Assembly: GCF_029207565.1 (NCBI RefSeq)
Contig: NZ_JANCMW010000007.1
Location: 62,001-126,000 of the forward strand
DNA from: Marinobacter iranensis
GTDB lineage: Bacteria; Pseudomonadota; Gammaproteobacteria; Pseudomonadales; Oleiphilaceae
Length of the DNA: 64,000 nucleotides
Direction: 5' to 3'
Shown here: positions 1-64,000 of the stretch, in pieces
How positions within the stretch are numbered: position 1 is the stretch's first letter
Layout of the letters: each line of letters opens with the position of its first letter
Translations under genes and position numbers: made by a program
Notes under the pieces: model-generated
What the model saw: only the letters and a program-made list of their open reading frames with translations
Told to the model about the DNA's origin: nothing
Database searches by the model: none

Positions 1-1
1 C

Positions 2-721
2 CAGCGTCTCCTGGAGATGGGGATGCAGCCGATACCCCACGTGCCGGCCCGCATGGCCGAGAGCCGTGGACAACTCCGTGACTGGTTGTCACAACTGGAT
101 GAGAGCCGGGTTGACCGGTTGTTGCTGATTGCTGGCGACAGTGATGCCGTCGCTGGGCCGTTTGCGGATACGCTGGCGGTGCTTGAGTCCGGCCTGCTGG
201 CCCAGTTCCGGTTTCACGGTGTCGGTGTTGCCGCCCATCCGGACGGGCATCCCATGGCAGACCGGGCCACCCTGACCCAGGCCCTGAGCATCAAACGTGA
301 GTACGCTCGGACCACCGCCACAAGGCTCTGGGTGGTTACCCAGTTTACCTTCGACGCCAATGTAGTGATCGAATGGCTGCAAAGCCTGGGCAATATTCTG
401 GAAGAAGTGCCTGTCTACATCGGCATGGCCGGACCGACGCGTGTGAAAACCCTCATCGCCTACGCTGCCCAGTGCGGGGTGGGGGCGTCCGCGCGGGTGA
501 TGCTGCGCCGCCCCGGCAGCGCCAGACTGCTTCGCGCCTGGACACCGGACGGCATGGTGCGAGCGCTGGTTCAGTACTGTCTGGATAACCCCGATACTCT
601 GCTCCGGGGTATTCACCTTTTCCCATTCGGCGGTCTGCGCCAGTCGGCGCAATGGATTCAAGAGCACAGCGGGTCCGTTGAGGACCAGAGAGGTCAGTTC
701 CATGAGTCTTCAGTACAGTAA
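2..721 (+). CDS. Methylenetetrahydrofolate reductase-like protein (5' end cut by the window edge)
   Basis: Probably reduces 5,10-methylene-tetrahydrofolate, or works on a related folate C1 carrier, in the cytoplasm. The reading frame is open to the left edge, so the N-terminus is missing; the first ATG inside the window is at position 17. The visible 234 residues look like the C-terminal part of a MetF-type TIM barrel: a D-x-L-x-x-L-E-S-G segment, then [12 protein letters not shown], which matches the conserved A-x-x-P-E-x-H-P element of MTHFRs. Its stop overlaps the start of fhs by about 20 bases, so the two are translationally coupled. With the demethylating flavoprotein downstream, it likely handles C1 units from methylated amines rather than methionine synthesis; that is inference. 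Confidence 0.72.
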
Positions 722-2438
722 GCTGACACCTGAAACACCACCGGCGGCAGAGTTCCCGCCTCCGGGCACTCCTGACATTGAGATTGCCCGCTCGGTCCAG
801 CCCCAGTCCATCCTTCTGCTGGCCCAGCAGCGTTTCGGCCTGCCGGGGGAGAGCCTGGTACCTTTCGGCCACTATAAGGCCAAGCTGGATATGGCGTACG
901 TGGATACCTCTGACACCGCATCCCGGGGCAAGCTGGTGCTGGTGACGGCGATTACGCCCACGCCGGCTGGAGAGGGCAAGACCACCACCAGTGTGGGGCT
1001 GAACGATGGTTTTAACCGCCTGGGCGTACGTTCTTCGGTGTGCCTGCGGGAGCCGTCACTGGGCCCCTGTTTTGGCATGAAGGGCGGGGCTGCCGGCGGT
1101 GGCCGGGCCCAGGTGATTCCCATGGAAGACATCAACCTGCACTTTAATGGAGATTTCCACGCCATCACCACCGCCCACAACCTGTTGGCATCGCTGATCG
1201 ACAACCACATTCACTGGGGCAACGAAGCCGGGCTGGATCCGCGGTATGTAAATTGGCGCAGAGTCATGGACCTGACCGACCGCTCCCTGCGCAACATGGT
1301 GTGCGGCCTGGGTGGCGCGGCTCACGGCGTGCCCCGGGAAACCGGGTTCGATATCACGGTCTCGTCCGAGATCATGGCGATTCTGTGCCTGGCGGACGGA
1401 CGTGCGGACCTGAAACAGCGATTGGGTAACATTATTGTTGGCAGGCGCTCCGACATGACCCCGGTCACCGTTCGTGACCTGGGGGTGGAGGGGGCGCTGA
1501 CCGTACTGCTGAAAGAGGCGCTGCAGCCAAACCTGGTGCAGAGTCTGGAGCACAACCCGGTGTTTATTCACGGCGGGCCCTTTGCCAACATCGCCCATGG
1601 CTGCAATTCCGTAACCGCTACCCGCGCCGCCCTGGCCCTGAACGATGTGGTGGTCACCGAGGCCGGGTTCGGCGCCGACCTGGGCGCGGAGAAGTTCATT
1701 GACATCAAATGCCGGCATACCGGTTTGCGGCCCGACGCCGCCGTGGTGGTCTGTACCATTCGGGCCCTGAAGATGCAGGGCGGTGTTCCCCGCAGCCAAC
1801 TGAGTAGTCCCGATCTGGCGGCGCTGCGTGAGGGTGCCGCCAACCTTGAGCGGCACATCCGTAATCTCCAGCAGTTCGGGCTGACTCCGGTGGTGTGCAT
1901 TAACCGGTTCCCGGACGACACCGAGGACGAACTGGCACTGGTGCAGTCCATCAGTGAGGAGCTGGGTGTGCGGGCGGTGTCCGCAGACCACTGGGCAACC
2001 GGTGGCGAGGGTGCCACCGAACTGGCTCAGGCGGTGCTCGACCAGATGGACGAGGGCACGCCGGAAGTGAAATTCCTGTACGAAGACAGCCTGCCACTGG
2101 CGGACAAGATCCGTACCATCGCCACTCGCATCTATCACGCGGGAAGCGTGGAGTTTTCAACAGCGGCCAAGAAACAACTGGAGGAATACGAGAGCCTGGG
2201 TTTCGGCCACCTGCCGGTGTGTATCGCCAAGACGCAGTACAGTTTTTCCGCGGATTCGTCGGTGAAGGGAGCACCTTCCGGGCACACGCTGCCGGTGAGG
2301 GAAGTGCGCCTGGCGGCCGGTGCGGGATTCGTGGTGGCGGTCTGCGGCGACATAATGACCATGCCCGGCCTGCCGCGGCGACCTGCTGCGCTGGATATAG
2401 CCCTGGATGAGGATGGTCTGGTGGTGGGGCTAACCTGA
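702..2438 (+). CDS. fhs: Formate--tetrahydrofolate ligase
   Basis: ATP-dependent ligase that joins formate to tetrahydrofolate giving 10-formyl-THF, or runs in reverse to release formate and ATP. About 578 residues, near the usual 555-560. The P-loop [12 protein letters not shown] is clear at roughly residues 83-94, and conserved blocks follow ([30 protein letters not shown]). I chose the ATG at 702 because GAGAGG lies 8 bases upstream; an in-frame TTG at 678 would add eight residues. It overlaps the preceding MTHFR-like gene. Together they interconvert C1-folates made by the flavoprotein encoded at 3790-6360. Its last nine bases overlap the convergent regulator gene. Confidence 0.95.
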
Positions 2439-3539
2439 GCCGGTACCTTCGAAAATGCCGTAGGTCGGCTCAGTGCGCGCTCGCCTGAGTGCCTGCAGGG
2501 AAGAAGAGGGCAGGCTGGCCATGGTATCGGTCAGAACAGTTCCTGCTGGGCTCTGGGAGTAGATTTCTATCCGTTCGTATTTGGGAGCGCGCCCCATGGT
2601 TTTGCGATAGCACCGGCTGAAGTGGGTAGCGGAAACAAACCCGCACATGGAGGCTATTTCCACAATGGAACAGGAAGTCTGTTTGAGTAACCGGCGGGCC
2701 CGGTTCAGGCGCACCCGCAGGTAATAGCGTGACGGTGTGCAACCCATGTGCTTGAGAAACAGCCGTTCCAGTTGGCGGCGGGATATTCCGGCCAGTGTCG
2801 CCAGTTCCTTCAGTTCGATGGGTTCCTCGATATTGGCCTCCATCAACTGGGCGGCTTCCGCCAGCTTTGGTTGAGCGCAGGCGAGTTTGGGATGTAGGGG
2901 CATGGGTTGCTGTTCGCTTTCCTCACGCACACGGTCGCAGACAAACATGTGGGAGACTGCATTGCTGAGTTCCTGTCCATGACGCCGTGCCAGGAAACTG
3001 AGCATCATGTGCATGGGCACGGTGCCGCCAGTGCAGGTCATCCGTTCCCGCTCTACGGTAAACAGTCGGTTGTTGGTCTGGACGCGGGGAAAGCCTTCCT
3101 GCATGGCTTCCAGGCATTCCCAGTGCGCACTGCAGGAGTGGCCATCCAGCAGGCCGGCACTGGCCAGGACATAAGGCCCGGTGCAGACGGCTCCGAGCAG
3201 GACATGGCGGCGGGCCATTTGTTTCAGCCAGCTGACTTCCTTGCGGGAGAAGCTCCGGGTGACATCGATACCTGCCACCACGATGACCAGGTCAAAGCTG
3301 TGTTCTTCCTGAATGGACGCGTCCGGCAGCATGGTAATGCCGTCACTGGCACGGGCCGCCTCGCCTTCAACGGTCAGCAGTTTCCAGGAGTAGAGCTCGG
3401 TGCCGGCCAGTTGGTTGGCCATGCGCAGAGGCTCAACGGCCGTCGCCAGGGCAATCAGGGTGAAGTTTTCGATCAGCAGGAAGCCGACCCGATAGGGCTC
3501 ATCGGCGGACCTGTTTTGCGAGCCTGTGTCAGTAGTCAT
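2430..3539 (-). CDS. GlxA-family AraC-type regulator with DJ-1/PfpI-like sensor (GbdR-like)
   Basis: Transcription activator of about 369 residues. The N-terminal half is a DJ-1/PfpI-like (class I amidotransferase) fold with V-V-A-G-I-D and [10 protein letters not shown], and the C-terminal third is an AraC double helix-turn-helix ([16 protein letters not shown], then [18 protein letters not shown]). This architecture is typical of GbdR, CdhR and ArgR-type activators of betaine, carnitine and arginine catabolism. Start taken at the ATG at 3539, with AGGGGG just upstream; a GTG at 3557 is possible. It sits between fhs and the dimethylglycine dehydrogenase-like gene, so it probably senses glycine betaine, dimethylglycine or a related osmolyte; the ligand is inferred. 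Confidence 0.85.
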
Positions 3540-3705
3540 GCAACCCCCTTGCCCCACCCGGGCGTGTTGCTGCAGTCAGTGCCCGGAGCATCCGTTCTGA
3601 CTGCTTCAACCTGAACACTAGTTGTTGCACTTTGCTCATGCAATGCTTAGGCCGTGCAATAAGCGATCAGTTCCAACGTATTTTTATTCTAAGTTGGTGG
3701 TTGGG

Positions 3706-3759
3706 GGTCGAATGGTCCACAAACGACATTTTGCTTTATGGAATGATCCACGTGCGACG
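3706..3759 (-). promoter_or_regulatory. Tandem repeat upstream of the AraC-type regulator, candidate operator
   Basis: On the minus strand two copies of GTCGnnnGTGGAnCATTC occur (plus-strand positions about 3711-3728 and 3742-3759), 31 bases apart or about three helical turns. Direct half-sites on one DNA face are typical of AraC-family operators. The pair lies about 170-220 bases upstream of the regulator start at 3539, between it and the stop of the flavoprotein gene, so autoregulation is the simplest reading. Which protein binds is not shown. Confidence 0.4.
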
Positions 3760-3789
3760 GCCTGTTGGCACTTGGGTACTGCTTACCGA

Positions 3790-6360
3790 TCACGACTTGA
3801 CCCGCTCGTTGTCCGGATCAAACAGCGGCCGGTAACCCACCGACTCGATGCGGATAGGGTAGTGTTCCTGGAAGTATTCCAGCGTCAGCTCCCGACCTTC
3901 CTGGGCATACTCCACCGGGATGTAGCCCAGCAGAATGATCTTGCCCACTGAAGGCCCCCAGACCACGCTGGTGTTGTAGGAGCGGCGGCCGTGGCTGTCC
4001 ACCAGCACCTCGCCGGTTTGCGGGTCCAGGATGGGCCACTGGCCCACCGGATAACGCAGTACGCCGTTGGCGTCCCGGTGCTCGGTCATGGTCATGGTGC
4101 AAAGGTATGCCGCCTGTTGGGGCCATTCCCGCTGTTCCAGGTAAGCGGCCTTGCCGTGGAAGTCCGCTTCCTTGACCTTGGGCCGCTGCAATCCAGCTTC
4201 GTAGAGGTTGTACTCAGTCTCCAGGTCCACGTTCTGCAGGCGCAGGCTCTTCTCCAGGCGCCGGGTGTTGGCGTAGGTTTCGATGCCAACCGGGGTAACG
4301 CCCGCGTCATAGAGCAGGTCCCAGATTCGCAGGCCATAGCTGAACGGGAAGTAAAGCTCCCAACCCTGTTCGCCCACGTAGGATATCCGGAACGCCCAGA
4401 TCGGAACGCCCTGAACGTTAAGCTCCCGGGCGGTGGCAAAGGGGAAGTTCTCCGCAGACAGCTCGTCCGGATTGGTGACGAACTGTGCCAGGGTTTCCCG
4501 CGCCTTCGGTCCCCAGAGTCCCAGGGTGGCCAGTTCGTCGGTACGGTCCTGCAGGTGGATATTCTCCAGGCCTTTCTCCCGGGCGATGCGTTTGATCCAG
4601 CAATGATCCCGGTGGCCAGTGTCGCCGCCGCAGACCACCCGGTAATCGTTGTCGCCCCGCCGGATGATGGTCAGGTCCGAGCGGATACCGCCGCGGGCAT
4701 CGAGGAAGTGGGTGTATACACCTTTGCCATGGGGAATGGTGCCGCCCACCTTGGCGACGGACAGGTATTCCAGCAGCGCTTCCGCGTCGTTGCCGGAGAT
4801 GTCGAAGATGGCGAAGTGGGAGAGGTTGATCATGCCCACGGATTCACTCATCTCCAACTGCTCGGCGTTGGACACTTCCCAGAAATGCCGGGCGTCCCAC
4901 TCATGTTCCCGCACCGGGATGCGGTCGCGGTATTTCGCCAACAGTGTGGCCTCGTTGGCGGCGTAGCCGTGGGCCCGTTCCCAGCCGGCGGCTTCCATGA
5001 AATAGGCCCCCAGCTCCACCTCTCGCAGGTAAAACGGGCTGGTCCGCATCCTGCGGCCGGTCATGTAGGGCTCACGGGGGTGAACCGCCGGGGTATAGAT
5101 CTTCTTGGCGGTTTCGTAGCAGCGGTTGTAGACATAGTCCGGCGTTTTCTGCAGCGGATAGTGGCGGGCGATGTCGATGCTGTGTGGGTCCATTTCCGGC
5201 GAACCATGGGTCATCCAGTCTGCCAACACCTTGCCCGCGCCGGGGCCGTCCTTGACCCAGACCGCCTCGCAGAACCACAGGTTGCGTACTTCCGGGGATT
5301 CCCCGATCAGAGAACCACCATCGGGCGTTACCGAGAGCAGGCCGTTGAAGGAGTGTTTTTCCTCCCAGCCCAGCTCACCGAGGATCGGGGTCATTTCGAT
5401 GGCTTTTTCGTAGGCGTCCATCACCTGGTCCAATGAAAGGTCCCGCATGGACGGTGACAGCCGCGCCTCGCCGGGCTCGACAATGGCGCCGGGATAGACC
5501 AGCCGTGGATTGTTCGTCTCGTAGTAGCCCCATTCAATGCGCCCACCTTCGGTGGTGGTGGGGTCGCCGGTGTCCCGGACATAGGCGGAGTTACCCTGGT
5601 CACGGAACAGCGGATAGACAATCTGCTTGCCGGTACCGGCCAGTTCCTCATACGGGCCGAAGAACAGCAGGGGGTGTTCCAGTGGCATCAATGGCAGGGG
5701 CGAATTGGCGGTGTTCGCCATCAGTGGCCCCCAGATACCCATGGACAACACCACGTACTCGGTTTCGATGTAGCCCTTGTGGGTTTCAACGCCGCGCACC
5801 TGGCCGTCCTGGACGTCGATGCGGATGGCCGGGGTGTAGGCAAAGGCCTTCAGCTTGCCGGTGGCTACGGCTTCCTCCACCAGATCGCCGGCCACGCTCT
5901 GGGAGCGGGGCACCACCAGCCCGGCGTCCGGGTCCCACATGGCGCCCTGGATCTGGCTCTCATCCAGTAACGGAAACAGTTCCTTCGCCTGCTGTGGCGA
6001 GATCATGCTGACATTGGTGCCAAAGGCTTTCCCGGAGCCCACCTTGCGGCGGAGTTCGTCCATGCGCTCATCGTCGTCAATGCGGGCCACCTCCATGCCG
6101 CCGCACTTCTCATAGTTGCCGCGCTTCTCATAGAAAGCCTGGCTGTACTTGGTAGTGTAGGTGGTCAGTTTGTCGTGGGAGGTAGTGAAGCAGAAGTCCG
6201 ACGCGTGGGAGGTGGAGCCGATGTCTGAGGGAATGGCGGATTTTTCCAGCCCTACGATGTCGTCCCAACCCTGCTCGATCAGGTGGTGGGCTACCGAAGA
6301 CCCAACGATACCGCCCTGTCCAATGATTACGACTTTTGCACGTTTCGGTAGTTGTGCCAT
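3790..6360 (-). CDS. FAD-dependent dimethylglycine/sarcosine dehydrogenase-like protein with GcvT domain
   Basis: Large flavoprotein of 856 residues. N-terminal Rossmann FAD motif V-V-I-I-G-Q-G-G-I-V-G-S-S at residues 10-22, then S-T-S-H-A-S-D, whose His lines up roughly with the covalent-FAD histidine of dimethylglycine dehydrogenases. The DAO domain is followed by an FAO-like linker and, from about residue 430, a GcvT/aminomethyltransferase fold ending in a GcvT C-terminal barrel. Such enzymes oxidatively demethylate dimethylglycine or sarcosine and pass the methylene group to THF, which fits the neighbouring fhs and MTHFR-like genes. Start at ATG 6360 with GGGGGG nine bases upstream; an upstream in-frame extension to 6444 lacks such a site. 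The exact substrate (dimethylglycine, sarcosine, or another methylated osmolyte) cannot be fixed from sequence. Confidence 0.82.
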   Translation of the reverse strand: MAQLPKRAKVVIIGQGGIVGSSVAHHLIEQGWDDIVGLEKSAIPSDIGSTSHASDFCFTTSHDKLTTYTTKYSQAFYEKRGNYEKCGGMEVARIDDDERMDELRRKVGSGKAFGTNVSMISPQQAKELFPLLDESQIQGAMWDPDAGLVVPRSQSVAGDLVEEAVATGKLKAFAYTPAIRIDVQDGQVRGVETHKGYIETEYVVLSMGIWGPLMANTANSPLPLMPLEHPLLFFGPYEELAGTGKQIVYPLFRDQGNSAYVRDTGDPTTTEGGRIEWGYYETNNPRLVYPGAIVEPGEARLSPSMRDLSLDQVMDAYEKAIEMTPILGELGWEEKHSFNGLLSVTPDGGSLIGESPEVRNLWFCEAVWVKDGPGAGKVLADWMTHGSPEMDPHSIDIARHYPLQKTPDYVYNRCYETAKKIYTPAVHPREPYMTGRRMRTSPFYLREVELGAYFMEAAGWERAHGYAANEATLLAKYRDRIPVREHEWDARHFWEVSNAEQLEMSESVGMINLSHFAIFDISGNDAEALLEYLSVAKVGGTIPHGKGVYTHFLDARGGIRSDLTIIRRGDNDYRVVCGGDTGHRDHCWIKRIAREKGLENIHLQDRTDELATLGLWGPKARETLAQFVTNPDELSAENFPFATARELNVQGVPIWAFRISYVGEQGWELYFPFSYGLRIWDLLYDAGVTPVGIETYANTRRLEKSLRLQNVDLETEYNLYEAGLQRPKVKEADFHGKAAYLEQREWPQQAAYLCTMTMTEHRDANGVLRYPVGQWPILDPQTGEVLVDSHGRRSYNTSVVWGPSVGKIILLGYIPVEYAQEGRELTLEYFQEHYPIRIESVGYRPLFDPDNERVKS

Positions 6361-6587
6361 CTTGACCCCCCCTTCTACACGCAATGAACGCCCACATGCA
6401 CTGCAGCATTTTCCCACAATACTTCGGGCACCGCCTCGGTTCAATGTGGCCCTGATCGCTTGGGGACGCTAAATCCAATACGACACCAAGGCGTCCAAAA
6501 GCGGCAAAGCGGGTCTTACCGTTTAAACCAACGCGGTTTTCAACAGAAACATTTGAGTGCATCGCCAATCGGAACTTTACTTGTTCC

Positions 6588-8318
6588 ATGGACAGGAAAG
6601 GTATTCAGCAGATCGTGTACCAGATCAGCACAGTGACGGTGTTGGCCATCATAGTGGGCACTGCCGCTTCGCTTGCGGCGATCGGCTTTGTCGATGCGGT
6701 GCATTATCTCAACGACCGCCTGTTGATCTCGCCCTACGCCCGCGTGCTGGCGGAAGACCGGCCGGGGTTTGTCGCGGTCGCAACTCTTCTTGTGCCGGCC
6801 GCCGGTGGGCTTGTTGTCGGCCTGATAGTTCATTTCCTGGTTCGTGAGAAGCGCGGGCTGGCGCCTCCGGATGCCATTCTGGCGGCGCAGACCAGTGGGC
6901 CCGCGCCAGGGTTCGGAAGTGGCCTGGCCTCCACGCTTGCGGCGCTGATTTCGCTCGGCAGCGGGGCGTCGGTAGGCCAGTATGGCCCACTGGTGTATCT
7001 GGGCGCGATGTTCGGCAACCTGGCCGGGCGGCTGCGGCTCAACCTGCGTCATCAACGTTCGATCGCCATTGCCTGTGGGGTGGCGGCCGCCATTTCCACC
7101 GCCTTTAACGCTCCGATTGCGGGCCTGGTGTTTGCCCACGAAGTCATCCTGCGCCACTACTCGTTACGGGCCTTTGCGCCGGTGACGGTTGCAGCGGCGA
7201 CGGGGTATATCATTGCCAATGTCATTTTCGATCGCCCTGCGCTGTTCCTGGTGAGTTTCGATCGCGTGGAGCACAGCTACGAATTCGTGTTCTTTGCCCT
7301 GGAAGGTGTGCTTTGCGCAGGTCTGGCCTGGGTGTTCATGGTTTTGCTGAAAGTCAGTGCCAACGTCGCCCGGCGTCACATTGCGCTGCCCTGGGCACGG
7401 CCGGCGATAGCAGGGTTGACGGTGGGGCTGGTGGCCCTGTGGATACCGGAGGTGCTTGGTATCGGGCAGGAAACCCTGCGCTTTGCCACCATCGAGGGCG
7501 CGTTCGGAATTGGCGAGCTGGGGCTGATCATTGTCGCCAAACTGGTGCTGACCGCGCTGTGTGTGGGGTTCGGCTTTGTTGGCGGAGTCTTCAGCCCAGC
7601 CCTGCTGATCGGCATTCTCTTCGGTGCTTTCTACGGCCTGGTTCTGCCTTACGTGGCGCCGGTGCCACACTCCGGCCTGGTGGTTTACGCCATATGCGGC
7701 ATGATGGCCCTGGCCAGTTCCGTCATCGGTGCGCCGCTGACCACCATACTGATTGTTTTCGAGTTAACCCGCAGTTACGACCTGACCATCGCAGCCATGG
7801 TGTCTGTAGTGTTTGCCAACCTGATTTCCTACCGGGTGATCGGGCGTTCGCTGTTTGATCTGCAACTGCGTGCCCGGGGGTTCGATCTTTCCCTGGGGCG
7901 CGATAAGGCGATCCTGGAAACCCACAGGATCCGGGACTACCTATCCAGCGTCTTCACCACGGCCAGCGACCAGGACACGGTGGGCACTGTTCGCCAGCGC
8001 CTGGTGGATGACCATCGTTCCGAGGCCATGGTCCTGAACCGGAAGGGCAAACTGCTGGGCGTGGTCAGGTTGCAGGGAATTGTAAACAGCAACGCGGAAA
8101 CCCCCGTGATGGATGCAGCCATTCGTTCCTTCACCACCTTCGGTGAAGATACTTCCGTGTGGCAGTCCATGGAAATGCTGCGTGGTTTCCTGGGCGAAGC
8201 GGTTCCGTTGGTGGACAGGAGCGGCCGGCTGATGGGGGTGGTTCCGGAGGAGGCAGTGATTCGGGCGTACCTGGAAATCGTGCACGACCTGCGAGAGGAA
8301 GAAAATGAAGCAGCGTAG
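6588..8318 (+). CDS. CLC-family chloride channel/transporter with C-terminal CBS pair
   Basis: Membrane protein of 576 residues: a CLC transport core to about residue 440 and a cytoplasmic CBS pair after it (A-M-V-L-N-R-K-G-K-L-L-G-V-V near 485, a second unit near 545). Conserved CLC features include the G-S-G-A-S-V-G segment and G-F-V-G-G-V-F-S-P-A-L-L-I-G. The usual G-R/K-E-G-P motif carrying the gating glutamate reads G-Q-Y-G-P at residues 130-134, so a tyrosine (codon 6981-6983) replaces the glutamate. In characterised CLCs loss of this residue abolishes proton coupling, so this may be a passive anion channel. Its end overlaps the start of the next gene by 14 bases. Confidence 0.9.
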   Translation: MDRKGIQQIVYQISTVTVLAIIVGTAASLAAIGFVDAVHYLNDRLLISPYARVLAEDRPGFVAVATLLVPAAGGLVVGLIVHFLVREKRGLAPPDAILAAQTSGPAPGFGSGLASTLAALISLGSGASVGQYGPLVYLGAMFGNLAGRLRLNLRHQRSIAIACGVAAAISTAFNAPIAGLVFAHEVILRHYSLRAFAPVTVAAATGYIIANVIFDRPALFLVSFDRVEHSYEFVFFALEGVLCAGLAWVFMVLLKVSANVARRHIALPWARPAIAGLTVGLVALWIPEVLGIGQETLRFATIEGAFGIGELGLIIVAKLVLTALCVGFGFVGGVFSPALLIGILFGAFYGLVLPYVAPVPHSGLVVYAICGMMALASSVIGAPLTTILIVFELTRSYDLTIAAMVSVVFANLISYRVIGRSLFDLQLRARGFDLSLGRDKAILETHRIRDYLSSVFTTASDQDTVGTVRQRLVDDHRSEAMVLNRKGKLLGVVRLQGIVNSNAETPVMDAAIRSFTTFGEDTSVWQSMEMLRGFLGEAVPLVDRSGRLMGVVPEEAVIRAYLEIVHDLREEENEAA

Positions 8319-9414
8319 CCCAGCGGTTTTCCAATGGTTGGTCATCGTCGTTCTGATGTTTCCGGCTGCCTCCCAAGCGCAGAGCGGGAGCCAGGAGCCT
8401 GAGGTGCTCACGGTGGTAACCTGGGGAGGCGCTTATGAAGACAGCCAGCGGCGGGCCTATTTTGAGCCGTTTACGGAAGCAACCGGGATAGACATCGAAA
8501 CGGTCCATTACGATGGTGGCGTGAAAGTACTGCGGGAGCATCTTGCCAGTGGCGACGTGGAGTGGGACGTCATCGACATGATCCAGTCCGACGCCAGTGC
8601 CGCCTGTGAGGAAGGTCTGCTGGATACCATTGATTCGACGATCCTGGCGCCGGCGCCCGATGGCACACCGGCACGGGAGGACTTCATGGAAGGCGCCATT
8701 CACCGATGTTTTATCACCCAGATCGTGTTTTCCACCGTGATTGCCTTTGACGACAGGGCTTTTCCCGGCGTTAAGCCCGACAGCGTGGAAGACTTTTTCA
8801 ACCTTGAGGCGTTTCCCGGAAAGCGGGCGCTGCGGAAATCACCGGTGGGACTGTTCGAGTGGGCGTTGCTGTCCCTGTCGGTACCCCGGGAGCAGCTCTA
8901 TGACCTGCTCAGCACCCGGCGCGGGCTGGAGCTTGCCTCCCGGCGGCTGGACGATATACGCGATGCCATTATCTGGTGGACCCGCGGTGACGAGCCGGTG
9001 GAACTGCTGACCAGCGGCCAGGCGACCATGGCAACGGGCTACAACGGTCGCTTTTTTCACGCCAGGGCCATGGAAGGCGCCCCCCTCTCGGTGATATGGG
9101 ACGGACAACTGATCGGCTTTAACAGTTGGACCATTCTTCGTGGTACGAGCCAGGCGGACCTGGCTGCGGACTTTATTGCCTTCGCAACCCGGGCGGAAAA
9201 TATGGCGGCCCAGGCCAACCTGATCAGCTATGGGCCAGCGCGAAAGTCGGCCCAGCGACGGGTAGGGCTGCATACCGATGCCGGCGTACCCATGCGCCCC
9301 TACATGCCAACGGCGCCCTCCCACATGGACAGCGCTGTTATCCGCGACCACCACTGGTATTCCCAGACGGTCGAGCTGCGTGAGCAGTGGTTCCGGGAAT
9401 GGCTGGAGCGCTGA
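8305..9414 (+). CDS. Periplasmic solute-binding protein, PotD/PotF-like
   Basis: Exported substrate-binding protein of 369 residues with a cleavable signal peptide (hydrophobic residues 10-24, cleavage near A-S-Q-A-Q). The mature part starts L-T-V-V-T-W-G-G-A-Y-E, typical of the spermidine/putrescine and iron-type extracellular binding proteins (SBP family 1/8). It contains W-D-V-I-D-M at about residue 90 and an S-P-V-G-L-F-E-W stretch later. It overlaps the CLC gene by 14 bases, so they are co-translated, but no ABC permease or ATPase gene is nearby. The ligand is unknown; a polyamine-like or other organic cation is only a family-level guess. Confidence 0.82.
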   Translation: MKQRSPAVFQWLVIVVLMFPAASQAQSGSQEPEVLTVVTWGGAYEDSQRRAYFEPFTEATGIDIETVHYDGGVKVLREHLASGDVEWDVIDMIQSDASAACEEGLLDTIDSTILAPAPDGTPAREDFMEGAIHRCFITQIVFSTVIAFDDRAFPGVKPDSVEDFFNLEAFPGKRALRKSPVGLFEWALLSLSVPREQLYDLLSTRRGLELASRRLDDIRDAIIWWTRGDEPVELLTSGQATMATGYNGRFFHARAMEGAPLSVIWDGQLIGFNSWTILRGTSQADLAADFIAFATRAENMAAQANLISYGPARKSAQRRVGLHTDAGVPMRPYMPTAPSHMDSAVIRDHHWYSQTVELREQWFREWLER

Positions 9415-9422
9415 CAGGGCGC

Positions 9423-10541
9423 TCAGGTGAGTTCGCAGGCTTCCGTAATAACCCGGTTGCGGCCCGCCGCCTTGGCCTGGTAGAGCATCGCGTCAGCGCG
9501 GCATATGGCATCACTGACGCCCTTGCCGGGTATGTACTCAGCGATGCCGACAGTTACGGTGACGGGGACGCCGGCAATAGCTGCTCTTTCAATCGCCCTT
9601 CGGCAACGCTGGGCGGCATGGCGTGCACTGCGAAGGTCCACGCCGGGGGTTGCCACCAGAAATTCGTCACCGCCCCATCTTGCGGCGAGATCCACCTCGC
9701 GAACAGTGTTGGACAGAATCTCCGCGAACCCGCAAATCACCGCGTCACCAACTTCATGGCCATGGTCATCATTGATGCTCTTGAACTCGTCAATATCAAT
9801 AAGAATGATCGTCAGTGGGCGTTGATAGCGGTCGGCCAGAGCGGCTTCGGCAGACAGGAACTGATCAGCGCCCCGACGATTTGCCAGACCACAGAGCGGG
9901 TCCGTATGGGCCCAGTGCTGCAGGGCTTCGGCCCGCGAGAAAGCGCTCCAGGTACGGTCACGCAGTAGGGTTCCCGCGCTGGTCAGGGCCAGCAGCACGG
10001 CAAGGAAAAGATGGATGCGCACCAGGTATACCCAGTTATGGCAGTACTCGCCTGCCGCCTGGAAACAACCGAAGACCTCGTGGGTTGCCAGGATTCCTGA
10101 AAACAGGAAGGTCGCTATCCCGATGATCATGCCGCCCCGATAGCCCAGGGTGATGAAACCGCCGACAATCAGTATGCCCACGGCCCAGTAATGCCCGCCG
10201 GCCAGCAACAGAAGGTGTTCGTTCAGCGGGTCGCTGAAGGTGAAATGCCAGGCGAGACGGCTCAGAATCATGGTTCCCACCGCTGCTACGAGGGTGATTT
10301 CCATTGTTCTGAGAGGGGAAGACTTGCGCCAGAAAGCGACGCTCAAGAGGGCGAGAATCGCTGAAAAAGCGGGGTAGGCCACGGCAATAAACGGATCGCC
10401 CTCTTCCCGGAATGCCCAGCTAAGCATCATGATGGCTATGGTGAGGGTGAGTACGCCGAGATAGGTGCGCCGCCGGTAGATTTCAAGACGGTTCAGTTCT
10501 GTTCTGACGGCGTGGAGATGGTTTCCGGGTGCTGGATCCAT
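9423..10541 (-). CDS. Membrane diguanylate cyclase (GGDEF)
   Basis: Makes cyclic di-GMP. 372 residues: five or six hydrophobic segments between residues 27 and 195 form a membrane sensor of no family I can name, then a GGDEF domain. The active motif G-G-D-E-F is at residues 290-294 and the allosteric I-site R-E-V-D sits at the correct five-residue distance before it (281-284), so product inhibition is expected. Convergent with the solute-binding protein gene, eight bases apart. No EAL domain is present. Confidence 0.92.
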   Translation of the reverse strand: MDPAPGNHLHAVRTELNRLEIYRRRTYLGVLTLTIAIMMLSWAFREEGDPFIAVAYPAFSAILALLSVAFWRKSSPLRTMEITLVAAVGTMILSRLAWHFTFSDPLNEHLLLLAGGHYWAVGILIVGGFITLGYRGGMIIGIATFLFSGILATHEVFGCFQAAGEYCHNWVYLVRIHLFLAVLLALTSAGTLLRDRTWSAFSRAEALQHWAHTDPLCGLANRRGADQFLSAEAALADRYQRPLTIILIDIDEFKSINDDHGHEVGDAVICGFAEILSNTVREVDLAARWGGDEFLVATPGVDLRSARHAAQRCRRAIERAAIAGVPVTVTVGIAEYIPGKGVSDAICRADAMLYQAKAAGRNRVITEACELT

Positions 10542-10717
10542 AGCGTTTTTAAAATCCGTTTATAGCGGGAGGCCGTGCGTTCCCCGCGTGCCAACAGAAA
10601 ATAGTAGATAGACACTACAGATATTATCGTGCAATCCGTCCCCAAGTCCATGATTGCCAATCAATGTCTTGAGGCGGGATCATGGGGGCCTGTCAACTGG
10701 TAGGGTAGATAACAGGC

Positions 10718-11119
10718 ATGGCTGATCTTTACCAGATACTTGCCGATATCGTTCTCGCCATTCACGTGCTGGTGGTGGCGTTTGTTGTTCTTGGGCTGAT
10801 CCTGGTATTGGCCGGGAATCGCCTGGGCTGGCGCTGGGTCAATAACGTCTGGTTTCGTCTGGCTCATCTGGGCGCCATCGGGGTAGTGGTCGCGGAAGCC
10901 TGGCTGGGTATTGTCTGCCCGCTGACTACCCTGGAAATGTGGTTAAGGTCGAAAGCCGGCCTGGAGGGGTACGCCGGGAGCTTTATCGAGCACTGGCTGC
11001 AGCAGATCCTCTACTACGATGCACCAGCATGGGTATTTATTGCCGCCTATACAATTTTTGGGCTGCTGGTAGTGGCGAGTTGGTGGCGGTTCCCGCCCCG
11101 TTGGCGTAGACCGAAATGA
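10718..11119 (+). CDS. DUF2784 family small membrane protein
   Basis: 133 residues with about four hydrophobic segments (residues 10-30, 47-66, 90-100, 108-125). The W-R-W-V-N-N-x-W-F-R-x-A-H-L-G motif, the V-C-P-L-T-T-L-E element and the C-terminal W-W-R-F-P-P are typical of the DUF2784 family of inner-membrane proteins, whose function is not known. Starts at ATG 10718. Followed 27 bases later by the exchanger gene in the same direction, possibly one transcript. Confidence 0.85.
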   Translation: MADLYQILADIVLAIHVLVVAFVVLGLILVLAGNRLGWRWVNNVWFRLAHLGAIGVVVAEAWLGIVCPLTTLEMWLRSKAGLEGYAGSFIEHWLQQILYYDAPAWVFIAAYTIFGLLVVASWWRFPPRWRRPK

Positions 11120-11146
11120 CCCTTTTACCAAAGGAGCTCGATTGGC

Positions 11147-12190
11147 GTGGAGTTACCTTCTCCTGAAAACTGGACCCTATTGCAGGGCGGCCTTGTTTTC
11201 TGTGCATGTGCTGTGGTCATAGCGTTGGCAGGCACGCGGATTACCCGGGTTGTGGATCAACTGGCTGATCGCACCGGCATAGGTGAAGCCGCGGCTGGTG
11301 CGGTGTTGTTGGGTGCATCCACATCGCTGGGCGGCTCCGTGCTTTCGGTCACTGCGGCATGGCATGGTCATGCCGAACTGGCGGTAAGTAACGCCCTGGG
11401 CGGTATTGCCGTACAGACTTTCTTCCTCGCCGTCGCAGACATGGTGTATCGCCGCGCCAACCTGGAGCATGCCGCTGCCTCTGTACCGAACATGATGCAG
11501 AACGGACTACTGATCTGCCTGCTATCGCTGATCCTGTTCGCTCCCTATTTACCGGACGTGACGGTCCTTGGCGTTCATCCGGTGACACCAGTCCTGCTGG
11601 GGGCCTACATCTATGGCATCTACCTGGTGCGCAATGCGTCGGAATCCCCCATGTGGCGGCCTTCCATTACCAGGGAGACGCGGGAGGACAAGCCGGACGA
11701 CGTAACAACCATGCCACCGCTGTTTCAGTTGTGGGCGGAGTTTCTGGTGCTGATGGGAGTGCTGGGTATTGCGGGTTGGACGCTGGAGCCAGCCGCAACG
11801 GTGATTGCCGAAAAGACCAATCTGACCCAGACGTTTGTCGGGGTTATGCTCACGGCCGTCAGCACTTCGATCCCGGAGCTGGTGACCTCCATAGCCGCCG
11901 TTCGCCGTGGGGCGCTGACCCTGGCCGTCGGCGGTATTATCGGGGGCAACGCCTTTGACACTCTGTTTACCGCAGCTTCCGACATCAGCTATCGTGAGGG
12001 GTCGATCTACCATGCCATGCCCGAGGATTCGAAATTCTGGGCAGTGCTGACCCTGTTGATGTCCGGTGTACTTATGATGGGGCTGATTCGCCGCGAGCGC
12101 CATGGTATCGGCCAGATTGGTATGGAAAGCGTGGTTATTCTGGTTCTCTACGTGCTGGGGGTGGTGTTGTTGCTGGTAAACGGCGGCTAA
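11147..12190 (+). CDS. Sodium/calcium exchanger family (CaCA) membrane protein
   Basis: Cation antiporter of 347 residues with two inverted membrane halves. Each half carries an alpha repeat: G-A-S-T-S-L-G-G-S-V near residue 52 and T-A-V-S-T-S-I-P-E-L-V-T-S near residue 238, followed by G-G-N-A-F-D. The second repeat keeps the S-x-P-E ion-binding element; the first has S-L-G-G instead of S-x-P-E, so the two halves are not equally conserved. Starts with GTG at 11147, with AAGGAG at 11131-11136. Ion specificity (Ca2+, Na+, K+) cannot be decided by eye. Its end overlaps the convergent NlpC/P60 gene by four bases. Confidence 0.85.
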   Translation: MELPSPENWTLLQGGLVFCACAVVIALAGTRITRVVDQLADRTGIGEAAAGAVLLGASTSLGGSVLSVTAAWHGHAELAVSNALGGIAVQTFFLAVADMVYRRANLEHAAASVPNMMQNGLLICLLSLILFAPYLPDVTVLGVHPVTPVLLGAYIYGIYLVRNASESPMWRPSITRETREDKPDDVTTMPPLFQLWAEFLVLMGVLGIAGWTLEPAATVIAEKTNLTQTFVGVMLTAVSTSIPELVTSIAAVRRGALTLAVGGIIGGNAFDTLFTAASDISYREGSIYHAMPEDSKFWAVLTLLMSGVLMMGLIRRERHGIGQIGMESVVILVLYVLGVVLLLVNGG

Positions 12191-12693
12191 TCAAACCGCC
12201 GTGCCTGGCTGAACCGGCCACGCCAGTAGTAACCGTTGAGAGATGAGCGGGTAACGCCGATAGATGTTGATGAGTGAATAAAGCTGTCATCGCCCATGTA
12301 GATGCCGGCATGCTGATCCTTGCCCTTGATGCGGAAAAACACCAGGTCGCCGGCCCGGAGCTGGTCGCGCCCGACAACATCACCAGCGGCTAGCATTTGG
12401 GAGGTGGTGCGGGGTAACCGGCGCCCGAGGGCTTCGTCAAAGGCCGTGGTGATAAAACCGGAGCAGTCAAAGCCACTGGCGGAAGTGCCACCATAACGGT
12501 AGGGCGTGCCTTCGTAGCGCTCGAAAACCTGCCATAGACGATCAGCCTTTGCCGAGTCGCTGGCCGTAGGGGCTTCCGTGGCAGGCTGCCAGGTGGTGCC
12601 GTCGGTTGAACGCAGGTTCTGATTGCTGGCACAGCCTGCCAGGCCGAGTGCAATAATGATCGTGAGAAGCGGGAGTATTGGTCGCCGATTCAT
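12187..12693 (-). CDS. NlpC/P60 family peptidoglycan hydrolase lipoprotein
   Basis: Lipoprotein of 168 residues anchored in the envelope. Lipobox L-A-G-C near residue 21. The NlpC/P60 domain shows the catalytic cysteine in F-D-C-S-G-F, the histidine in Q-H-A-G-I-Y, and the Y-R-Y-G-G start; it should cleave the D-Glu/meso-DAP peptide bond in peptidoglycan stems. Start chosen at ATG 12693, which has GAGGTT nine bases upstream and puts the signal peptide at the N-terminus; an upstream ATG at 12720 would add nine residues. Resembles Spr/MepS and NlpC. Confidence 0.9.
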   Translation of the reverse strand: MNRRPILPLLTIIIALGLAGCASNQNLRSTDGTTWQPATEAPTASDSAKADRLWQVFERYEGTPYRYGGTSASGFDCSGFITTAFDEALGRRLPRTTSQMLAAGDVVGRDQLRAGDLVFFRIKGKDQHAGIYMGDDSFIHSSTSIGVTRSSLNGYYWRGRFSQARRFD

Positions 12694-12892
12694 TGGGTGT
12701 AACCTCAAACCATTCAACATGGGGCTACTCTAAAAGGCCCGGCATTGGTTTGTCAGGTTAAAGTTTGCTTTGATTTGTGTTCCCACACACGCCACTTGAC
12801 GGCTTGAGGCCGTTTTGCCAACTATGGGTAACCGCTTTCAGCCCCGAGGTGTCAATGAGTCCTCCGTTCTCCGACAAGATCCGACGCCCTTT

Positions 12893-14791
12893 ATGACACT
12901 ACGCCGTTTTCTGTTTTGGCTGCTGGCCCTGCTTGTGCTGCTGGTGCTTGCCGGCGCCTGGTATGCCCGCGTTGCCTGGGAGGAGTGGCGGCAGTTGAAC
13001 AATGTCCGGAATTTCCAATGGCAGGGCGTTGCGCTGTCGCTGTCCGGTGTTCAGATTGAACGTTTTTCCGTAAGCCAGATCCGGGATGGTCAGCCCTATG
13101 TTGCCGAGGGCAAAGATTTGTCGTTGGGCTGGAGTTGGCACTGGTATGGGCCGATGCCGAATGTGGTCCGGGTGGGCCGATTGACCGTGGATATCCCGGC
13201 GTGGCCCGGCTCCGGGGAGCAGGGCGACTCCACAGGGTTTGCCCGTGATCTGCCGCTCTGGTTGCCTGACGCAATTTCTGTAGAGCAACTTGTGCTTTCG
13301 CTTCCGGAAGGTATACGCGTGGAGGGGGATCTGGCTGTTACTCGCCTATCCGTGCCTGACGAACGTGAAGTGGTCACGGATTCGATGAACATAGAGGCTC
13401 CGATTGGCGGGGTGACCCTCGCCGGATGGCAGTTCAATGAGGGGAGGGCAAACTTGCTGTTTGCCGGTAGGGCCAGTGAGGAATCCGCGACTCTGGATTT
13501 CAGGGAAAACACCCATCTCGAATTTGCCGGGGTGGATGCCCCGGACGACACCGTGCGGTTGGACAAGCTCAACGTTAAGCTGGCTGGAGGGGAACTGACG
13601 GCCGGGTATAGCCTGCAACCAATGATGCTGGAGAGCCTGGATTACGTGGGCCGTGCAAGCGCAACCACGGCAGCTATCCACCACTCACAGTTGCATTCCC
13701 AACCCTGGCGTCTTGACGGTCGGGTGGATGGCACCCTGGAAAGTCTGGGTCTTGACGGCAGGCTGTCTTCCGATGCCGGTGCCGCAGCCGATATTGATCT
13801 CAGCTTCCCGTTCAATGGTGTTCCCGAACTGGATGTTGAAATGACTGCCACGGGTGAACCGGGAGGGCAGGCACTGGCGGATACATTCACCGCCTGGCCG
13901 GAGGAACTTGAGATCGGAGAGGGGAACATCAAAGCAACCCTGGGCCTGAGTTTTCCACCCGAAGAAACCCAGGTTAAGGGGGAGATTGATTTTGAGGGCC
14001 TTGGCGGGCTGTATGCCCGGACAGCCTGGGCAGGTCTCAATGGCAAGACAACCATTGACCTCGCCGGCAACCAACTGGGTATACGGTTGCCCAGCCTTGC
14101 ACTGGATACAGTCAATCCGGGCATTGCCCTCAACAACATCCAGGTTGCCGGTCGCTATCGCTCGACCACGGGGCAGCTTACCGCCGGTGCGCTGACGTTG
14201 GACCGGGCGACCGCGGAGCTTCTGGGCGGCCGTGTTCGGGTCGACCCCGGAGAATGGCAACTCTCGCAAATGCCCCTGCGGGTTCCTCTTGAACTTTCCG
14301 GCATTGAACTTTCGCAACTGATGCAGGTGTACCCTGCGGAGGGTCTTGCAGGCAGTGGTGTGCTTCAGGGAACAGTTCCGCTGCGAATCAGCGGGCAGGG
14401 GGTCAGCATTGATTCCGGGCAGGTAGAGGCGGTGGCCCCCGGCGGCACACTGAAGCTGCCGGCAGACCGGTTGAAGGGCATGGCACAGGGTAACGAGGCG
14501 ATGACACTGGTGGTCCGTGCCATGCAAAACTTTAACTACTCCGTTCTCACCAGCACGATAGACTATGCTCAGGATGGTACGCTGGTTCTGGGGTTGCGCC
14601 TTGAGGGCAGCAGCCCCGATGTGCGCGACGGGCACCCGATCGTACTCAACATCAACCTGGAAGAGGACATACCGGCGTTGCTGACCAGCCTGCAGCTCAG
14701 TGGCCGGGTCAATGAAGCCGTGACGGAAAAAGTGCGCAACCTGATGCAGAAACGGGGTACGGAGCGCCAGTCAACCGAATCGGGGAATTAA
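12893..14791 (+). CDS. ydbH: YdbH-like intermembrane phospholipid transport protein
   Basis: AsmA-like bridge protein: a single N-terminal membrane anchor (residues 5-27) and a long periplasmic part rich in beta strands, about 632 residues in total. In E. coli YdbH works redundantly with TamB and YhdP to carry phospholipids to the outer membrane and needs the lipoprotein YnbE. The same three-gene order ydbH-ynbE-ydbL follows here, which is the strongest evidence for the name. It is shorter than the E. coli protein (about 880 residues). The N-terminus is uncertain: I use ATG 12893, which puts the anchor at the very start; ATG 12824 and TTG 12815 are also in frame. Confidence 0.8.
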   Translation: MTLRRFLFWLLALLVLLVLAGAWYARVAWEEWRQLNNVRNFQWQGVALSLSGVQIERFSVSQIRDGQPYVAEGKDLSLGWSWHWYGPMPNVVRVGRLTVDIPAWPGSGEQGDSTGFARDLPLWLPDAISVEQLVLSLPEGIRVEGDLAVTRLSVPDEREVVTDSMNIEAPIGGVTLAGWQFNEGRANLLFAGRASEESATLDFRENTHLEFAGVDAPDDTVRLDKLNVKLAGGELTAGYSLQPMMLESLDYVGRASATTAAIHHSQLHSQPWRLDGRVDGTLESLGLDGRLSSDAGAAADIDLSFPFNGVPELDVEMTATGEPGGQALADTFTAWPEELEIGEGNIKATLGLSFPPEETQVKGEIDFEGLGGLYARTAWAGLNGKTTIDLAGNQLGIRLPSLALDTVNPGIALNNIQVAGRYRSTTGQLTAGALTLDRATAELLGGRVRVDPGEWQLSQMPLRVPLELSGIELSQLMQVYPAEGLAGSGVLQGTVPLRISGQGVSIDSGQVEAVAPGGTLKLPADRLKGMAQGNEAMTLVVRAMQNFNYSVLTSTIDYAQDGTLVLGLRLEGSSPDVRDGHPIVLNINLEEDIPALLTSLQLSGRVNEAVTEKVRNLMQKRGTERQSTESGN

Positions 14792-14806
14792 TCAGGAGTG
14801 AGGCAG

Positions 14807-15025
14807 ATGGACGAATACAGGCCGGGCGGTTCGCCCGGGAAGGGTCGTAATACACTGGTGATACTCGCGCTTGCTCTGGGTGTGGCAGCATGCACACCCA
14901 CCGTGCGGATGGAGGCACCCAAGGAGCCCATCACCGTGAACCTGAACGTCAAGATCCAGCACGAAATTTACGTGAAGGTGGATAAAGACGTGGAAGAACT
15001 TTTCGGCGAGAAGGGCTTGTTCTGA
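14807..15025 (+). CDS. ynbE: YnbE-like outer-membrane lipoprotein
   Basis: Small lipoprotein of 72 residues with lipobox V-A-A-C near residue 29 and the conserved I-T-V-N-L-N-V-K-I-Q-H-E-I-Y-V-K strand that marks the YnbE family. In E. coli YnbE sits in the outer membrane and stacks by beta augmentation onto the C-terminus of YdbH to complete the lipid bridge. Start at ATG 14807 with AGGAG at 14794-14798. It lies 15 bases after ydbH, and its stop codon overlaps an in-frame upstream ATG of ydbL, so the three genes form an operon. Confidence 0.88.
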   Translation: MDEYRPGGSPGKGRNTLVILALALGVAACTPTVRMEAPKEPITVNLNVKIQHEIYVKVDKDVEELFGEKGLF

Positions 15026-15054
15026 TGGTCAATTCTGAATCCAGGGGGTCACTC

Positions 15055-15399
15055 ATGAAACGGTTTGCACAACTCAGTGCGTTCATCCTTGTGCTTTGCC
15101 TGGCCGCGCCCGCCTTTTCGATGGGGCTGGAAGAAGCTAAAAGTCGGTTGGATGCGGCAAAACAGCAGGGGCTGGTGGGCGAAACCCCAACCGGTTATCT
15201 GGAGGTGGTCAAGGCTGACGGTAATGCCCGCGGTATTGTCGAGGCCATCAACAAGGCCAGGCGTGACGAATACGCCCGCATTGCAGAAAAACACGACATT
15301 CCCGTAACCCAGGTGGAAACAGTGGCCGGCCAGAAAGCACTGGATAAGACACCGTCGGGGCAGTACATCCTGAAGGATGGGGAGTGGGTCAAAAAATAG
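15055..15399 (+). CDS. ydbL: YdbL family (DUF1318) periplasmic protein
   Basis: Secreted protein of 114 residues: signal peptide of about 22 residues ending A-F-S, then the DUF1318 pattern L-x-x-A-K-x-x-G-L-V-G-E-T-P-T-G-Y-L and R-x-E-Y-A-x-I-A-E-K-H. In E. coli YdbL acts as a periplasmic chaperone-like factor that controls YdbH-YnbE assembly. I chose ATG 15055 because AGGGGG lies eight bases upstream and the signal peptide then begins M-K-R-F; an ATG at 15025 would overlap ynbE. Confidence 0.88.
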   Translation: MKRFAQLSAFILVLCLAAPAFSMGLEEAKSRLDAAKQQGLVGETPTGYLEVVKADGNARGIVEAINKARRDEYARIAEKHDIPVTQVETVAGQKALDKTPSGQYILKDGEWVKK

Positions 15400-15429
15400 A
15401 TAGCAGTGCCCCGGGACGCCTGCAGCGCA

Positions 15430-16611
15430 CTAGTGATCGCCCTCGCCCCACCAGCGGAACCTGAGCGGCATGGATGCACCGATCTGTACGTCTGGTGAGT
15501 CTTCGGTGACGCCAATGCCCAATGAAATGTCTGCAGTTTGTGAGTTGCTGATGGCAAAGGACCCGCCCACCGAAAAGGTTCCGGTTGTCAGGTAGGAGCC
15601 CGGAACGGCTTCGCCATCCAGACGGCTGCGTTCGGTAAACTGCTGGTCGTAGGCAAACGACAGCGAACTGGTCAGGTTCAGGGCAATAGCCGTACCGAGG
15701 GAGAAGCCTATGCTGTTTCCCGGCTCAAAGCGGCCCGCGTCTTCCCGCGTGGAGAGGTTCCAGCTGTAATTGGCGCCGCCAAAATACACCAGCGGGTCCA
15801 CCACCTTTACGCCGGTTAGGCCCAGGTTGATAGAATCATAGCCGCTTCCAAGGGCAATCGGGTTGCGTTCTGTTACATCAAACGGGCTGCGCCCACTGGT
15901 GGATTTCCAGCGCAGGCTGGCAAGAATATCCGGCCAACTACCTTCGCCATAAAGCAGCTGATGGCTGATGCCCAGGGAAATGTCACCCAGCCCATCGGCA
16001 CTGCTGATTGTTTCTTCATTGTCAGCACTAAATCTGCGTTCTTCGCTGTAACCATAGGGAATGCGAACATCCAGTTGTGAATCCCAGGGCAGGCCAATGC
16101 GGGTGGTCAGTGCGGCGGTCGTCTGGTTGCGCTTGACCCGTTCAGACACGATATCACCCACGACAAGTACCGGCAGGATGGTGAATCCGTCGATGACGAT
16201 ATTGTCGGCAGAACTGTGAGCGTATGACAGTGAAGGTTCGACATCGACTGTGCCGGGTGGCAGCAACAGTCCGCTGCGTTCAATCAGCGTTTGCTGGAAG
16301 GCGGTGCGCACCAGACGTTCCTGTTCACGTTGCTCTTCTTGGCTCAGTTCTGGCAGAGGCGGCGCTTGTGCTGGCGTCCCATCGCTCTGGCCGACAGCTG
16401 CATCCGGCCTGGATTGTTCGATATCCGAAACGCGCTGCTCCAGCAACAGAATTTTCCGGTTGAGCTGCTCGATCAGCCGGTTTTGCTGCTCAATAACACG
16501 GCGCAAGGTGTCTGTCTGTTCCGGTGGTATCAGATCTGTCTGTGCATTGAGGACACTGAAGGGCATCAGGCATACAGCCAGCACTGCCGTGAAGGACAAC
16601 CGGCGATGCAT
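15430..16611 (-). CDS. Outer-membrane beta-barrel with N-terminal coiled coil (FapF-like)
   Basis: 393 residues. Signal peptide to about residue 23, a heptad-rich coiled coil at 34-66 (L-R-R-V-I-E-Q-Q-N-R-L-I-E-Q-L), a Pro/Gln-rich linker, a short helix near 93-112, then alternating beta strands starting at L-L-P-P-G-T-V-D-V-E-P and ending in R-F-R-W-W, like MetA-pathway barrels. This order (coiled coil, plug helix, barrel) matches FapF, the outer-membrane pore that secretes functional amyloid subunits in Pseudomonas. It is the last gene of a five-gene operon, two bases after the C39 protease gene. The operon link to three secreted repeat proteins supports the secretion role; a general outer-membrane transporter is the alternative. 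Confidence 0.7.
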   Translation of the reverse strand: MHRRLSFTAVLAVCLMPFSVLNAQTDLIPPEQTDTLRRVIEQQNRLIEQLNRKILLLEQRVSDIEQSRPDAAVGQSDGTPAQAPPLPELSQEEQREQERLVRTAFQQTLIERSGLLLPPGTVDVEPSLSYAHSSADNIVIDGFTILPVLVVGDIVSERVKRNQTTAALTTRIGLPWDSQLDVRIPYGYSEERRFSADNEETISSADGLGDISLGISHQLLYGEGSWPDILASLRWKSTSGRSPFDVTERNPIALGSGYDSINLGLTGVKVVDPLVYFGGANYSWNLSTREDAGRFEPGNSIGFSLGTAIALNLTSSLSFAYDQQFTERSRLDGEAVPGSYLTTGTFSVGGSFAISNSQTADISLGIGVTEDSPDVQIGASMPLRFRWWGEGDH

Positions 16612-16613
16612 GA

Positions 16614-17315
16614 TTATCGCCTCGTGGCCGGCACCGGGCCGGCGCCGCGGCTTAGTCGGTAAACATAGTTGAGATCAGGCACACTCAGATGCATGGCCTC
16701 CGATGCCAGCGCAGCACGTCGTTTGTCGCTGGCATCGGCCGGTTCCACCACGAAGCCGATACCGCTGGTCCAGAACTGACGGAACTGGTGTTGTGAGAGT
16801 GTCAGGTTGCCGAAGGCCGGGTCGCCGATAAGCACCTTGCCTGCGGCAACTCCCCGGAAAACCACGAAGTGGTCCAGCCCCCGTATCCGAACCGGTAATA
16901 TCATCGGAGCGTCAAAATCCGCCAGATCTTCCAGGGCCAGTTCACCGTAACCATTTGCGGAGTACCCCACGGCTTCTGCGAAGCGTTTCAGGTCCAGCAG
17001 GGAAAATCCGCCACGCCTGCGCACCAGGGCGGGGTCGGTATTCGCGAGAATGCTGACCGCTATGGTCGCCTCACTGTATGGTTCGTTGTAGTCGTAGGTC
17101 AGTATGGTGCTGAGGGCCGCGGCGCCACAGCTGATGTCCCAGCCCTGACGCACAAGGTTACGTTCACGCAGTTCCAGAAACGAGCGGACCGGTGCCTGGA
17201 AGCGCGCGGCGTTGCTGTCAACGGAAACGCTGGCCGCATAAAGTGGGGCAGTCAGCCCGACACCCATGATCAGCATTGCCACCTGATAAAACCGGCAGAT
17301 AAAGCGGACAGTCAT
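16614..17315 (-). CDS. Periplasmic C39-family cysteine protease (FapD-like)
   Basis: 233 residues with an N-terminal signal or anchor (residues 9-28). Peptidase C39 fold without an ABC transporter: oxyanion Gln57, catalytic Cys63 in D-I-S-C-G-A-A-A-L, His149 in L-D-H-F-V-V-F-R-G and Asp165 in I-G-D-P-A-F-G. The R-G-G-F-S-L-L-D-L-K-R-F element around residue 101 is typical of FapD and related stand-alone C39 proteases. The start overlaps the stop of the preceding small gene by four bases (ATGA), so they are coupled. It likely processes the three secreted proteins encoded just upstream, each of which has a leader-like motif after its signal peptide. The site of cleavage is inferred. Confidence 0.8.
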   Translation of the reverse strand: MTVRFICRFYQVAMLIMGVGLTAPLYAASVSVDSNAARFQAPVRSFLELRERNLVRQGWDISCGAAALSTILTYDYNEPYSEATIAVSILANTDPALVRRRGGFSLLDLKRFAEAVGYSANGYGELALEDLADFDAPMILPVRIRGLDHFVVFRGVAAGKVLIGDPAFGNLTLSQHQFRQFWTSGIGFVVEPADASDKRRAALASEAMHLSVPDLNYVYRLSRGAGPVPATRR

Positions 17316-17743
17316 TTCAGACCGCCAATGCCCGTTATGCCAGATGGCAAACCGTTCAGGTTTGCCTGGTTAATGGCCCCGATACGGGAATCGATCGAGA
17401 TGTTCAGGTTCAGCAGCACGTTTACCGCTGAATTCACCGCGTTGATGTTAATCACCGAACCAAGGCCGCTTTGCGCACCGCCACTGAGGTTCAGGTAACC
17501 CGGCGCAATGCCTGGGCTGAACCCGGCCGCATACAGGCTTCCGTCGGCGGTAATAACCCGGCCGGAGCGGGTGGTTCTGACCACATCGAATGTCAGTATT
17601 TCCGTCCTGTCACTACCGGCGGCACCTGCTGTGATGGTGTGAAGTGTGGCATCATCCAGGGGTTGACGTTTTTCCGCCATAGCCTGCAAAGGCCAGCAGG
17701 CAACCAGGGCGACGAATACAGCCTTTTTCCATTGTCTGATCAT
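17312..17743 (-). CDS. Small secreted repeat-module protein, candidate amyloid-type subunit
   Basis: 143 residues starting at ATG 17743 (AAGGAG nine bases upstream). Signal peptide to about residue 23 (A-M-A), then a leader-like stretch P-L-D-D-A-T-L-H-T-I-T-A-G at residues 28-40. A single hydrophobic Asn-rich module follows at about 86-116 (S-G-G-A-Q-S-G-L-G-S-V, then I-N-A-V-N-S-A-V-N), with I-N-Q-A-N-L near 123. The same module occurs twice in each of the two larger proteins encoded upstream. I do not recognise a named family; a minor or nucleating subunit (FapB-like in position and size) is a hypothesis based on operon context. Confidence 0.7.
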   Translation of the reverse strand: MIRQWKKAVFVALVACWPLQAMAEKRQPLDDATLHTITAGAAGSDRTEILTFDVVRTTRSGRVITADGSLYAAGFSPGIAPGYLNLSGGAQSGLGSVININAVNSAVNVLLNLNISIDSRIGAINQANLNGLPSGITGIGGLK

Positions 17744-17769
17744 GACGAACTGCTCCTTTTGCGTCACGG

Positions 17770-19323
17770 TTACAGTCCGCCGATCTGGGTGAACTGGTTT
17801 TGTTGGTTCATTCTGTGTAGCGGCATTGCCGTGCCCTGGTGCGTTGTGGAAATGGCCGTGACATTAAGCCCGTTGCCTACCAGGGCTGATGCCGCATTCA
17901 CACCGTTGATTACCCGGGCACCCCGTTGGGACTGTCCACGAATCACCACCAGGTTGTAGCGCCGCTCCCTGGCAGAGGATTGCCTGATCACCGTCACACG
18001 TGATTGCCTGGTGCGCAGGCGTAGCTCGCCGCGTTCGCGTTTAACGTCATACGTCAGCAGGGATTCGTTGCTGGCGGATTGATGCTCGCGGGTCTGCGTG
18101 ATGGAGTGATTGTTGTATTCTACTCGGGTTGTTGTTGTGTCTATGGGGGCGCACTGGTTTTGTGTCTGACTGAACTGGCAGGTTTCACCAGCGCCAATCT
18201 GGCGATTGAAGCCGTCGGGTTCGGGGAAATCGATGCTTTCGTCCACCGGTATCTCGAACCCGGGCAGGTCGAGACTGTTAATGGCCGAGCCAACGTCCCC
18301 CAGTTCCGGCAGCAGGATGCCGAAAGTGAAATCGGCGAGGGTGCCCAGGTCGAGGGGAATGGCGCCCGAGAATTCAATACCACCGCTGTCAAAGGCAATG
18401 CTGCCATCGCCGGCGATGGCGTAGCCCAGTTCGACCCCGAGATCCCCCGCCGGGTTAACCCCTTCCAGAATGATATCGTCCAGTTGGACAGTGGCCCCCG
18501 TGAGCGTGACCTGAACGCCGTCACCCTCACCACAGGGCGGAATCAGACAGGCTGTGAATGTGACGTCGGGAATGCTCAGGCGAGGTCCTGAAAACTTAAC
18601 GTCGCTGCCTTCCAGAGTCACATTGCCCGGGAAAAACTCGGCCCCTGAAACAGTCAGGGTGGCGGGCAGCGGGAGATCGTAACCCAATACCTCCCAGCTA
18701 CCACCTATGGTGAAATCCGGCAGGGAAACGGGAGACACGCCGAGAGACACCGGCTCGTCAAAGAATCCTATCCGCCGGGGCGTAACGGTGGCATCGAGCC
18801 GTGTTGTGATGATTTCGGAGGACACCCGTTGATCAAACTGTGTCATCGATTCATGGATGTTTGAAGTGCTGCCAGCGTTGAAAACCACACGGGAGATCTT
18901 CTCGGTTACAGGGGCGCCGGCTTCAAAGTGTGCCAGGCGGGCAAGGTTGCCTGTTGTCTGGAATAAGCGATTTTCCTGGCTTAGCCGGGCGTCCAGAGGT
19001 GGTGAATCACGGCCTGAATGATAGAAATTCAGTGCCTGGATGCTGTCGGCACCACTGACATTGAGCAGGTTCATGGCCCGAACATCGGATTGAGCCCCGT
19101 TTTCCAGGGTTACCTGTTGCTGCTGTTTGTTATCGAGCGTGCCTTCCACAACCAGGCCGCTAGCCGGGTTGCCTGGCCGCATCGCCGCTGCGCTGGAGGC
19201 TGTGATGGCAGATAACCCCCGGTCATCGAGCGCAGCGGCCTCTGCCGGCTGACCCTGCAAAGCCAGGGTGATGATCAGTGTGAGGGCGGGCAACATGCCC
19301 ACCCTGATCATGAGAGCCGCCAT
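17770..19323 (-). CDS. Large secreted repeat-module protein, candidate amyloid-type subunit
   Basis: 517 residues with a signal peptide (to about residue 30) and a leader-like A-L-D-D-R-G-L-S-A-I-T-A-S at 31-43. One module (G-A-Q-S-D-V-R-A-M-N-L-L-N) is near residues 75-104 and a weaker one (R-G-Q-S-Q-R-G-A-R-V-I-N-G-V-N) near 462-490; the protein ends in a Gln/Asn-rich tail. The middle, about 350 residues, is strand-rich and has two short-spaced cysteine pairs (around the sequences C-L-I-P-P-C and C-Q-F-S-Q-T-Q-N-Q-C). Translation starts at ATG 19323 with GAGGGA upstream. Not assignable to a known family by eye. Second gene of the operon, 21 bases after the 398-residue paralogue. Confidence 0.7.
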   Translation of the reverse strand: MAALMIRVGMLPALTLIITLALQGQPAEAAALDDRGLSAITASSAAAMRPGNPASGLVVEGTLDNKQQQQVTLENGAQSDVRAMNLLNVSGADSIQALNFYHSGRDSPPLDARLSQENRLFQTTGNLARLAHFEAGAPVTEKISRVVFNAGSTSNIHESMTQFDQRVSSEIITTRLDATVTPRRIGFFDEPVSLGVSPVSLPDFTIGGSWEVLGYDLPLPATLTVSGAEFFPGNVTLEGSDVKFSGPRLSIPDVTFTACLIPPCGEGDGVQVTLTGATVQLDDIILEGVNPAGDLGVELGYAIAGDGSIAFDSGGIEFSGAIPLDLGTLADFTFGILLPELGDVGSAINSLDLPGFEIPVDESIDFPEPDGFNRQIGAGETCQFSQTQNQCAPIDTTTTRVEYNNHSITQTREHQSASNESLLTYDVKRERGELRLRTRQSRVTVIRQSSARERRYNLVVIRGQSQRGARVINGVNAASALVGNGLNVTAISTTHQGTAMPLHRMNQQNQFTQIGGL

Positions 19324-19344
19324 GGGATTGTTCCCTCTTCAGTA

Positions 19345-20541
19345 TCAGCGGCTGTGGTTGATTACATTGGTTTGATTGAGTGAGTATTGTGGTCCACTGG
19401 CCTTCATTGCCACGCCTGTTCCGGCACCCCGGCTGGTGGCAATGTTCACGCCATTGGCGACGGCACTGCCGGCGGCGTTGACCAGGTTCATCGCACGTAA
19501 TCCGGATTGTGCACCGCCGGACAGACTCACCAGGTAGGCCGTATTAACGTCAATGCTGGATTCATCCACCACAATGTACTCTGCCTGGGCGTCCTTCAGG
19601 GTGAAAGGTGCGCTGACGATCTCGTGTTCCACCTTGTCCCATGTTTTGCTGGTACTGCTGCTTTCATCCAGGGTATAGAGGGTAGAGTGGTCGCTGATCT
19701 GCTCGTCAGTCGTGGTTCGGCTGCCGTTAATGGTGCAACTGCCGTTCAGGGCAACACAGCCCATGGCGTCGAAGTCCAGATCCAGTTGAGGCAGGCCTAT
19801 ATCAACAGTAATGCCGGCATCGCCGGTATCTACCAGAATATTGCCCGCGTCTACACCGATATTCAGTTCACCGTTAAAGACCACTCCCACGGCCTTACTC
19901 GCACTGGGCGCATTGAACTCGACAGCGTAGGACCCGTTGCCGTCGAAAACCGGGTCGCCGGCCCCGAGTTCCAGGTCGCCATCCAGTTCCAGGCTGAATG
20001 TGGAGGCTTCCGAGAGGCTGAAGCCACCTTCTGTGGTGATTTGTTCCGAGGTGGTGTGTTGTTCAAGATTGGTTACTTGATCATACAGAGACGACGAAGT
20101 CTCGCTGCTATAGGATCCGGTGTTGGTTCTCAGGGTTTCGGTATTGGCGCCGCGCTCATAGGAGGGCAAAGACGAGAGTCGGCGCTGGTCCTGGGTAACG
20201 ACATTGCTTTGGGAAATCTCATACCCGGCAGCGGAAATCTCTGGGGTGCTGCCCCCATCGAACAAGTTGACTCCGTTGGCAACAGTGCTTTCGCTACTGT
20301 TGATAAAGTTCAGCGCGCGCACACCTGACTGGGATTCCTGTTCAATCCGGACTTCACCGGCAGACAGCAGGTTGGCCGTTGAACCATTACCCACGATAGC
20401 ACCGCCATTGGGTGCAGGAGTGCTGCCGGCGGCAGTGATTCTGTCAAGATCCTGACTATTCAGCGGAGTAGGGCCGGCAAGTGAAGTGCCTACGAAGGCA
20501 ATAGACATTGCCCCGGACAGGGCGAGGTAATAAAGATTCAT
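19345..20541 (-). CDS. Secreted repeat-module protein, candidate major amyloid-type subunit
   Basis: 398 residues, first gene of the operon. Signal peptide to about residue 23, leader-like P-L-N-S-Q-D-L-D-R-I-T-A-A at 26-38. Two clear modules: residues 69-94 (Q-S-G-V-R-A-L-N-F-I-N-S-S, then V-A-N-G-V-N) and 342-367 (Q-S-G-L-R-A-M-N-L-V-N-A-A, then V-A-N-G-V-N). Each is followed by a Y-x-I/L-x-Q-S/T-N-V-V/I strand; the last of these ends the protein. Between them is an acidic, Ser/Thr-rich linker with one cysteine pair. The repeat-linker-repeat plan recalls FapC, but I see no direct sequence match. A candidate sigma70 promoter lies 137-165 bases upstream. Confidence 0.72.
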   Translation of the reverse strand: MNLYYLALSGAMSIAFVGTSLAGPTPLNSQDLDRITAAGSTPAPNGGAIVGNGSTANLLSAGEVRIEQESQSGVRALNFINSSESTVANGVNLFDGGSTPEISAAGYEISQSNVVTQDQRRLSSLPSYERGANTETLRTNTGSYSSETSSSLYDQVTNLEQHTTSEQITTEGGFSLSEASTFSLELDGDLELGAGDPVFDGNGSYAVEFNAPSASKAVGVVFNGELNIGVDAGNILVDTGDAGITVDIGLPQLDLDFDAMGCVALNGSCTINGSRTTTDEQISDHSTLYTLDESSSTSKTWDKVEHEIVSAPFTLKDAQAEYIVVDESSIDVNTAYLVSLSGGAQSGLRAMNLVNAAGSAVANGVNIATSRGAGTGVAMKASGPQYSLNQTNVINHSR

Positions 20542-20677
20542 GATGGACCCCCAACAGGCTTCTTTTCAGAGCCTCAGAGGAGAGAACGTCATCACCTTAC
20601 AGCATGTGTCTGGCGCTCAGACCTTTCACCCGAATGCATCTCTGGGACGAGGCGGTGGTTTCAGGTGCTCAAAAAAT

Positions 20678-20706
20678 AGCCTAGGCTTGATAGCTATAAC
20701 TGTCAA
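20678..20706 (-). promoter_or_regulatory. Candidate sigma70 promoter of the amyloid-like operon
   Basis: On the minus strand a perfect TTGACA (plus-strand 20701-20706) is followed after 17 bases by TAGGCT (20678-20683), a weak -10. It would start a transcript with a leader of about 130 bases before the ATG at 20541. The surrounding DNA is AT-rich compared with the flanking genes. Confidence 0.4.
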
Positions 20707-20808
20707 TAAAATAGGCAGACCTTTGTGGGGGCAATAGGTCTGATAAACATTGCATGATGGCGTTGGCAGGTTAATATGCTGGTCCGTATCGTCCACCCGG
20801 AACGCTAA

Positions 20809-21483
20809 ATGGCTCGCTTCAACGAAATTGGTACCGCAACCATTCCCGGTAATGGGACCCGGTTGCGCCTGCTGCAACGCAATGATGAATTCTCCATCAA
20901 GATTGCCGGCACAACCGGTGAGCTGATGAACAGCCGCTTGCACGGCTCGGAGGATGCCCTGGCCACGCTTGCCTGTGAGCGTATTGCCGGGCTGGGTGCG
21001 CCACGCGTTTTGATTGGTGGGCTGGGAATGGGGTTTACACTGGCAGCGGCGTTGTCCGCCCTGGGGGAAGATGCCCGCGTAACGGTGGCCGAACTGGTTC
21101 CCGAAGTGGAGGCGTGGAACCGGGGGCCGCTGGGGGCTGCGGCCGGGCACCCGTTGAGCGACGCCAGGGCCAGCGTTCACATTGGCGATGTGGCGGAGCT
21201 GCTGCGGGAGGGCGATGGCAACTGGGACGCCATCCTGCTGGATGTGGACAACGGCCCGGAGGGGCTTACCCGCAAGGAGAATAACTGGATCTATTCCCCG
21301 GCTGGCATCGCCGCCGCACAGAAATCCCTGAGCCCCGACGGCATACTGGCATACTGGTCAGCCGGGCTAGAGCACGCATTTACCGAGAGGCTGCGCCGTG
21401 TAGGATTTTCCGTGGAGCCGATCACGGTGCGGGCCCTGCGTCCGGGCAAGGGTGCCCGTCATGTGATTTGGCTGGCCTGGTAG
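20809..21483 (+). CDS. Spermidine synthase-like methyltransferase-fold protein
   Basis: 224 residues with the Rossmann fold of spermidine synthases: S-R-x-H-G-S-E-D-A-L-A near residue 42, the nucleotide loop I-G-G-L-G-M-G-F-T near 68, and D-A-I-L-L-D-V-D-N-G-P near 142 in place of the usual D-x-x-D-P. It lacks the N-terminal beta domain of true SpeE. Proteins of this type are often annotated as spermidine synthase or SAM-dependent methyltransferase, but their substrate is not established. Starts at ATG 20809; divergent from the amyloid-like operon. Confidence 0.75.
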   Translation: MARFNEIGTATIPGNGTRLRLLQRNDEFSIKIAGTTGELMNSRLHGSEDALATLACERIAGLGAPRVLIGGLGMGFTLAAALSALGEDARVTVAELVPEVEAWNRGPLGAAAGHPLSDARASVHIGDVAELLREGDGNWDAILLDVDNGPEGLTRKENNWIYSPAGIAAAQKSLSPDGILAYWSAGLEHAFTERLRRVGFSVEPITVRALRPGKGARHVIWLAW

Positions 21484-21618
21484 CAGGCGCCTGCTGCACA
21501 CCCTATTGCCAAATGGTCATTCGAAATACAGGTATCCGGGTTGTATTTTACGATTAAGGGGCAATGTTGGTAGTAAGAGCCTCATTCAATTCTCTGAGAC
21601 GCTCAGGGAGGTATTTTC

Positions 21619-22152
21619 ATGAAACCCTCAATGAGTCTGACCGGCGAGCAGGAAAGCCATAAGGTGGCCGCAGTCTTTGACACAGAGCCGGACGCCAGGG
21701 GAGTTGCGAAAGCGCTTCAGGAAGGAACCAGCCTGACGGATGAACAGGTAACTGTGCTGAGCCCCGTGGACCGGCATCAGGGCAGGGAACTGGAGCCCGA
21801 GGACCAGGGTATCTGGCAAACGCTGGTACGTTCCCATGTCGGATTGGGTGCTGGCGGTGCGGTGACGGGGTTTATCGTATTTCTGATACTGAGTGCCCTT
21901 GGCATCGGGTTCATAGCCCAGAATGCGGTGGTCGCCGCCTCGGTGCTTGCTGCGCTTGGGTTGGTGTTGGGGCTGTTGCTCGCCGGGGCGGTGACAATCC
22001 GTCCGGATCACACGCCCTATCTGATGAAGGCGCAGTCCGCCTTACGCAAAGGCAAATATGTTCTGACGGTTCACGCATCCAGCGCACAGCAGCTACAGGA
22101 AGCAAAGTCGCTTCTCGACGCCCGGAATGTTAAAACAGTGCAAACCATCTGA
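21619..22152 (+). CDS. Hypothetical protein with two membrane segments and stress-protein-like ends
   Basis: 177 residues, start ATG 21619 with GGGAGGT just upstream. A soluble N-terminal part (residues 14-50, V-A-A-V-F-D-T-E-P-D-A-R-G-V-A-K-A-L) looks like the small alpha/beta domain seen in YflT/general-stress-type proteins, followed by two Gly/Ala-rich membrane segments (about 75-95 and 103-125) and a second short alpha/beta stretch (V-L-T-V-H-A-S-S-A-Q-Q-L-Q-E-A). This pattern resembles proteins that carry a glycine-zipper hairpin between two half-domains. No function can be given. Confidence 0.7.
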   Translation: MKPSMSLTGEQESHKVAAVFDTEPDARGVAKALQEGTSLTDEQVTVLSPVDRHQGRELEPEDQGIWQTLVRSHVGLGAGGAVTGFIVFLILSALGIGFIAQNAVVAASVLAALGLVLGLLLAGAVTIRPDHTPYLMKAQSALRKGKYVLTVHASSAQQLQEAKSLLDARNVKTVQTI

Positions 22153-22175
22153 TATAACCAGCCGGGATTCTGTCT

Positions 22176-22571
22176 ATGGACGATCTGAAGCGTTCGCGGG
22201 TAACCATCATTGCCGTCAGCGCCATTGTTCTTTTTTTTCTCACCAACTATCTGGCGCGTTTCCTGTTTGGGCTGACGGGCGTGTTGGTGTCGGTGGTTAT
22301 CGCGGCGTTGATTGCAGTCTATATCAGCTGGTCGGTGGCCCGCGTACTGAAGCGGGTGCCGACCGGTGAAGAGCGTGCCCGGGTGCTGTGGTCCTATGGT
22401 GGCTTCCTCGGAGCGCTGTTCGTAGCCTGGGCCGCTTACGTTGGACTGTCCACCGGGCTGGACATGGGGGCCGTGATATTCCTGCTCAGTCATTACCTGC
22501 CATACCCGGCACTCGCCCACCTGATGCTGTCTGATCGCATGGTGGGCAGGTTTGTGGGTGAGCCCGGCTAG
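22176..22571 (+). CDS. Hypothetical small inner-membrane protein
   Basis: 131 residues with four hydrophobic segments (residues 9-31, 33-53, 70-90, 95-112) and a basic loop R-V-L-K-R-V-P-T-G-E-E-R-A-R between the second and third. Follows the 177-residue gene by 23 bases in the same direction. Its end overlaps the convergent RIO kinase gene by four bases. I do not recognise a family. Confidence 0.65.
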   Translation: MDDLKRSRVTIIAVSAIVLFFLTNYLARFLFGLTGVLVSVVIAALIAVYISWSVARVLKRVPTGEERARVLWSYGGFLGALFVAWAAYVGLSTGLDMGAVIFLLSHYLPYPALAHLMLSDRMVGRFVGEPG

Positions 22572-23428
22572 TCGTCGCCTTCCTCGGCATCCCGGAGGCG
22601 TTCCTGGCGTTCCCGCTCCTCTTCCTTGGCGGCGTCAATAACCGCCATGAGCTCGTCCACATCGGCGCTTTCGGTGTCGTGCTCGAAGCAACCGGTCAGC
22701 TTGCTGTCGGGGTGCAGGTCGCCTGATTCGTAGAGCGCCCAGATTTCCTTGCCGTAGTCGGTGTTCAGCAGTTCCGGCGCGAAACGCCCGAAATACCGGC
22801 GCATATTGTCCACATCCCGTTCCAGCATTCGCTCGGCGCTGTTGTTGCCGGAGGCGTTGACGGCCTGGGGCAGGTCGATAATGACCGGGCCAGTAGGATC
22901 CACCAGAACGTTGAATTCCGACAGGTCGCCGTGAATCAGGCCGGCGCTGAGCATGCGAACCACATCAGCAATCACCTTGCTGTGGTAATCCCGAGCCTGC
23001 TCCGGCGTCAGGGTGACATCGTCCAGCCGGGGCGCGGCTTTGCCGTCTTCATCGGTAATCATTTCCATCAGCAGTACGCCATCCACGAACCCGAAAGGTT
23101 CCGGTACACGTACATCGGCGCTTGCCAATCGGTACAGGGCATCCACTTCGGCGTTCAGCCAGGCATCTTCCTGTTCCTTCTGGCCATAGCGGGTTTTCTT
23201 GCCCATGGCTCGGGCCCGGCGGCTATTGCGAACCTTGCGGCCTTCCTGGTATTGCACGGCCTGCTTGAAGCTGCGTTTCTGCGCCTCTTTGTAGACCTTG
23301 GCACAGCGTACACTGTCGCCACAGCGTACAACGAATACCTGGGCTTCCTTGCCGCTCATCAACTGGTACAACACTTCGTCCACCATGCCATCGTCGACAA
23401 GTGGCTGTAATCGTTTTGGTATCTTCAT
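22568..23428 (-). CDS. PA4780-family RIO1-like protein kinase
   Basis: Atypical serine kinase of 286 residues. RIO signature visible: S-G-K-E-A-Q-V-F-V-V as the nucleotide loop near residue 25, catalytic loop I-H-G-D-L-S-E-F-N-V-L near 165, and metal-binding Asp in V-I-I-D-L-P-Q near 180. The C-terminus is very acidic and charged. This family is common in pseudomonads and relatives; substrates are unknown. Start taken at ATG 23428 with AAAGGAT upstream, because the extension to 23527 is Pro-rich and lacks a ribosome-binding site. Confidence 0.9.
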   Translation of the reverse strand: MKIPKRLQPLVDDGMVDEVLYQLMSGKEAQVFVVRCGDSVRCAKVYKEAQKRSFKQAVQYQEGRKVRNSRRARAMGKKTRYGQKEQEDAWLNAEVDALYRLASADVRVPEPFGFVDGVLLMEMITDEDGKAAPRLDDVTLTPEQARDYHSKVIADVVRMLSAGLIHGDLSEFNVLVDPTGPVIIDLPQAVNASGNNSAERMLERDVDNMRRYFGRFAPELLNTDYGKEIWALYESGDLHPDSKLTGCFEHDTESADVDELMAVIDAAKEEERERQERLRDAEEGDD

Positions 23429-23527
23429 AGATCCTTTCGGTGGGCTGGTTGGGCCTGGCGGGTCATCGGGTGTTTCGACCGGCACGTATGGGGGCATCTT
23501 ACCTGAAATTGGTAAAAGACCCCTCAT

Positions 23528-23896
23528 TTAGTGCGTGGCTTCGCTGGGGGGCTTCTGGTCCATGTTCCTGGCGAGGATTTTGTCGGCATCCAGTGAGGCA
23601 ATGGGTACCTGGGTGTCGCGGGGGATATCGCCGCTGAGTTGCAGAGCGAGGTAACGCATGGCGCAGACCCGCAGGAACGAGGTGAAGTTGCCAAGATCGT
23701 GTCCGGCGTCGATGGATTCATGGTACAGCTTTGTGATCATCTGGGGCAGGTTCATGCCGTCCCGGGCGGCGATTTCCGTGAGGGCGTTCCAAAAGGCGTT
23801 TTCCATGCGAATGCTGGTCACCATGCCGTCGATGCGCAGGGAATGGGTGCGGCTGACCCAAAGATCGGAATCCGCGTGGACGAAGAGTTTGCACAT
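23528..23896 (-). CDS. Ribbon-helix-helix domain protein
   Basis: 122 residues. The segment R-T-H-S-L-R-I-D-G-M-V-T-S-I-R-M-E-N-A-F-W followed by L-T-E-I-A-A-R-D-G-M-N-L-P-Q-M-I matches the RHH_4 type of ribbon-helix-helix domain, found in small DNA-binding or regulatory proteins. A C-terminal A-M-R-Y-L-A-L-Q-L-S helix follows. Start at ATG 23896 (GAGGAT six bases upstream). Stands between the RIO kinase and DJ-1 genes; target unknown. Confidence 0.78.
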   Translation of the reverse strand: MCKLFVHADSDLWVSRTHSLRIDGMVTSIRMENAFWNALTEIAARDGMNLPQMITKLYHESIDAGHDLGNFTSFLRVCAMRYLALQLSGDIPRDTQVPIASLDADKILARNMDQKPPSEATH

Positions 23897-23943
23897 GGCG
23901 CTATCCTCATGAATCCGGGGCCGCCGTAACGGCCCCGTTTCCG

Positions 23944-24513
23944 TCACTTGTCCAGCAGTTTGAAAAACTGTGCCAGCCATTGGGGGTGCGCTGGCCATGC
24001 CGGTGCTGTCACCAGATTACCATCGGTCACCGCGGCGTCAACGTCGATGGCGGCAAAGCGGCCCCCGGCCAGTTCCACTTCCGGCTGGCAGGCCGGGTAG
24101 GCGGAACACTCGCGGCCCTCAAGCACGCCGGCGGCGGCCAGTAGCTGCGCTCCGTGGCAGATGGCAGCCACCGGTTTTTCCGTTTCGAAAAAGTGGCGCA
24201 CCAGGTTCTTTACGTCTTCGTTCAGGCGCAGATATTCCGGTGCCCGGCCGCCGGGGACCACCAGGGCGTCGTAGTCGGCGGGATTGAGCCCGGCGAAGTC
24301 CGCATTCAGGGCAAACCGGTGGCCCGGCTTTTCGGTGTAGGTCTGGTCGCCCTCGAAGTCGTGAATGGCCGTGGCTACGGTGTCCCCTGACTTCTTGTCC
24401 GGGCATACCGCATGAACCGTGTGGCCAACAGCCTGCAGTGCCTGGAAGGGCACCATGGTTTCGTAGTCTTCGGTGAAATCACCGGTGATCATCAGAATCT
24501 TCTTACCGCTCAT
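23944..24513 (-). CDS. DJ-1/PfpI family protein
   Basis: 189 residues, a single DJ-1/PfpI domain. The nucleophile elbow A-I-C-H-G-A-Q around residue 115 gives the conserved cysteine and histidine; an acidic residue in D-F-T-E-D-Y-E near residue 15 completes the usual set, and [12 protein letters not shown] marks the family. Members act as glyoxalase III, deglycase-like or protease-type stress proteins; which applies here is open. Start at ATG 24513 with AAGGAG eight bases upstream. Confidence 0.88.
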
Positions 24514-24653
24514 ACCCTGCTCCTTGTGCTTGTTAGTGGTAGCCTGTTTACAGTAACAAGGGCGGAACAACAGCGGGTATTAGGGGAATACTACAGTGTT
24601 ATGTTATAACACGCGGCTGTACCGATTCTTCCATTTTCCAACACGGGCGACCC

Positions 24654-25640
24654 ATGACTTCACCGATACCGACCAACCTGGTGCTTGGCTTTCTGGGGGT
24701 AGGGAAAACCACCACCATACTGGACCTGCTGAAGAAAAAGCCGGAGAACGAAGCCTGGGCGGTGCTGGTGAACGAGTTCGGTGAAGTGGGCATTGACGGC
24801 GCCATGCTGGAAACCGAAGGTGCTTTTGTAAGGGAAGTGCCCGGTGGGTGTATGTGCTGTGTGGCCGGTCTGCCGATGCAGATTGGCCTCAACCAGTTGA
24901 TCCATAAAGCCAAACCTGACCGGCTGCTGATTGAACCCACGGGGCTGGGGCACCCCTCCCAGATTATCGAGACCCTGACGGGAGAGCACTACCAGGATGT
25001 GCTGAAACTGGGGCCGGTGCTTTGCCTGGTTGACCCGAGACGGCTTGAGGAGCCCAGGGTTGTGGAGAATGTACAGTTCCGGGACCAGGTTGCCGCGGCC
25101 GATATTGTCGTGGCCAACAAGACGGACTTGTGCCAGCCGGAGCAGCTTGCCCGGTTTGATGAATGGGTGGGCAGCCTGCAGCCGGCGAAAACCGCTGTGT
25201 TCCATACCCGACAGGGCCGGATGGATATTGGCTGGCTTGATGGCGAAACCGGGTTGTCAGAGGTGGGTTCGCCCCATGCCCACCACCATCATCATGGTTC
25301 GGCGGAGCCGCTGCCTGTTCCCGACATCCGGGATGAACCCTGGCAGCAGGTCAGTAACCAGGGGCAGGGCCATTTCAGCCTGGGCTGGCGGGTACATTCG
25401 GATACGGTATTTTTGGAAACCGGGCTGCTGGTGTTGGCCATGGATAGCCGCTTTGTCAGGTTCAAGGCGGTGGTGCACACCAGTGAAGGCTGGCGGACCA
25501 TCAATATGGCGGACGGCGCCCTCTCGGTGTCTGAATGCGAACCAAGGGATCTGTCCCGTATTGAGCTCATAAGCGAGCAGAGCCTGGATGCGGATGAGCT
25601 GGATGCCAGCCTGCGAGAAGCAATAGGGCAAACGGAATAA
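24654..25640 (+). CDS. CobW/COG0523-family GTP-binding metallochaperone
   Basis: 328 residues. G3E GTPase with Walker A G-F-L-G-V-G-K-T at 12-19, the metal site G-G-C-M-C-C (Cys66, 68, 69), and guanine specificity N-K-T-D at 155-158. A histidine cluster (H-A-H-H-H-H-H at 208-214) separates the GTPase from the C-terminal CobW_C domain, as in zinc-handling members. It probably delivers zinc (or a related metal) to a client in the cytoplasm; the client is unknown. No Zur box was identified. Start at ATG 24654; arfB follows two bases after its stop. Confidence 0.9.
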   Translation: MTSPIPTNLVLGFLGVGKTTTILDLLKKKPENEAWAVLVNEFGEVGIDGAMLETEGAFVREVPGGCMCCVAGLPMQIGLNQLIHKAKPDRLLIEPTGLGHPSQIIETLTGEHYQDVLKLGPVLCLVDPRRLEEPRVVENVQFRDQVAAADIVVANKTDLCQPEQLARFDEWVGSLQPAKTAVFHTRQGRMDIGWLDGETGLSEVGSPHAHHHHHGSAEPLPVPDIRDEPWQQVSNQGQGHFSLGWRVHSDTVFLETGLLVLAMDSRFVRFKAVVHTSEGWRTINMADGALSVSECEPRDLSRIELISEQSLDADELDASLREAIGQTE

Positions 25641-25642
25641 TC

Positions 25643-26056
25643 ATGCTGAAAATTTCCAACGCTGTGGAGTTGGGTGACTGGGAGATAGAGCTGACCCAGA
25701 TCCGCGCCCAGGGCGCAGGAGGGCAGAACGTCAACAAGGTAGCGTCGGCGGTCCATCTGCGCTTCGATATTCCCAACTCCAGCCTGCCGCCGTTTTACAA
25801 GGAGCGGCTGATGAGCCTGTCTGACCAGCGCATCAGCAAGGAAGGCATCATTGTTATCAAGGCGCAGAAGTTCCGCACCCTTGAGCTGAACAAGGAAGAC
25901 GCCCTTGAGCGCCTGAAGGAACTGATTCAGGAGGCGGTGAAACAGCAGAAAGCACGCCGGCCTACCCGCCCCACCAAAGGCTCCCAACGCCGGCGTGTCG
26001 ATAAAAAGACCAAGAAAGGCAAAACCAAGGCCTTACGGGGCAAGGTGCCGCTTTAA
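25643..26056 (+). CDS. arfB: Alternative ribosome-rescue factor / peptidyl-tRNA hydrolase
   Basis: 137 residues, class-I release-factor-like. The catalytic G-G-Q is at residues 26-28 within Q-G-A-G-G-Q-N-V-N-K-V, which hydrolyses the peptidyl-tRNA ester on stalled ribosomes. The C-terminal tail is rich in Lys/Arg (T-K-G-S-Q-R-R-R-V-D-K-K-T-K-K), as needed to fill the empty mRNA channel. Length and both parts match ArfB (YaeJ). Follows the CobW gene by two bases, probably co-transcribed. Confidence 0.95.
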   Translation: MLKISNAVELGDWEIELTQIRAQGAGGQNVNKVASAVHLRFDIPNSSLPPFYKERLMSLSDQRISKEGIIVIKAQKFRTLELNKEDALERLKELIQEAVKQQKARRPTRPTKGSQRRRVDKKTKKGKTKALRGKVPL

Positions 26057-26057
26057 T

Positions 26058-27074
26058 TCAGTACAGCAGGTAAGTTGCATAACCGGCGCTTACCGCCATG
26101 CCAATAACCACGATCAGGAACACGGCCACCAGCGTCGAGCGAAACAGGGACTTCAGAAGAATCAGCTCTGTCAGGCTGGCGCCCGCACTGCCAATAATCA
26201 ACGCCATGACGGCTCCCGCACTGACACCCTTGCTCAGCAGAGCCGCAGCGAGTGGGATGACCGCTTCTGCGCGAATATAGAGCGGAGCCCCGATGACGGC
26301 GGCGACAGGTATGGCGAAAGGATTATCGGCACCGGCATATTCAGTCAGTAAACCGGTAGGAACGAAACCATAGATAACGCTTCCAATGGTAATGCCCAGT
26401 ATCAGATAGGGGAGCACTTTCCGGAAATCTGCCCAGGTCTCGCTCCAGAGACCCTCGAATTTCCCTGACCGGATATCCCAGAGGAGCGATTCGTAGTATG
26501 ACACGATTGGTGCTGCGTACCCCTGGCCATAGGCGATAGAACCACTTCCCACAGAGCCTCCACCCGAACCAGTGGGCTTCGTATCCTTCGCTGGCTGGCT
26601 CTTGCCGGTCGCCGCTTTGCAGCTGCCCTGAACGGCATTGACGTTCAGAACATAGCGTTCAAATCCCAGCGTCTGTAGCGACCATCCGGCGATTACGGAT
26701 ACCAGGAAGGCGAAGGTAACGTATATGCCCGTCAGTGCCAGGCCGAAGGTTGCGGCAAGCAGTACCACAATAATCGGGTTCAGCAGGGGGGAGGCAAACA
26801 GAAAAACCATCATCGGACCGAACCCGGCACGGGCCCGGATGAGTCCTTTGAGTAGCGGGATTGTCGAGCAGCTGCAAAAGGGGGTGATGGCACCCAACAA
26901 CGCAGCAAGCAGATAACTGCGCCCACGCTGGGCACTGAGCAGCGCTGCAATTTTCTCCTGTGGCACATACCGCTGTAATACGCCAACCAGCAGGCTGATC
27001 AACAGGAACAGGAAGGATAATTCTATGGCGAGAAAAGCGAACATACCCAGGGTGTCTTGCATTTCCTGTGACAT
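26058..27074 (-). CDS. YraQ/ArsP-type permease
   Basis: 338 residues with about eight membrane segments. The C-S-C-S-T-I-P motif (residues 67-73) preceded by I-T-P-F and the second-half I-G-A-P-L-Y-I-R are hallmarks of the DUF318/permease family that includes ArsP, an efflux permease for trivalent organoarsenicals. A hydrophilic Gly/Ser-rich loop at about 155-180 links the two halves. Divergent from an ArsR-family repressor gene, with operator-like repeats between them, which supports a metal or metalloid efflux role; the substrate is inferred. Confidence 0.8.
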   Translation of the reverse strand: MSQEMQDTLGMFAFLAIELSFLFLLISLLVGVLQRYVPQEKIAALLSAQRGRSYLLAALLGAITPFCSCSTIPLLKGLIRARAGFGPMMVFLFASPLLNPIIVVLLAATFGLALTGIYVTFAFLVSVIAGWSLQTLGFERYVLNVNAVQGSCKAATGKSQPAKDTKPTGSGGGSVGSGSIAYGQGYAAPIVSYYESLLWDIRSGKFEGLWSETWADFRKVLPYLILGITIGSVIYGFVPTGLLTEYAGADNPFAIPVAAVIGAPLYIRAEAVIPLAAALLSKGVSAGAVMALIIGSAGASLTELILLKSLFRSTLVAVFLIVVIGMAVSAGYATYLLY

Positions 27075-27083
27075 GATAACCTC

Positions 27084-27109
27084 TATATTTCTAGATATAT
27101 GGAAATATA
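27084..27109. promoter_or_regulatory. Inverted repeat, candidate ArsR operator for the permease
   Basis: TATATTTC (27084-27091) and its exact complement GAAATATA (27102-27109) are separated by ten bases. It lies 10-35 bases upstream of the permease ATG at 27074. AT-rich dyads of this size are typical ArsR/SmtB binding sites. Confidence 0.55.
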
Positions 27110-27143
27110 AAGTTAAATTGCGCTCTGTGTGCGTGTCAAGTAA

Positions 27144-27157
27144 ATTTCTAGAACTAT
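27144..27157. promoter_or_regulatory. Second copy of the operator core upstream of the ArsR gene
   Basis: ATTTCTAGAACTAT here matches ATTTCTAGATATAT at 27087-27100 within the dyad facing the permease; the shared core ATTTCTAGA starts 57 bases away. It is 19-32 bases upstream of the ArsR ATG at 27177, so each divergent gene has its own site. Confidence 0.45.
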
Positions 27158-27176
27158 CGAATTAAAGGTGGTGGCG

Positions 27177-27497
27177 ATGACGAATGAAGAAGCGGCCACG
27201 TGTCTGGCTGAACTTGGAAACACCCACAGGCTGACGATTTTCAGGTATCTCGTGAAGGCGGGTCACGACGGCGCATCCGTTGGTGAGGTGCAGCGCCAGC
27301 TTGATATCCCGGGGTCGACCCTGTCTCATCACCTGTCACGCATGGCCAATGCCGGCCTTATTCGGCAGGTGAAACGTAGCCGCGTTATTACGTGCCTGCC
27401 CAACTTCCAATTGCTGGAGGAGTTGACGGGGTTCCTTCAGGATGAGTGTTGCATGGGGCATGAGGCCGCCAGTGGCACTTCCGGCAACGGGGCATAG
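27177..27497 (+). CDS. ArsR-family helix-turn-helix repressor
   Basis: 106 residues, a single winged helix: L-G-N-T-H-R-L-T-I-F-R-Y-L-V, then the recognition helix G-S-T-L-S-H-H-L-S-R-M and wing I-R-Q-V-K-R-S-R-V. The only cysteines are Cys9, Cys68 and a C-terminal C-C pair (near residue 92), so a classical CxC arsenic site on the recognition helix is absent and any metal site must involve the C-terminal cysteines. Start at ATG 27177 (AAAGGTGG upstream); GTG 27168 is also in frame. Likely represses the divergent permease gene and itself. Confidence 0.88.
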   Translation: MTNEEAATCLAELGNTHRLTIFRYLVKAGHDGASVGEVQRQLDIPGSTLSHHLSRMANAGLIRQVKRSRVITCLPNFQLLEELTGFLQDECCMGHEAASGTSGNGA

Positions 27498-27515
27498 CCT
27501 CCGAGCCATCTGTAT

Positions 27516-28745
27516 TCAGGTGTGACTCCGGCTTCCCAATCCAAGACGTGCGGCTTCCTCCCGTCGGCGCAGGTACAGATCCCGGGCCGCTGCTCCGACC
27601 AGAAGCACGAACCCGGCCAATTCCGTTATCACGCTGTAGTCGACAAACAGGGCATAAAGGACAAACCCGGAGCCGATAGCGGCGAAGGCAGCTGGCATAG
27701 CTGAACGGTGACGACGAAATCCGGCGGCTATGAACACGGTGGCAAGGATTGTGAACAGGGCGATCGCGCCGCCCCAGAGCCGGGGATTAAGGGTTATCCC
27801 GGCCCCCAGGGCAGCGAGTATGCCCACGGCGGCCAGAGCTCCGTAGCAACTGATCAGCGCCATCACCAGGGCGGCCACGCCGAGAAAGCCCCTGCGATGA
27901 AGGTCCGCGAGCCAGCGCTTGGGACTGGCGCGTCGCAGCCACTGGTTCCACCAGGCAGGTGCCTGGCCGGCCCTTTTCGCGGTCAACTCGATCGAGTGGG
28001 CACCGAAGCTTTGGGCAATCTCGCGGGTTTGCTGACTGGGGCTATGGGCAAAGTAGTCCAGCCGGCGCAGAATGCGGATGTCCTCAAATCCCACATCACC
28101 CAGCATGGCCAGCAGGCTGTCCTCCACAGTGGCACCGACCACGCACTCAACCCACAGGCGCGGATCGGAATCGCAGTTGACGTTCACCGGCCTGTCTATC
28201 ACCACATCGGCCAGTTGCAGCCGCCCCCCGGGCCTCAGTACCCGGAACATCTCGCGGATGGCCCGGCGTTTGTCTGGTACCAGGTTGAGGGCGCCGTTGC
28301 TGGTGATGCAGTCGATACTTTCATCCGCCAGGGGCAGGTGTTCCGCAGAGGCCTGGATGACTTCCAGGTTGGGATGACGGCCATGGCTGTGATGTTTCAG
28401 TTTTCGGGTCATGGCGGCGGTCAGGTCCAGCGCAATCACTCTGCCGTCCGGCCCTACCTTTGAGGCTGCGATCAGGGAGTCGTTACCGGCGCCCGCTCCT
28501 ATGTCCAGGGCGGTGTCTCCGACCTTCATGGACTGCGCAGTGAAGGGGTTACCGACACCGGCAAAAGACTCCGCAACGCCTGCGGGCAGCAGTTCCATAT
28601 CACTGGCGGCGTAGTCAAGAACACGCAGGGCTTCTCTGCCAACCGGAAAATGGAAGTGGGCATCGGGCGTATCCGCCACGGCGCTGTACATATCCTGAAC
28701 CGCGGCGGTGATTTGCTGGGGTGAGTATCCAAGGATAGCGACCAT
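27516..28745 (-). CDS. ArsM-like methyltransferase fused to a MerC-like membrane domain
   Basis: 409 residues. Residues about 40-255 form a class-I SAM methyltransferase: D-I-G-A-G-A-G-N-D at 81-89, L-D-L-T-A near 105, and N-G-A-L-N-L-V-P-D-K, which resembles the arsenite methyltransferase S-N-C-V-x-N-L-x-P-D-K block but with Gly in place of the catalytic cysteine; the later V-E-C-V-V-G-A cysteine is kept. Residues about 285-390 hold four hydrophobic helices with an I-S-C-Y-G-A-L start, like MerC transport proteins. Third gene of an ECF sigma/anti-sigma operon. Possibly a metal or metalloid detoxification protein; this is inference. Confidence 0.72.
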   Translation of the reverse strand: MVAILGYSPQQITAAVQDMYSAVADTPDAHFHFPVGREALRVLDYAASDMELLPAGVAESFAGVGNPFTAQSMKVGDTALDIGAGAGNDSLIAASKVGPDGRVIALDLTAAMTRKLKHHSHGRHPNLEVIQASAEHLPLADESIDCITSNGALNLVPDKRRAIREMFRVLRPGGRLQLADVVIDRPVNVNCDSDPRLWVECVVGATVEDSLLAMLGDVGFEDIRILRRLDYFAHSPSQQTREIAQSFGAHSIELTAKRAGQAPAWWNQWLRRASPKRWLADLHRRGFLGVAALVMALISCYGALAAVGILAALGAGITLNPRLWGGAIALFTILATVFIAAGFRRHRSAMPAAFAAIGSGFVLYALFVDYSVITELAGFVLLVGAAARDLYLRRREEAARLGLGSRSHT

Positions 28746-28775
28746 CGGATTGCCCTCCTGATAGGTCCTGCCGGG

Positions 28776-29012
28776 TCAGAAGTGGTCTATCATTTCCCGG
28801 ATCCGGCGGCGCAGCCTTTCCGGTGCTTCCTGTTGTCCGCTTCGAGCGATCCGTTCCCTGAGTCTGCGCTCAAATTCCGCCCGGCTGAAACAGTCGTGGC
28901 ACCGCTCCAGATGCCGTTCTATTTCCGCACTGGTGTGGTTGTCCAGCTCTTGGTGGAGGTAGTCGACCAGGCGCTCGACCACCTCTTCACAGGAAATCCA
29001 GGACTCCGTCAT
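28776..29012 (-). CDS. Zinc-finger anti-sigma factor (ZAS type)
   Basis: 78 residues. H-x3-C-x2-C motif (H-L-E-R-C-H-D-C at about 34-41) plus Cys8 upstream form the usual zinc site of redox- or metal-sensing anti-sigma factors such as RsrA and ChrR-type ASD proteins. No membrane segment, so it is cytoplasmic. Its start overlaps the sigma gene stop by four bases, showing a coupled pair; it should bind and silence that sigma until zinc is lost or cysteines are oxidised. Confidence 0.88.
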   Translation of the reverse strand: MTESWISCEEVVERLVDYLHQELDNHTSAEIERHLERCHDCFSRAEFERRLRERIARSGQQEAPERLRRRIREMIDHF

Positions 29013-29659
29013 ACATCACCTCCTCTGGTTCCCGGTGGTTGGCTGCAGCAGTTCGCCAGCCCGGCGTCATGGGCCTGCTGCCAGAGTGCCTTTTGCAGAC
29101 GGCAGCGGCCCCGGCTTATACGGGACCGTATTGTGCCCAGCGGCAGGCCGAGCAGACGGGAGGCCTCTTCATAGCTGTAGCCCTCCACTTCGACCAGTAC
29201 GATCGCCACTCGATAGGCATCCGGCAGGTGATCGATGGCTTTTCCGATGTCTTCCTGCAACAGCGTATTAATAAACTCCTTTTCCGGCGCCCCCCACCAG
29301 AGCAGGAAGGGCTGATGCAGTTTCTCGAACAGGGAGAAACGGTCATCGCCGCTCTCCGGCTCGAGTTCTACTTCCTTGTCCTGACGACATTGCCGGCGGC
29401 GCCATTGAGATATGAATGTGCGATGAAGAATCCTGAACAACCAGCCTTCCATATGCGCGCAGTCGTCCAGTTGATCCAGTTTCTTCCAGGCGTTCGAAAT
29501 TGTCTCGGCAACCACGTCCTCGGCGTCGTCCGGGTTTCTTGCCAGGCGCAAAGCGGTTCCATACAGGCGATCCATCAGGTGTGCTACCTGCTTCTCGAAC
29601 TGATCTTTTCGTTCCTGTGGGCTGGCCACGGGAAGGTCGTGCCGGGTGCTGGTTGCCAT
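29009..29659 (-). CDS. ECF RNA polymerase sigma factor
   Basis: 216 residues. Region 2 includes L-A-R-N-P-D-D-A-E-D-V-V-A-E-T and W-L-F-R-I-L-H-R-T-F-I; region 4 is L-P-D-A-Y-R-V-A-I-V-L-V-E-V-E-G-Y-S followed by G-L-P-L-G-T-I-R-S-R-I-S-R-G-R. A long acidic insert lies between them, and the C-terminus holds a Cys-Cys pair. Its own promoter, at 29678-29713, is near-identical to the one driving the divergent cupin gene, which points to positive autoregulation. The inducing stress is unknown; operon content suggests metal or oxidative stress. Confidence 0.93.
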   Translation of the reverse strand: MATSTRHDLPVASPQERKDQFEKQVAHLMDRLYGTALRLARNPDDAEDVVAETISNAWKKLDQLDDCAHMEGWLFRILHRTFISQWRRRQCRQDKEVELEPESGDDRFSLFEKLHQPFLLWWGAPEKEFINTLLQEDIGKAIDHLPDAYRVAIVLVEVEGYSYEEASRLLGLPLGTIRSRISRGRCRLQKALWQQAHDAGLANCCSQPPGTRGGDV

Positions 29660-29677
29660 GTGTTCTCCCGCCTTTCA

Positions 29678-29713
29678 CCGCAAGGACGCGCCGGGCAGCG
29701 AAAGAGTTCCCGC
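29678..29713 (-). promoter_or_regulatory. ECF-type promoter of the sigma operon
   Basis: Minus strand: GCGGGAAC, 16 bases, GCGTCCTTGCGG, that is GGAAC-N17-CGTC, a classic ECF -35/-10 pair. It ends 18 bases upstream of the sigma ATG at 29659. The same two boxes at the same spacing occur on the plus strand at 29732-29767. Confidence 0.75.
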
Positions 29714-29731
29714 CAGATACCAATGCCCGCT

Positions 29732-29767
29732 GCGGGAACAAGTCAGGTTGTTGCTGCGTCCTTGCGG
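29732..29767 (+). promoter_or_regulatory. ECF-type promoter of the cupin gene
   Basis: GCGGGAAC (29732-29739), 16 bases, GCGTCCTTGCGG (29756-29767). Both boxes are identical to those of the divergent sigma promoter while the spacer differs, so the boxes are under selection. Transcription would start about 50 bases before the cupin ATG at 29821. Confidence 0.75.
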
Positions 29768-29820
29768 CCGACCGGGAGGGTTCCCGGCCAACAACCCCAT
29801 TAATAAGGAGGATAGGACCC

Positions 29821-30330
29821 ATGGCAGGCAACACAAACATTTGTTCACCCCGTACACCCCGAACTGGTGGCCGGTGCCTGGCGCTGGCGACATTGTTGGT
29901 TTCATCTTCCCTGGCATTGGCGGCGACGCCTTATCAGGGCGAAGGGCACATGATGGTGACGCCTTCGGAACTGGAGTGGGGGCCGGTAGGCTCCATGGCT
30001 CCCGGAGCGCAAATATCGATTATTGAAGGGGATCTGGCAAAGGAAGAGCCGTTCACCATGCGGTTACGGTTGCCGGCAGACTATGTGATCGCGCCACACA
30101 TACATCCCGCTTATGAGCGGGTGACGGTGTTATCCGGCACTTTTCACTTCGCCCATGGTGAAAAGATCGAACGTGACAAGGCGAAAGCCCTGCCTGAGGG
30201 CAGTGTCGCGATCATGTCGCCCGGCGACCCGATGTTTGGCTACACCGAAGAAGAGGTTGTCATCCAGTTGCACGGTACCGGCCCCTGGGGTATTGAGTAC
30301 CTCAACCCGGAAGACGATCCCCGGAACTGA
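29821..30330 (+). CDS. Exported cupin-domain protein
   Basis: 169 residues. Signal peptide (hydrophobic residues 20-34, cleavage near A-L-A-A), then one cupin barrel: P-H-I-H-P-A-Y-E-R-V-T-V-L-S-G-T-F (motif 1 with two His and Glu) and G-S-V-A-I-M-S-P-G-D-P with a degenerate second motif. It probably binds a metal in the periplasm; the reaction is unknown. Start at ATG 29821 with AAGGAGG upstream. Controlled by the divergent ECF sigma through the promoter at 29732-29767. Confidence 0.85.
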   Translation: MAGNTNICSPRTPRTGGRCLALATLLVSSSLALAATPYQGEGHMMVTPSELEWGPVGSMAPGAQISIIEGDLAKEEPFTMRLRLPADYVIAPHIHPAYERVTVLSGTFHFAHGEKIERDKAKALPEGSVAIMSPGDPMFGYTEEEVVIQLHGTGPWGIEYLNPEDDPRN

Positions 30331-30334
30331 CTGG

Positions 30335-30369
30335 ATATCAGTGGTGCCGGGATCTGGCACCACTGATAT
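30335..30369. terminator. Bidirectional terminator-like hairpin
   Basis: Perfect 14-base arms ATATCAGTGGTGCC (30335-30348) and GGCACCACTGATAT (30356-30369) with a seven-base loop, between the convergent cupin and soxR genes. There is no long T tract, so efficiency is uncertain. Confidence 0.6.
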
Positions 30370-30412
30370 TAACGCCACTTCTGTCCCAATAACCTGCTGA
30401 CTCCGGGGATAT

Positions 30413-30874
30413 TTAATCCGTTTCCAACAACCGTGCTCCGGGGCCCTCGCTGCCTAGCTCGTCCCATGGGTTGCGCAGCCTGCAGGAGTCTATGGAAAGG
30501 CATCCGCAACCAATACAACTGCTGAGTTGGTCCCTTAGCCCGATGAGCATCTCGATACGCCGGTTCAGGTCGGCCTTCCAGGTCTCCGATAGCTGTTGCC
30601 AGTCTCCGGCGGTAACAGTGCGACCGGTGGGAAGGGTTGCCAGTGCCTCGCCAATCTCCGAAAGCGGGATGCCCAGTCGTTGAGCCACCTTGATGATGGC
30701 AATGCGCCGTAATACATCCCGGTGGAAGCGTCGCTGGTTGCCGGCGTTGCGCCAGCTTTCGATCAGCCCTTTTTTCTCGTAGAAGTGTATGGCGGAAACG
30801 GCGACCCCACTGCGTTCCGCGACTTCGCCCACGCTCAGAGCCCTCCTGATTTCTCCGTCGCCGATGCTTGCCAT
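30413..30874 (-). CDS. soxR: Redox-sensitive MerR-family regulator SoxR
   Basis: 153 residues. MerR winged helix at the N-terminus ([12 protein letters not shown], then the F-Y-E-K-K-G-L-I wing) and the C-terminal 2Fe-2S site [12 protein letters not shown] at residues 120-131, with the exact SoxR spacing C-x2-C-x-C-x5-C. It senses redox-cycling compounds. A SoxR-box-like sequence lies 29-46 bases upstream of its start. No soxS is seen, as expected outside enterobacteria. Confidence 0.95.
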
Positions 30875-30902
30875 AGCAAACTCCAGTCATACCTGTGATT
30901 GA

Positions 30903-30920
30903 CCTAAATCGTACTTGAGG
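30903..30920. promoter_or_regulatory. Candidate SoxR box
   Basis: The 18 bases CCTAAATCGTACTTGAGG match the SoxR consensus CCTCAAGTTAACTTGAGG at 13 positions, with the right half (ACTTGAGG) perfect. It lies directly upstream of soxR, so autoregulation is likely. Confidence 0.5.
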
Positions 30921-30928
30921 TCTTAAGC

Positions 30929-30956
30929 TCAGCAGAGGGAGCTTTTCCTCTGCTGA
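30929..30956 (-). terminator. Terminator-like hairpin after the DUF1428 gene
   Basis: Perfect ten-base arms TCAGCAGAGG (30929-30938) and CCTCTGCTGA (30947-30956), 18 bases beyond the stop of the last gene of the DGPF operon. No strong U tract follows on the minus strand. Confidence 0.5.
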
Positions 30957-30974
30957 AGATGTTCTCACAGCCTT

Positions 30975-31328
30975 CTACTCATCCACGACCGTTTCAAAAC
31001 CACCGTAAATCAGCCGCTTACCGTCGAACGGCATTGGATTCACATTGGGCTGGATGCGGGGATCCTCCATAACTTTCGGCATGCCCTTGTTCCTGGCCTC
31101 GCGGGACGGCCAGAGGATCCATGAAAACACCACCGTTTCGTCCGGTTTACACTTCACGGCCATGGGGAAGGAGGTCACTTCACCATCGGGGACATCATCA
31201 CCCCAGCATTCCACCAACTTAAGGGCGCCGTGGTCCTTGAAAACCACCGCAGCATCGCTGGCATGTTTTATGTATTTCTCCTTGTTGGCGGTTGGGACCG
31301 CTGCAACAAATCCGTCGACATAAGTCAT
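30975..31328 (-). CDS. DUF1428 (YbaA-like) family protein
   Basis: 117 residues with the family start M-T-Y-V-D-G-F-V-A-A-V-P, the E-C-W-G-D-D-V-P-x-G-x-x-T-S-F block and V-F-S-W-I-x-W-P-S-R-E-A-R. A small dimeric alpha/beta-barrel-like protein of unknown function. Start at ATG 31328 with AAGGAG upstream. Third gene after the YCII pair, so part of the ECF42-type regulon here. Confidence 0.9.
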   Translation of the reverse strand: MTYVDGFVAAVPTANKEKYIKHASDAAVVFKDHGALKLVECWGDDVPDGEVTSFPMAVKCKPDETVVFSWILWPSREARNKGMPKVMEDPRIQPNVNPMPFDGKRLIYGGFETVVDE

Positions 31329-31344
31329 CGTAATTCTCCTTGTC

Positions 31345-31704
31345 TCAGTCTTTTGGGGGGAGCTCCCGCACCGGCCTGACTTCAATGCTGCCGAAACGTG
31401 CGGGTGGAATTCGGCCGGCCAGTTGCAGGGCCTCGTTCAGGTCGTTGGCATCCAGCAGGTAGAAGCCGGCCAGTTGTTCCTTGGTTTCGGCAAACGGGCC
31501 GTCGGATATCAGCACTTCGCCGTCCCTGACCCTTACCGTGGTGGCCGTCTCAATCGGCTGTAGCGGTTGACCTGTCACGAACTTGCCCTGATCAGTGAGT
31601 CTCTCCACCCCGGCAATGCATTCCTGGTTGAGGTCATGCCATTCTTTTTCAGTCATGCTGTTGATGATGCTTTCCTGGTAGTACACCAGTGCTACGTATT
31701 TCAT
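31345..31704 (-). CDS. YCII-related (DGPF) protein
   Basis: 119 residues, one ferredoxin-like YCII domain with the D-G-P-F-A-E-T-K-E-Q-L-A-G-F-Y motif near residue 68 that gives the DGPF family its name. Biochemical role unknown; these genes are usually regulated by ECF42 sigma factors encoded beside them, as here. Begins 18 bases after the stop of the fusion gene upstream. Confidence 0.9.
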   Translation of the reverse strand: MKYVALVYYQESIINSMTEKEWHDLNQECIAGVERLTDQGKFVTGQPLQPIETATTVRVRDGEVLISDGPFAETKEQLAGFYLLDANDLNEALQLAGRIPPARFGSIEVRPVRELPPKD

Positions 31705-31722
31705 GCAGTTCTCCCTGTAGGC

Positions 31723-32556
31723 TCAGTTGCAGCCATCGATTTCGTTACTGATCATCCACTGTGTTCCGAAACGATCCGTTACCATGCCGAAGCGATGGGC
31801 CCAGAAGGTTTCTTCAAAGGGCATGAAGATATTGCCTCCCTCCGCCAACTGGTTGAAAACCTGTTCCGCCTGTTTCACGTCGCTGTACTCGAGATGTACC
31901 TGGACACCCTGGGGTTTTGTGTAGCAGTCACCCGACATGTCGGCCCCCATAATCCGGCGGCCTCCCAGGTTCAGGGACCCGTGGAGGATCTTGTCGTGCC
32001 ATTCTGCCGGTGTTTCCTCGGCGACGGGTGTTTCGCCGTGGGTGACCATGGCTTCGATCCGGCCATCCAGTACCTCAGCATAGTAGGTCATCGCTTCCCT
32101 GCAGTTACCCGGAAAGGCGAGGTGTATGTTTATTTGTGCAGGCATTTTCTGAAGCCGCTCACCCATCTGCCTGTGCTGGTCGAGAGCCGCACTGGGCTCG
32201 AAGTCCTCCAGCGCGAAGAAAGGACGCAGTTCCAGGCAGGCATTGCCGTCCGCGTCTGATTTTGGCCACCGGGTGGCCCAGGCAATGGCTTCCTCTTTTG
32301 AGGCCACCTCCAGAATGGTATAGCCGGCCAGAAGTTCCTTGGTTTCGGCGAAGGGCCCATCGGTGACGAGTGGTTCGCCGTTCCTGAACTCGATACGGCA
32401 ACCGTCCCGGCTGGGGCGAAGGCCATCTCCAGAGACAAACACGCCGGCATCGAGCATTTCCTCGTTGTAATTGGCCATGTCCTGTAGCAAGCCCTCTGAA
32501 GGCATCACTTCCTGTTCGGTGTCTTTATCAGCCTTGCGCATAAGCATGAATTTCAT
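31723..32556 (-). CDS. Fusion of a YCII (DGPF) domain and a PhnB-like VOC domain
   Basis: 277 residues made of two parts. Residues 1-115: YCII domain with T-D-G-P-F-A-E-T-K-E-L-L-A-G-Y. Residues about 138-275: PhnB/VOC (glyoxalase-like) domain with I-H-L-A-F-P-G-N-C-R-E-A-M-T-Y-Y, H-G-S-L-N-L-G-G-R-R-I-M-G-A-D and W-A-H-R-F-G-M-V-T-D-R-F-G-T-Q-W. The two families usually occur as separate neighbours of ECF42 genes, so a fusion supports joint action. An ECF42-type promoter lies just upstream. Confidence 0.88.
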   Translation of the reverse strand: MKFMLMRKADKDTEQEVMPSEGLLQDMANYNEEMLDAGVFVSGDGLRPSRDGCRIEFRNGEPLVTDGPFAETKELLAGYTILEVASKEEAIAWATRWPKSDADGNACLELRPFFALEDFEPSAALDQHRQMGERLQKMPAQINIHLAFPGNCREAMTYYAEVLDGRIEAMVTHGETPVAEETPAEWHDKILHGSLNLGGRRIMGADMSGDCYTKPQGVQVHLEYSDVKQAEQVFNQLAEGGNIFMPFEETFWAHRFGMVTDRFGTQWMISNEIDGCN

Positions 32557-32594
32557 GATTTCTGTTCTCCCTTTTTAACGATGTGTATAACCAA

Positions 32595-32621
32595 GTCGCC
32601 CGGGAGCACGCTGGATCGACA
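32595..32621 (-). promoter_or_regulatory. Candidate ECF42-type promoter for the DGPF genes
   Basis: Minus strand TGTCGA (plus 32616-32621), 17 bases, then CGAC (32595-32598). From memory, ECF42 promoters have TGTCGA at -35 and CGA/TC at -10. It lies between the sigma gene stop and the YCII-VOC start, 39-65 bases upstream of that ATG. Confidence 0.5.
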
Positions 32622-32638
32622 GCCAGGGAAAACTTTTT

Positions 32639-33868
32639 TTATCGGGCGTTATCCAGATCCGTCAGCCGCTGGTTCAGGAATCGTTGTTCAGGACCCTGCT
32701 GGGTCAGGGCAAGGGCCCGCTGATAGGCTGTCTTTGCCGCCGGCAGATCGCCGGACCGACGAAACAGGTCGGCCCTCGCCGCATGGAACAGGTAATAGTT
32801 CTGGATGGCCTTGTGGCCTGTCAGTTGGTCAAGGAGCTTCAGGCCTTCCTCGGGGGTGTCCCGCATGGCGACAGCCACTGCGTGGTTCAGGGCGATGACC
32901 GGGGAGGGCGTTTGCCGATAGAGTGCCTCGTAAAGCCTCGCGATGCGTGCCCAGTCCGTATTGTCGGTGCTGGTGGCTTCGGCGTGGGCGGCGGCAATGG
33001 ATGCCTGGAGTGTATAGGCGCCTGTCGGAGCCAGTTGCAGCGCCTGTTCCAGCCATGCCAGCCCTGAACGGATCTGGCCGTGGTCCCAGAGCTTTCGGTC
33101 TTGTTCCTCCAGTGTGATCAGATCGCCGTTTGCGTCCTGCCTGGCGTTGCGGCGTGAATCGTGAAGCAGCATAAGCGCCAGTAGGCCGAATACTTCCCCT
33201 TCGGGCAAAAGCTCGGCAAGGAGGCGGGCGAGACGGATCGCCTCACTGGCGAGGCTGACATTGACAACCGTATCGCCCCTACTGGAGGAATAGCCCTCAT
33301 TGAAAATCAGATAGATGACTTTCAGCACACTTTCGAGCCGTTCAGGCAATTCCCGATGTTCCGGCACCTCATAAGGAATGCCTGCATCCCGTATCTTGCG
33401 TTTGGCGCGGACTATCCGCTGCGCCGTGGTGGCGGGTTTCTGGAGCAGAGCGCTGGCGACCTGCTCTGTGGTCAGGCCGCATATTTCACGTAGTGTCAGC
33501 GCCAGTTGCGCCTCGACAGCAAGGCCGGGGTGGCAACAGGTGAAGATCAGCCGCAACAGGTCATCATCAATATGGTCTGTATCCGGCTCGGAAGTGTAGG
33601 GCTCGTCTTCGGCGACACGGGACAGGTTGTGGCTGGCGGTCTGGCGCCGGCGGATATGGTCGATGCCCCGCCGGTGGCCGGTCTTTATCAACCAGGCAGC
33701 AGGGTTGTCCGGAATACCCTGTTCCGGCCACTGTTTTATGGCTGCGGTGAAGGCTTCCTGCATGGCTTCTTCCGCCAGGTCGAAGTCACCAAGCAAACGG
33801 ATGAGCGTCGCCTGCACCCTGCGGGATTGCTGTCGGTAGATGTTGTTGAGGTGCTTGTCTATATTCAT
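32639..33868 (-). CDS. ECF42-type sigma factor with long C-terminal extension (DUF6596)
   Basis: 409 residues. Sigma regions 2 and 4 take up the first 170 or so (L-G-D-F-D-L-A-E-E-A-M-Q-E-A-F-T-A-A; L-R-E-I-C-G-L-T-T-E-Q-V-A-S-A-L). The remaining 230 residues are a helical, TPR-like extension with F-N-E-G-Y-S-S-S-R-G and L-D-A/D-Q-L-T-G-H-K. Such extensions are diagnostic of ECF42, which act without an anti-sigma factor and drive DGPF/YCII genes; the extension itself is needed for activity in studied cases. Three DGPF-regulon genes follow on the same strand. Confidence 0.9.
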   Translation of the reverse strand: MNIDKHLNNIYRQQSRRVQATLIRLLGDFDLAEEAMQEAFTAAIKQWPEQGIPDNPAAWLIKTGHRRGIDHIRRRQTASHNLSRVAEDEPYTSEPDTDHIDDDLLRLIFTCCHPGLAVEAQLALTLREICGLTTEQVASALLQKPATTAQRIVRAKRKIRDAGIPYEVPEHRELPERLESVLKVIYLIFNEGYSSSRGDTVVNVSLASEAIRLARLLAELLPEGEVFGLLALMLLHDSRRNARQDANGDLITLEEQDRKLWDHGQIRSGLAWLEQALQLAPTGAYTLQASIAAAHAEATSTDNTDWARIARLYEALYRQTPSPVIALNHAVAVAMRDTPEEGLKLLDQLTGHKAIQNYYLFHAARADLFRRSGDLPAAKTAYQRALALTQQGPEQRFLNQRLTDLDNAR

Positions 33869-33975
33869 TGTCGCTACACTCGGTCCCTTGCGGCGATTGG
33901 CTTGGCCATTTGCTAACAGTACTCATTGTTTTATCGTGTAAGCAAGTGAATGCAATGCAAGAAATGGAGAGCGCT

Positions 33976-34353
33976 ATGACATCACCAGAAGATCGACTTC
34001 GTGTGTTCTACGATGGCGCCTGTCCAAGCTGCGTCAAGGACCGCAAACTCTACGAGCGCCTGGCGGGCAGAACCGGCGAATCGGTGGAGTGGGTCGATAT
34101 CACTGGCCGTGATGAGGAGTTGAAGCAACGGGGTATTGAACCGGACGCTGCGCTTCAGGAGCTGCACGTTGAGGACGGCCAGGGCAGGATTCACCGTGAG
34201 CTCGACGCCTATATCCTGCTGATGTCACGGGTGTGGTTGCTCAAGCCACTGGCATGGCTGATCGGTTTGCCGGTGATTCGTCCGGCGCTGGCAAAGCTCT
34301 ACCACCGCTGGGTTGGTGAACGGCTGGAAAGAACCGGTCGCTTGCCAAAATAA
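33976..34353 (+). CDS. DUF393 (DCC1-like) thiol-disulfide oxidoreductase
   Basis: 125 residues, thioredoxin-like. V-F-Y-D-G-A-C-P-S-C near the start holds the C-P-S-C redox pair typical of the DCC family; a D-A-Y-I-L-L-M-S-R-V element and a C-terminal Y-x-x-W-V helix follow. I use ATG 33976 with GGAGAG five bases upstream; ATGs at 33955 and 33964 are alternatives. Divergent from the ECF42 gene. Physiological partner unknown. Confidence 0.85.
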   Translation: MTSPEDRLRVFYDGACPSCVKDRKLYERLAGRTGESVEWVDITGRDEELKQRGIEPDAALQELHVEDGQGRIHRELDAYILLMSRVWLLKPLAWLIGLPVIRPALAKLYHRWVGERLERTGRLPK

Positions 34354-34429
34354 CCAGGCACAATCGACGAACCGTCAGATGCGAGCTAGGGTTCAGGAAG
34401 ACACCCTCGGAAGTGACCGGAGCCTGCCA

Positions 34430-34747
34430 ATGCAAATAGCCTATCGTGCCCGCGACCTGGCGGAAGCCCATATCGTCGCCGGCCTTCTGCAATCCAGAGG
34501 TATTGAGTGCCACGTGGGTGGCCACTATCTGCAGGGGGCCATGGGGGAAATCGGTGCTGCGGGGTTTACCAATGTCCACGTTGAAGATGAAGACTACACG
34601 CGGGCCCGCTCGCTGGTGGCCGAATACGAGTCAGCCAGGCCACCGGAGACCAATCCCGGGCAGATCGAAGACCGGGCCAATCGCTATGCGACCTGGTTTT
34701 TGTTGTTCCTGGCGGTTCTGATGGTGGTGCTTTTCGGCGCGCTCTGA
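34430..34747 (+). CDS. DUF2007 domain protein with C-terminal membrane segment
   Basis: 105 residues. The N-terminal half is the DUF2007 (putative signal-transducing) fold with A-E-A-H-I-V-A-G-L-L-Q-S-R-G-I-E-C and V-H-V-E-D-E-D-Y-x-R-A-R; the C-terminal 20 residues are one hydrophobic helix. Start at ATG 34430 with GGAG upstream. Function not known. Confidence 0.82.
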   Translation: MQIAYRARDLAEAHIVAGLLQSRGIECHVGGHYLQGAMGEIGAAGFTNVHVEDEDYTRARSLVAEYESARPPETNPGQIEDRANRYATWFLLFLAVLMVVLFGAL

Positions 34748-34767
34748 GCGATGCACATGTGCAGGGT

Positions 34768-34793
34768 GCTCTCCGGGCCCATGCCCGGAGAGC
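34768..34793. terminator. Bidirectional terminator hairpin
   Basis: Perfect 11-base arms GCTCTCCGGGC (34768-34778) and GCCCGGAGAGC (34783-34793) with a four-base loop, placed between the convergent DUF2007 gene and the secreted-protein gene at 34802. Confidence 0.7.
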
Positions 34794-34801
34794 TTGGGCC
34801 A

Positions 34802-35626
34802 TCAGTGGCCGTAGACCCGCATGGAGGTGTTGCGGATGGCGAGGTTGTCCAGCCCCACCGAACCGATGGATGTGCCTCCTACCAGGACCTGGCCGATGGA
34901 CATGTCGGCTTCGAAGGTATTGATGTCGATTGCCAGGCTGTCGACGCCGGCTGCATTGGCATCCTTGTAGATATCCATATCGACAAGGGTAAACAGTGGC
35001 AGCAGCGAGGGATTGTCCGGATCGTAACCGGCGCCAGTGATACGCATGTCACGAATACCCAGGGCCATAAATGGCACATCCAGTTCCAGTTCGTCGATCG
35101 CAAAGCGGGTGGTCAGGTTGAGGGTGTCTGTATCGGTGTCCACCGTTGCCTGGGCCTGGAGAATGAGACCTTCGGCAGAGAAGTTGTCCGCCAGCAGGGT
35201 GCTCTCGCCCCCATTGCCCCTCAGTTCCCAGGCGCCGGTGCGAACCGCGAAGTCCACGGGCCGCGCGGTGATTGGGAATACGTTAATAATGGCGTCACCA
35301 TCATCGGCGACATCCAGTTCAATCTTGATGTTGTCGATCAGGTCCGTGCTGCTGGTGCCGAAGATGGCATCGCGACCGGCCGTGAATTCCTCGAACATGT
35401 CGATGCGGTTGGCACCGCCGATAAAGATGTCGCTGATACCCAGCGTGCCTTCATCGGTGTAGGTGAACTCGTCCATGGTGACCTGGGTTTCCAGCTCAAT
35501 GGTGACACCGGCCTGACCGGTGATCTGCCCCATGTCGGAGTCATGCAGTGGTTTGAGTTCGGCATACCCGCTGAGGGGCAGGCCGGCTATGGCTAACACT
35601 AACGCTGATTGCTTCAGGCTTGTCAT
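34802..35626 (-). CDS. Secreted ITGQ-leader protein (DUF6160/Fil-like)
   Basis: 274 residues: signal peptide to about residue 22 (S-G-Y-A), then L-K-P-L-H-D-S-D-M-G-Q-I-T-G-Q-A-G-V-T-I, the P-L-x-D-x-x-L/M-x-x-I/V-T-G-Q-A-G-V pattern seen in exported proteins of the DUF6160 and Acinetobacter Fil groups. The rest is strand-rich and acidic with repeated I-D-x-L/F patterns. Start at ATG 35626, nine bases after AGGAAGG; ATG 35635 is in frame but too close to it. It lies downstream of the ASH-repeat gene and probably shares its transcript. Surface or pilus-like function is inference. Confidence 0.7.
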   Translation of the reverse strand: MTSLKQSALVLAIAGLPLSGYAELKPLHDSDMGQITGQAGVTIELETQVTMDEFTYTDEGTLGISDIFIGGANRIDMFEEFTAGRDAIFGTSSTDLIDNIKIELDVADDGDAIINVFPITARPVDFAVRTGAWELRGNGGESTLLADNFSAEGLILQAQATVDTDTDTLNLTTRFAIDELELDVPFMALGIRDMRITGAGYDPDNPSLLPLFTLVDMDIYKDANAAGVDSLAIDINTFEADMSIGQVLVGGTSIGSVGLDNLAIRNTSMRVYGH

Positions 35627-35658
35627 TGTTATCATCCTTCCTGGTGTTGTTATTGTGC

Positions 35659-35684
35659 CGGGAGGCCCTTTTCAGGACCTCCCG
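35659..35684 (-). other. Intergenic hairpin between the two secreted-protein genes
   Basis: Seven-base perfect arms CGGGAGG (35659-35665) and CCTCCCG (35678-35684). Inside the putative two-gene transcript it could stabilise or attenuate the downstream message; no T tract follows on the minus strand. Confidence 0.45.
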
Positions 35685-35692
35685 TATTTCCC

Positions 35693-37504
35693 TCAGAGGT
35701 TCGGGGTCAATGTCAGGTCAATGCCATTGTCCGGACCGGCGAGGAACTGGTTCAGAACGTCGGTCAGCGGACCGCAGTTCTGCAGGGGTGGCAGGTCATA
35801 GTTGCCGGTAACGTCACCACCTTCGGAGAGTGAGAAGTTGGTGCCCTCAACCGATGCCAGCTCAATGTTGACCGGGTCGGCAGTGCGGCAGTCACGTCCG
35901 CCACCAACGGGGATCCTCAGGCCGAACAGGCGCACGGTGACCTTGGGCACTTCCACGTAGAGTGAAGAGTTGGCGGTCAGGTTTCCGTCGATCAGTGTGC
36001 CGGTGGTCACATCGGCCTGCTCGAACGTCACCCTGGCGTTGGCTGTCAGGCTCTTGAACAGCAGCGGAATCTTGAACTGACCCTGGGTCGGATCAAGAGC
36101 GAGATCAGCCTCGAACATGCCGGTAGCCAGCTCCAGTTGGGTCGCAATGCTGCCGGACAGCGGCAGTGAACTGCCAGAGGCCTTGATGTCGGTCTGTCCT
36201 TCCAGGTCCAGGAGAACCTCAAGTACATCATCAGTGCCATCATTGCCCTGACCACTCAGGGATACTGAGACATCCGGGGTTTCCGGGTCATCAGAGGCAA
36301 TGTTGAGGGTTGCGCTGCGTCCGCCGGCTGCGGAAGGCATGAAGCTGAGCTCAACCGTACAGCTTTCATCCTGCGCGACGGTTGTGCAGTCGTTGGTCTG
36401 GGTGAAGTCGCTGCTGTTGGTACCAGCAATCTCAATGGCGTTGATCATCAATGATGCACTGCCTTCATTGGCAATAGTGACCTGCGCGGTGGCTGTCTCA
36501 CCCAGCATCACGGAGCCAAAGCTGACGTCCTCGGGCGTAATGGTCATTTCCGGCACGGGCGCGAGCACGCTTGTGCCTGTCAACGGTACGTCCACTACTG
36601 GGGTTTCGGCATCGCCGGACTCAATGGTCAGAGTGGCATTCTGATCGCCTTCGCCATCCGGTATATAGGTGACGGTTACATCACAGCTCTCACCAGCGGC
36701 AACCGTTGTGCAACTGTTGGTCTGTGTATAGGCGGAGGCGTTATCGCCGCCAAGGCTGATGTTGTTAATGCCAAGCTCGGCCTGGCCGGTGTTGGAGATG
36801 GTAACCACCTCTTCCGACGTGGTACCGGCCTGCACGTTTCCGAAGTCGATACTTTCCGGACTGACCGCGATACGGGGTTCAAACTGCTCGTCGGGAACCA
36901 CCTGGATGGTTTGCAGGATGTTGTCCTGGCCAGCGTTCTGAACACACGCTGATGTGAATTCGCCGATGGGCGCAGGCGCAATGTCGCCGTTCTCAACACG
37001 CGCAATCATGTCGAGGGTAAGGCCGCCAATCGTTATAACCGCCTCACCAACATCGTCCTCGTTAAAGGTGATAGACGGAGAGGTGCCCTGGGCCGGTACG
37101 GTAAATTCGCCGGTTTCATCGGGAATCGGCGACTGGGGAATGGTCAGCGGTACCGTCAGGTCGATTTCGCGATTCGGCGTGACAACCGTTGTTTCATTGG
37201 TGGCGGTGCCCTCAATGGTGGCGGAACCCACCAGTTTAAGGCCCAGTCGCGAATCTTCGTTCACCGTGGTAATGGCGTCTACGGTGAATTCCGGGGTTGG
37301 CTCACCCACCGTTGCCTGGGTAGGCACGTCGGCACTGATCTGGGCCCGAATGGGCTGTTCGCCAATCAATGGGAAAGGGCAGGTGAATTCCAGTTCCAGT
37401 GACACCGGTTCGGCAAACGCGTTGCTCCCGCCGGTCATAAGCGCCGCGGCTGCTATTGCAGTACCGAGCGTGCGGACGCTTTTGTTGGGATTCCTGAGTT
37501 TCAT
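35693..37504 (-). CDS. Secreted protein with two ASH-like (choice-of-anchor D) repeats
   Basis: 603 residues with a signal peptide (to about residue 31). Residues about 32-205 form a strand-rich domain with one early and one late cysteine. Then come two tandem immunoglobulin-like ASPM-SPD2-Hydin/choice-of-anchor D repeats at about 213-312 and 316-415, each with I-x-x-x-x-F-G-x-V/S, T-I-S/A-N-x-G, and a cysteine pair (N-S-C-T-T-V-A-A-G-E-S-C and N-D-C-T-T-V-A-Q-D-E-S-C). The C-terminal 185 residues form another beta domain. Start ATG 37504 with GAGGAC upstream. Probably cell-surface or periplasmic; partner of the ITGQ protein by context. Confidence 0.78.
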   Translation of the reverse strand: MKLRNPNKSVRTLGTAIAAAALMTGGSNAFAEPVSLELEFTCPFPLIGEQPIRAQISADVPTQATVGEPTPEFTVDAITTVNEDSRLGLKLVGSATIEGTATNETTVVTPNREIDLTVPLTIPQSPIPDETGEFTVPAQGTSPSITFNEDDVGEAVITIGGLTLDMIARVENGDIAPAPIGEFTSACVQNAGQDNILQTIQVVPDEQFEPRIAVSPESIDFGNVQAGTTSEEVVTISNTGQAELGINNISLGGDNASAYTQTNSCTTVAAGESCDVTVTYIPDGEGDQNATLTIESGDAETPVVDVPLTGTSVLAPVPEMTITPEDVSFGSVMLGETATAQVTIANEGSASLMINAIEIAGTNSSDFTQTNDCTTVAQDESCTVELSFMPSAAGGRSATLNIASDDPETPDVSVSLSGQGNDGTDDVLEVLLDLEGQTDIKASGSSLPLSGSIATQLELATGMFEADLALDPTQGQFKIPLLFKSLTANARVTFEQADVTTGTLIDGNLTANSSLYVEVPKVTVRLFGLRIPVGGGRDCRTADPVNIELASVEGTNFSLSEGGDVTGNYDLPPLQNCGPLTDVLNQFLAGPDNGIDLTLTPNL

Positions 37505-37760
37505 GAGTTCGTCCTCTAGGGTTTCAATCTTTGTTGTATGGGTATGCAGAAATCACCGATGAGGACTGCTGTATCGGTCTTGCAATGATTCCCTTTATGG
37601 CTGCGCGGCGGTTAAACCCGTGCGCAGTCTCATTAGGCCGCCGGTGAGCGGTTCGGGTCATTGCTAAGGCCGGCAAGGTTTTTGTTCAAAGCGGAGAGGG
37701 GGCCGGGGAAATTCCAGTTTCGTGACGCTCTTCAAATCCTGACGACACCGGGGAAGGGGG

Positions 37761-38795
37761 TTATTTACGATCGCGTGCCTGTCGGCGAATATCACCCGGC
37801 GTGTGGCCTGTCCAGGAACGGTAGGCTTTGGTAAATCCGGCCTGGTCGCTGAACCCCAGTTTTTCGGCAATGGATTCCAGGGGGATGGCGGTATCGGTGA
37901 GATACAGGGTAGCGAAGTTCTGGCGGATCTCGTTTCTCAGTTCCCTGAAAGAGGTTCCGGCCGTGGACAGGTGCTGGCGCAGGGTGCGGGGGCTCATGTC
38001 GAGCCTGCGGGCAAGGTTGTCCATGGTACAGGGGCGCCCGGGCTGGCTCATGATCATTTCCCGTACCTGCATGACCGTTTCATCAGCCTGTTCGGAAGGT
38101 TCCCGCTCCCGCGAGCGGGCATTGGCCAGGATGAATTCCAGGCCGGTCTCGTCCTTACGGATCGGGCGCCCGGACAGCGGCATGGTGACCTGGCTTGCTG
38201 GCGCGTTGAAACGAAACTCGCAGTACGGGGCGATGGCACTCCACTGGTCGGGAGACAGGCTGGAATCAAAATCGAATTCGAAGCAGAAGTGGTTACAGAC
38301 CTGGGAGGATATCCGGTGGATGCTGCCCATGTAGATCTTGGTCAGGCAGGGGAGAAGGTGTTCCAGGCCCCAGGTATCGATCAGTCGTATCCGGAAAGTG
38401 GAACCCGTTGAGCTCAGGTCCATGTCCATCAGTGGAAGGCCTACCCGCAGGTACTGCACGATCATGCTGATCAGCCGACGGGGGTTTTCCTGGCCGAGCA
38501 CGGCGAAACCAAGCAAGCCATGGGCGGGCAGGTCCAGTTGCTGGCCGAACTGGAAAGCGGCCCGTTCATCCCCCATCAGCCATTCCGCCTTGCCCAGGAG
38601 TTCACGGACCTGGCTCATGGACAGGCAGGCATCAGGGTCGTCCAGCATGTCGCCGGAGATACCGGTATCTCCAAGGATGGCATGCCGCCGAACCCCTTTA
38701 CGCTCCATAAACCGTATAAACTGCCGGGCATATCGAGCTGAAATGATGGGGACCTCGAGAGCCATCCGGCTGGAAGTTTCCACCGTTCGTTCCAT
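37761..38795 (-). CDS. AraC-family transcriptional regulator with arabinose-binding-like domain
   Basis: 344 residues. N-terminal ligand domain of the OruR/ArgR2-type (L-P-A-H-G-L-L-G-F-A-V-L near residue 90) and C-terminal HTH_18 pair (M-D-N-L-A-R-R-L-D-M-S-P-R-T-L-R-Q-H-L and I-A-E-K-L-G-F-S-D-Q-A-G-F-T-K-A-Y). It is upstream of and co-directional with the two secreted-protein genes, 257 bases away, so it may control them. Effector unknown. The start lacks a good ribosome-binding site; an internal ATG ten codons later is possible. Confidence 0.88.
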   Translation of the reverse strand: MERTVETSSRMALEVPIISARYARQFIRFMERKGVRRHAILGDTGISGDMLDDPDACLSMSQVRELLGKAEWLMGDERAAFQFGQQLDLPAHGLLGFAVLGQENPRRLISMIVQYLRVGLPLMDMDLSSTGSTFRIRLIDTWGLEHLLPCLTKIYMGSIHRISSQVCNHFCFEFDFDSSLSPDQWSAIAPYCEFRFNAPASQVTMPLSGRPIRKDETGLEFILANARSREREPSEQADETVMQVREMIMSQPGRPCTMDNLARRLDMSPRTLRQHLSTAGTSFRELRNEIRQNFATLYLTDTAIPLESIAEKLGFSDQAGFTKAYRSWTGHTPGDIRRQARDRK

Positions 38796-38969
38796 GATAG
38801 GTAGCCTTCTGTACGTGGAACTGTCGCTTTCGGCGTACAGTTGTTCACCTTGATTTCGGGCCAGTATAGGCAGGGTTCCGCAGTTTGATTTTGCTCATCG
38901 GTCACGGTTCTGGCGTGATGGCCGGAAATGACAATGAAAGATTCGTTAGTTTTTGCAGGAGGTTGCCCG

Positions 38970-39608
38970 TTGAAAGCCCGTTGTCCGGTTTGTGAAACGC
39001 CCGCACTGGTGCCGTTTCAAACAATTAACGAAACACCGTATTACCGTTGTGAATATTGCGAGGCAACGGTGATGGATTCGTTGTGTTGGCTGGATAAACG
39101 TCAGGAAAGGGAAGTCTACGACCTTCACGACAATAACCCGGAGGATGAGGGATACCGACGCTTTCTTTCCAGATTAACCAGCCCGTTGCTGGAACGATTG
39201 GAACCAGGTGCCAGTGGACTGGATTTTGGTTGCGGGCCCGGGCCGGCGCTGGCCGGAATTCTGGAGGAGGCAGGCATGGATATGGCGCTCTATGATCCGT
39301 TCTTTTACCCGGAAGCCTCTGTTCTGGAATGCCAGTACGACTTTATTACCTGCACGGAGGTGGTGGAGCACCTGCATCACCCGGCAGAGACGTTCCGGCG
39401 GCTGGACAAACTGCTGAGGCCCGGTGGCTGGCTGGGTATCATGACCTGCTTCCAGACCGACGACCACCGGTTTGCCAACTGGCATTACCGCCGTGACCCG
39501 ACCCACATTGTGTTTTACCGGCAATCCACAATGGCCTGGATGGCAAGCGCATACGGGTGGACACTTGATGTTCCTGCCAAGGATGTGGCGCTGTTCCGGA
39601 AAAATTAG
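38970..39608 (+). CDS. SAM-dependent methyltransferase with N-terminal zinc ribbon
   Basis: 212 residues. N-terminal C-P-V-C ... C-E-Y-C zinc ribbon (residues about 5-33) and a class-I methyltransferase with L-D-F-G-C-G-P-G-P near residue 83, C-T-E-V-V-E-H-L-H and L-L-R-P-G-G-W-L-G. I prefer the TTG start at 38970 because a perfect AGGAGG lies seven bases upstream; the ATG at 38928 has none. Methyl acceptor unknown. Its end overlaps the convergent PA2778-type gene by four bases. Confidence 0.85.
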   Translation: MKARCPVCETPALVPFQTINETPYYRCEYCEATVMDSLCWLDKRQEREVYDLHDNNPEDEGYRRFLSRLTSPLLERLEPGASGLDFGCGPGPALAGILEEAGMDMALYDPFFYPEASVLECQYDFITCTEVVEHLHHPAETFRRLDKLLRPGGWLGIMTCFQTDDHRFANWHYRRDPTHIVFYRQSTMAWMASAYGWTLDVPAKDVALFRKN

Positions 39609-40606
39609 AACGAAGGGGTGGGGCAATCCAGCACAGGGCATTCCGCCGGAGCGGTCGCGTTGCTGTCCTGTCCGGCCGGGACTGCCCCATCAAAACGTTC
39701 CGGATCAATGGCCATGGCGCAGCTGGCGGCGGTTTTGGAGGCAGAGGCGCAGCCCTGTGCCGCCAGGGAGTGGGCCAGGTTGTTCCAGCCCGCGGCCAGG
39801 CCCGGAAATTTCCCGGTCAGGCGCAGATAATGCTGCGTGGCCAGTTCAGGTTTGCCCAGCCCCCAGGCAATGTTGCCCTGGCCCATAATTGCTGCCGGCT
39901 GGTCCGGCCAGGTCTGTTCAGCCGTCTGGTAGGCGGTCATGGCGGCTGTGGTCCTGCCGGTGGTTTCCAGGTCGTTGGCGGACATCAGGTAACGCAGGGG
40001 CTGGGCAGTCGCAGGCAACTGCTCGGGAGGCAGCATGACGGTGGCCCAGTTATCTGCGCGACCCCAGGTCGCCATGAACACTTCCAGTGTTTCTTCGTGG
40101 CGTTCCCGGGTGTCCGTGTGCAGGATGATGTTTTTCTCCCTGGCGTCGTAGCCAATCACAACGGCGAAATGCCATTGCGGCCACCAACCAAACCTCAGGT
40201 TCTGCATAACCAGCACGGGATGGCCGGCGGCCACTTCCTCCAGCAGGCTTTCCAGTGAGCCATCCAGTGGGTAGACAAGCAGGCCATGGGCACGGGCTGC
40301 TGCCACGAGTTCAACCTTCAGGCTGCCCTGGCGTTCAGGGAGATAGACCAGCTCTTTCAACACGTCGGGATTGGTGTCCAGGCCCTGGCTGTTCAGCATC
40401 ATCGCCAGGGAGGCCGGGCCGCACTGGTAGCGCTCCTGGGCAAAGAAGGGCACACGGTTAAGCACCGTCCGCTGATCAGTGTCGGAAGTGATATCCAGAG
40501 TGTCTGGATCGGGCCATTGGGTACGGCTGGCGCAACCCGCCAGAATCGTTGCCAACACAAGGCTGGCAACGATTCGCAGCAAGTGCGGATGGGTGGAGAT
40601 AGTCAC
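39605..40606 (-). CDS. PA2778-family C39-like cysteine peptidase lipoprotein with TPR
   Basis: 333 residues. Lipobox L-A-G-C25; C39-like peptidase domain with Q57, catalytic Cys62 in Y-Q-C-G-P-A-S-L-A-M and His146 in W-H-F-A-V-V-I-G-Y; then TPR-like repeats (residues about 210-290) and a Cys-containing tail. The family is found widely in pseudomonads and relatives next to PA2779; substrate unknown. It is the second C39-type protease in the window and, unlike the operon copy at 16.6 kb, is lipid-anchored. The gene follows PA2779 by 12 bases. Confidence 0.9.
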   Translation of the reverse strand: MTISTHPHLLRIVASLVLATILAGCASRTQWPDPDTLDITSDTDQRTVLNRVPFFAQERYQCGPASLAMMLNSQGLDTNPDVLKELVYLPERQGSLKVELVAAARAHGLLVYPLDGSLESLLEEVAAGHPVLVMQNLRFGWWPQWHFAVVIGYDAREKNIILHTDTRERHEETLEVFMATWGRADNWATVMLPPEQLPATAQPLRYLMSANDLETTGRTTAAMTAYQTAEQTWPDQPAAIMGQGNIAWGLGKPELATQHYLRLTGKFPGLAAGWNNLAHSLAAQGCASASKTAASCAMAIDPERFDGAVPAGQDSNATAPAECPVLDCPTPSF

Positions 40607-40618
40607 GAAGTCTGTTTG

Positions 40619-41020
40619 CTACCGGATACAGTTAATGAACGGGAAGATATTGGTAGCGCACAGCATGTCGGTAATGATAAAGACCAGCAGGAACAGCACG
40701 ATGATCCCGACAACGTCTTCACCGACCGGCGCTTCTGCCAGTTGTTGCTCAAACGACGACAGTTCTTCCGGCGTCAGGTTCTGTATGCGTTGTTCCACCT
40801 GATCCTGGCTGACGCCCATTTCCGCCAGCTTTTCCTTCACCTCGTCCCGCTCCAGCATATCAAGAAGCGACTGTCGATCGAGGTCGGCGCGCTGCTCGGT
40901 CAGCAGCTCACCGGTTCCAACCACACCTGCCGTGGCGGACGATGCCCAGACGGTGCCGAATGCCATCATGATGGCCATGAAAAACGATACGTATCGCAGG
41001 TGCTTTCTGATGGTCTGCAT
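40619..41020 (-). CDS. PA2779 family protein
   Basis: 133 residues: signal peptide (to about residue 31), a helical part with D-R-Q-S-L-L-D-M-L-E-R-D-E-V and a C-terminal hydrophobic segment (about residues 104-120), ending in a short tail with two cysteines. Known only as the constant neighbour of PA2778. It probably sits in the inner membrane facing the periplasm and may present or regulate the peptidase; the role is inferred from gene pairing. Confidence 0.9.
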   Translation of the reverse strand: MQTIRKHLRYVSFFMAIMMAFGTVWASSATAGVVGTGELLTEQRADLDRQSLLDMLERDEVKEKLAEMGVSQDQVEQRIQNLTPEELSSFEQQLAEAPVGEDVVGIIVLFLLVFIITDMLCATNIFPFINCIR

Positions 41021-41060
41021 TCCAGTCTCCTTGCTTTCGTTGTTGAAACACGCTTTCCGG

Positions 41061-42131
41061 TCACGGCTTTATTGACTGTACTTCAAGGCGTCGCTCTGGC
41101 CAGTTCAGAATAGCGGAACGGGTGACCATTCGCTCTGCCAACTCGGGAAAATCCTGTTCAATAACGTTGGCCGCAAATCCCGATAAAAATGCGGACTTTA
41201 GAGTAGCACGCGCTTTTTGGGTTCCGGGTTCCTGATAGGGGGCAGAAGACAGTAACAGAAATCCGTCATCCGGTATCCTGCCACTGTCCATATTGGCCTT
41301 GATAATGCCTGCTGCCTGGCGGATGGGATGGGACAGGTCCGGGCTGTAGGGGCCGATAATCAGAGCGATGTTGGGCACGTGGAGGAAGTCGAATCCCCGG
41401 CCGATGCATATCACCCACTCCCTGTGTTCGATGTCCAGTTCGCGGTCGCTTTTGCGGATATCCGTGATATGGCGGATGTTGCCCTGGACCAGCGGCAACA
41501 GGTCCCGTTGGACGGGTACTGGCATGTCCGGGTAGAGGGACCCAATCCGCGAACCGATTTCCGTGGCTTCCGCAGGCGCTACCGTGGCCAGGTCCAGTGC
41601 CTGATTGTCGCGGCCATGGAGGATCAGGGCATCCTCGTCGGTTTCAAAGCCGCACACCAGGGGATAAACAGTCTGGTGGCCACTGCCGAACAGCGCTTCC
41701 AACTGGTAGCGAATGCTGAAGGCATGCGCCCGTGCTGCCTCCTGATCGCAGTTGAACCCCGCACACCCTCTCTCCTTTACGCCTTTGGAAAAGTGATAGG
41801 TGATAATAATCAGTACCCGTCTTCCTGCGCTTACGGCCTCCTGGACCGTGTCTGCCAGCATGTCCCCGAGGTAGGGCCAGCCCAGGTCGAAGATGCCGCC
41901 CAGATTGCGGAAGGGATGGATAATCCCCAAAGGAGTGCGGGTGACGTAGGGCAGGTGGATGCGACCGTCCATACACTTCATGGCAATGATCAGGGTGTTG
42001 TGTTCCGCCAGGTAGCGCTGGCGGGCCAGATGGCTTTCGGGGCTGCAGAAGCTGGCTGAGTGGCTGAGGCTCAGTTCCATCAGCCAGTCGATACGGTCGT
42101 TGATTGGCCGGGAGTGCACGGATGTGTTCAT
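41061..42131 (-). CDS. CsoSCA-like (carboxysomal-type) beta-carbonic-anhydrase-fold protein
   Basis: 356 residues. C53-M-D55-G-R57 gives the zinc cysteine and the Asp-Arg dyad of beta carbonic anhydrases; H113 and C123 (in Y-H-F-S-K-G-V-K-E-R-G-C) would be the other zinc ligands, at a spacing close to that in CsoSCA. The C-terminal half has the degenerate second CA-like fold of that family. Start at ATG 42131 with GAGG upstream. No carboxysome shell or RuBisCO gene is present, so it either hydrates CO2 outside a carboxysome or has another function. Confidence 0.72.
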   Translation of the reverse strand: MNTSVHSRPINDRIDWLMELSLSHSASFCSPESHLARQRYLAEHNTLIIAMKCMDGRIHLPYVTRTPLGIIHPFRNLGGIFDLGWPYLGDMLADTVQEAVSAGRRVLIIITYHFSKGVKERGCAGFNCDQEAARAHAFSIRYQLEALFGSGHQTVYPLVCGFETDEDALILHGRDNQALDLATVAPAEATEIGSRIGSLYPDMPVPVQRDLLPLVQGNIRHITDIRKSDRELDIEHREWVICIGRGFDFLHVPNIALIIGPYSPDLSHPIRQAAGIIKANMDSGRIPDDGFLLLSSAPYQEPGTQKARATLKSAFLSGFAANVIEQDFPELAERMVTRSAILNWPERRLEVQSIKP

Positions 42132-42151
42132 TGTTTTATACCTCTTCAAGA

Positions 42152-43600
42152 TTAAAACGTAGACAGTCCCGTCGCCTCCATCAACCTGTATTGCCAGTAT
42201 CGTAACCGGGACTCATCTGCCCAGGCCTTGTAAGGAAGGCTCATGACCGGTGTTTCACCCGGCCCATGGTCCCATTGTTCGTCGAAAAAGCCGGCTGCCT
42301 TGCGCACGATTTCCGACCGGACGTCAGAGCGCACACGCACACTGGTTTCAAGGTTCAGGTCATCAAGGTTCCGCCGGGTGAAGTTGGCGGAGCCCAGAAG
42401 CAGTTGCGCTCTTCCGTCTGTATCCCGTCTGACAAGCAGCTTGCTGTGGCACTGTTCACCTTCGGTATTACACCAACGTACGGTAATGCCGACACCATTG
42501 AGCTCCATTGCAGCCTGACGGTTCGGTATTCCGTTTTTCTTCATGCCGAAGGCATCGTTGTTGGCGTCCAGTAATACGCGTACACGCACGCCTCTTTGAT
42601 GGGCATGTTTAAGCGCCTGCAACAGGGTTCGGTGAGACAGGTAGAACATGGCCAGGTCCAGTTGGTCTCCCGGCTCTGCGGTTTCAATCATCTCCCTGGC
42701 GGAAGCCAGGATGGCTGACTCGGTGACGATACTGACGGTGGCTCCGGAATCAGGAGTGAAATCAGATTCGGGTTGCGGCAGGTTGCTGATCATCTCATCC
42801 ACCACGTCGGTATTAGCGCCGGACATGGCCAGCACGGCACGTTCACTCTGCAGGAGATCGGCCACAGCCGGGCCGCCAAAACGCAGGCCTACATTGCTGT
42901 GCCGGCTGCTTCCGTCATGCGGATTGGCAGAGGTCACCAGGGCACTGAAGCCGTCTTCACTGTCCACCACCACGGTTTTGCGATGGTTAGCCTTGAAGTT
43001 GGGGAGTGCCAGGTAACTGCGCAGGGTGATGGGTTGCTCTCCCAGCGCGTTCGGCAGCCAGCCTCCGGTGGCCGAATTGCCCATCCACTGGCAGCAGAAC
43101 CGCCACAGTCCGGACCACAAGGGGTTGCTGTCACGAAGGCGCTCCAGTCTGGTCTCCACCACCGGAATGCCTGCTTTCCTGAGTTGCTGGAAATAGGGCG
43201 AGACGGTACCGCCATAGACCGTGTTGATGGGGTCGGAGATAACCATGATGCGCATCCCCGGATTCGCCTCGCGGCGTTTGATCAGGGCTTCGGTGAGTTC
43301 CCGGGCCAGCGGCCGCTGTCGGCTGCCTTCGGCACGTGTATCGTTGAAAAGGAACATGTCCACGAGGATGAAACGACGGGCGCCCGAAATCATATCGAGG
43401 ACTTCGTCGAATATCTCATGATCCAGCCGCGGTTCCTCGTTACCGAAGTGCAGAGTCCTGTCCGTGAGCAGCCTGGCATTGACCAGGGGGTGCTCAGCGC
43501 CCTGGTAGCTGATTCCGGGCGGCAGAGGCTTCAGTATATGGTAGAGGCTGGTTGTGGTGATGGTCAGAATAATCAGACCAATCAGTAACTTCACTGTCAT
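42152..43600 (-). CDS. Phospholipase D family protein, membrane-anchored
   Basis: 482 residues with one N-terminal membrane segment and two HKD-type half-sites: N-H-R-K-T-V-V-V-D-S near residue 206 and C-H-S-K-L-L-V-R-R-D near residue 378. Both keep H-x-K and a following Asp, with N-P-H-D-G-S-S and G-S-A-N-F-T-R-R-N following. Members act as cardiolipin synthases, phospholipases or nucleases; the periplasmic orientation and lack of further membrane helices favour a lipid-acting enzyme. Start at ATG 43600 (GGAAG at a suitable distance). The carbonic anhydrase-like gene follows 20 bases after its stop. Confidence 0.85.
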   Translation of the reverse strand: MTVKLLIGLIILTITTTSLYHILKPLPPGISYQGAEHPLVNARLLTDRTLHFGNEEPRLDHEIFDEVLDMISGARRFILVDMFLFNDTRAEGSRQRPLARELTEALIKRREANPGMRIMVISDPINTVYGGTVSPYFQQLRKAGIPVVETRLERLRDSNPLWSGLWRFCCQWMGNSATGGWLPNALGEQPITLRSYLALPNFKANHRKTVVVDSEDGFSALVTSANPHDGSSRHSNVGLRFGGPAVADLLQSERAVLAMSGANTDVVDEMISNLPQPESDFTPDSGATVSIVTESAILASAREMIETAEPGDQLDLAMFYLSHRTLLQALKHAHQRGVRVRVLLDANNDAFGMKKNGIPNRQAAMELNGVGITVRWCNTEGEQCHSKLLVRRDTDGRAQLLLGSANFTRRNLDDLNLETSVRVRSDVRSEIVRKAAGFFDEQWDHGPGETPVMSLPYKAWADESRLRYWQYRLMEATGLSTF

Positions 43601-43815
43601 TGTCATGCTTCCAGGCAACGTCTTCCAGAGACAGAACTATACTGCACCCGGCCGGGTACAGTCCTTACACCAATGTCATCCTGGGTTAATTATGATTGCG
43701 ACGTGATCATGGTCCCAGGTAAACAAACACTTACAAAAATTGTCCCTTGTGAGCTATCGCAGTTGGCATACACTTTCTAAACTAGCAGGATCAATCATTT
43801 ACGATAACGATTCCC

Positions 43816-45474
43816 GTGAATTCACTGGCTTTTATTGGTTCCCGTCTTTTCAGTCTGCGCCTGCTCGTTGTTGTGTTGGCGCTGGCTTTCGTGTTTGTGG
43901 GCGACGCTCTCCCGATGCTGGGATGGCTGGACCGCGTGCTGTTCAGTGCGCTTGGAAACCCCGCGGGCATAGGGGATGCGGTTCGGGTTGTTGATATGTC
44001 GCCCGATGTATTCGCCACCGCACTGCAGGCCCGGGGGCTCGTGGAACCCGAGTGGTCCGCGCTGGCCATCCGCACCGGGCTGATGACCTCGGCCCTGTTT
44101 CTGGTACTGGCGGTCCCCAGGCTGGGTGGTGCGGTGGCCCTGCCTGTACTGCTGCTGATCGCTGGCTCACTGGTGGTGTTGCAGGCGGCTTTCATGTTCT
44201 ATCAGAGTGCCTGGCTCCCCCTGGGTGAGGTGGTTACCCTGCTGGTGGCCGGGTACATCATCATGCTGTTCTGGCTACAGCCAAGGCGCGATATAGTGGC
44301 TCTTTCAGAGAATGCCCGTGTCGCCCGCACCCGGCTTGGCCGTCTGCTGCTGCAACAGGGGCAGCCGGATGAAGCGCTGGAGGTGCTGGCGGATTGCCCG
44401 CCCACGGAAGACACCCTTGCGCTGCAATACGACATCGCCATCCAGCAGGAGCGCAAGCGCCAGTACGACAAGGCATCGGCCACCTATCAGCAGATTCTCA
44501 GCCAGAAGCGCAGGTACCGGGATGCGGATAAACGCCTCGCAGCACTGGAAAATCTGAACACCGAGGGAACAGTGGTTTCCTCCGGCGGTTTCGACAGTAC
44601 GCGAACTCTGGTACTTCCGGAGCAGAACGTCAGCCGGCCCACATTGGGACGGTATGAAATCGAGCGCGAGATCGGGCGTGGTGCGATGGGGGTGGTGTAC
44701 CTTGGCAAGGACCCGAAGATAGCCCGTACGGTAGCGATCAAGACACTCAGTTACCAGGCTTTCGATGACAACGAACTCCGGGACCTGAAATCGCGATTCT
44801 TTCGTGAAGCAGAAGCGGCGGGTCGCCTCAGCCATCCGGCGATTGTCACTGTGTATGACGTGGGAGAGGAGGCCGACCTGGCATTTATAGCCATGGATTA
44901 CGCCAAGGGCAGGCCGCTCAGTGAATTTGGCAAGCCAGGCCGGTTGTTGCCACTGCCGACGGTGCTGGACATCGTCGCCCGAGTGGCGGACGCTCTCGAT
45001 TACGCGCATCGCCAGAAGATCATCCACCGCGATATCAAGCCTGGCAATATCATCTTCAATCCGGACAACGGTGAGATAAAGATTACCGATTTCGGTATTG
45101 CCAAGATTTCGGATGATTCACGAACCCGCACCGGTAATGTCATGGGCAGCCCGCTGTACATGTCACCGGAGCAGCTCAAGGGGCAGAAAGTCACCGGCGC
45201 CTCGGACACCTACAGCCTGGGGATCACGCTTTACAAGCTGGTATCCGGGGAGACGCCCTATCAGGGGGATACGCTGGCCAATCTGACGTACCAGATCCTG
45301 AACAAGCGCCCACGCAGCGTTCGTGAATTCAATCCGGAACTACCCAACGGTGTTGTCCGTCTGATCAATAAAGCCATACAACGGGAGCCTGATAAACGCT
45401 TCCTCAGCGCCGCGACCATGGCGGAAGCGTTGCGACGTCAGGCGAGCCGTGAGGCCAGGGAGGAAGCATCGTGA
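43816..45474 (+). CDS. Membrane serine/threonine protein kinase
   Basis: 552 residues. Three or four hydrophobic segments occupy residues 15-155, with a short extracytoplasmic loop at about 29-88 that looks like the remnant of a CHASE2 sensor; a TPR-like stretch follows (about 170-245). The Hanks-type kinase domain runs from 278: glycine loop G-R-G-A-M-G (287-292), Lys309, H-R-D-I-K-P-G-N (404-411), D-F-G (425-427), S-P-E-Q in the activation segment. All catalytic residues are intact. GTG start at 43816. The stop overlaps the PP2C gene by four bases. Confidence 0.9.
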   Translation: MNSLAFIGSRLFSLRLLVVVLALAFVFVGDALPMLGWLDRVLFSALGNPAGIGDAVRVVDMSPDVFATALQARGLVEPEWSALAIRTGLMTSALFLVLAVPRLGGAVALPVLLLIAGSLVVLQAAFMFYQSAWLPLGEVVTLLVAGYIIMLFWLQPRRDIVALSENARVARTRLGRLLLQQGQPDEALEVLADCPPTEDTLALQYDIAIQQERKRQYDKASATYQQILSQKRRYRDADKRLAALENLNTEGTVVSSGGFDSTRTLVLPEQNVSRPTLGRYEIEREIGRGAMGVVYLGKDPKIARTVAIKTLSYQAFDDNELRDLKSRFFREAEAAGRLSHPAIVTVYDVGEEADLAFIAMDYAKGRPLSEFGKPGRLLPLPTVLDIVARVADALDYAHRQKIIHRDIKPGNIIFNPDNGEIKITDFGIAKISDDSRTRTGNVMGSPLYMSPEQLKGQKVTGASDTYSLGITLYKLVSGETPYQGDTLANLTYQILNKRPRSVREFNPELPNGVVRLINKAIQREPDKRFLSAATMAEALRRQASREAREEAS

Positions 45475-46217
45475 CGAATCTCGTGGCGCACGGCGTCACT
45501 GACGTAGGCGCCGTGCGCAAAGCCAATCAGGACGCCATTGACTGGCGTGTCAGTGAGGATAACCGGCAAGCGCTACTGGTTGTCGCCGACGGTATGGGCG
45601 GTTACCAGGGCGGGGAAATTGCCAGCCGGATTGCGGTAGATACGGTGATGGAAGTGCTGGCGCCCTGGCTGTCTTCGGGCGCGGGCCAGCCGGATGAACC
45701 TGATGACGCCATCCAACTCGCCATTAACCTGGCCAGCGAGCGAATTTCAGAGCGCAGGGCGGGGGACCCGGAGCTCGCCAAAATGGGCACCACGCTGGTG
45801 ATGGCCTGGGTGATTGATGACGAAGCACACATTGCCCATCTGGGGGATTCCCGCTGCTACCTTATCCACAAGGGTGAACTGCAGTGCCAGACCCGGGACG
45901 ATACGGTGGTCCAGAATATGCTGGAGGACGGCAGTATCCGCCCGGATGACGTGCCCCATGTGCCATTCCGGAATGTGCTGACCCGAGCCCTTGGCGCTTC
46001 CTCGGCCATAGCCAGTTTTCGTCGCGTACGAATGGAGGTGGGTGATTCCCTGCTGCTGTGTTCTGATGGTCTAACCGGGGCATTGGCCGAGGATGAATGG
46101 CTGCCGCTGATGTCGGCGCATGAACTACCCGAAGACAAGGCCCGGTCGCTGGTGGACGCGAGCCTGGATAACGAGGCGGCCGATAATGTGTCCGTTGTAC
46201 TGTTGATTCTCAATTAA
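45471..46217 (+). CDS. PP2C-family serine/threonine phosphatase
   Basis: 248 residues with the metal-binding motifs of PP2C enzymes: V-A-D-G-M-G-G-Y near residue 40, H-L-G-D-S-R-C-Y near 123, C-S-D-G-L-T-G near 197 and E-A-A-D-N-V-S-V near 234. It should remove phosphates added by the adjacent kinase. Starts with GTG at 45471 inside the kinase stop region (four-base overlap), so the two are translated together. Confidence 0.95.
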   Translation: MTNLVAHGVTDVGAVRKANQDAIDWRVSEDNRQALLVVADGMGGYQGGEIASRIAVDTVMEVLAPWLSSGAGQPDEPDDAIQLAINLASERISERRAGDPELAKMGTTLVMAWVIDDEAHIAHLGDSRCYLIHKGELQCQTRDDTVVQNMLEDGSIRPDDVPHVPFRNVLTRALGASSAIASFRRVRMEVGDSLLLCSDGLTGALAEDEWLPLMSAHELPEDKARSLVDASLDNEAADNVSVVLLILN

Positions 46218-46231
46218 TGGAGGAGGCCTGT

Positions 46232-46582
46232 ATGGCGTCACTTTCCCAACTGGTGGACAACGTTGTAGTGACCACCTTTGAACTGGACCAGCCGGAGATT
46301 CATGTTGGCAGGCGCGGCGACAACGATATCCGCATCGACGAGATTTCCGTCAGCGGTCACCATGCGGTGATCGAATCGGTGCCCAACGCCTATCTGGAAG
46401 GTACGGTGGACTATTACATCACCGACAACAACAGCACCAACGGTACGTTTGTGAACGACATTCGAATTGACGGTCGCCAGCGCCTGAACAGCAGCGACCT
46501 GGTTCGTATCGGCTGGAACGAGTTCCGGTTTATTGACGAGGAGGAGAACTCCCTGGAGAAAACCGCCTACATCCTGGACTAG
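46232..46582 (+). CDS. FHA-domain protein
   Basis: 116 residues forming one forkhead-associated domain: V-G-R-R-G-D-N-D-I-R, S-G-H-H-A-V-I-E and N-S-T-N-G-T-F-V-N-D, the Arg, Ser, His and Asn that bind phosphothreonine. Third gene of the kinase-phosphatase operon and a likely reader of kinase products. I use ATG 46232 because AGGAGG lies five bases before it; ATG 46217 overlaps the phosphatase stop. Confidence 0.9.
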   Translation: MASLSQLVDNVVVTTFELDQPEIHVGRRGDNDIRIDEISVSGHHAVIESVPNAYLEGTVDYYITDNNSTNGTFVNDIRIDGRQRLNSSDLVRIGWNEFRFIDEEENSLEKTAYILD

Positions 46583-46594
46583 GCGGCTCCGACG

Positions 46595-47308
46595 TTAACC
46601 CTTGAGCACGAGTTGCGAAAAGCGACCCAGCAGGGACGTGGCGTCCGGCGCGTCGATCACATTATCCAGCAGGGCATCCGCATCAAGCCCTTCTTTTTCA
46701 AGATCGGGCGCCTGCACCTTGAGGTAGGCCCGCATCACCTCCGCGGAGAATTCCGGGTGGAATTGCACACCCCACGCACACCGGCCAACCCGAAAAGCCT
46801 GGTGCGGCTCAAACTCGTTACGTCCCAGGAGAATGGCGTTATCCGGCAACCGTAGTACCGACTGCCGGTGCGTCAGCTGCGCCGGGAATTGATGGGGAAA
46901 ACCCTCGAACAGTGGGTCTTCCATTGCAGCGTCCAGCAGTTCCACCTGGTGGGTGCCGGTCTCGCGACCACGGGGGTGATAACCTGCCTCGCCACCAAGG
47001 GCATGGGCCAGCAACTGATGACCGTAGCAGACGCCGAGAACCGGTACTTCTTCCTTCACCGCGTCGGCAAGCCATGTGCCAGTCTGTTCGCTCCAGGGTG
47101 CCCGGTCACTGACCATGGCTGGCGAGCCGGTTACCACAATACCGTCCCAGTCCCCGGGTTTGCCCGGGAGCTCTTCAGCCGTAACGTCCACCACATGGAG
47201 ATCAAGTTCCGGCGACAGCCTGGCCACGAACCAGCTGTCGAAATCCCCGAAGGTCTCACGCAGGGAAGGGTAGGTGGCACCGGTTTTCAGTATGACGACC
47301 CTGGCCAA
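46595..47308 (-). CDS. Class I glutamine amidotransferase
   Basis: 237 residues, stand-alone GATase domain: nucleophile in G-V-C-Y-G-H-Q near residue 95 and the H-P-E of the triad in Q-F-H-P-E-F near 185. Similar to GMP-synthase-like glutamine amidotransferases of unknown acceptor. Follows the yebC gene on the minus strand with a 13-base gap. Confidence 0.9.
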   Translation of the reverse strand: MARVVILKTGATYPSLRETFGDFDSWFVARLSPELDLHVVDVTAEELPGKPGDWDGIVVTGSPAMVSDRAPWSEQTGTWLADAVKEEVPVLGVCYGHQLLAHALGGEAGYHPRGRETGTHQVELLDAAMEDPLFEGFPHQFPAQLTHRQSVLRLPDNAILLGRNEFEPHQAFRVGRCAWGVQFHPEFSAEVMRAYLKVQAPDLEKEGLDADALLDNVIDAPDATSLLGRFSQLVLKG

Positions 47309-47321
47309 GGCGTTGCTCCTG

Positions 47322-48044
47322 TCAGTCTTCGATCACTGCGTTATGGTATACGTTCTGGACGTCGTCCAGGTCATTCAGCATATCCATGAACTTCTCGAAC
47401 AGCTCGATATCATCGCCTTCGATGGTTGTGGTGGTCTGGGGCAGGAACTGGATTTCGTCCACCTCGAACTCCAGGCCCTCAAACGCCTCCTGAAGCGCCT
47501 GCCGGGCTTTGGCGTATTCCGTATGGGGGGCGAACACGGTAATCATGCCGTCCTCCTGCTCAATATCGGTCACATCCACGTCGGCCATCATCAGTGCTTC
47601 CAGGGCCGCTTCCTCGTCGTCGCCCTTGAAACCGAGTATGGCGCAGTGGTCGAACATATGGCTGACGCTGCCCTGGGTACCGATCTTGCACTTGGTCTTG
47701 GTAAAGGCCAGGCGAACATCGCCGAAGGTGCGGTTGGGGTTGTCCGTCAGGCAATCAACGATGGCCATGCAATTGCCCGGGCCAAAACCCTCATAGCGGG
47801 CAGGGGAGAAATCCTCGCCGGCTCCGCCACGGGCCTTCTCGATGGCCTTCTCGATCACGTGCGCGGGCACCTGGTCTTTCTTGGCGCGGTCTATCAGGCC
47901 ACGGAGGCTGAGGTTGGCGTCCGGATCCGGCCCGCCGGACTTGGCGCACACGTAGATCTCACGGCCATACTTGCTGTAGACCTTGGTTTTGGCGGCGGCC
48001 GTCTTGGCCATGGAGTCTTTGCGGTTTTGGTAGGCTCTGCCCAT
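47322..48044 (-). CDS. yebC: YebC/PmpR family translational/transcriptional regulator
   Basis: 240 residues, full TACO1/YebC fold: [19 protein letters not shown]-like [10 protein letters not shown], the G-P-D-P-D-A-N motif, Y-E-G-F-G-P-G-N-C near 105 and a Glu/Asp-rich third domain. Homologues ease ribosome stalling at proline-rich sequences or act as PmpR-type regulators. This variant begins M-G-R-A-Y-Q rather than M-A-G-H-S, so it may be the second, YeeN-type paralogue. Confidence 0.9.
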
Positions 48045-48144
48045 TACGCTGCCTCAATGTCATTTTCAAAAGTGCGGATTTTACTCGACTAGACAGGTCG
48101 GCGACAGAGTTATTTACCGAGCTTGTAATGTTATGTAGAGCCGT

Positions 48145-48573
48145 TCAGGCCAGCTTCGGTACCCTGCGAATGCCCTTGCGAATGCCCTGGTCCAGGGCGG
48201 AGCTGACCAGTCTGCCGGTAAACGGCACAATATCTTCAAAGAAAATGGTGTACTGGATCCGGGTTCTGTTGTCGGCGACATCGTCGAACCGGATGCGGCC
48301 CAGGTGATTGCGGACCGGGCTCATGCTGGAAATGGCGTATTCAATCAGTGAATCCGGCTCAAAGGTAATCACGGTCTCTTCAAGACCGATCGGGCCGATG
48401 CCGATCTTGCGGATAGAACCAACGCCATTCGGGTCTGCCTGGTCGCTGTCGCGAATGCGTTTAACCGGTGCTCCCAACAGCTTTCCGAAGCGTTCGTGAT
48501 CGGCAAACAGTGCAAATACCCGGTTTCGGGGAACATCAAATGTTTCATCTATTTCAATCGTGTATGTTGCCAT
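48145..48573 (-). CDS. SRPBCC (START-like) family protein
   Basis: 142 residues with the helix-grip fold: I-D-E-T-F-D-V-P-R-N-R-V-F-A-L-F-A-D-H-E-R at the start and a long C-terminal helix (L-V-S-S-A-L-D-Q-G-I-R-K-G). Polyketide-cyclase/dehydrase-like ligand binder; ligand unknown. The 280-base divergent region to the reductase gene contains a seven-base inverted repeat CAAAAGG/CCTTTTG (48663-48669 and 48679-48685). Confidence 0.85.
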   Translation of the reverse strand: MATYTIEIDETFDVPRNRVFALFADHERFGKLLGAPVKRIRDSDQADPNGVGSIRKIGIGPIGLEETVITFEPDSLIEYAISSMSPVRNHLGRIRFDDVADNRTRIQYTIFFEDIVPFTGRLVSSALDQGIRKGIRRVPKLA

Positions 48574-48852
48574 GGTTGAACTCTTGAGAGACTGTTTTCA
48601 ACAGGGTATCCGGTTATGTAGTACAACAAAAGTGACGTAGCTCTAATGACCACCCATTGACCCAAAAGGGCTGAATGGCCTTTTGCCGTTCTGTTGGCGG
48701 TGCCCCTGATGACTGTTATCCGGGTGGTCCTCAAACAAATCCCGAAACTGCGCCCGATTTACAGGGTTATTGCGCGTTAATCGTTCCCTGACACCACCAA
48801 AAATCTAACCTATCCTGACGGGATACCCAGCAAAAACAGGAGCAGAAAGCCC

Positions 48853-49998
48853 ATGATCCCCAAGACCATGAAAGCCATGCTGCTCACCGGCCACGGTGGC
48901 ATCGAAAAACTGGAATACACCGAAGACGTACCCACTCCCACACCGGCTGAGGGAGAAGTGCTCGTAGAGGTAACCGCCACCGCCAAGAACAACACCGACC
49001 GCAAGGCCCGGGAAGGCCTGTACCCCACAAAGGATAAGGGCGAAGTTACCTCCTTCCAGATGGGCGGTTCAGCCACCCTCACTTTCCCCAGAATCCAGGG
49101 CGCCGATGTTGTCGGCCATGTCGTAGCCGTGGGTGAGGGCGTTGACGACACTCGAATAGGCCAACGCGGCCTGTTGGACTTCAACCTTTACGCCGACGGC
49201 CGCCGGGACATCAACCTCACCCCGGACTATTATGGCCACGGTGCCGATGGGGGGTTTGCCGAATACATTGTTGTGCCCTCCAGCCAGTTTCATCACGTTG
49301 AAAACACCGATCTTGCCGATGCCGAACTGGCCTCCATGGGGATGTGCTCCTACCAGACCGCCCTGCATATGCTCACGTCTGCCAGGGTCAAATCGGGTGA
49401 GCACATTCTCGTCACCGGCGCCAGTGGTGGTGTGGGCACCGCCCTCATCCAGCTGTGTCGCATCATGGGGGCCATTCCCTATGCGCTGAGCCAGCAGGAC
49501 AAGGCGGAGGCGCTGTTGAAACTGGGTGCCGCCGCGGTACTGGACCGCTCGGACATGACCAACTTCACTGACAAGGTTCGTGCCGTTACCGGGGGCCGGC
49601 CCATCGATGCTGTTATGGACCTGGCCGGTGGCGAGATGACCGACCAGTTCATCGACACCATGATCTTCGACATGAACCGTCGTGGTGACTATCCTCGGCT
49701 GAGCATTGCCGGTGCCAGTGCCGGTAACGTCAGCGAAATCATGTGGACCCGGATCTACCTCTATCAGGTACAGGTATTCGGGGTTTCACATGGCACCCGT
49801 GAGGAAGCCGAACAACTCGTTGCCTGGATTCGCAATGGCCAGCTCAAACCGGTGCTGCACGCCGCCTTCAAACTTTCGCAGCTGCATGATGCCGAACGCT
49901 ATTTCGTTAACCGCAACAGCAATTACCTGGGCAAGATTGTGATTGTCCCGGATGCCCAGTGGGCCGAGCACGGCGCCCCTTTTGCCCTGGAGAAGTAA
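48853..49998 (+). CDS. Medium-chain NAD(P)H dehydrogenase/reductase (quinone reductase-like)
   Basis: 381 residues. GroES-like N-terminal part (K-A-M-L-L-T-G-H-G-G-I-E-K-L-E-Y) and Rossmann domain with V-T-G-A-S-G-G-V-G-T-A near residue 195. The catalytic zinc ligands are not obvious (C-x-x-D/H changes to N-N-T-D), so a zinc-independent reductase is likely. Its TAA overlaps the ATG of the proline-racemase-type gene by one base, so they form an operon and may act on one substrate. Confidence 0.85.
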   Translation: MIPKTMKAMLLTGHGGIEKLEYTEDVPTPTPAEGEVLVEVTATAKNNTDRKAREGLYPTKDKGEVTSFQMGGSATLTFPRIQGADVVGHVVAVGEGVDDTRIGQRGLLDFNLYADGRRDINLTPDYYGHGADGGFAEYIVVPSSQFHHVENTDLADAELASMGMCSYQTALHMLTSARVKSGEHILVTGASGGVGTALIQLCRIMGAIPYALSQQDKAEALLKLGAAAVLDRSDMTNFTDKVRAVTGGRPIDAVMDLAGGEMTDQFIDTMIFDMNRRGDYPRLSIAGASAGNVSEIMWTRIYLYQVQVFGVSHGTREEAEQLVAWIRNGQLKPVLHAAFKLSQLHDAERYFVNRNSNYLGKIVIVPDAQWAEHGAPFALEK

Positions 49999-51044
49999 TG
50001 ATGCAGCCTGAGCTTAACCTGCAATTGATGGATACCCACGCCGGCGGCGATGTCAGCCGGATTGTAACCGGGGGTATCTGCGCGATACCGGGTGACACGG
50101 TACGGGCCCAGATGGAGTACCTGCGGGACGACGCGGATGGCCTGCGCAGACTGCTTCTGCATGAACCTTATGGTATTCCCGAGATGTCGGTTGATCTGCT
50201 GGTGCCACCGAGCGACCCTGAGGCTGTTGCCGGCTACATCATCATGGAGGTGATGGGGTACCCGATATACTCCGGCTCGAACACCATCTGCACCGCCACA
50301 GCCGTTCTGGAAACCGGTATTGTAACTAAGCGAGAGGGGTGGCAAAGCTTCGCACTGGAGGCCCCGGCGGGTCTTGTCCATATTGACGCACTGGTGCGTG
50401 ACAACGTGGTAGAAGCCATTACCTGCGAGGGCCTTCCCAGCTATATCGATACATACAGGGCGACAATCCACGTTCCCTCCATCGGCAACGTCACCTACAG
50501 CGTTGCCTACAGCGGCGGCTTTTACGCACTGGTGGACGCCACCAGCCTGGGCTTCTCGCTGACCCTGGACGAAGAGCGCAGGCTCAGCGAGTGCGCCTAT
50601 CATATTACCGAAGCGATCCAGGCAGAGCGGGGGTTTTCCCACTACACGCTAGGCGATGTGGGGCCCTTGCCGTTCCTCCATTTCATGGGCCCGGTTGAAC
50701 ACCTGTCTGACCATTCCTACCGTTCCCGTTCGGCAACCTATGTGCATCCTGGTGTGATCTGCCGCAGCACCACGGGCACTGGCACCTCGGCCCGGCTTGC
50801 CCTGATGCACTACGAGGGCACCATCAGCCCGGGCGACCGACTGGAAACCGTTTCCCTCCGTGAAACCGGGTTTATCGGTGAGTTCACCGGTGTGCGCCAG
50901 GAAGGGGATCACCAGGTCGTTGAAAATACCATCACCGGCAAGAGCTACGTGCTGAACCGCGCCGAAATTATCGTCAACTGTGAGGACCCGATGGTGGATT
51001 GTGGGGGGCTCACTCATATTCTGACCAGTGCCCATCCGGAATGA
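49998..51044 (+). CDS. Proline racemase superfamily protein lacking both catalytic cysteines
   Basis: 348 residues, two-domain diaminopimelate-epimerase-like fold. D-T-H-A-G-G-D at the start and C-R-S-T-T-G-T-G-T-S-A-R (255-266) are family marks. In proline racemase both catalytic positions are Cys; in 4-hydroxyproline epimerases they are Cys or Ser with Cys, and in trans-3-hydroxyproline dehydratases Cys with Thr. Here the first position reads S-G-S-N-T (Ser92) and the second T259, a Ser/Thr pair. Activity is therefore uncertain. An alternative start is ATG 50001. Co-transcribed with the upstream reductase. Confidence 0.85.
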   Translation: MMQPELNLQLMDTHAGGDVSRIVTGGICAIPGDTVRAQMEYLRDDADGLRRLLLHEPYGIPEMSVDLLVPPSDPEAVAGYIIMEVMGYPIYSGSNTICTATAVLETGIVTKREGWQSFALEAPAGLVHIDALVRDNVVEAITCEGLPSYIDTYRATIHVPSIGNVTYSVAYSGGFYALVDATSLGFSLTLDEERRLSECAYHITEAIQAERGFSHYTLGDVGPLPFLHFMGPVEHLSDHSYRSRSATYVHPGVICRSTTGTGTSARLALMHYEGTISPGDRLETVSLRETGFIGEFTGVRQEGDHQVVENTITGKSYVLNRAEIIVNCEDPMVDCGGLTHILTSAHPE

Positions 51045-51082
51045 CGGGGAAACACAAGCTCATTGAAGAATTCCGTTTGGGT

Positions 51083-51478
51083 TGGGAGTCGCCCTCTTTT
51101 TTGTAGCCTGAGGGTTTTGCGGGCGGATACGGGGGTGGGGGTATTTTTTCTTCTGGAAAAAGAACTCGCTTCGCTCAGACACCTTTTTCCTTGCCAGAAA
51201 AAATACCCCCACCCCCTATCGACGTGCAGCACAGAGATACTCACGTCGAGTTGGCCTTCACTTGCACGGACCCCCAACAACTCCGGGTTTTTCTTTCCGG
51301 TAGTATTTTTCTTTTCTTTCGTGAACCCGCCGTGGTCAGCTCGGCGGGGGGTGGTATCTGGATTTTTTGCCAGAAAAAGATGTCTGAGCGGAGCGAGTTC
51401 TTTTTCCAAAAAAATACAGATGCCACCCCGCAAGCCCGCCCCCTAACCGGCAGGCTACGAAAAAGAGGGCAACTCCAA
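51083..51478. repeat. Composite intergenic inverted repeat of about 400 bases
   Basis: The 440-base gap between the proline-racemase gene and ilvM is almost wholly made of nested dyads. Outer arms (51083-51110 and 51451-51478) match around CCTCTTTTT-GTAGCCTG. Each half contains its own long hairpin: 51131-51156 pairs with 51194-51216 (GGGGGTGGGGGTATTTTTTC), and 51347-51361 pairs with 51417-51429. The loops of the two hairpins carry the same sequence in opposite orientation (AAAAAGnnnTCTGAGCGnAGCGAGTTCTTTTT). So two inverted copies of one palindromic unit flank a centre of about 120 bases, which has a further CGACGTG/CACGTCG dyad. Looks like a mobile extragenic palindrome (REP or MITE-like) rather than coding DNA. 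Confidence 0.75.
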
Positions 51479-51483
51479 ATGCC

Positions 51484-51762
51484 TCAGGCTGTCTGAGACC
51501 GAACAACCGAAGTCTGACCAAGGGCAACCTCCGCCACTGTATGCAGCTTCTCCAGCTGTGACTGGAGCATGGCAATCGGGCGGGTGCCTTCCAGGGTCAG
51601 GGTGATATCGAGGTGTTCCCCGGTAGATTCCACCGCCATTGTTGCAATCCGGAAACCGCGAATACGGACCACCTGGCACAGGCGCTCCAGGGCGGCGGCT
51701 TCCTGCGACATGCGGCAGTTGATTTTATAGCTCGGTGTTGAGGGCTGGCTTTGCGGGTTCAT
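51484..51762 (-). CDS. ilvM: Acetolactate synthase isozyme II small (ACT) subunit
   Basis: 92 residues, one ACT domain (A-A-A-L-E-R-L-C-Q-V-V-R-I-R-G-F-R-I-A-T), the regulatory or stabilising subunit for the large subunit IlvG. The ATG overlaps the ilvG stop by four bases. Shorter than IlvH/IlvN, matching the IlvM type. Confidence 0.9.
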   Translation of the reverse strand: MNPQSQPSTPSYKINCRMSQEAAALERLCQVVRIRGFRIATMAVESTGEHLDITLTLEGTRPIAMLQSQLEKLHTVAEVALGQTSVVRSQTA

Positions 51763-53453
51763 GCAACGTGTTCCTTGTTGGTGGTGCGTCGGGTTTCGTC
51801 GATCATTTCACGGTTGCTGGCGCCGGGTTTGACGATGGGCCAGACGTTTTCCTCGCGGCTGATGGCTACGTGCAGCAGCATCGGGCCGTTAAAAGCGAGG
51901 ATGGTTTCGATGCCGCGGCGGATCTGGTCGGTGCGTTCGATGTGCAACGCCGGGATGTCGAAGGCCCGGGCCATGGCGACAAAATCCGGGTTGTCATCCA
52001 GATTGATCTGGCTTTCCCGGTTGTCGTAGAACAGCTCCTGTTGCTGGCGCACCATGCCCAGGCATTGATTGTCCATCACAATGAGTTTTACCGGCAGGTT
52101 GTAGCGGCGGATTGTGGCCAGTTCCTGGGCGTTCATCATGAAAGAACCATCGCCGGTGACGTTGATCACCGTGCTGTTGCGGTCGGCAAACTGGGCGCCG
52201 ATGGCGGCGGGCAGGCCAAAGCCCATGGTGCCGAGGCCGCCGCTGGTGAGGTGGTGGCGTGGGTGGTCGAACTCGTAGTGCTGGGCCACCCACATCTGGT
52301 GCTGGCCAACGTCGCAGGCAATCACGGTGTCGTCCGGTGCGATGCGGGAGAGCTGGCGGACAAAGGCCGGGCCGGTAATCGGGGCTAACGGCTCTTCGTT
52401 GTCGGCGGCCTTGAAACCGCCGGTGGTGTGCCAGGTTTGACACTGTTTCTGCCAGTCGCTGATGGCCAGCGGCTTGTCCTGCAAAGTGCCTGTCAGCGTG
52501 TTCAGGATGTCATTCAGGTCCCCTCGGATAGCCAGATCGGCCGGGCGCAGTTTGTTGATTTCGGCAGCGTCGGCGTCTATGTGAATCGTTTTTGCGTTGG
52601 GGGCGAAGCCATCCAGTTTGCCGGTGGCGCGGTCGTCCAGGCGGGCGCCAATAACCAACAACAGGTCGCACTCATCCACCGCTTTGTTGGCGGCGCGGGA
52701 GCCGTGCATGCCCAGCATGCCGAGGTTGTAAGGGTTGTGTTTGCCCGGGTTGCCTATGCCCTTGAGGGTTACTACCGCTGGCAGGGCAGAAGCCTCGGCA
52801 AAGGCTCGAAAGCTGTCTTCGGCCTGGGCCAGGCTGATGCCGCCGCCGCTGTAGAGTATGGGCTTTCGGGCTGCTCGCAGCATGGTGAGTGCTTCGGCCA
52901 GGTCCGGGCAAAAGGCGTCCTGCGGACCTTGCCGTGGGAAGGGCGCATCGCTGACTTCAGTCAGCAACAGGTCCTTGGGGACATCAATCCACACCGGTCC
53001 CGGCCGGCCCCTTTGGGCCAGTTCCATCGCTTCTTCCATGATGGCGGGTAGGGTGTCGGCATCGTCGATGAGGTAACTGTGCTTGACGATACCCAATGTC
53101 ATGCCCAGCACGTCGGTTTCCTGGAAGGCGTCGGTGCCGATCAGGCCGGAGGGCACCTGGCCGGTGATTACCAGCATGGGAATGGAATCCCGGTGGGCAT
53201 TGGCAACACCGGTAATCAGATTGGTGGCGCCGGGGCCGGATGTGGCTATGCACACCCCCAGCTTGCCACTGGCGCGGGCATAGCCATCGGCGGCCAGGGC
53301 ACAGGCCTGTTCGTGGCGGCAAAGCACATGTTCCACACCCACATCGTCCACCAGCGCGTCGTATAGCGGCATGATGCAGCCGCCCGGATAGCCGAAAACC
53401 GTGCTGATGTGGTGGCGGTGGAACGCGTCAAGAATGTGCTGTGCGCCGTTCAT
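51759..53453 (-). CDS. ilvG: Acetolactate synthase isozyme II large subunit
   Basis: 564 residues, a full TPP enzyme: G-G-C-I-M-P-L-Y-D and the catalytic Glu in C-R-H-E-Q-A-C-A-L-A-A near residue 47, and the TPP/Mg motif G-D-G-S-F-M-M-N-A-Q-E-L ending in D-N-Q near residue 465. Condenses pyruvate (or pyruvate and 2-oxobutanoate) in the first common step of branched-chain amino acid synthesis. Preceded by a leader peptide gene and attenuator, so expression falls when branched-chain aminoacyl-tRNA is plentiful. No ilvE, ilvD or ilvA follows; the operon ends after ilvM. Confidence 0.95.
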   Translation of the reverse strand: MNGAQHILDAFHRHHISTVFGYPGGCIMPLYDALVDDVGVEHVLCRHEQACALAADGYARASGKLGVCIATSGPGATNLITGVANAHRDSIPMLVITGQVPSGLIGTDAFQETDVLGMTLGIVKHSYLIDDADTLPAIMEEAMELAQRGRPGPVWIDVPKDLLLTEVSDAPFPRQGPQDAFCPDLAEALTMLRAARKPILYSGGGISLAQAEDSFRAFAEASALPAVVTLKGIGNPGKHNPYNLGMLGMHGSRAANKAVDECDLLLVIGARLDDRATGKLDGFAPNAKTIHIDADAAEINKLRPADLAIRGDLNDILNTLTGTLQDKPLAISDWQKQCQTWHTTGGFKAADNEEPLAPITGPAFVRQLSRIAPDDTVIACDVGQHQMWVAQHYEFDHPRHHLTSGGLGTMGFGLPAAIGAQFADRNSTVINVTGDGSFMMNAQELATIRRYNLPVKLIVMDNQCLGMVRQQQELFYDNRESQINLDDNPDFVAMARAFDIPALHIERTDQIRRGIETILAFNGPMLLHVAISREENVWPIVKPGASNREMIDETRRTTNKEHVA

Positions 53454-53479
53454 GGTCGTTTTTCCCTTTTTCTTGCTGC

Positions 53480-53515
53480 AAAAAAAAGCCCCCGGGACCT
53501 TTCGGTGCCGGGGGC
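53480..53515 (-). terminator. Attenuator (rho-independent) of the ilvGM operon
   Basis: On the minus strand a 12-base stem (plus-strand arms 53488-53499 and 53504-53515, one mismatch, GAAA loop) is followed by eight T (53480-53487). The 5' arm (AGCCCCCGG) can instead pair with TCCGGGGGCTTTT inside the leader-peptide gene, giving the antiterminator. Confidence 0.85.
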
Positions 53516-53539
53516 TTCTCGTGTCTTGTCAGGTTGTTG

Positions 53540-53632
53540 CTATCTCACCCGCTTGTCCACGCAAAAGCCCCCGGACGGTACCACGACCACCAGGACTAGC
53601 TTCACGAGAACAACCACTGCGTTGAGATTCAT
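53540..53632 (-). CDS. ilvL: ilv operon leader peptide
   Basis: A 30-codon reading frame ahead of ilvG on the minus strand. Residues 1-18 are M-N-L-N-A-V-V-V-L-V-K-L-V-L-V-V-V-V: in the whole peptide eleven of 30 residues are Val and four Leu, with no Ile. Stalling at Val or Leu codons would free the antiterminator that overlaps codons 19-24 and let RNA polymerase pass the terminator at 53480-53515. It corresponds in position to E. coli ilvL, but responds by composition to Val and Leu rather than Ile. Confidence 0.88.
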   Translation of the reverse strand: MNLNAVVVLVKLVLVVVVPSGGFCVDKRVR

Positions 53633-53779
53633 AAAATCGGGATCTGCTCTGAATCTGTGAGAAATTTATGTGTAGAATCTACCCCACGAAAATAACCGGA
53701 TGCAACCGTTTTCTGGTAGTTTTTTCAAACGCGAGCCTGAGCCCGGACGACACCAACCGATTCAATCTGTGAGCAATCA

Positions 53780-54862
53780 ATGACGAAAGCAAAACTGGGA
53801 TCTATCGGCCTGTCCTTTCTGGTACTGGCTTTTCTGGTTGTATGGATGGCGACCGGAGAGGTCAAGGAGGCCCGTGAAAAGTCGCCCGAGCAGGCTCCTG
53901 AGGAGAAGGCAGTGGCGCCCTCTGTACAGGTGGATGTGTTGCGGGCAAGGCTCTACGAGCCGGGATTGATGTTGCAGGGGCAACTGGAGCCCTGGCGAAC
54001 TGTGTCCATCGGTGCGCGGGTGGCCGGCACCGTGGAAGAACTGATGGTGGAACAGGGTGCCCGGGTTGAGGCAGGGGATGTATTGCTTCGCCTGTCCGAG
54101 GATGGCCGCCATACCGCCGTTGCGCAGTGGCAGTCCCGTATCCGTAAGCTGGAGGCCGACTTGTCGGCTGCCCAAAAACTGCGTGCCCGCGACCTGACCT
54201 CCGAATCGGAAATACTGACCCTGCAGAGTGAATTATCCGCAGCCAGGGCTGAGCTGGCACAGGCACAGCTTGCCGTGGACAACCTTGAGCCAAGGGCACC
54301 GTTTGACGGTACCGTGAATCGTCGGGATGTCGACATAGGTGATCTGGTTCAGGTTGGTTCGCCGCTGCTGGAACTGGTGCGGGTTGATCGCCTTAAGGCG
54401 ACGGGCCAGATTCCTCAGCAGTCGGTGGGTGCTGTTGAAGAGGGTCAGGCGGTGACCATCCGCACGTTGGATGGTGACAGCCTTGAAGGCGAGGTGAGTT
54501 TTGTTGCCAGCGCAGCAGACCCGGAAACCCGCAGCTTTGAGGTGGAAGTGACGGTGGATAACCCTGAACGCAAACGCGTCGCGGGTGGCAGCGCCACGCT
54601 ACGAATCGCGTTGCCGGAGGTCAGGGCCATGTTCATTTCACCCGCCTATCTCAGTCTCGGTGATGATGGCAGGCCCGGTGTTCGCTATGTTGGAGAGAAC
54701 AACGAGGTGGTGTTCACCACGGTAAAACTCCTGAACGTCACTACGGATGGCGCCTGGGTGACCGGCTTGCCGGATGAAATCAGGCTGATCACCCGGGGGG
54801 CCGGGTTTGTATCCATCGGGCAGCAGGTACGCCCGGTCGACCGTGATTCGGACCGGGGCTGA
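53780..54862 (+). CDS. RND efflux periplasmic adaptor (membrane-fusion) protein
   Basis: 360 residues. N-terminal membrane anchor or signal (residues 8-24), lipoyl/barrel-sandwich halves (G-A-R-V-A-G-T-V-E-E-L and A-P-F-D-G-T-V-N-R-R-D-V-D-I-G-D-L-V) flanking a coiled-coil hairpin of about 60 residues, then a beta-barrel domain. It links the inner-membrane pump to an outer-membrane channel. Followed by the permease gene after five bases; no TolC-like gene is near, so a housekeeping one is probably used. Confidence 0.92.
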   Translation: MTKAKLGSIGLSFLVLAFLVVWMATGEVKEAREKSPEQAPEEKAVAPSVQVDVLRARLYEPGLMLQGQLEPWRTVSIGARVAGTVEELMVEQGARVEAGDVLLRLSEDGRHTAVAQWQSRIRKLEADLSAAQKLRARDLTSESEILTLQSELSAARAELAQAQLAVDNLEPRAPFDGTVNRRDVDIGDLVQVGSPLLELVRVDRLKATGQIPQQSVGAVEEGQAVTIRTLDGDSLEGEVSFVASAADPETRSFEVEVTVDNPERKRVAGGSATLRIALPEVRAMFISPAYLSLGDDGRPGVRYVGENNEVVFTTVKLLNVTTDGAWVTGLPDEIRLITRGAGFVSIGQQVRPVDRDSDRG

Positions 54863-54867
54863 CCAGC

Positions 54868-57800
54868 ATGCGAACCCTGATATTCGCCGCACTCGACCGC
54901 AGCCGCACCACGCTCCTGACGCTGGCCTTCCTGATTCTTGGCGGAATAGCAGCCTTTCAGACCATCCCCAAGGAAGCCAATCCGGACATCACCATTCCGA
55001 TGATCTACGTCTCCATGACGCTGGAGGGCATCAGCCCGGAAGACGCTGAGCGGCTGCTGATCCGGCCCATGGAGCAGGAGCTGCGTTCCCTTGAAGGTGT
55101 GAAGGAAATGCGTGGTACGGCGTCGGAAGGGCACGCCTCGGTGATGCTGGAATTCGACGCCGGTTTTGACCCGGATATAGCGCTTCAGGATGTGCGGGAA
55201 AAGGTCGACACCGCCCGCAGCAAACTGCCCCAGGAGGCTGATGAGCCAAGGGTGAACGAGATAAATGTGGCATTGTTCCCGGTGATGTCCGTTGGCCTGT
55301 CCGGGCCGTTATCCGAGCGTGAACTGGTGACCATTGCCCGGCGTTTGCAGGATGCCATTGAGGGGATCCCGGAAGTGCTGGAAGTGGAAATCGGCGGCGA
55401 CCGGGAAGACCTGCTCGAAATTGTTGTCGACCCCCAGGTGCTGGAAAGCTATGGCGTCGACTTTGATCAGTTGGCGTCACTGGTTACCCGCAACAATCAA
55501 TTGGTGGCAGCCGGTAGCCTGGATACGGGTGCCGGCCGCATGACCATGAAGGTTCCGGGGGTCATCGAGTCGGTGGAAGATGTGATGTCCATGCCGGTCA
55601 AGGTGGACGGCGATACCGTCGTGACCTTTGGCGATGTGGCCATGTTGCAGCGCACTTTCAAGGACCCGACGGGGTTTGCCCGGATCAACGGTGAGCCGGC
55701 GCTGGTGCTGGAAATATCCAAGCGTACCGGTGCCAACATCATCGAAACCGTGGGCAAGGTGAAGGCACTGATTGAAAGCGCGGGCCCGCAACTGCCGGAT
55801 GAGCTTGAAATTCGCTACATCATGGACCAGTCCGGCGAGGTGCGGGACATCCTCAGTGACCTGCTCAACAACGTGCTTACAGCCATTGTGCTGGTGATTA
55901 TCCTTATTATTGCCGCCATGGGGCCCCGCTCCGCCCTGTTGGTGGGCCTGACTATCCCGGGTGCTTTCCTGACCGGCATCCTGGTGATCTGGGGCATGGG
56001 TTTCACCCTCAACATCGTGGTCCTGTTCAGTTTGATCCTGGTGGCGGGCATGCTGGTGGACGGGGCCATTGTGGTCTCGGAACTGGCCGACAGGAACCTC
56101 TCCGAGGGCCAGAGTGTGAAGTCTGCCTGGGGAGAGGCTGCCAGCCGTATGGCCTGGCCGATAATCGCCTCCACCGCCACCACGCTGGCTGTCTTCATTC
56201 CTCTGCTGTTCTGGCCGGGGGTGGTGGGTGAATTCATGAAATTCCTTCCCACTACCGTCATTATCTGCCTGACGGCGTCGCTGGCGATGGCCCTCATTTT
56301 CCTGCCGGTCGTTGGCAGTATCAGCGGTGGTAAACGCAAAGCACAGGCGGCGCCGGGTGGCCGGATGACGGATGTATACCGGGGAGTGCTGGGCCGGTTA
56401 CTGGCGGTTCCCGGCTTCACCCTGCTTGGTGTGCTCGGTGTGGTCGTGGTGATCTATGTAGCCTATGGCAAGTTCAATCATGGGGTGGAATTCTTTCCAA
56501 GCGTGGAGCCGGATTCCGCCCAGGTTCATGTTCGGGCCAGGGGGGACCTGTCGGTAGTGGAGCGCGACGCCATTGTGCGGGAAGTTGAACGGCGTTTGCA
56601 GGGCATGCCGGAGGTGAAGGCCCTCTATGCCCGCTCAATGATCAGTACCGGTTCCCTCAACCAGATGGCGCCGGATGTGATTGGTGTGCTGCAGTTCCAA
56701 TTCACGGACTGGTTTGAGCGCCGGTCCGCCACCCGGATTCTGGAGGATTTTCGTGAGCGTACCGCTGATATTCCCGGTATCGAACTGGAATTCCGGAAGC
56801 AGGAAGGCGGGCCGGCGGGCGGCAAGCCCATTGAACTCAAAGTAAGCAGTATGGACAACAAACAACTGGAGCAGTACACGCAACTGATCCGGGACCGAAT
56901 GGCCGCCATCGACGGATTCGTGGATATCGAAGACGACCGCAGTCTTCCGGGCATCGAGTGGCGACTTAATGTGGACCGTGAGGCCGCCGCCCGATTTGGC
57001 TCTGACGTACTCAGTGTTGGCAGTGCCGTGCGGCTGATTACCAACGGTCTGGTGCTTGCCACCTATCGCCCGGAGGATGTGCGGGACGAAGTGGACATTG
57101 CCGTGCGGGTGCCGAATAACTGGCGGGAGCTGGACCAGTTCCAGCGCCAGACCATCAACACCAGCCGGGGGCAGGTGCCACTGTCGGAATTCGTGGAATT
57201 GGAACCCGGGGATAAGACCGGCAGTATTACCCGGGTGGATGGCCAGCGCACGATTACCATCAAGTCCGACATTGAACCCGGTCGCCGGGTGGATGAGTTG
57301 CTTGGCGCGCTGCAGCAACAGATGCCGGAAACCCCGGAGGGCGTATCCGTCCGGTTTGCCGGCGAGAACGAAGACCAGCAACAGGCCTCGAACTTCCTGA
57401 CATCCGCGTTCCTGGTTGCGATTGCATTGATGCTGCTGATCCTTGTCACGCAGTTCAACTCGCTCTATCAGACCATGCTGATTCTGTCTGCCATCGTGCT
57501 GTCTACGGCCGGTGTGCTGCTTGGCCTGCTGCTGAACGGGCAGTCGTTTGGAATCGTGATGGTGGGTATGGGCATCATCGCCCTTGCGGGCATTGTGGTG
57601 AACAACAACATCATTCTGATCGACACCTACAATCAGATGCGAAAAAGCGGAATGGCCGCCTTTGAAGCCGCGTTGGAGACCGGCTGCCTGCGTCTCCGGC
57701 CGGTCTTGCTGACCGCCATTACCACCATTTTGGGCCTGATGCCGATGGTATTGGGGGTAAATGTGGACCTGCTCACTCCATCCCTCGGCCTGGGGGCACC

Positions 57801-57963
57801 GTCCACCCAGTGGTGGACACAGCTATCCAGCGCCATCGCCGGTGGGTTGGCGTTTGCAACGATACTGACCCTGTTGCTGACGCCCGCGCTTTTGGTACTG
57901 GGATACAAGGCCGGGCGGAAGCTGAAACGGGCCGTCGGTAAGACGCGGACCGATAGTGCATGA
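54868..57963 (+). CDS. RND-family efflux permease
   Basis: 1031 residues, 12 membrane helices in two halves with large periplasmic loops. First helix at 13-30, the N-terminal L-R-S-L-E-G-V-K-E pore region, TM4 with G-M-L-V-D-G-A-I-V-V-S-E (proton-relay Asp in the L-V-D motif) and the second half with G-I-V-V-N-N-N-I-I-L-I-D. Energy comes from the proton gradient. The family (HAE1/AcrB-like, more like the MexJK/TriABC or CzcA border group) exports drugs or organic solutes; the substrate is open. Start at ATG 54868. Confidence 0.93.
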   Translation: MRTLIFAALDRSRTTLLTLAFLILGGIAAFQTIPKEANPDITIPMIYVSMTLEGISPEDAERLLIRPMEQELRSLEGVKEMRGTASEGHASVMLEFDAGFDPDIALQDVREKVDTARSKLPQEADEPRVNEINVALFPVMSVGLSGPLSERELVTIARRLQDAIEGIPEVLEVEIGGDREDLLEIVVDPQVLESYGVDFDQLASLVTRNNQLVAAGSLDTGAGRMTMKVPGVIESVEDVMSMPVKVDGDTVVTFGDVAMLQRTFKDPTGFARINGEPALVLEISKRTGANIIETVGKVKALIESAGPQLPDELEIRYIMDQSGEVRDILSDLLNNVLTAIVLVIILIIAAMGPRSALLVGLTIPGAFLTGILVIWGMGFTLNIVVLFSLILVAGMLVDGAIVVSELADRNLSEGQSVKSAWGEAASRMAWPIIASTATTLAVFIPLLFWPGVVGEFMKFLPTTVIICLTASLAMALIFLPVVGSISGGKRKAQAAPGGRMTDVYRGVLGRLLAVPGFTLLGVLGVVVVIYVAYGKFNHGVEFFPSVEPDSAQVHVRARGDLSVVERDAIVREVERRLQGMPEVKALYARSMISTGSLNQMAPDVIGVLQFQFTDWFERRSATRILEDFRERTADIPGIELEFRKQEGGPAGGKPIELKVSSMDNKQLEQYTQLIRDRMAAIDGFVDIEDDRSLPGIEWRLNVDREAAARFGSDVLSVGSAVRLITNGLVLATYRPEDVRDEVDIAVRVPNNWRELDQFQRQTINTSRGQVPLSEFVELEPGDKTGSITRVDGQRTITIKSDIEPGRRVDELLGALQQQMPETPEGVSVRFAGENEDQQQASNFLTSAFLVAIALMLLILVTQFNSLYQTMLILSAIVLSTAGVLLGLLLNGQSFGIVMVGMGIIALAGIVVNNNIILIDTYNQMRKSGMAAFEAALETGCLRLRPVLLTAITTILGLMPMVLGVNVDLLTPSLGLGAPSTQWWTQLSSAIAGGLAFATILTLLLTPALLVLGYKAGRKLKRAVGKTRTDSA

Positions 57964-57975
57964 AGAGTTCAACGA

Positions 57976-59811
57976 TTACAGGGCTGAAAAGTATTGTTCA
58001 ATAAGCTTTTCGAAAGGAAGAGGCCGGCTGTACCGATAACCTTGGAGATAATCGCAGCCCTGATTGCGAAGCCATTGTTCGTGGGCCTCCGTTTCCACGC
58101 CTTCGGCGACGACCGACAGCCCAAGCCCACGTGCCAGGCCAATGATGGACAGGGTGATGGCACAGTCGTCTTCGTCATCCGGCAGGTTGCTGATGAAGGA
58201 ACGGTCGATCTTGATCCGTGAGAACGGCAGGCTCTTGAGACGGGAAAGGGATGAATAGCCGGTTCCGAAATCGTCAATGGCGAGGCTGGCTCCATCCGCT
58301 ACCAGCTCTTCCAGAATGTCGGTCAGCGTGCCGAGGTCGCCCTGGATGGCGTCCTCGGTTACCTCGAAGTGCAGGGCACTGAGGGGCACTTCGTATACTC
58401 CGCAGGTTTCCCGGATCAGGCCGGGCAGCTCCGGCACCAGTACCTGTTCAGCCGCCAGGTTGACCGAAATTTCCGGTAGCGTGACGTCCTGGTCATGGGC
58501 CATTTTCCAGTGTTCGCATACACGGCGAAGTACGCATTCCCCCAGGGAGTACATCAGTCCACCGCTTCTGGCGATGCCGAGGAATTCTATAGGAGACAGC
58601 CACCCGCGTTCTGGATGCTGCCAGCGCACCAGGGCCTCCAAAGACTCTATTTTCAGACCGGTGGCGTTCATGATGGGCTGGTAGAAAACGTCCAGGGTGT
58701 GGTTTTTGATGGCAGCCCGCAATTCATTTTCCAGGGCAAAACGGGATCGGGCCGTTACCTGGATGCTGGAATCATAGAAGCAGGCACGGTTGCGGCCCCT
58801 ATGTTTGGCATTGTACATGGCTGCCTCGGCGCCACGGAGCAGTTCTTCGGTGGTTTCACAGTCCCCTGGCAGGTGACAGATGCCGAGGCTGGCGCCCACG
58901 GAAATTGAATGGCCGGAGAGGCGGATCGGTTTGCTGATCTCCTGCCGGATTTTTGAGGCAGTTAACTCCAGCGAGTCCCGCATGGTGTGGTCGCGGACAA
59001 TCAGCGCGTATTCATCGCCACCGATTCTCGCCAGAAGGTCCTTCCCCGGCATGGTGGTCTGTTTCAGTCGCCGGCCGACTTCCGCAATGACATTGTCACC
59101 TACTTGGGGGCCAAGACCATCGTTGATGGATTTCAGGCGGTCCACGTCAATCCATATCAGGGCGAGGCTGCCAAAGCCCCGTCGTTCTATCTTGCTGGCA
59201 AGGTGGCTGATGCGGTCCCGTAGGGAGTCGATGTTGGAAAGCCCGGTGAGCGAATCATAACGGGTGACATACTCCAGGGCTTGTTTCGAGCAAAGCCAGG
59301 CCTCATGGGTGTTGATCAGGCTGATGGTATCTGCGATGGCAATAACGAAGGAAATTTCCGGCAGGGACCATTCTCGACGGGTAGTCGATTCCAGGCATAC
59401 AACGCCGCTGAGCCGGGCACCGTCAAACACTGGCGCGTCGAGCATGGAGAGTATGCCGAGGGTTGCCAGGTACCCTGGTGTGAAAGCACGGGTGCGTTGA
59501 TCGTTCTGGGCGTCCTCTACGGTCAGGACGCGTTCCGTTTCCAGCGCTTCGAAATAATCCGGGTTGTCGGACTGGTAAAGACTGGAGGTTTCCCCGGTGA
59601 CGCCGTCTGCGGTATGGAGCCATTCGGACACGATGCGGTCACGTTCCTCCGGAAATTGCCACACGCTGACACGGTCAACATTGAGCAACTTCGCGCAGAG
59701 GGCTGTCAGGTCGGCGAGCTTCTGCGGGCGCTTCTTGTCGATAAACGCCGGGCTGTGGCTGAGTTCCATCAGCGCCTTGTGAAAGATCACAAAGGTATCC
59801 GTATCCTGCAT
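57976..59811 (-). CDS. GAF-GGDEF-EAL c-di-GMP protein
   Basis: 611 residues. Residues about 20-160 form a GAF-type sensor (V-S-V-W-Q-F near 47, G-V-V-C-L-E near 135). The GGDEF domain has G-G-D-E-Y with a Pro in place of the I-site Arg (P-G-K-D), so feedback inhibition is likely lost. The EAL domain is intact: E-S-L-E-A-L-V-R-W, D-D-F-G-T-G-Y-S-S, K-I-D-R-S-F and E-G-V-E-T. It may synthesise or degrade c-di-GMP; the phosphodiesterase is the safer prediction. Start at ATG 59811; an upstream ATG at 59910 is possible. Confidence 0.9.
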   Translation of the reverse strand: MQDTDTFVIFHKALMELSHSPAFIDKKRPQKLADLTALCAKLLNVDRVSVWQFPEERDRIVSEWLHTADGVTGETSSLYQSDNPDYFEALETERVLTVEDAQNDQRTRAFTPGYLATLGILSMLDAPVFDGARLSGVVCLESTTRREWSLPEISFVIAIADTISLINTHEAWLCSKQALEYVTRYDSLTGLSNIDSLRDRISHLASKIERRGFGSLALIWIDVDRLKSINDGLGPQVGDNVIAEVGRRLKQTTMPGKDLLARIGGDEYALIVRDHTMRDSLELTASKIRQEISKPIRLSGHSISVGASLGICHLPGDCETTEELLRGAEAAMYNAKHRGRNRACFYDSSIQVTARSRFALENELRAAIKNHTLDVFYQPIMNATGLKIESLEALVRWQHPERGWLSPIEFLGIARSGGLMYSLGECVLRRVCEHWKMAHDQDVTLPEISVNLAAEQVLVPELPGLIRETCGVYEVPLSALHFEVTEDAIQGDLGTLTDILEELVADGASLAIDDFGTGYSSLSRLKSLPFSRIKIDRSFISNLPDDEDDCAITLSIIGLARGLGLSVVAEGVETEAHEQWLRNQGCDYLQGYRYSRPLPFEKLIEQYFSAL

Positions 59812-60054
59812 AGTTTCCGGCTGCCCGTCTTTTATTCCGGCAATTTCCTGTTTCCCGCAACACCTACATACTGGCACCGGGCCCTGGAACTGTCCACTTT
59901 GCAGCCGCATACCGCAAAGGTATATCAGGGTTTATGACGATTTGTTGTCTGATTGAGTCATTTTTTTGTATTCGGGACCGGAGTTCGGGTTTCTGGTTTA
60001 TGCTGTGGGTTGGAAACCGATATCTAAAATGCTGTTGTTATCGCGGAGCCGCCT

Positions 60055-61938
60055 TTGAAAAAAGGTCTGACACAGATTCTGCTTATCATGATGTTCTTTG
60101 CGCTGCCGGGTCTGGCATTCGCAGAACCGGCTGTTTGGAAGAATCATTCCAAGCGGCTTGAGCTGTCCCGGTTTGTGGACTATTTGCAGGAACCCTCGGA
60201 CTCCGTTTCACTGGATTCAGTAAGGCAGCTTCCGGAGAGTGAGTGGCGGCCCAATGGCAAAGACAGCGTTAGCCTGGGATACGGAGATGATGTCTACTGG
60301 TTCCGGGTACATGTTCGCAACCCCGGTGCTGCCACGGATCCGCTGTTTCTTGAAATCGGCTACCCGGTACTGGACCACGTTGAGGTTTACCTGGTTGACG
60401 ATGGCGATCTGTTGGCATCGTATGTTCTGGGGGATAAACAACCGTTCTACAATCGCCTGATTTATCACCGCAACTTTCTCGTCCCGTTTTCCCTGTCAGT
60501 TGGAAATAACCTGTCTGTCTACTTACGCGTGGATACCACCAGTTCCATGCAGGTGCCACTTACCCTGTGGGATCAGGATGCATTCTACGTTGCCGAGCAG
60601 TCTCGCAGCCTGTTTGAAGGCATCTATTACGGCATCGTGCTGGTAATGATCCTGTATAACCTGTTTGTCTACATGGCGGTCGGTGAGCGAAGTTTCCTGC
60701 ATTACGTGGGTTATATTTCCGCCATGCCGCTGTTCCTGGCGAGCCTGCACGGGGTAGCGTTCCAGTACCTCTGGCCGGAAGCCACCTGGTGGAATGATCA
60801 GGCGATCATTGTGTTTCTCAACCTGGTGGTGCTGTTTGGCGGTACCTTCAGTCTTCGATTTATTAATGTGTCCCGCGCCAACCACCCCGTTCTCAACAGG
60901 CTGACGGTATCGTTAATTGTGATTGCCGGGGTAATGGCGACGGCGGGCCTTCTGGTTCCATACCGGCTGATGATCCTGCCCACCATCCTGGTCGGCTTCC
61001 TGGGATGCACCACCATGCTGGTTCTGAGCATTGTGCGCTGGGTCAGGAAAGACCCGGCAGCCCGATACTATGCCCTGGCATGGGTGTTCATGCTCTTCGG
61101 CGGTATCGTTCTGGCCCTCAGCAAGTTCACCATGTTGCCCCGCAACCTGCTGACGGAGAACGCGACTCAGGTGGGTTCCGCCATCGGCGTTATCCTGCTG
61201 TCGGTGGCGTTGGCGGACCGGCTCAACAAGGAGAAAAAGCGTGCCTTTGAGGCCCAGCAACGGTTGCTGCAGGAAGAACGCAAGGCGCGTATGGCGCAGG
61301 AGAAGTCCCTTCGCATACAGCAGGAGGCCAATACATTGCTGGAGCAGCGAGTACAGGAGCGCACCCGGGATCTGGAGTCTCTCAATGCTCGCCTGCGGGA
61401 GCTCAGCGCCACCGATTCCCTCACCGGTCTCAAGAATCGTGGCCATTTCGATCGGGCGTTCAGCTCGGCAGTGGTGAAGGCCTACCGGTTCGGCCAGCCG
61501 CTGTCACTGTTGTTGCTGGATATCGACCACTTCAAGAAGTTCAACGACGTCTACGGCCATCTCGTAGGCGACGACTGCCTGCAGATGGTTGCCAATTGCA
61601 TCCGTCAGTACGTCACTCGTCCGCAGGATCTGGCTGCCCGCTACGGTGGCGAGGAATTTGTGGTTCTGTTACCGGATACACCGGAAGAGGGTGCCCTGCG
61701 GGTTGCCGAGAAAATACGAAGCGAGATTGAAGAAACCGGGTTCCGGGTGTCGGAGGAAGTGTTGCATCTGACCGTCAGTATTGGTGTCTGTGCGGTATGC
61801 CCCAGCCAGGCCGACGCCACCAAGGATATTTTCTGCTGGGCGGATGAGGCGCTCTACGAAGCCAAGGGGCGGGGGCGGAACCAGGTGGTCGCCAGCGAGC
61901 CTCCTCCGGTTCAGGGAGCTGAGTCCGTTATCACCTGA
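60055..61938 (+). CDS. 7TMR-DISM sensor diguanylate cyclase
   Basis: 627 residues. Signal peptide to about residue 23; periplasmic 7TMR-DISMED2 domain (residues about 30-180, with W-F-R-V-H-V-R-N); seven membrane helices (about 190-390); a coiled-coil stalk (391-455); GGDEF domain with G-G-E-E-F and I-site R-P-Q-D five residues before it. Active cyclase expected. TTG start at 60055 with GGAG seven bases upstream, which puts the signal peptide at the N-terminus. Divergent from the GAF-GGDEF-EAL gene, so both could share one control region. Confidence 0.92.
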   Translation: MKKGLTQILLIMMFFALPGLAFAEPAVWKNHSKRLELSRFVDYLQEPSDSVSLDSVRQLPESEWRPNGKDSVSLGYGDDVYWFRVHVRNPGAATDPLFLEIGYPVLDHVEVYLVDDGDLLASYVLGDKQPFYNRLIYHRNFLVPFSLSVGNNLSVYLRVDTTSSMQVPLTLWDQDAFYVAEQSRSLFEGIYYGIVLVMILYNLFVYMAVGERSFLHYVGYISAMPLFLASLHGVAFQYLWPEATWWNDQAIIVFLNLVVLFGGTFSLRFINVSRANHPVLNRLTVSLIVIAGVMATAGLLVPYRLMILPTILVGFLGCTTMLVLSIVRWVRKDPAARYYALAWVFMLFGGIVLALSKFTMLPRNLLTENATQVGSAIGVILLSVALADRLNKEKKRAFEAQQRLLQEERKARMAQEKSLRIQQEANTLLEQRVQERTRDLESLNARLRELSATDSLTGLKNRGHFDRAFSSAVVKAYRFGQPLSLLLLDIDHFKKFNDVYGHLVGDDCLQMVANCIRQYVTRPQDLAARYGGEEFVVLLPDTPEEGALRVAEKIRSEIEETGFRVSEEVLHLTVSIGVCAVCPSQADATKDIFCWADEALYEAKGRGRNQVVASEPPPVQGAESVIT

Positions 61939-63382
61939 ATGCGTTCCCGTTTATCTTTGGCCAGTCCATGGTGTCCTCCAGCGCAAAGGCCAGTTCCAGC
62001 AGTGTACGTTCGCCGCCATTCCGGCCCATTAACTGGATGGATACGGGCAGGTTGTGGTCAGTGAGGCCGGCTGGCAATGCGATAGCAGGGGCACCGGTGG
62101 CGTTGGCCAGCGGGGTAAAACTCACATATCGGGTCAGACGGTTGAATAGGGTGTCGAAGTCAACGGACGGGCTCAGGTAGCCGATTTCAGGTGTTGTATG
62201 GCCAAGCACTGGTGTCAGCACCGCATCGTAACCGGCCATGGCCCGAGCGTAGTCATGAGCAGACCTGTGCAGGCGCCAGAGTATGGCCGGCAGTTTGTAG
62301 AACTGCTTTCTGAAGGCCTTGTCCAAACCCACGGTTAATCCGTCCAGCTGCGACCTGTCAAAACTCGGATGGATCAACCGCTTGCCGTTGGAACGCACGC
62401 CAAACGCCAGCATTCCCCAGTAGAGTGCAAAATCTTCCGGAAAGGTTGAGGCAACGGGAACGTCCATCGGCTCTACCCGGTGCCCCAGCTTTTCCAGCAT
62501 CCGCGCGGTGGTTTCAACGGCCTCCCGTGTGGTTACGTCCGTCGGGTGGCCGTTGATGGAGTCGATGACCAGGCCAATTCTGAGGGGGCGGCTTCCTGGC
62601 CCTTCCACTTTGCCGATAGGGGGCAGTTTCGGATTCCGGAAATAACCTTCGGCTCCAGAGTAGAAATTGACGGTGTCCCTTACCGTGCGCGTGACGACGC
62701 CATCGCTGACAATGTTGATGGGCAGCGATTTCGCCGCGTCGTTGTCGATCAGCCGGCCCCGGCTGGGCTTCAGGCCCACCAGCCCGCAACAGGCCGCCGG
62801 GATGCGGATCGAGCCGCCGCCATCATTGGCATGGGCTATGGCAATAACCCCGGCGGCAACCAGGGCCGCGGAGCCCCCTGAAGAGGCCCCGGTGGAGTAT
62901 CGCAGATTCCAGGGATTGCGGCTGGGAGTGCCGTGGGCCGGCTCCGTGGTGGCGTTGAAACCGAACTCGGGCAGGGTGCTCTTGCCGAAACAGACCAGGC
63001 CCTGGGCCAGTAACTGATGGGCGAAGGGGCTGGTTTTACCCAACGGCGCAGGTTGGATGGCGGCAGTGCCGTGGGACGTCGGAAACTTTTTTACATCGGT
63101 GTTGTCCTTGATCACCGTGGGTACACCCGCAAACATACCGGGGCCGGCTCGTGCGGACGACGCCTCTTCCGTTGTTATTTCGGCACCTTCGTCCGGAATC
63201 GGGGTGACCAGGCCATGGATAACGGGTTCGACCTGCCGCGCCCGGGCAAGGGTTGCCAGCAGGACTTCGTGCGGGGAAGCCTCGCCTTTCTGGATCAGTG
63301 TGGCCAGTGCAGTGGCGTCGTGATGGCCAAGCAGGTCGTCACTGAAGGTGTGCAATGAGTGCGGATGTTGTTGTGCGGTCAA
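61931..63382 (-). CDS. Amidase-signature family hydrolase
   Basis: 483 residues. Catalytic Lys in V-I-K-D-N near residue 92 and the Ser-Gly signature T-G-A-S-S-G-G-S-A-A-L-V-A near 167, the Ser-cisSer-Lys triad of GatA-type amidases, with I-R-I-P-A-A-C-C-G-L-V-G-L-K-P-S-R-G-R after it. Related to 6-aminohexanoate-cyclic-dimer hydrolases; no GatB/GatC is near, so not the tRNA amidotransferase. Its end overlaps the convergent diguanylate cyclase gene by eight bases. Confidence 0.9.
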   Translation of the reverse strand: MTAQQHPHSLHTFSDDLLGHHDATALATLIQKGEASPHEVLLATLARARQVEPVIHGLVTPIPDEGAEITTEEASSARAGPGMFAGVPTVIKDNTDVKKFPTSHGTAAIQPAPLGKTSPFAHQLLAQGLVCFGKSTLPEFGFNATTEPAHGTPSRNPWNLRYSTGASSGGSAALVAAGVIAIAHANDGGGSIRIPAACCGLVGLKPSRGRLIDNDAAKSLPINIVSDGVVTRTVRDTVNFYSGAEGYFRNPKLPPIGKVEGPGSRPLRIGLVIDSINGHPTDVTTREAVETTARMLEKLGHRVEPMDVPVASTFPEDFALYWGMLAFGVRSNGKRLIHPSFDRSQLDGLTVGLDKAFRKQFYKLPAILWRLHRSAHDYARAMAGYDAVLTPVLGHTTPEIGYLSPSVDFDTLFNRLTRYVSFTPLANATGAPAIALPAGLTDHNLPVSIQLMGRNGGERTLLELAFALEDTMDWPKINGNAFR

Positions 63383-63419
63383 GGCAGGTACTCCGTGTCA
63401 GCTCCGGAACAGAGTTTAC

Positions 63420-63456
63420 TGTATACAAAGCCGAAACGTGATGATATGTCATATCA
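63420..63456. promoter_or_regulatory. Two palindromes in the amidase/ICMT divergent region
   Basis: TGTATACA (63420-63427) and a perfect 15-base dyad TGATATG-T-CATATCA (63442-63456) lie 38-74 bases upstream of the amidase ATG. Both look like binding sites for dimeric repressors (GntR or TetR-like); no matching regulator gene is in the window. Confidence 0.4.
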
Positions 63457-63560
63457 GGAAATTGCATCGCAGTTCATAAAAAAGTAAAAATCCGGTTTCC
63501 CGTGCCCGTATCAGGCTATAAGCTTGTTTTTGCGCACAATTACCATAGTAAGCGAATTTC

Positions 63561-64000
63561 ATGGTTTTTCTGGATACTTTCGACACATTAGCCGAGCCAC
63601 TGGTCCGTTATTTCCTCGGTATTTTTTTCCTGATGATCGGCCTCCAGTTCACCGCTCGCAGCCTCGGTCTCTATGCGAGGATGGGGTTTTCCTTTGTCAA
63701 TTATGGCGAGCGGGCGTCTGCCGGCTGGTGGCATCGGCACATCTTCAATGTATTCCGTGCCGTGATCCTGGCGGTGGTTGTGGTGCGTATCTTCGTGGAT
63801 ATCGACCCCTGGCTGGGGGTATTCGGCTCGCTGTATCACGGGCCTGTTCTGGCGACAGGGACGGCGTTTCTGTTGCTGTCGTTCAGCCTCGTCAATTATC
63901 TCCAGGCGTACATGCATGAGGACTGGCGTTCGGGCGTCGATCCGAAACAGAACCGACACCTGCTCACAGGTGGCCCCTACAGCCGTAGCCGTAATCCGGT
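63561..64000 (+). CDS. Isoprenylcysteine carboxyl methyltransferase-like membrane protein (3' end cut by the window edge)
   Basis: An open frame of 146 residues runs from ATG 63561 off the right edge. Three hydrophobic segments (about 17-35, 68-82, 93-112) are followed by R-H-L-L-T-G-G-P-Y-S-R-S-R-N-P, the G-P-Y-x-x-x-R-N/H-P element of the ICMT/PEMT family that binds SAM at the membrane. It is divergent from the amidase gene. Substrate unknown. Confidence 0.78.
   Translation, partial: MVFLDTFDTLAEPLVRYFLGIFFLMIGLQFTARSLGLYARMGFSFVNYGERASAGWWHRHIFNVFRAVILAVVVVRIFVDIDPWLGVFGSLYHGPVLATGTAFLLLSFSLVNYLQAYMHEDWRSGVDPKQNRHLLTGGPYSRSRNP

Follow-up and report, generated by a model that had tools for sequence, protein, structure and literature searches.

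A double-glycine-type leader directly behind the signal peptides of three secreted proteins in a five-gene operon, apparently a rare and distant relative of a known amyloid-secretion kit

Within a 64,000-nucleotide stretch of Marinobacter iranensis DNA (hereafter the window) lies a five-gene operon whose three secreted subunits all carry a double-glycine-type leader directly behind the signal peptide, with Leu at −12, Leu at −7, Ile at −4 and Ala at −2; the presence of such a leader behind signal peptides is a new observation. The kit encoded by the five genes is, as far as kinship can be read from sequence, a rare and distant relative of a known amyloid-secretion kit, and the leader suggests what the kit's protease cuts, both here and in its better-known relatives. 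We consider it probable that the five genes form a self-contained unit for secreting three surface or fibre proteins, in which leaders cut by a C39 protease license passage through an outer-membrane barrel.

The first-pass annotation had described five tightly packed genes, and all five open reading frames (ORFs) are indeed present, on the minus strand, separated in transcription order by 21, 2, −4 (an ATGA overlap) and 2 bases. The first gene encodes P5, a secreted subunit of 398 aa (19345–20541), and is followed by those for the secreted subunits P4 (517 aa, 17770–19323) and P3 (151 aa, 17312–17767), a stand-alone C39 protease with a signal peptide (233 aa, 16614–17315) and a FapF-type outer-membrane barrel (393 aa, 15430–16611). 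All five products have signal-peptide-like N-termini, as judged by eye. A promoter scan of the operon returned one site (2.3 in shuffles), and a terminator scan of its 3′ end returned no terminator-like site.

Double-glycine leaders follow the consensus L−12, L/M−7, I/V−4, G/A−2 and G/A/S−1, and this spacing is found in three of three subunits: as LNSQDLDRITAA in P5 (residues 27–38, 20428–20463, directly behind the signal peptide), as LDDRGLSAITAS in P4 (residues 32–43, 19195–19230) and as LDDATLHTITAG in P3 (residues 37–48, 17624–17659), all on the minus strand. The leader is present in 26 of the 27 aligned P3, P4 and P5 sequences, the window's own counted, the exception being the P4 of locus L051, which has Pro at −2. 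Leader identity is 48, 43 and 51% for P5, P4 and P3, compared with 34, 27 and 46% for the mature parts, the gap being small for P3. A search of the open PMC literature found neither a description of this leader in FapE, FilA or DUF6160 proteins nor any test of cutting by a stand-alone C39 protease in the periplasm.

The protease belongs to the C39 peptidase family (Pfam PF03412; E 5.4e-18, 65.6 bits, cut-off 22), and the residues Q57, C63, H149 and D165, previously reported as intact, are invariant in seven of seven aligned lone C39 proteins, which bears out its description as a stand-alone C39 protease. It scores 112 bits against FapD (NF058616; E 2.6e-32), under the equivalog cut-off of 330 bits, and 118 bits against FilB (E 5e-34), slightly above its FapD score and under the cut-off of 475 bits; the domains of peptidase-containing ABC transporters that it matches, which we take to be PCAT1, LahT and ComA, give E values of 3.5e-7 to 1.3e-3. 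The barrel aligns over residues 118–383 with the solved FapF structure 5o65 (E 1.3e-26), which places it in the FapF-type barrel superfamily, and over residues 13–383, the coiled-coil part covered, with the NCBIfam FapF model (NF058560; 130 bits, E 8.5e-38); it is thus homologous to FapF yet under the equivalog cut-off of 700 bits. Its match to FilC reaches 84 bits, under the cut-off of 630, and that to the MetA-type family PF13557 an E value of 0.00061, under the family cut-off. The earlier call of a coiled-coil plus beta-barrel protein was therefore sound, and its periplasmic coiled coil (about residues 31–66; 16414–16521, minus strand) is predicted by eye and from weak coiled-coil Pfam matches. 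The profile check suggested at the time came out in favour of the annotation: the FapF profile outscored the MetA-type barrels by a wide margin, as the FapD profile did the C39 models of ABC transporters.

A distinct branch had also been proposed, and a quick tree of C39 proteins (107 rows, reduced from 127 by thinning Fil from 28 to 8; rooted on a FapD row, with SH-aLRT support only) agrees: the window's protease falls inside a 13-row clade, here called the QSG clade (support 95), apart from Pseudomonas-type FapD (support 100) and from Fil (support 98). Counting the window, the 13 rows come from Proteobacteria, a Desulfobulbaceae MAG and Acidobacteriota. Two rows of the tree, L054 and L055, have long branches, and their joining was flagged by the program. 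The label "Fap-like" survives in part: the protease and barrel are a FapD/FapF-type pair, but their kinship is with the broader FapF/FilC and FapD/FilB superfamilies, and the mature subunits are unlike FapE and FapC.

The three signal-peptide proteins do share the QSGxRAxN module noted at first reading. A profile trained on P5's C-terminal module together with those of ten relatives found five copies, all on the minus strand, at residues 71–92 (20266–20331; 24.6 bits) and 336–368 (19438–19536; 58.5 bits, a training row of the profile) of P5, residues 71–91 (19051–19113; 17.5 bits) and 459–488 (17860–17949; 16.5 bits) of P4 and, as the weakest copy, residues 92–114 of P3 (17426–17494; 9.0 bits); when the three mature proteins were shuffled 200 times, no score exceeded 7.1 bits. 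P5 has 11 relatives that are 23–55% identical, and the C-terminal part of P4 is homologous to P5 (hhalign E 4.8e-21). No NCBIfam model matched P3, P4 or P5 up to E 10 in a HMMER search whose filters drop most weak matches, and PHROGs returned nothing. In hhalign comparisons the mature subunits reached probabilities of 0.3–0.5% against 11 FapE sequences, in line with the earlier statement that FapE is missing from the operon, and 0.0–0.2% against five FapC-like ORFs picked by repeat motif; P3 was rejected as a FapE homologue at 0.5%. P3 matches DUF6160 below the cut-off of 27 bits (16.7 bits, E 0.0091) and only over residues 13–47, that is, the signal peptide and leader, and P4 and P5 do not match FilA/DUF6160. 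With no match of their mature parts to FapE or to FapC-like subunits, P3–P5 can be called "functional amyloid" only by analogy. Structure prediction leaves fibre or amyloid formation by the subunits unsupported: the AlphaFold models of P5 and P4 (mean pLDDT 39.5 and 43.9) are mostly strands and unusable. The centre of the P4 model resembles the structures of Der f 7, Der p 7, BPI and LBP, presumably all TULIP-type (Z 5.2–6.2, rmsd 4.1–5.5, 139–154 residues aligned), a likeness that perhaps reflects a mere common arrangement; P4 may, on this weak indication, contain a globular domain.

Leaders of this kind recur beside related proteases. A scan of genome contigs gave at least 594 stretches, 578 of them confirmed, and distribution counts drawn from it are lower bounds; the best 80 loci were kept and fetched, and the 80 analysed are 79 of these (L071 was dropped) plus the window. 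Of 307 signal-peptide-like ORFs that lie on the strand of the C39 gene and no more than 4.5 kb from it, 108 show the leader pattern, against 12 of 394 elsewhere in those loci (Fisher 4e-31), so leaders are about 11 times commoner beside these proteases, although both pools include unreal ORFs and the rates are only descriptive because the pattern was fixed after the window's leaders had been viewed. The far ORFs and a spacing control served as guards against this post hoc choice, and the canonical spacing beat 209 other spacings (mean 11; next best 72, in an overlapping register). An earlier scan, which demanded a basic n-region, allowed antisense ORFs to displace genes and missed the window's P3 and P5, gave 77 of 191 near ORFs (shuffle expectation 7.4) and 5 of 140 far ones. 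In 33 of the 80 loci the scan found no leader ORF, and some of these probably have clients elsewhere or deviating leaders. The residue at −2 follows the C39 clade: the window's clade has Ala there in 85 of its 88 leaders, and all rows outside that clade, pooled, have Gly in 29 of 38 (27 of 36 once doubles are removed; p 2e-16), a pool in which two stretches occur twice (L133/L141 and L131/L145) and which includes a few evident chance matches. The clade sister to the window's adjoins leader proteins that are mostly small (<300 aa). Some leaders outside the window's clade deviate at −4, where one small protein encoded at the C219 locus, for example, has Ser.

The better-known relatives have it too. 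Each of the 11 ORFs that the FapE model picks out has a signal peptide and a leader such as LKDSEMAELRGR, with Gln at −4 in 2 of the 11, rates that are only descriptive because this pattern was fixed after the FapE sequences had been viewed. In the Pseudomonas-type stretch that was inspected, the FapC-like subunit has no leader, and cutting is therefore not required of every secreted Fap subunit. Acinetobacter FilA, deduced to be a component of the Fil fimbria in the report on Acinetobacter sp. Tol 5 (PMC3498257), has a signal peptide followed by the leader MDDAALSAATGQ. Outside the operon, the window encodes a DUF6160/FilA-like protein (34802–35635, minus strand) with a signal peptide and the leader LHDSDMGQITGQ, which may be a client of the FilB-type C39 that the genome encodes on another contig; the genome has nine DUF6160-type proteins with a leader, all on contigs other than that of the FilB-type C39. 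DUF6160 and FilB-type C39 occur together in 93 of 120 genomes of the genus (DUF6160 only in 4, C39 only in 1, neither in 22) and in 37 of 293 at order level (1, 18 and 237, respectively), counts that are not independent, given shared ancestry and the fact that DUF6160 adjoins the C39 gene in part of the order genomes.

The QSG-type operon itself is thinly spread. Among the C39 matches listed for the 120 genomes of the genus, ranked by score, none other than the window's own C39 is more than 40% identical, and the P5 model is found in 2 of 369 genomes of the class, the window's own counted; this rarity fits horizontal spread or loss. Recent acquisition was set aside because neither GC content (57.5% for the operon, 58.6% for the window) nor plasmids lend it support: P5 matches none of 72,556 plasmid records, and the C39 protease has matches in 97 records, all below 60% identity.

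In the mechanism that we propose, P3–P5 would reach the periplasm by Sec, given their signal peptides, whose removal would expose the leader seen in the sequence at the new N-terminus. The periplasmic C39 protease would bind it via L−12, L/M−7 and I/V−4 and cut after A-[A/S/G], roughly a dozen residues past the signal peptidase site, and this cut would license passage through the FapF-type barrel, by extension from Fap, where the FapD C38A substitution is reported to abolish secretion (PMC5557850). Outside the cell, the strand-like QSG repeats may build a fibre or matrix, or decorate one, which is the weakest step. Fap, with FapE as its client, Fil, with FilA, and many unnamed loci seem to follow the same tandem logic of Sec and GG leader. 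We lean, with only slightly more belief than doubt, towards a wider reading in which Fap, Fil, nap and QSG operons and a large set of unnamed loci share one two-ticket route, Sec and then a bacteriocin-type leader, which a lone C39 protease cuts in the periplasm to admit the protein to a FapF-type channel; FapE would be the substrate of FapD, cut after R-G-[RK], and one genome could run three such proteases in parallel, with leader endings A-[AGS], G-Q and G-[GR] and some clients dispersed.

It is unlikely, in our judgement, that the operon is a true Fap branch in mechanism, its C39 protease cutting the barrel or another factor and the leader-like stretch staying uncut and serving to dock or target the subunits to the channel. 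Rouse et al. did raise cutting of the FapF linker, and also that non-catalytic T1SS C39-like domains may act as substrate chaperones (PMC5557850), but here the catalytic residues are intact, the C39-leader spacing and G/A at −2 are kept before different mature proteins, the −2 residue follows the protease clade, and the genome's nine DUF6160-type proteins carry the motif on contigs separate from the FilB-type C39. We would be similarly surprised by a bacteriocin-like or peptide export system with secreted effectors as its products, for which the model is the nap island of Neisseria gonorrhoeae, described as combining GG-motif products with the C39 peptidase NapP and the FapF-related NapF, with periplasmic cutting proposed (PMC11798529). 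The GG-type leader and the small leader proteins beside the sister C39 clade suit such a system; the lengths of P5 and P4 and their repeated strand-like modules do not, nor does the operon, with all five genes accounted for, include an immunity gene, and the subunits match no bacteriocin family in Pfam or NCBIfam. That the pattern arises by chance from sequence composition just past the signal peptide, and is uninformative about the protease, is scarcely credible: it is short and degenerate and does match some control ORFs, but its enrichment near C39 genes in both scans and its retention in three proteins across phyla speak against chance.

If C39-cut leaders are the pass for the barrel, the leader common to FapE, FilA and P3–P5, following the protease clade as it does, yields a predicted cut site in each. 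FapD is essential to Fap amyloid secretion, and its substrate was left open in accounts of 2017 and 2018 (PMC5557850, PMC6173800); a concrete recognition sequence brings that question within reach of a peptide assay. The C39/barrel route may also count many of the uncharacterised DUF6160 and small leader proteins among its clients, and the loci may offer a natural collection of protease/leader pairs, possibly orthogonal, for outer-membrane secretion.

Among known systems, Fap resembles the operon in joining a FapF-type coiled-coil barrel, a lone signal-peptide C39 protease and secreted subunits in one operon (FapA being described as optional there; PMC3792158), and FapE, the first ~70 residues of which are reported absent from mass spectrometry (PMC5557850), shares with the three QSG operon subunits a signal peptide and GG-type leader. 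The two differ in that the leader of FapE ends G-[RK] and those of the QSG subunits A-[AGS], in C39 clade, and in mature subunits that match neither FapE nor FapC-like proteins. Fil, with its C39 FilB and barrel FilC, supplies the other named relatives of the operon's protease and barrel, and FilA likewise has a signal peptide and leader; FilA-type leaders, however, mostly end GQ, the C39 clade differs, and the operon is without FadL-like, FilE and FilF genes and its mature subunits without the FilA/DUF6160 domain. The nap island also unites GG-motif products, a C39 peptidase and a FapF-related channel, and is set apart by its products, described as small cationic peptides tied to autolysis. 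ABC transporters of the PCAT1/LahT/ComA type use the same C39 domain and double-glycine leader logic; the operon has no ABC transporter, and its signal-peptide protease would act after Sec.

The operon at 15430-20541 on the minus strand is compact: its five genes encode three secreted subunits, P5 (398 aa, gene 1), P4 (517 aa) and P3 (151 aa), and then a 233-aa C39 protease and a 393-aa outer-membrane barrel. From P5 to the barrel the intergenic gaps measure 21, 2, -4 and 2 bases. It is flanked by a convergent DUF1318 gene and, on the other side, by a divergent gene whose methyltransferase-type matches all fall below threshold. The first-pass annotation had the coordinates right, and it correctly described an intact protease (Q57/C63/H149/D165) and repeated modules, whose QSGxRAxN motif gives the QSG operon its name. 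The FapD and FapF profiles it proposed as a check do match the protease (NCBIfam E 2.6e-32) and the barrel (E 8.5e-38), but these scores, like those of the Fil counterparts FilB (E 5e-34) and FilC (E 1.4e-23), lie far below the equivalog cut-offs. Barrel residues 118-383 also match solved FapF (5o65, E 1.3e-26), and the peptidase domains of bacteriocin exporters are more distant matches of the protease. Of the relatives fetched, the best of the matches listed, 79 have a C39 ORF, and in 77 of these a barrel ORF lies no more than 5.5 kb away.

Immediately after the signal peptide, each subunit carries a double-glycine-type leader: LNSQDLDRITAA in P5, LDDRGLSAITAS in P4 and LDDATLHTITAG in P3. 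Counted back from the cut, the canonical consensus is L-12, E-8, L-7, I/V-4, G-2 and G-1. The pattern is present in 26 of 27 aligned P3, P4 and P5 sequences (the P4 of L051, a fetched relative stretch, has Pro at -2), and identity is higher in the leader than in the mature part for P5 (48 vs 34%), P4 (43 vs 27%) and P3 (51 vs 46%, hence a small excess). AlphaFold models of P5 and P4 place a short helix over the leader (residues 29-34 and 34-39), although with pLDDT of 39.5 and 43.9 they are unusable. The centre of the same P4 model (residues 184-370; window 18214-18774, minus strand) weakly matches TULIP-type lipid-binding folds, namely those of Der f 7, BPI and LBP (Z 5.2-6.2).

The leader was then scanned for at 80 loci, namely the window and 79 of the best 80 fetched stretches (L071 was left out because no C39 ORF was found there). 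Of the 307 signal-peptide-like ORFs that share the strand of the C39 gene and lie no more than 4.5 kb from it, 108 carried the leader, vs 12 of 394 elsewhere, both pools holding unreal ORFs; at least one leader ORF was present at 47 loci. None of 209 other spacings equalled the canonical one, the next best, in an overlapping register, giving 72 matches. The commonest residues were L-[TS]-[DA]-x-[QE]-[ML]-D-x-[VI]-T-A-G; according to PMC5557850, cleavage by C39 domains takes place at GG and in some cases at GA. On a 6.3 kb mobilizable plasmid of Acinetobacter sp. TR11 (L152, 404-2033), a lone C39 peptidase accompanies a signal-peptide protein with a leader-like LSNQEMKDTQGA (read by eye), and the plasmid's annotation listing has no barrel gene.

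Three lone C39 proteases are present in the window's genome, one of them that of the operon. The second, on contig C219, is best matched by FapD (E 2.4e-42), and its neighbours are two small leader proteins together with a FapF-like barrel. The third, on C43, is FilB-like, and the genes that follow it are, by eye, FapF/FilC-like and FadL-like. Adjoining the C219 locus is a secreted low-complexity DNSDNS-repeat protein (L005, 8966-9865) in which a leader was not found; similar genes hold the equivalent position in L022, L032, L033 and L041. At G013:C11:1029316-1032866 about 2.9 kb separates two C219-type C39 genes whose match scores are equal, apparently a recent tandem duplication. A further protein of the window, encoded at 39605-40606 (minus strand), is lipoprotein-like; its N-terminal domain is C39-like (33.4 bits to PF03412), and its C-terminal part is, by eye, apparently TPR-like. 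This protein is not among the lone C39s found by profile search.

The residue at -2 follows the protease clade: Ala in 85 of 88 leaders of the window's C39 clade and Gly in 29 of 38 elsewhere (p 2e-16; 27 of 36 once two duplicated stretches are each counted a single time). On this basis, the three proteases of one genome match the endings A-[AGS], G-Q (once G-A) and G-[GR]. The leaders of the two small C219 proteins end in GR (Ser at -4) and GG, and those present in all nine DUF6160-type matches of the window's genome besides P3 (two below the Pfam cut-off) end in GQ (eight) or GA (one). Among the computational results, the clade-linked residue hints most strongly at recognition of the leader by the protease; it could instead stem from shared descent of neighbouring genes. 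The FilB-type gene of the window's genome does not share a contig with the DUF6160 genes, most of which are at least several kilobases away from a contig end. Across 120 genus genomes, 93 have both DUF6160 and the FilB-type C39, 4 have just DUF6160, 1 has just the C39 and 22 have neither (Fisher 5e-19, a p-value inflated, like all those for co-occurrence, by shared ancestry). Two DUF6160-alone genomes are 76% and 82% complete (G106, G107) and two have weak matches (G040, G072); the C39-alone genome, G026, has a partial match. DUF6160 is absent from 12 of the 13 genus genomes with only another lone C39 among the matches listed. In the order (293 of 300 genomes) the counts are 37, 1, 18 and 237 or, with the window's genus removed, 27, 1, 17 and 236, and some DUF6160 genes there adjoin a C39. 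The protease that serves the dispersed leader proteins is presumably the FilB-type C39.

The window encodes, at 34802-35635 (minus strand; the next long same-strand ORF is 35693-37504), a FilA/DUF6160-like protein that has a signal peptide and the leader LHDSDMGQITGQ; it lies on a different contig from the genome's FilB-type C39. Near a contig end, L015 (G000:C433:200000-210619, 4905-10155) clusters four leader proteins of 182-799 aa, one visible only in L013; this contig has no C39 match.

QSG operons are a rare, dispersed branch. At least 107 of the 120 genus genomes have a lone C39 of this type; among the matches listed, none but the window's own exceeds 40% identity to it, and the P5 model matches 2 of 369 class genomes, including the window's. 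The closest C39 relatives listed (57-67%) come from Desulfobulbaceae, proteobacterial and Pseudomonadales MAGs and Ectothiorhodospira haloalkaliphila, followed by a gammaproteobacterial MAG (46%) and Acidobacteriota (43-52%). The five-gene order is kept in L051, L053 and L054, and Edaphobacter L057 has P5-like, P3-like, C39 and barrel genes. A quick tree built from 107 C39 rows places the 13 QSG-type rows, the window's included, in one clade (SH-aLRT 95), bearing out the distinct branch proposed in the first-pass annotation; it joins, at 98, a large clade mostly adjoining small leader proteins and is separate from Pseudomonas-type FapD (100) and Fil (98). The C219 type is likewise separate from Pseudomonas FapD, and an Aquificota MAG (L095) has a P5-like gene, yet its C39 falls outside the QSG clade. 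A contig binned as Bathyarchaeota (L081), whose C39 adjoins a barrel and groups closely with that of gammaproteobacterial L076, is probably misbinned.

Signal peptides, leaders, an intact protease, a FapF-type barrel and repeated modules can all be read from the sequence, and they suggest that the protease would cut the leaders of the subunits, thereby licensing export through the barrel; that the products form amyloid is the least certain part of this scheme. PMC5557850 reports that FapD acts in the periplasm, that secretion cannot do without its catalytic Cys and that the first ~70 residues of FapE are invisible to mass spectrometry. Dueholm 2013 (PMC3792158) considered FapD and FapF likely members of larger families, Rouse 2018 (PMC6173800) noted that fapD and fapF are paired in five additional phyla and left the substrate of FapD undetermined, the gonococcal nap paper (PMC11798529) proposed that NapP cuts GG peptides in the periplasm for exit through NapF, and a 2025 review states that FapD is thought to process the N-terminus of FapE. 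In the accessible parts of the open PMC literature we found no description of a leader in FapE, FilA or DUF6160, of clade-linked leader endings or of the QSG operon.

Compared with Fap, FapE resembles the window's three subunits in having a signal peptide and leader: the FapE model matches 11 ORFs, in 10 of the 293 order genomes, and every one of them carries both (e.g., LKDSEMAELRGR; Gln at -4 in two). The mature subunits P3, P4 and P5 match neither FapE nor FapC-like subunits. In the Pseudomonas-type stretch L141, the subunit recognised by eye as FapC-like has no leader. As for Fil, FilA of A. baumannii carries a leader (MDDAALSAATGQ), just as the three subunits of the window do.
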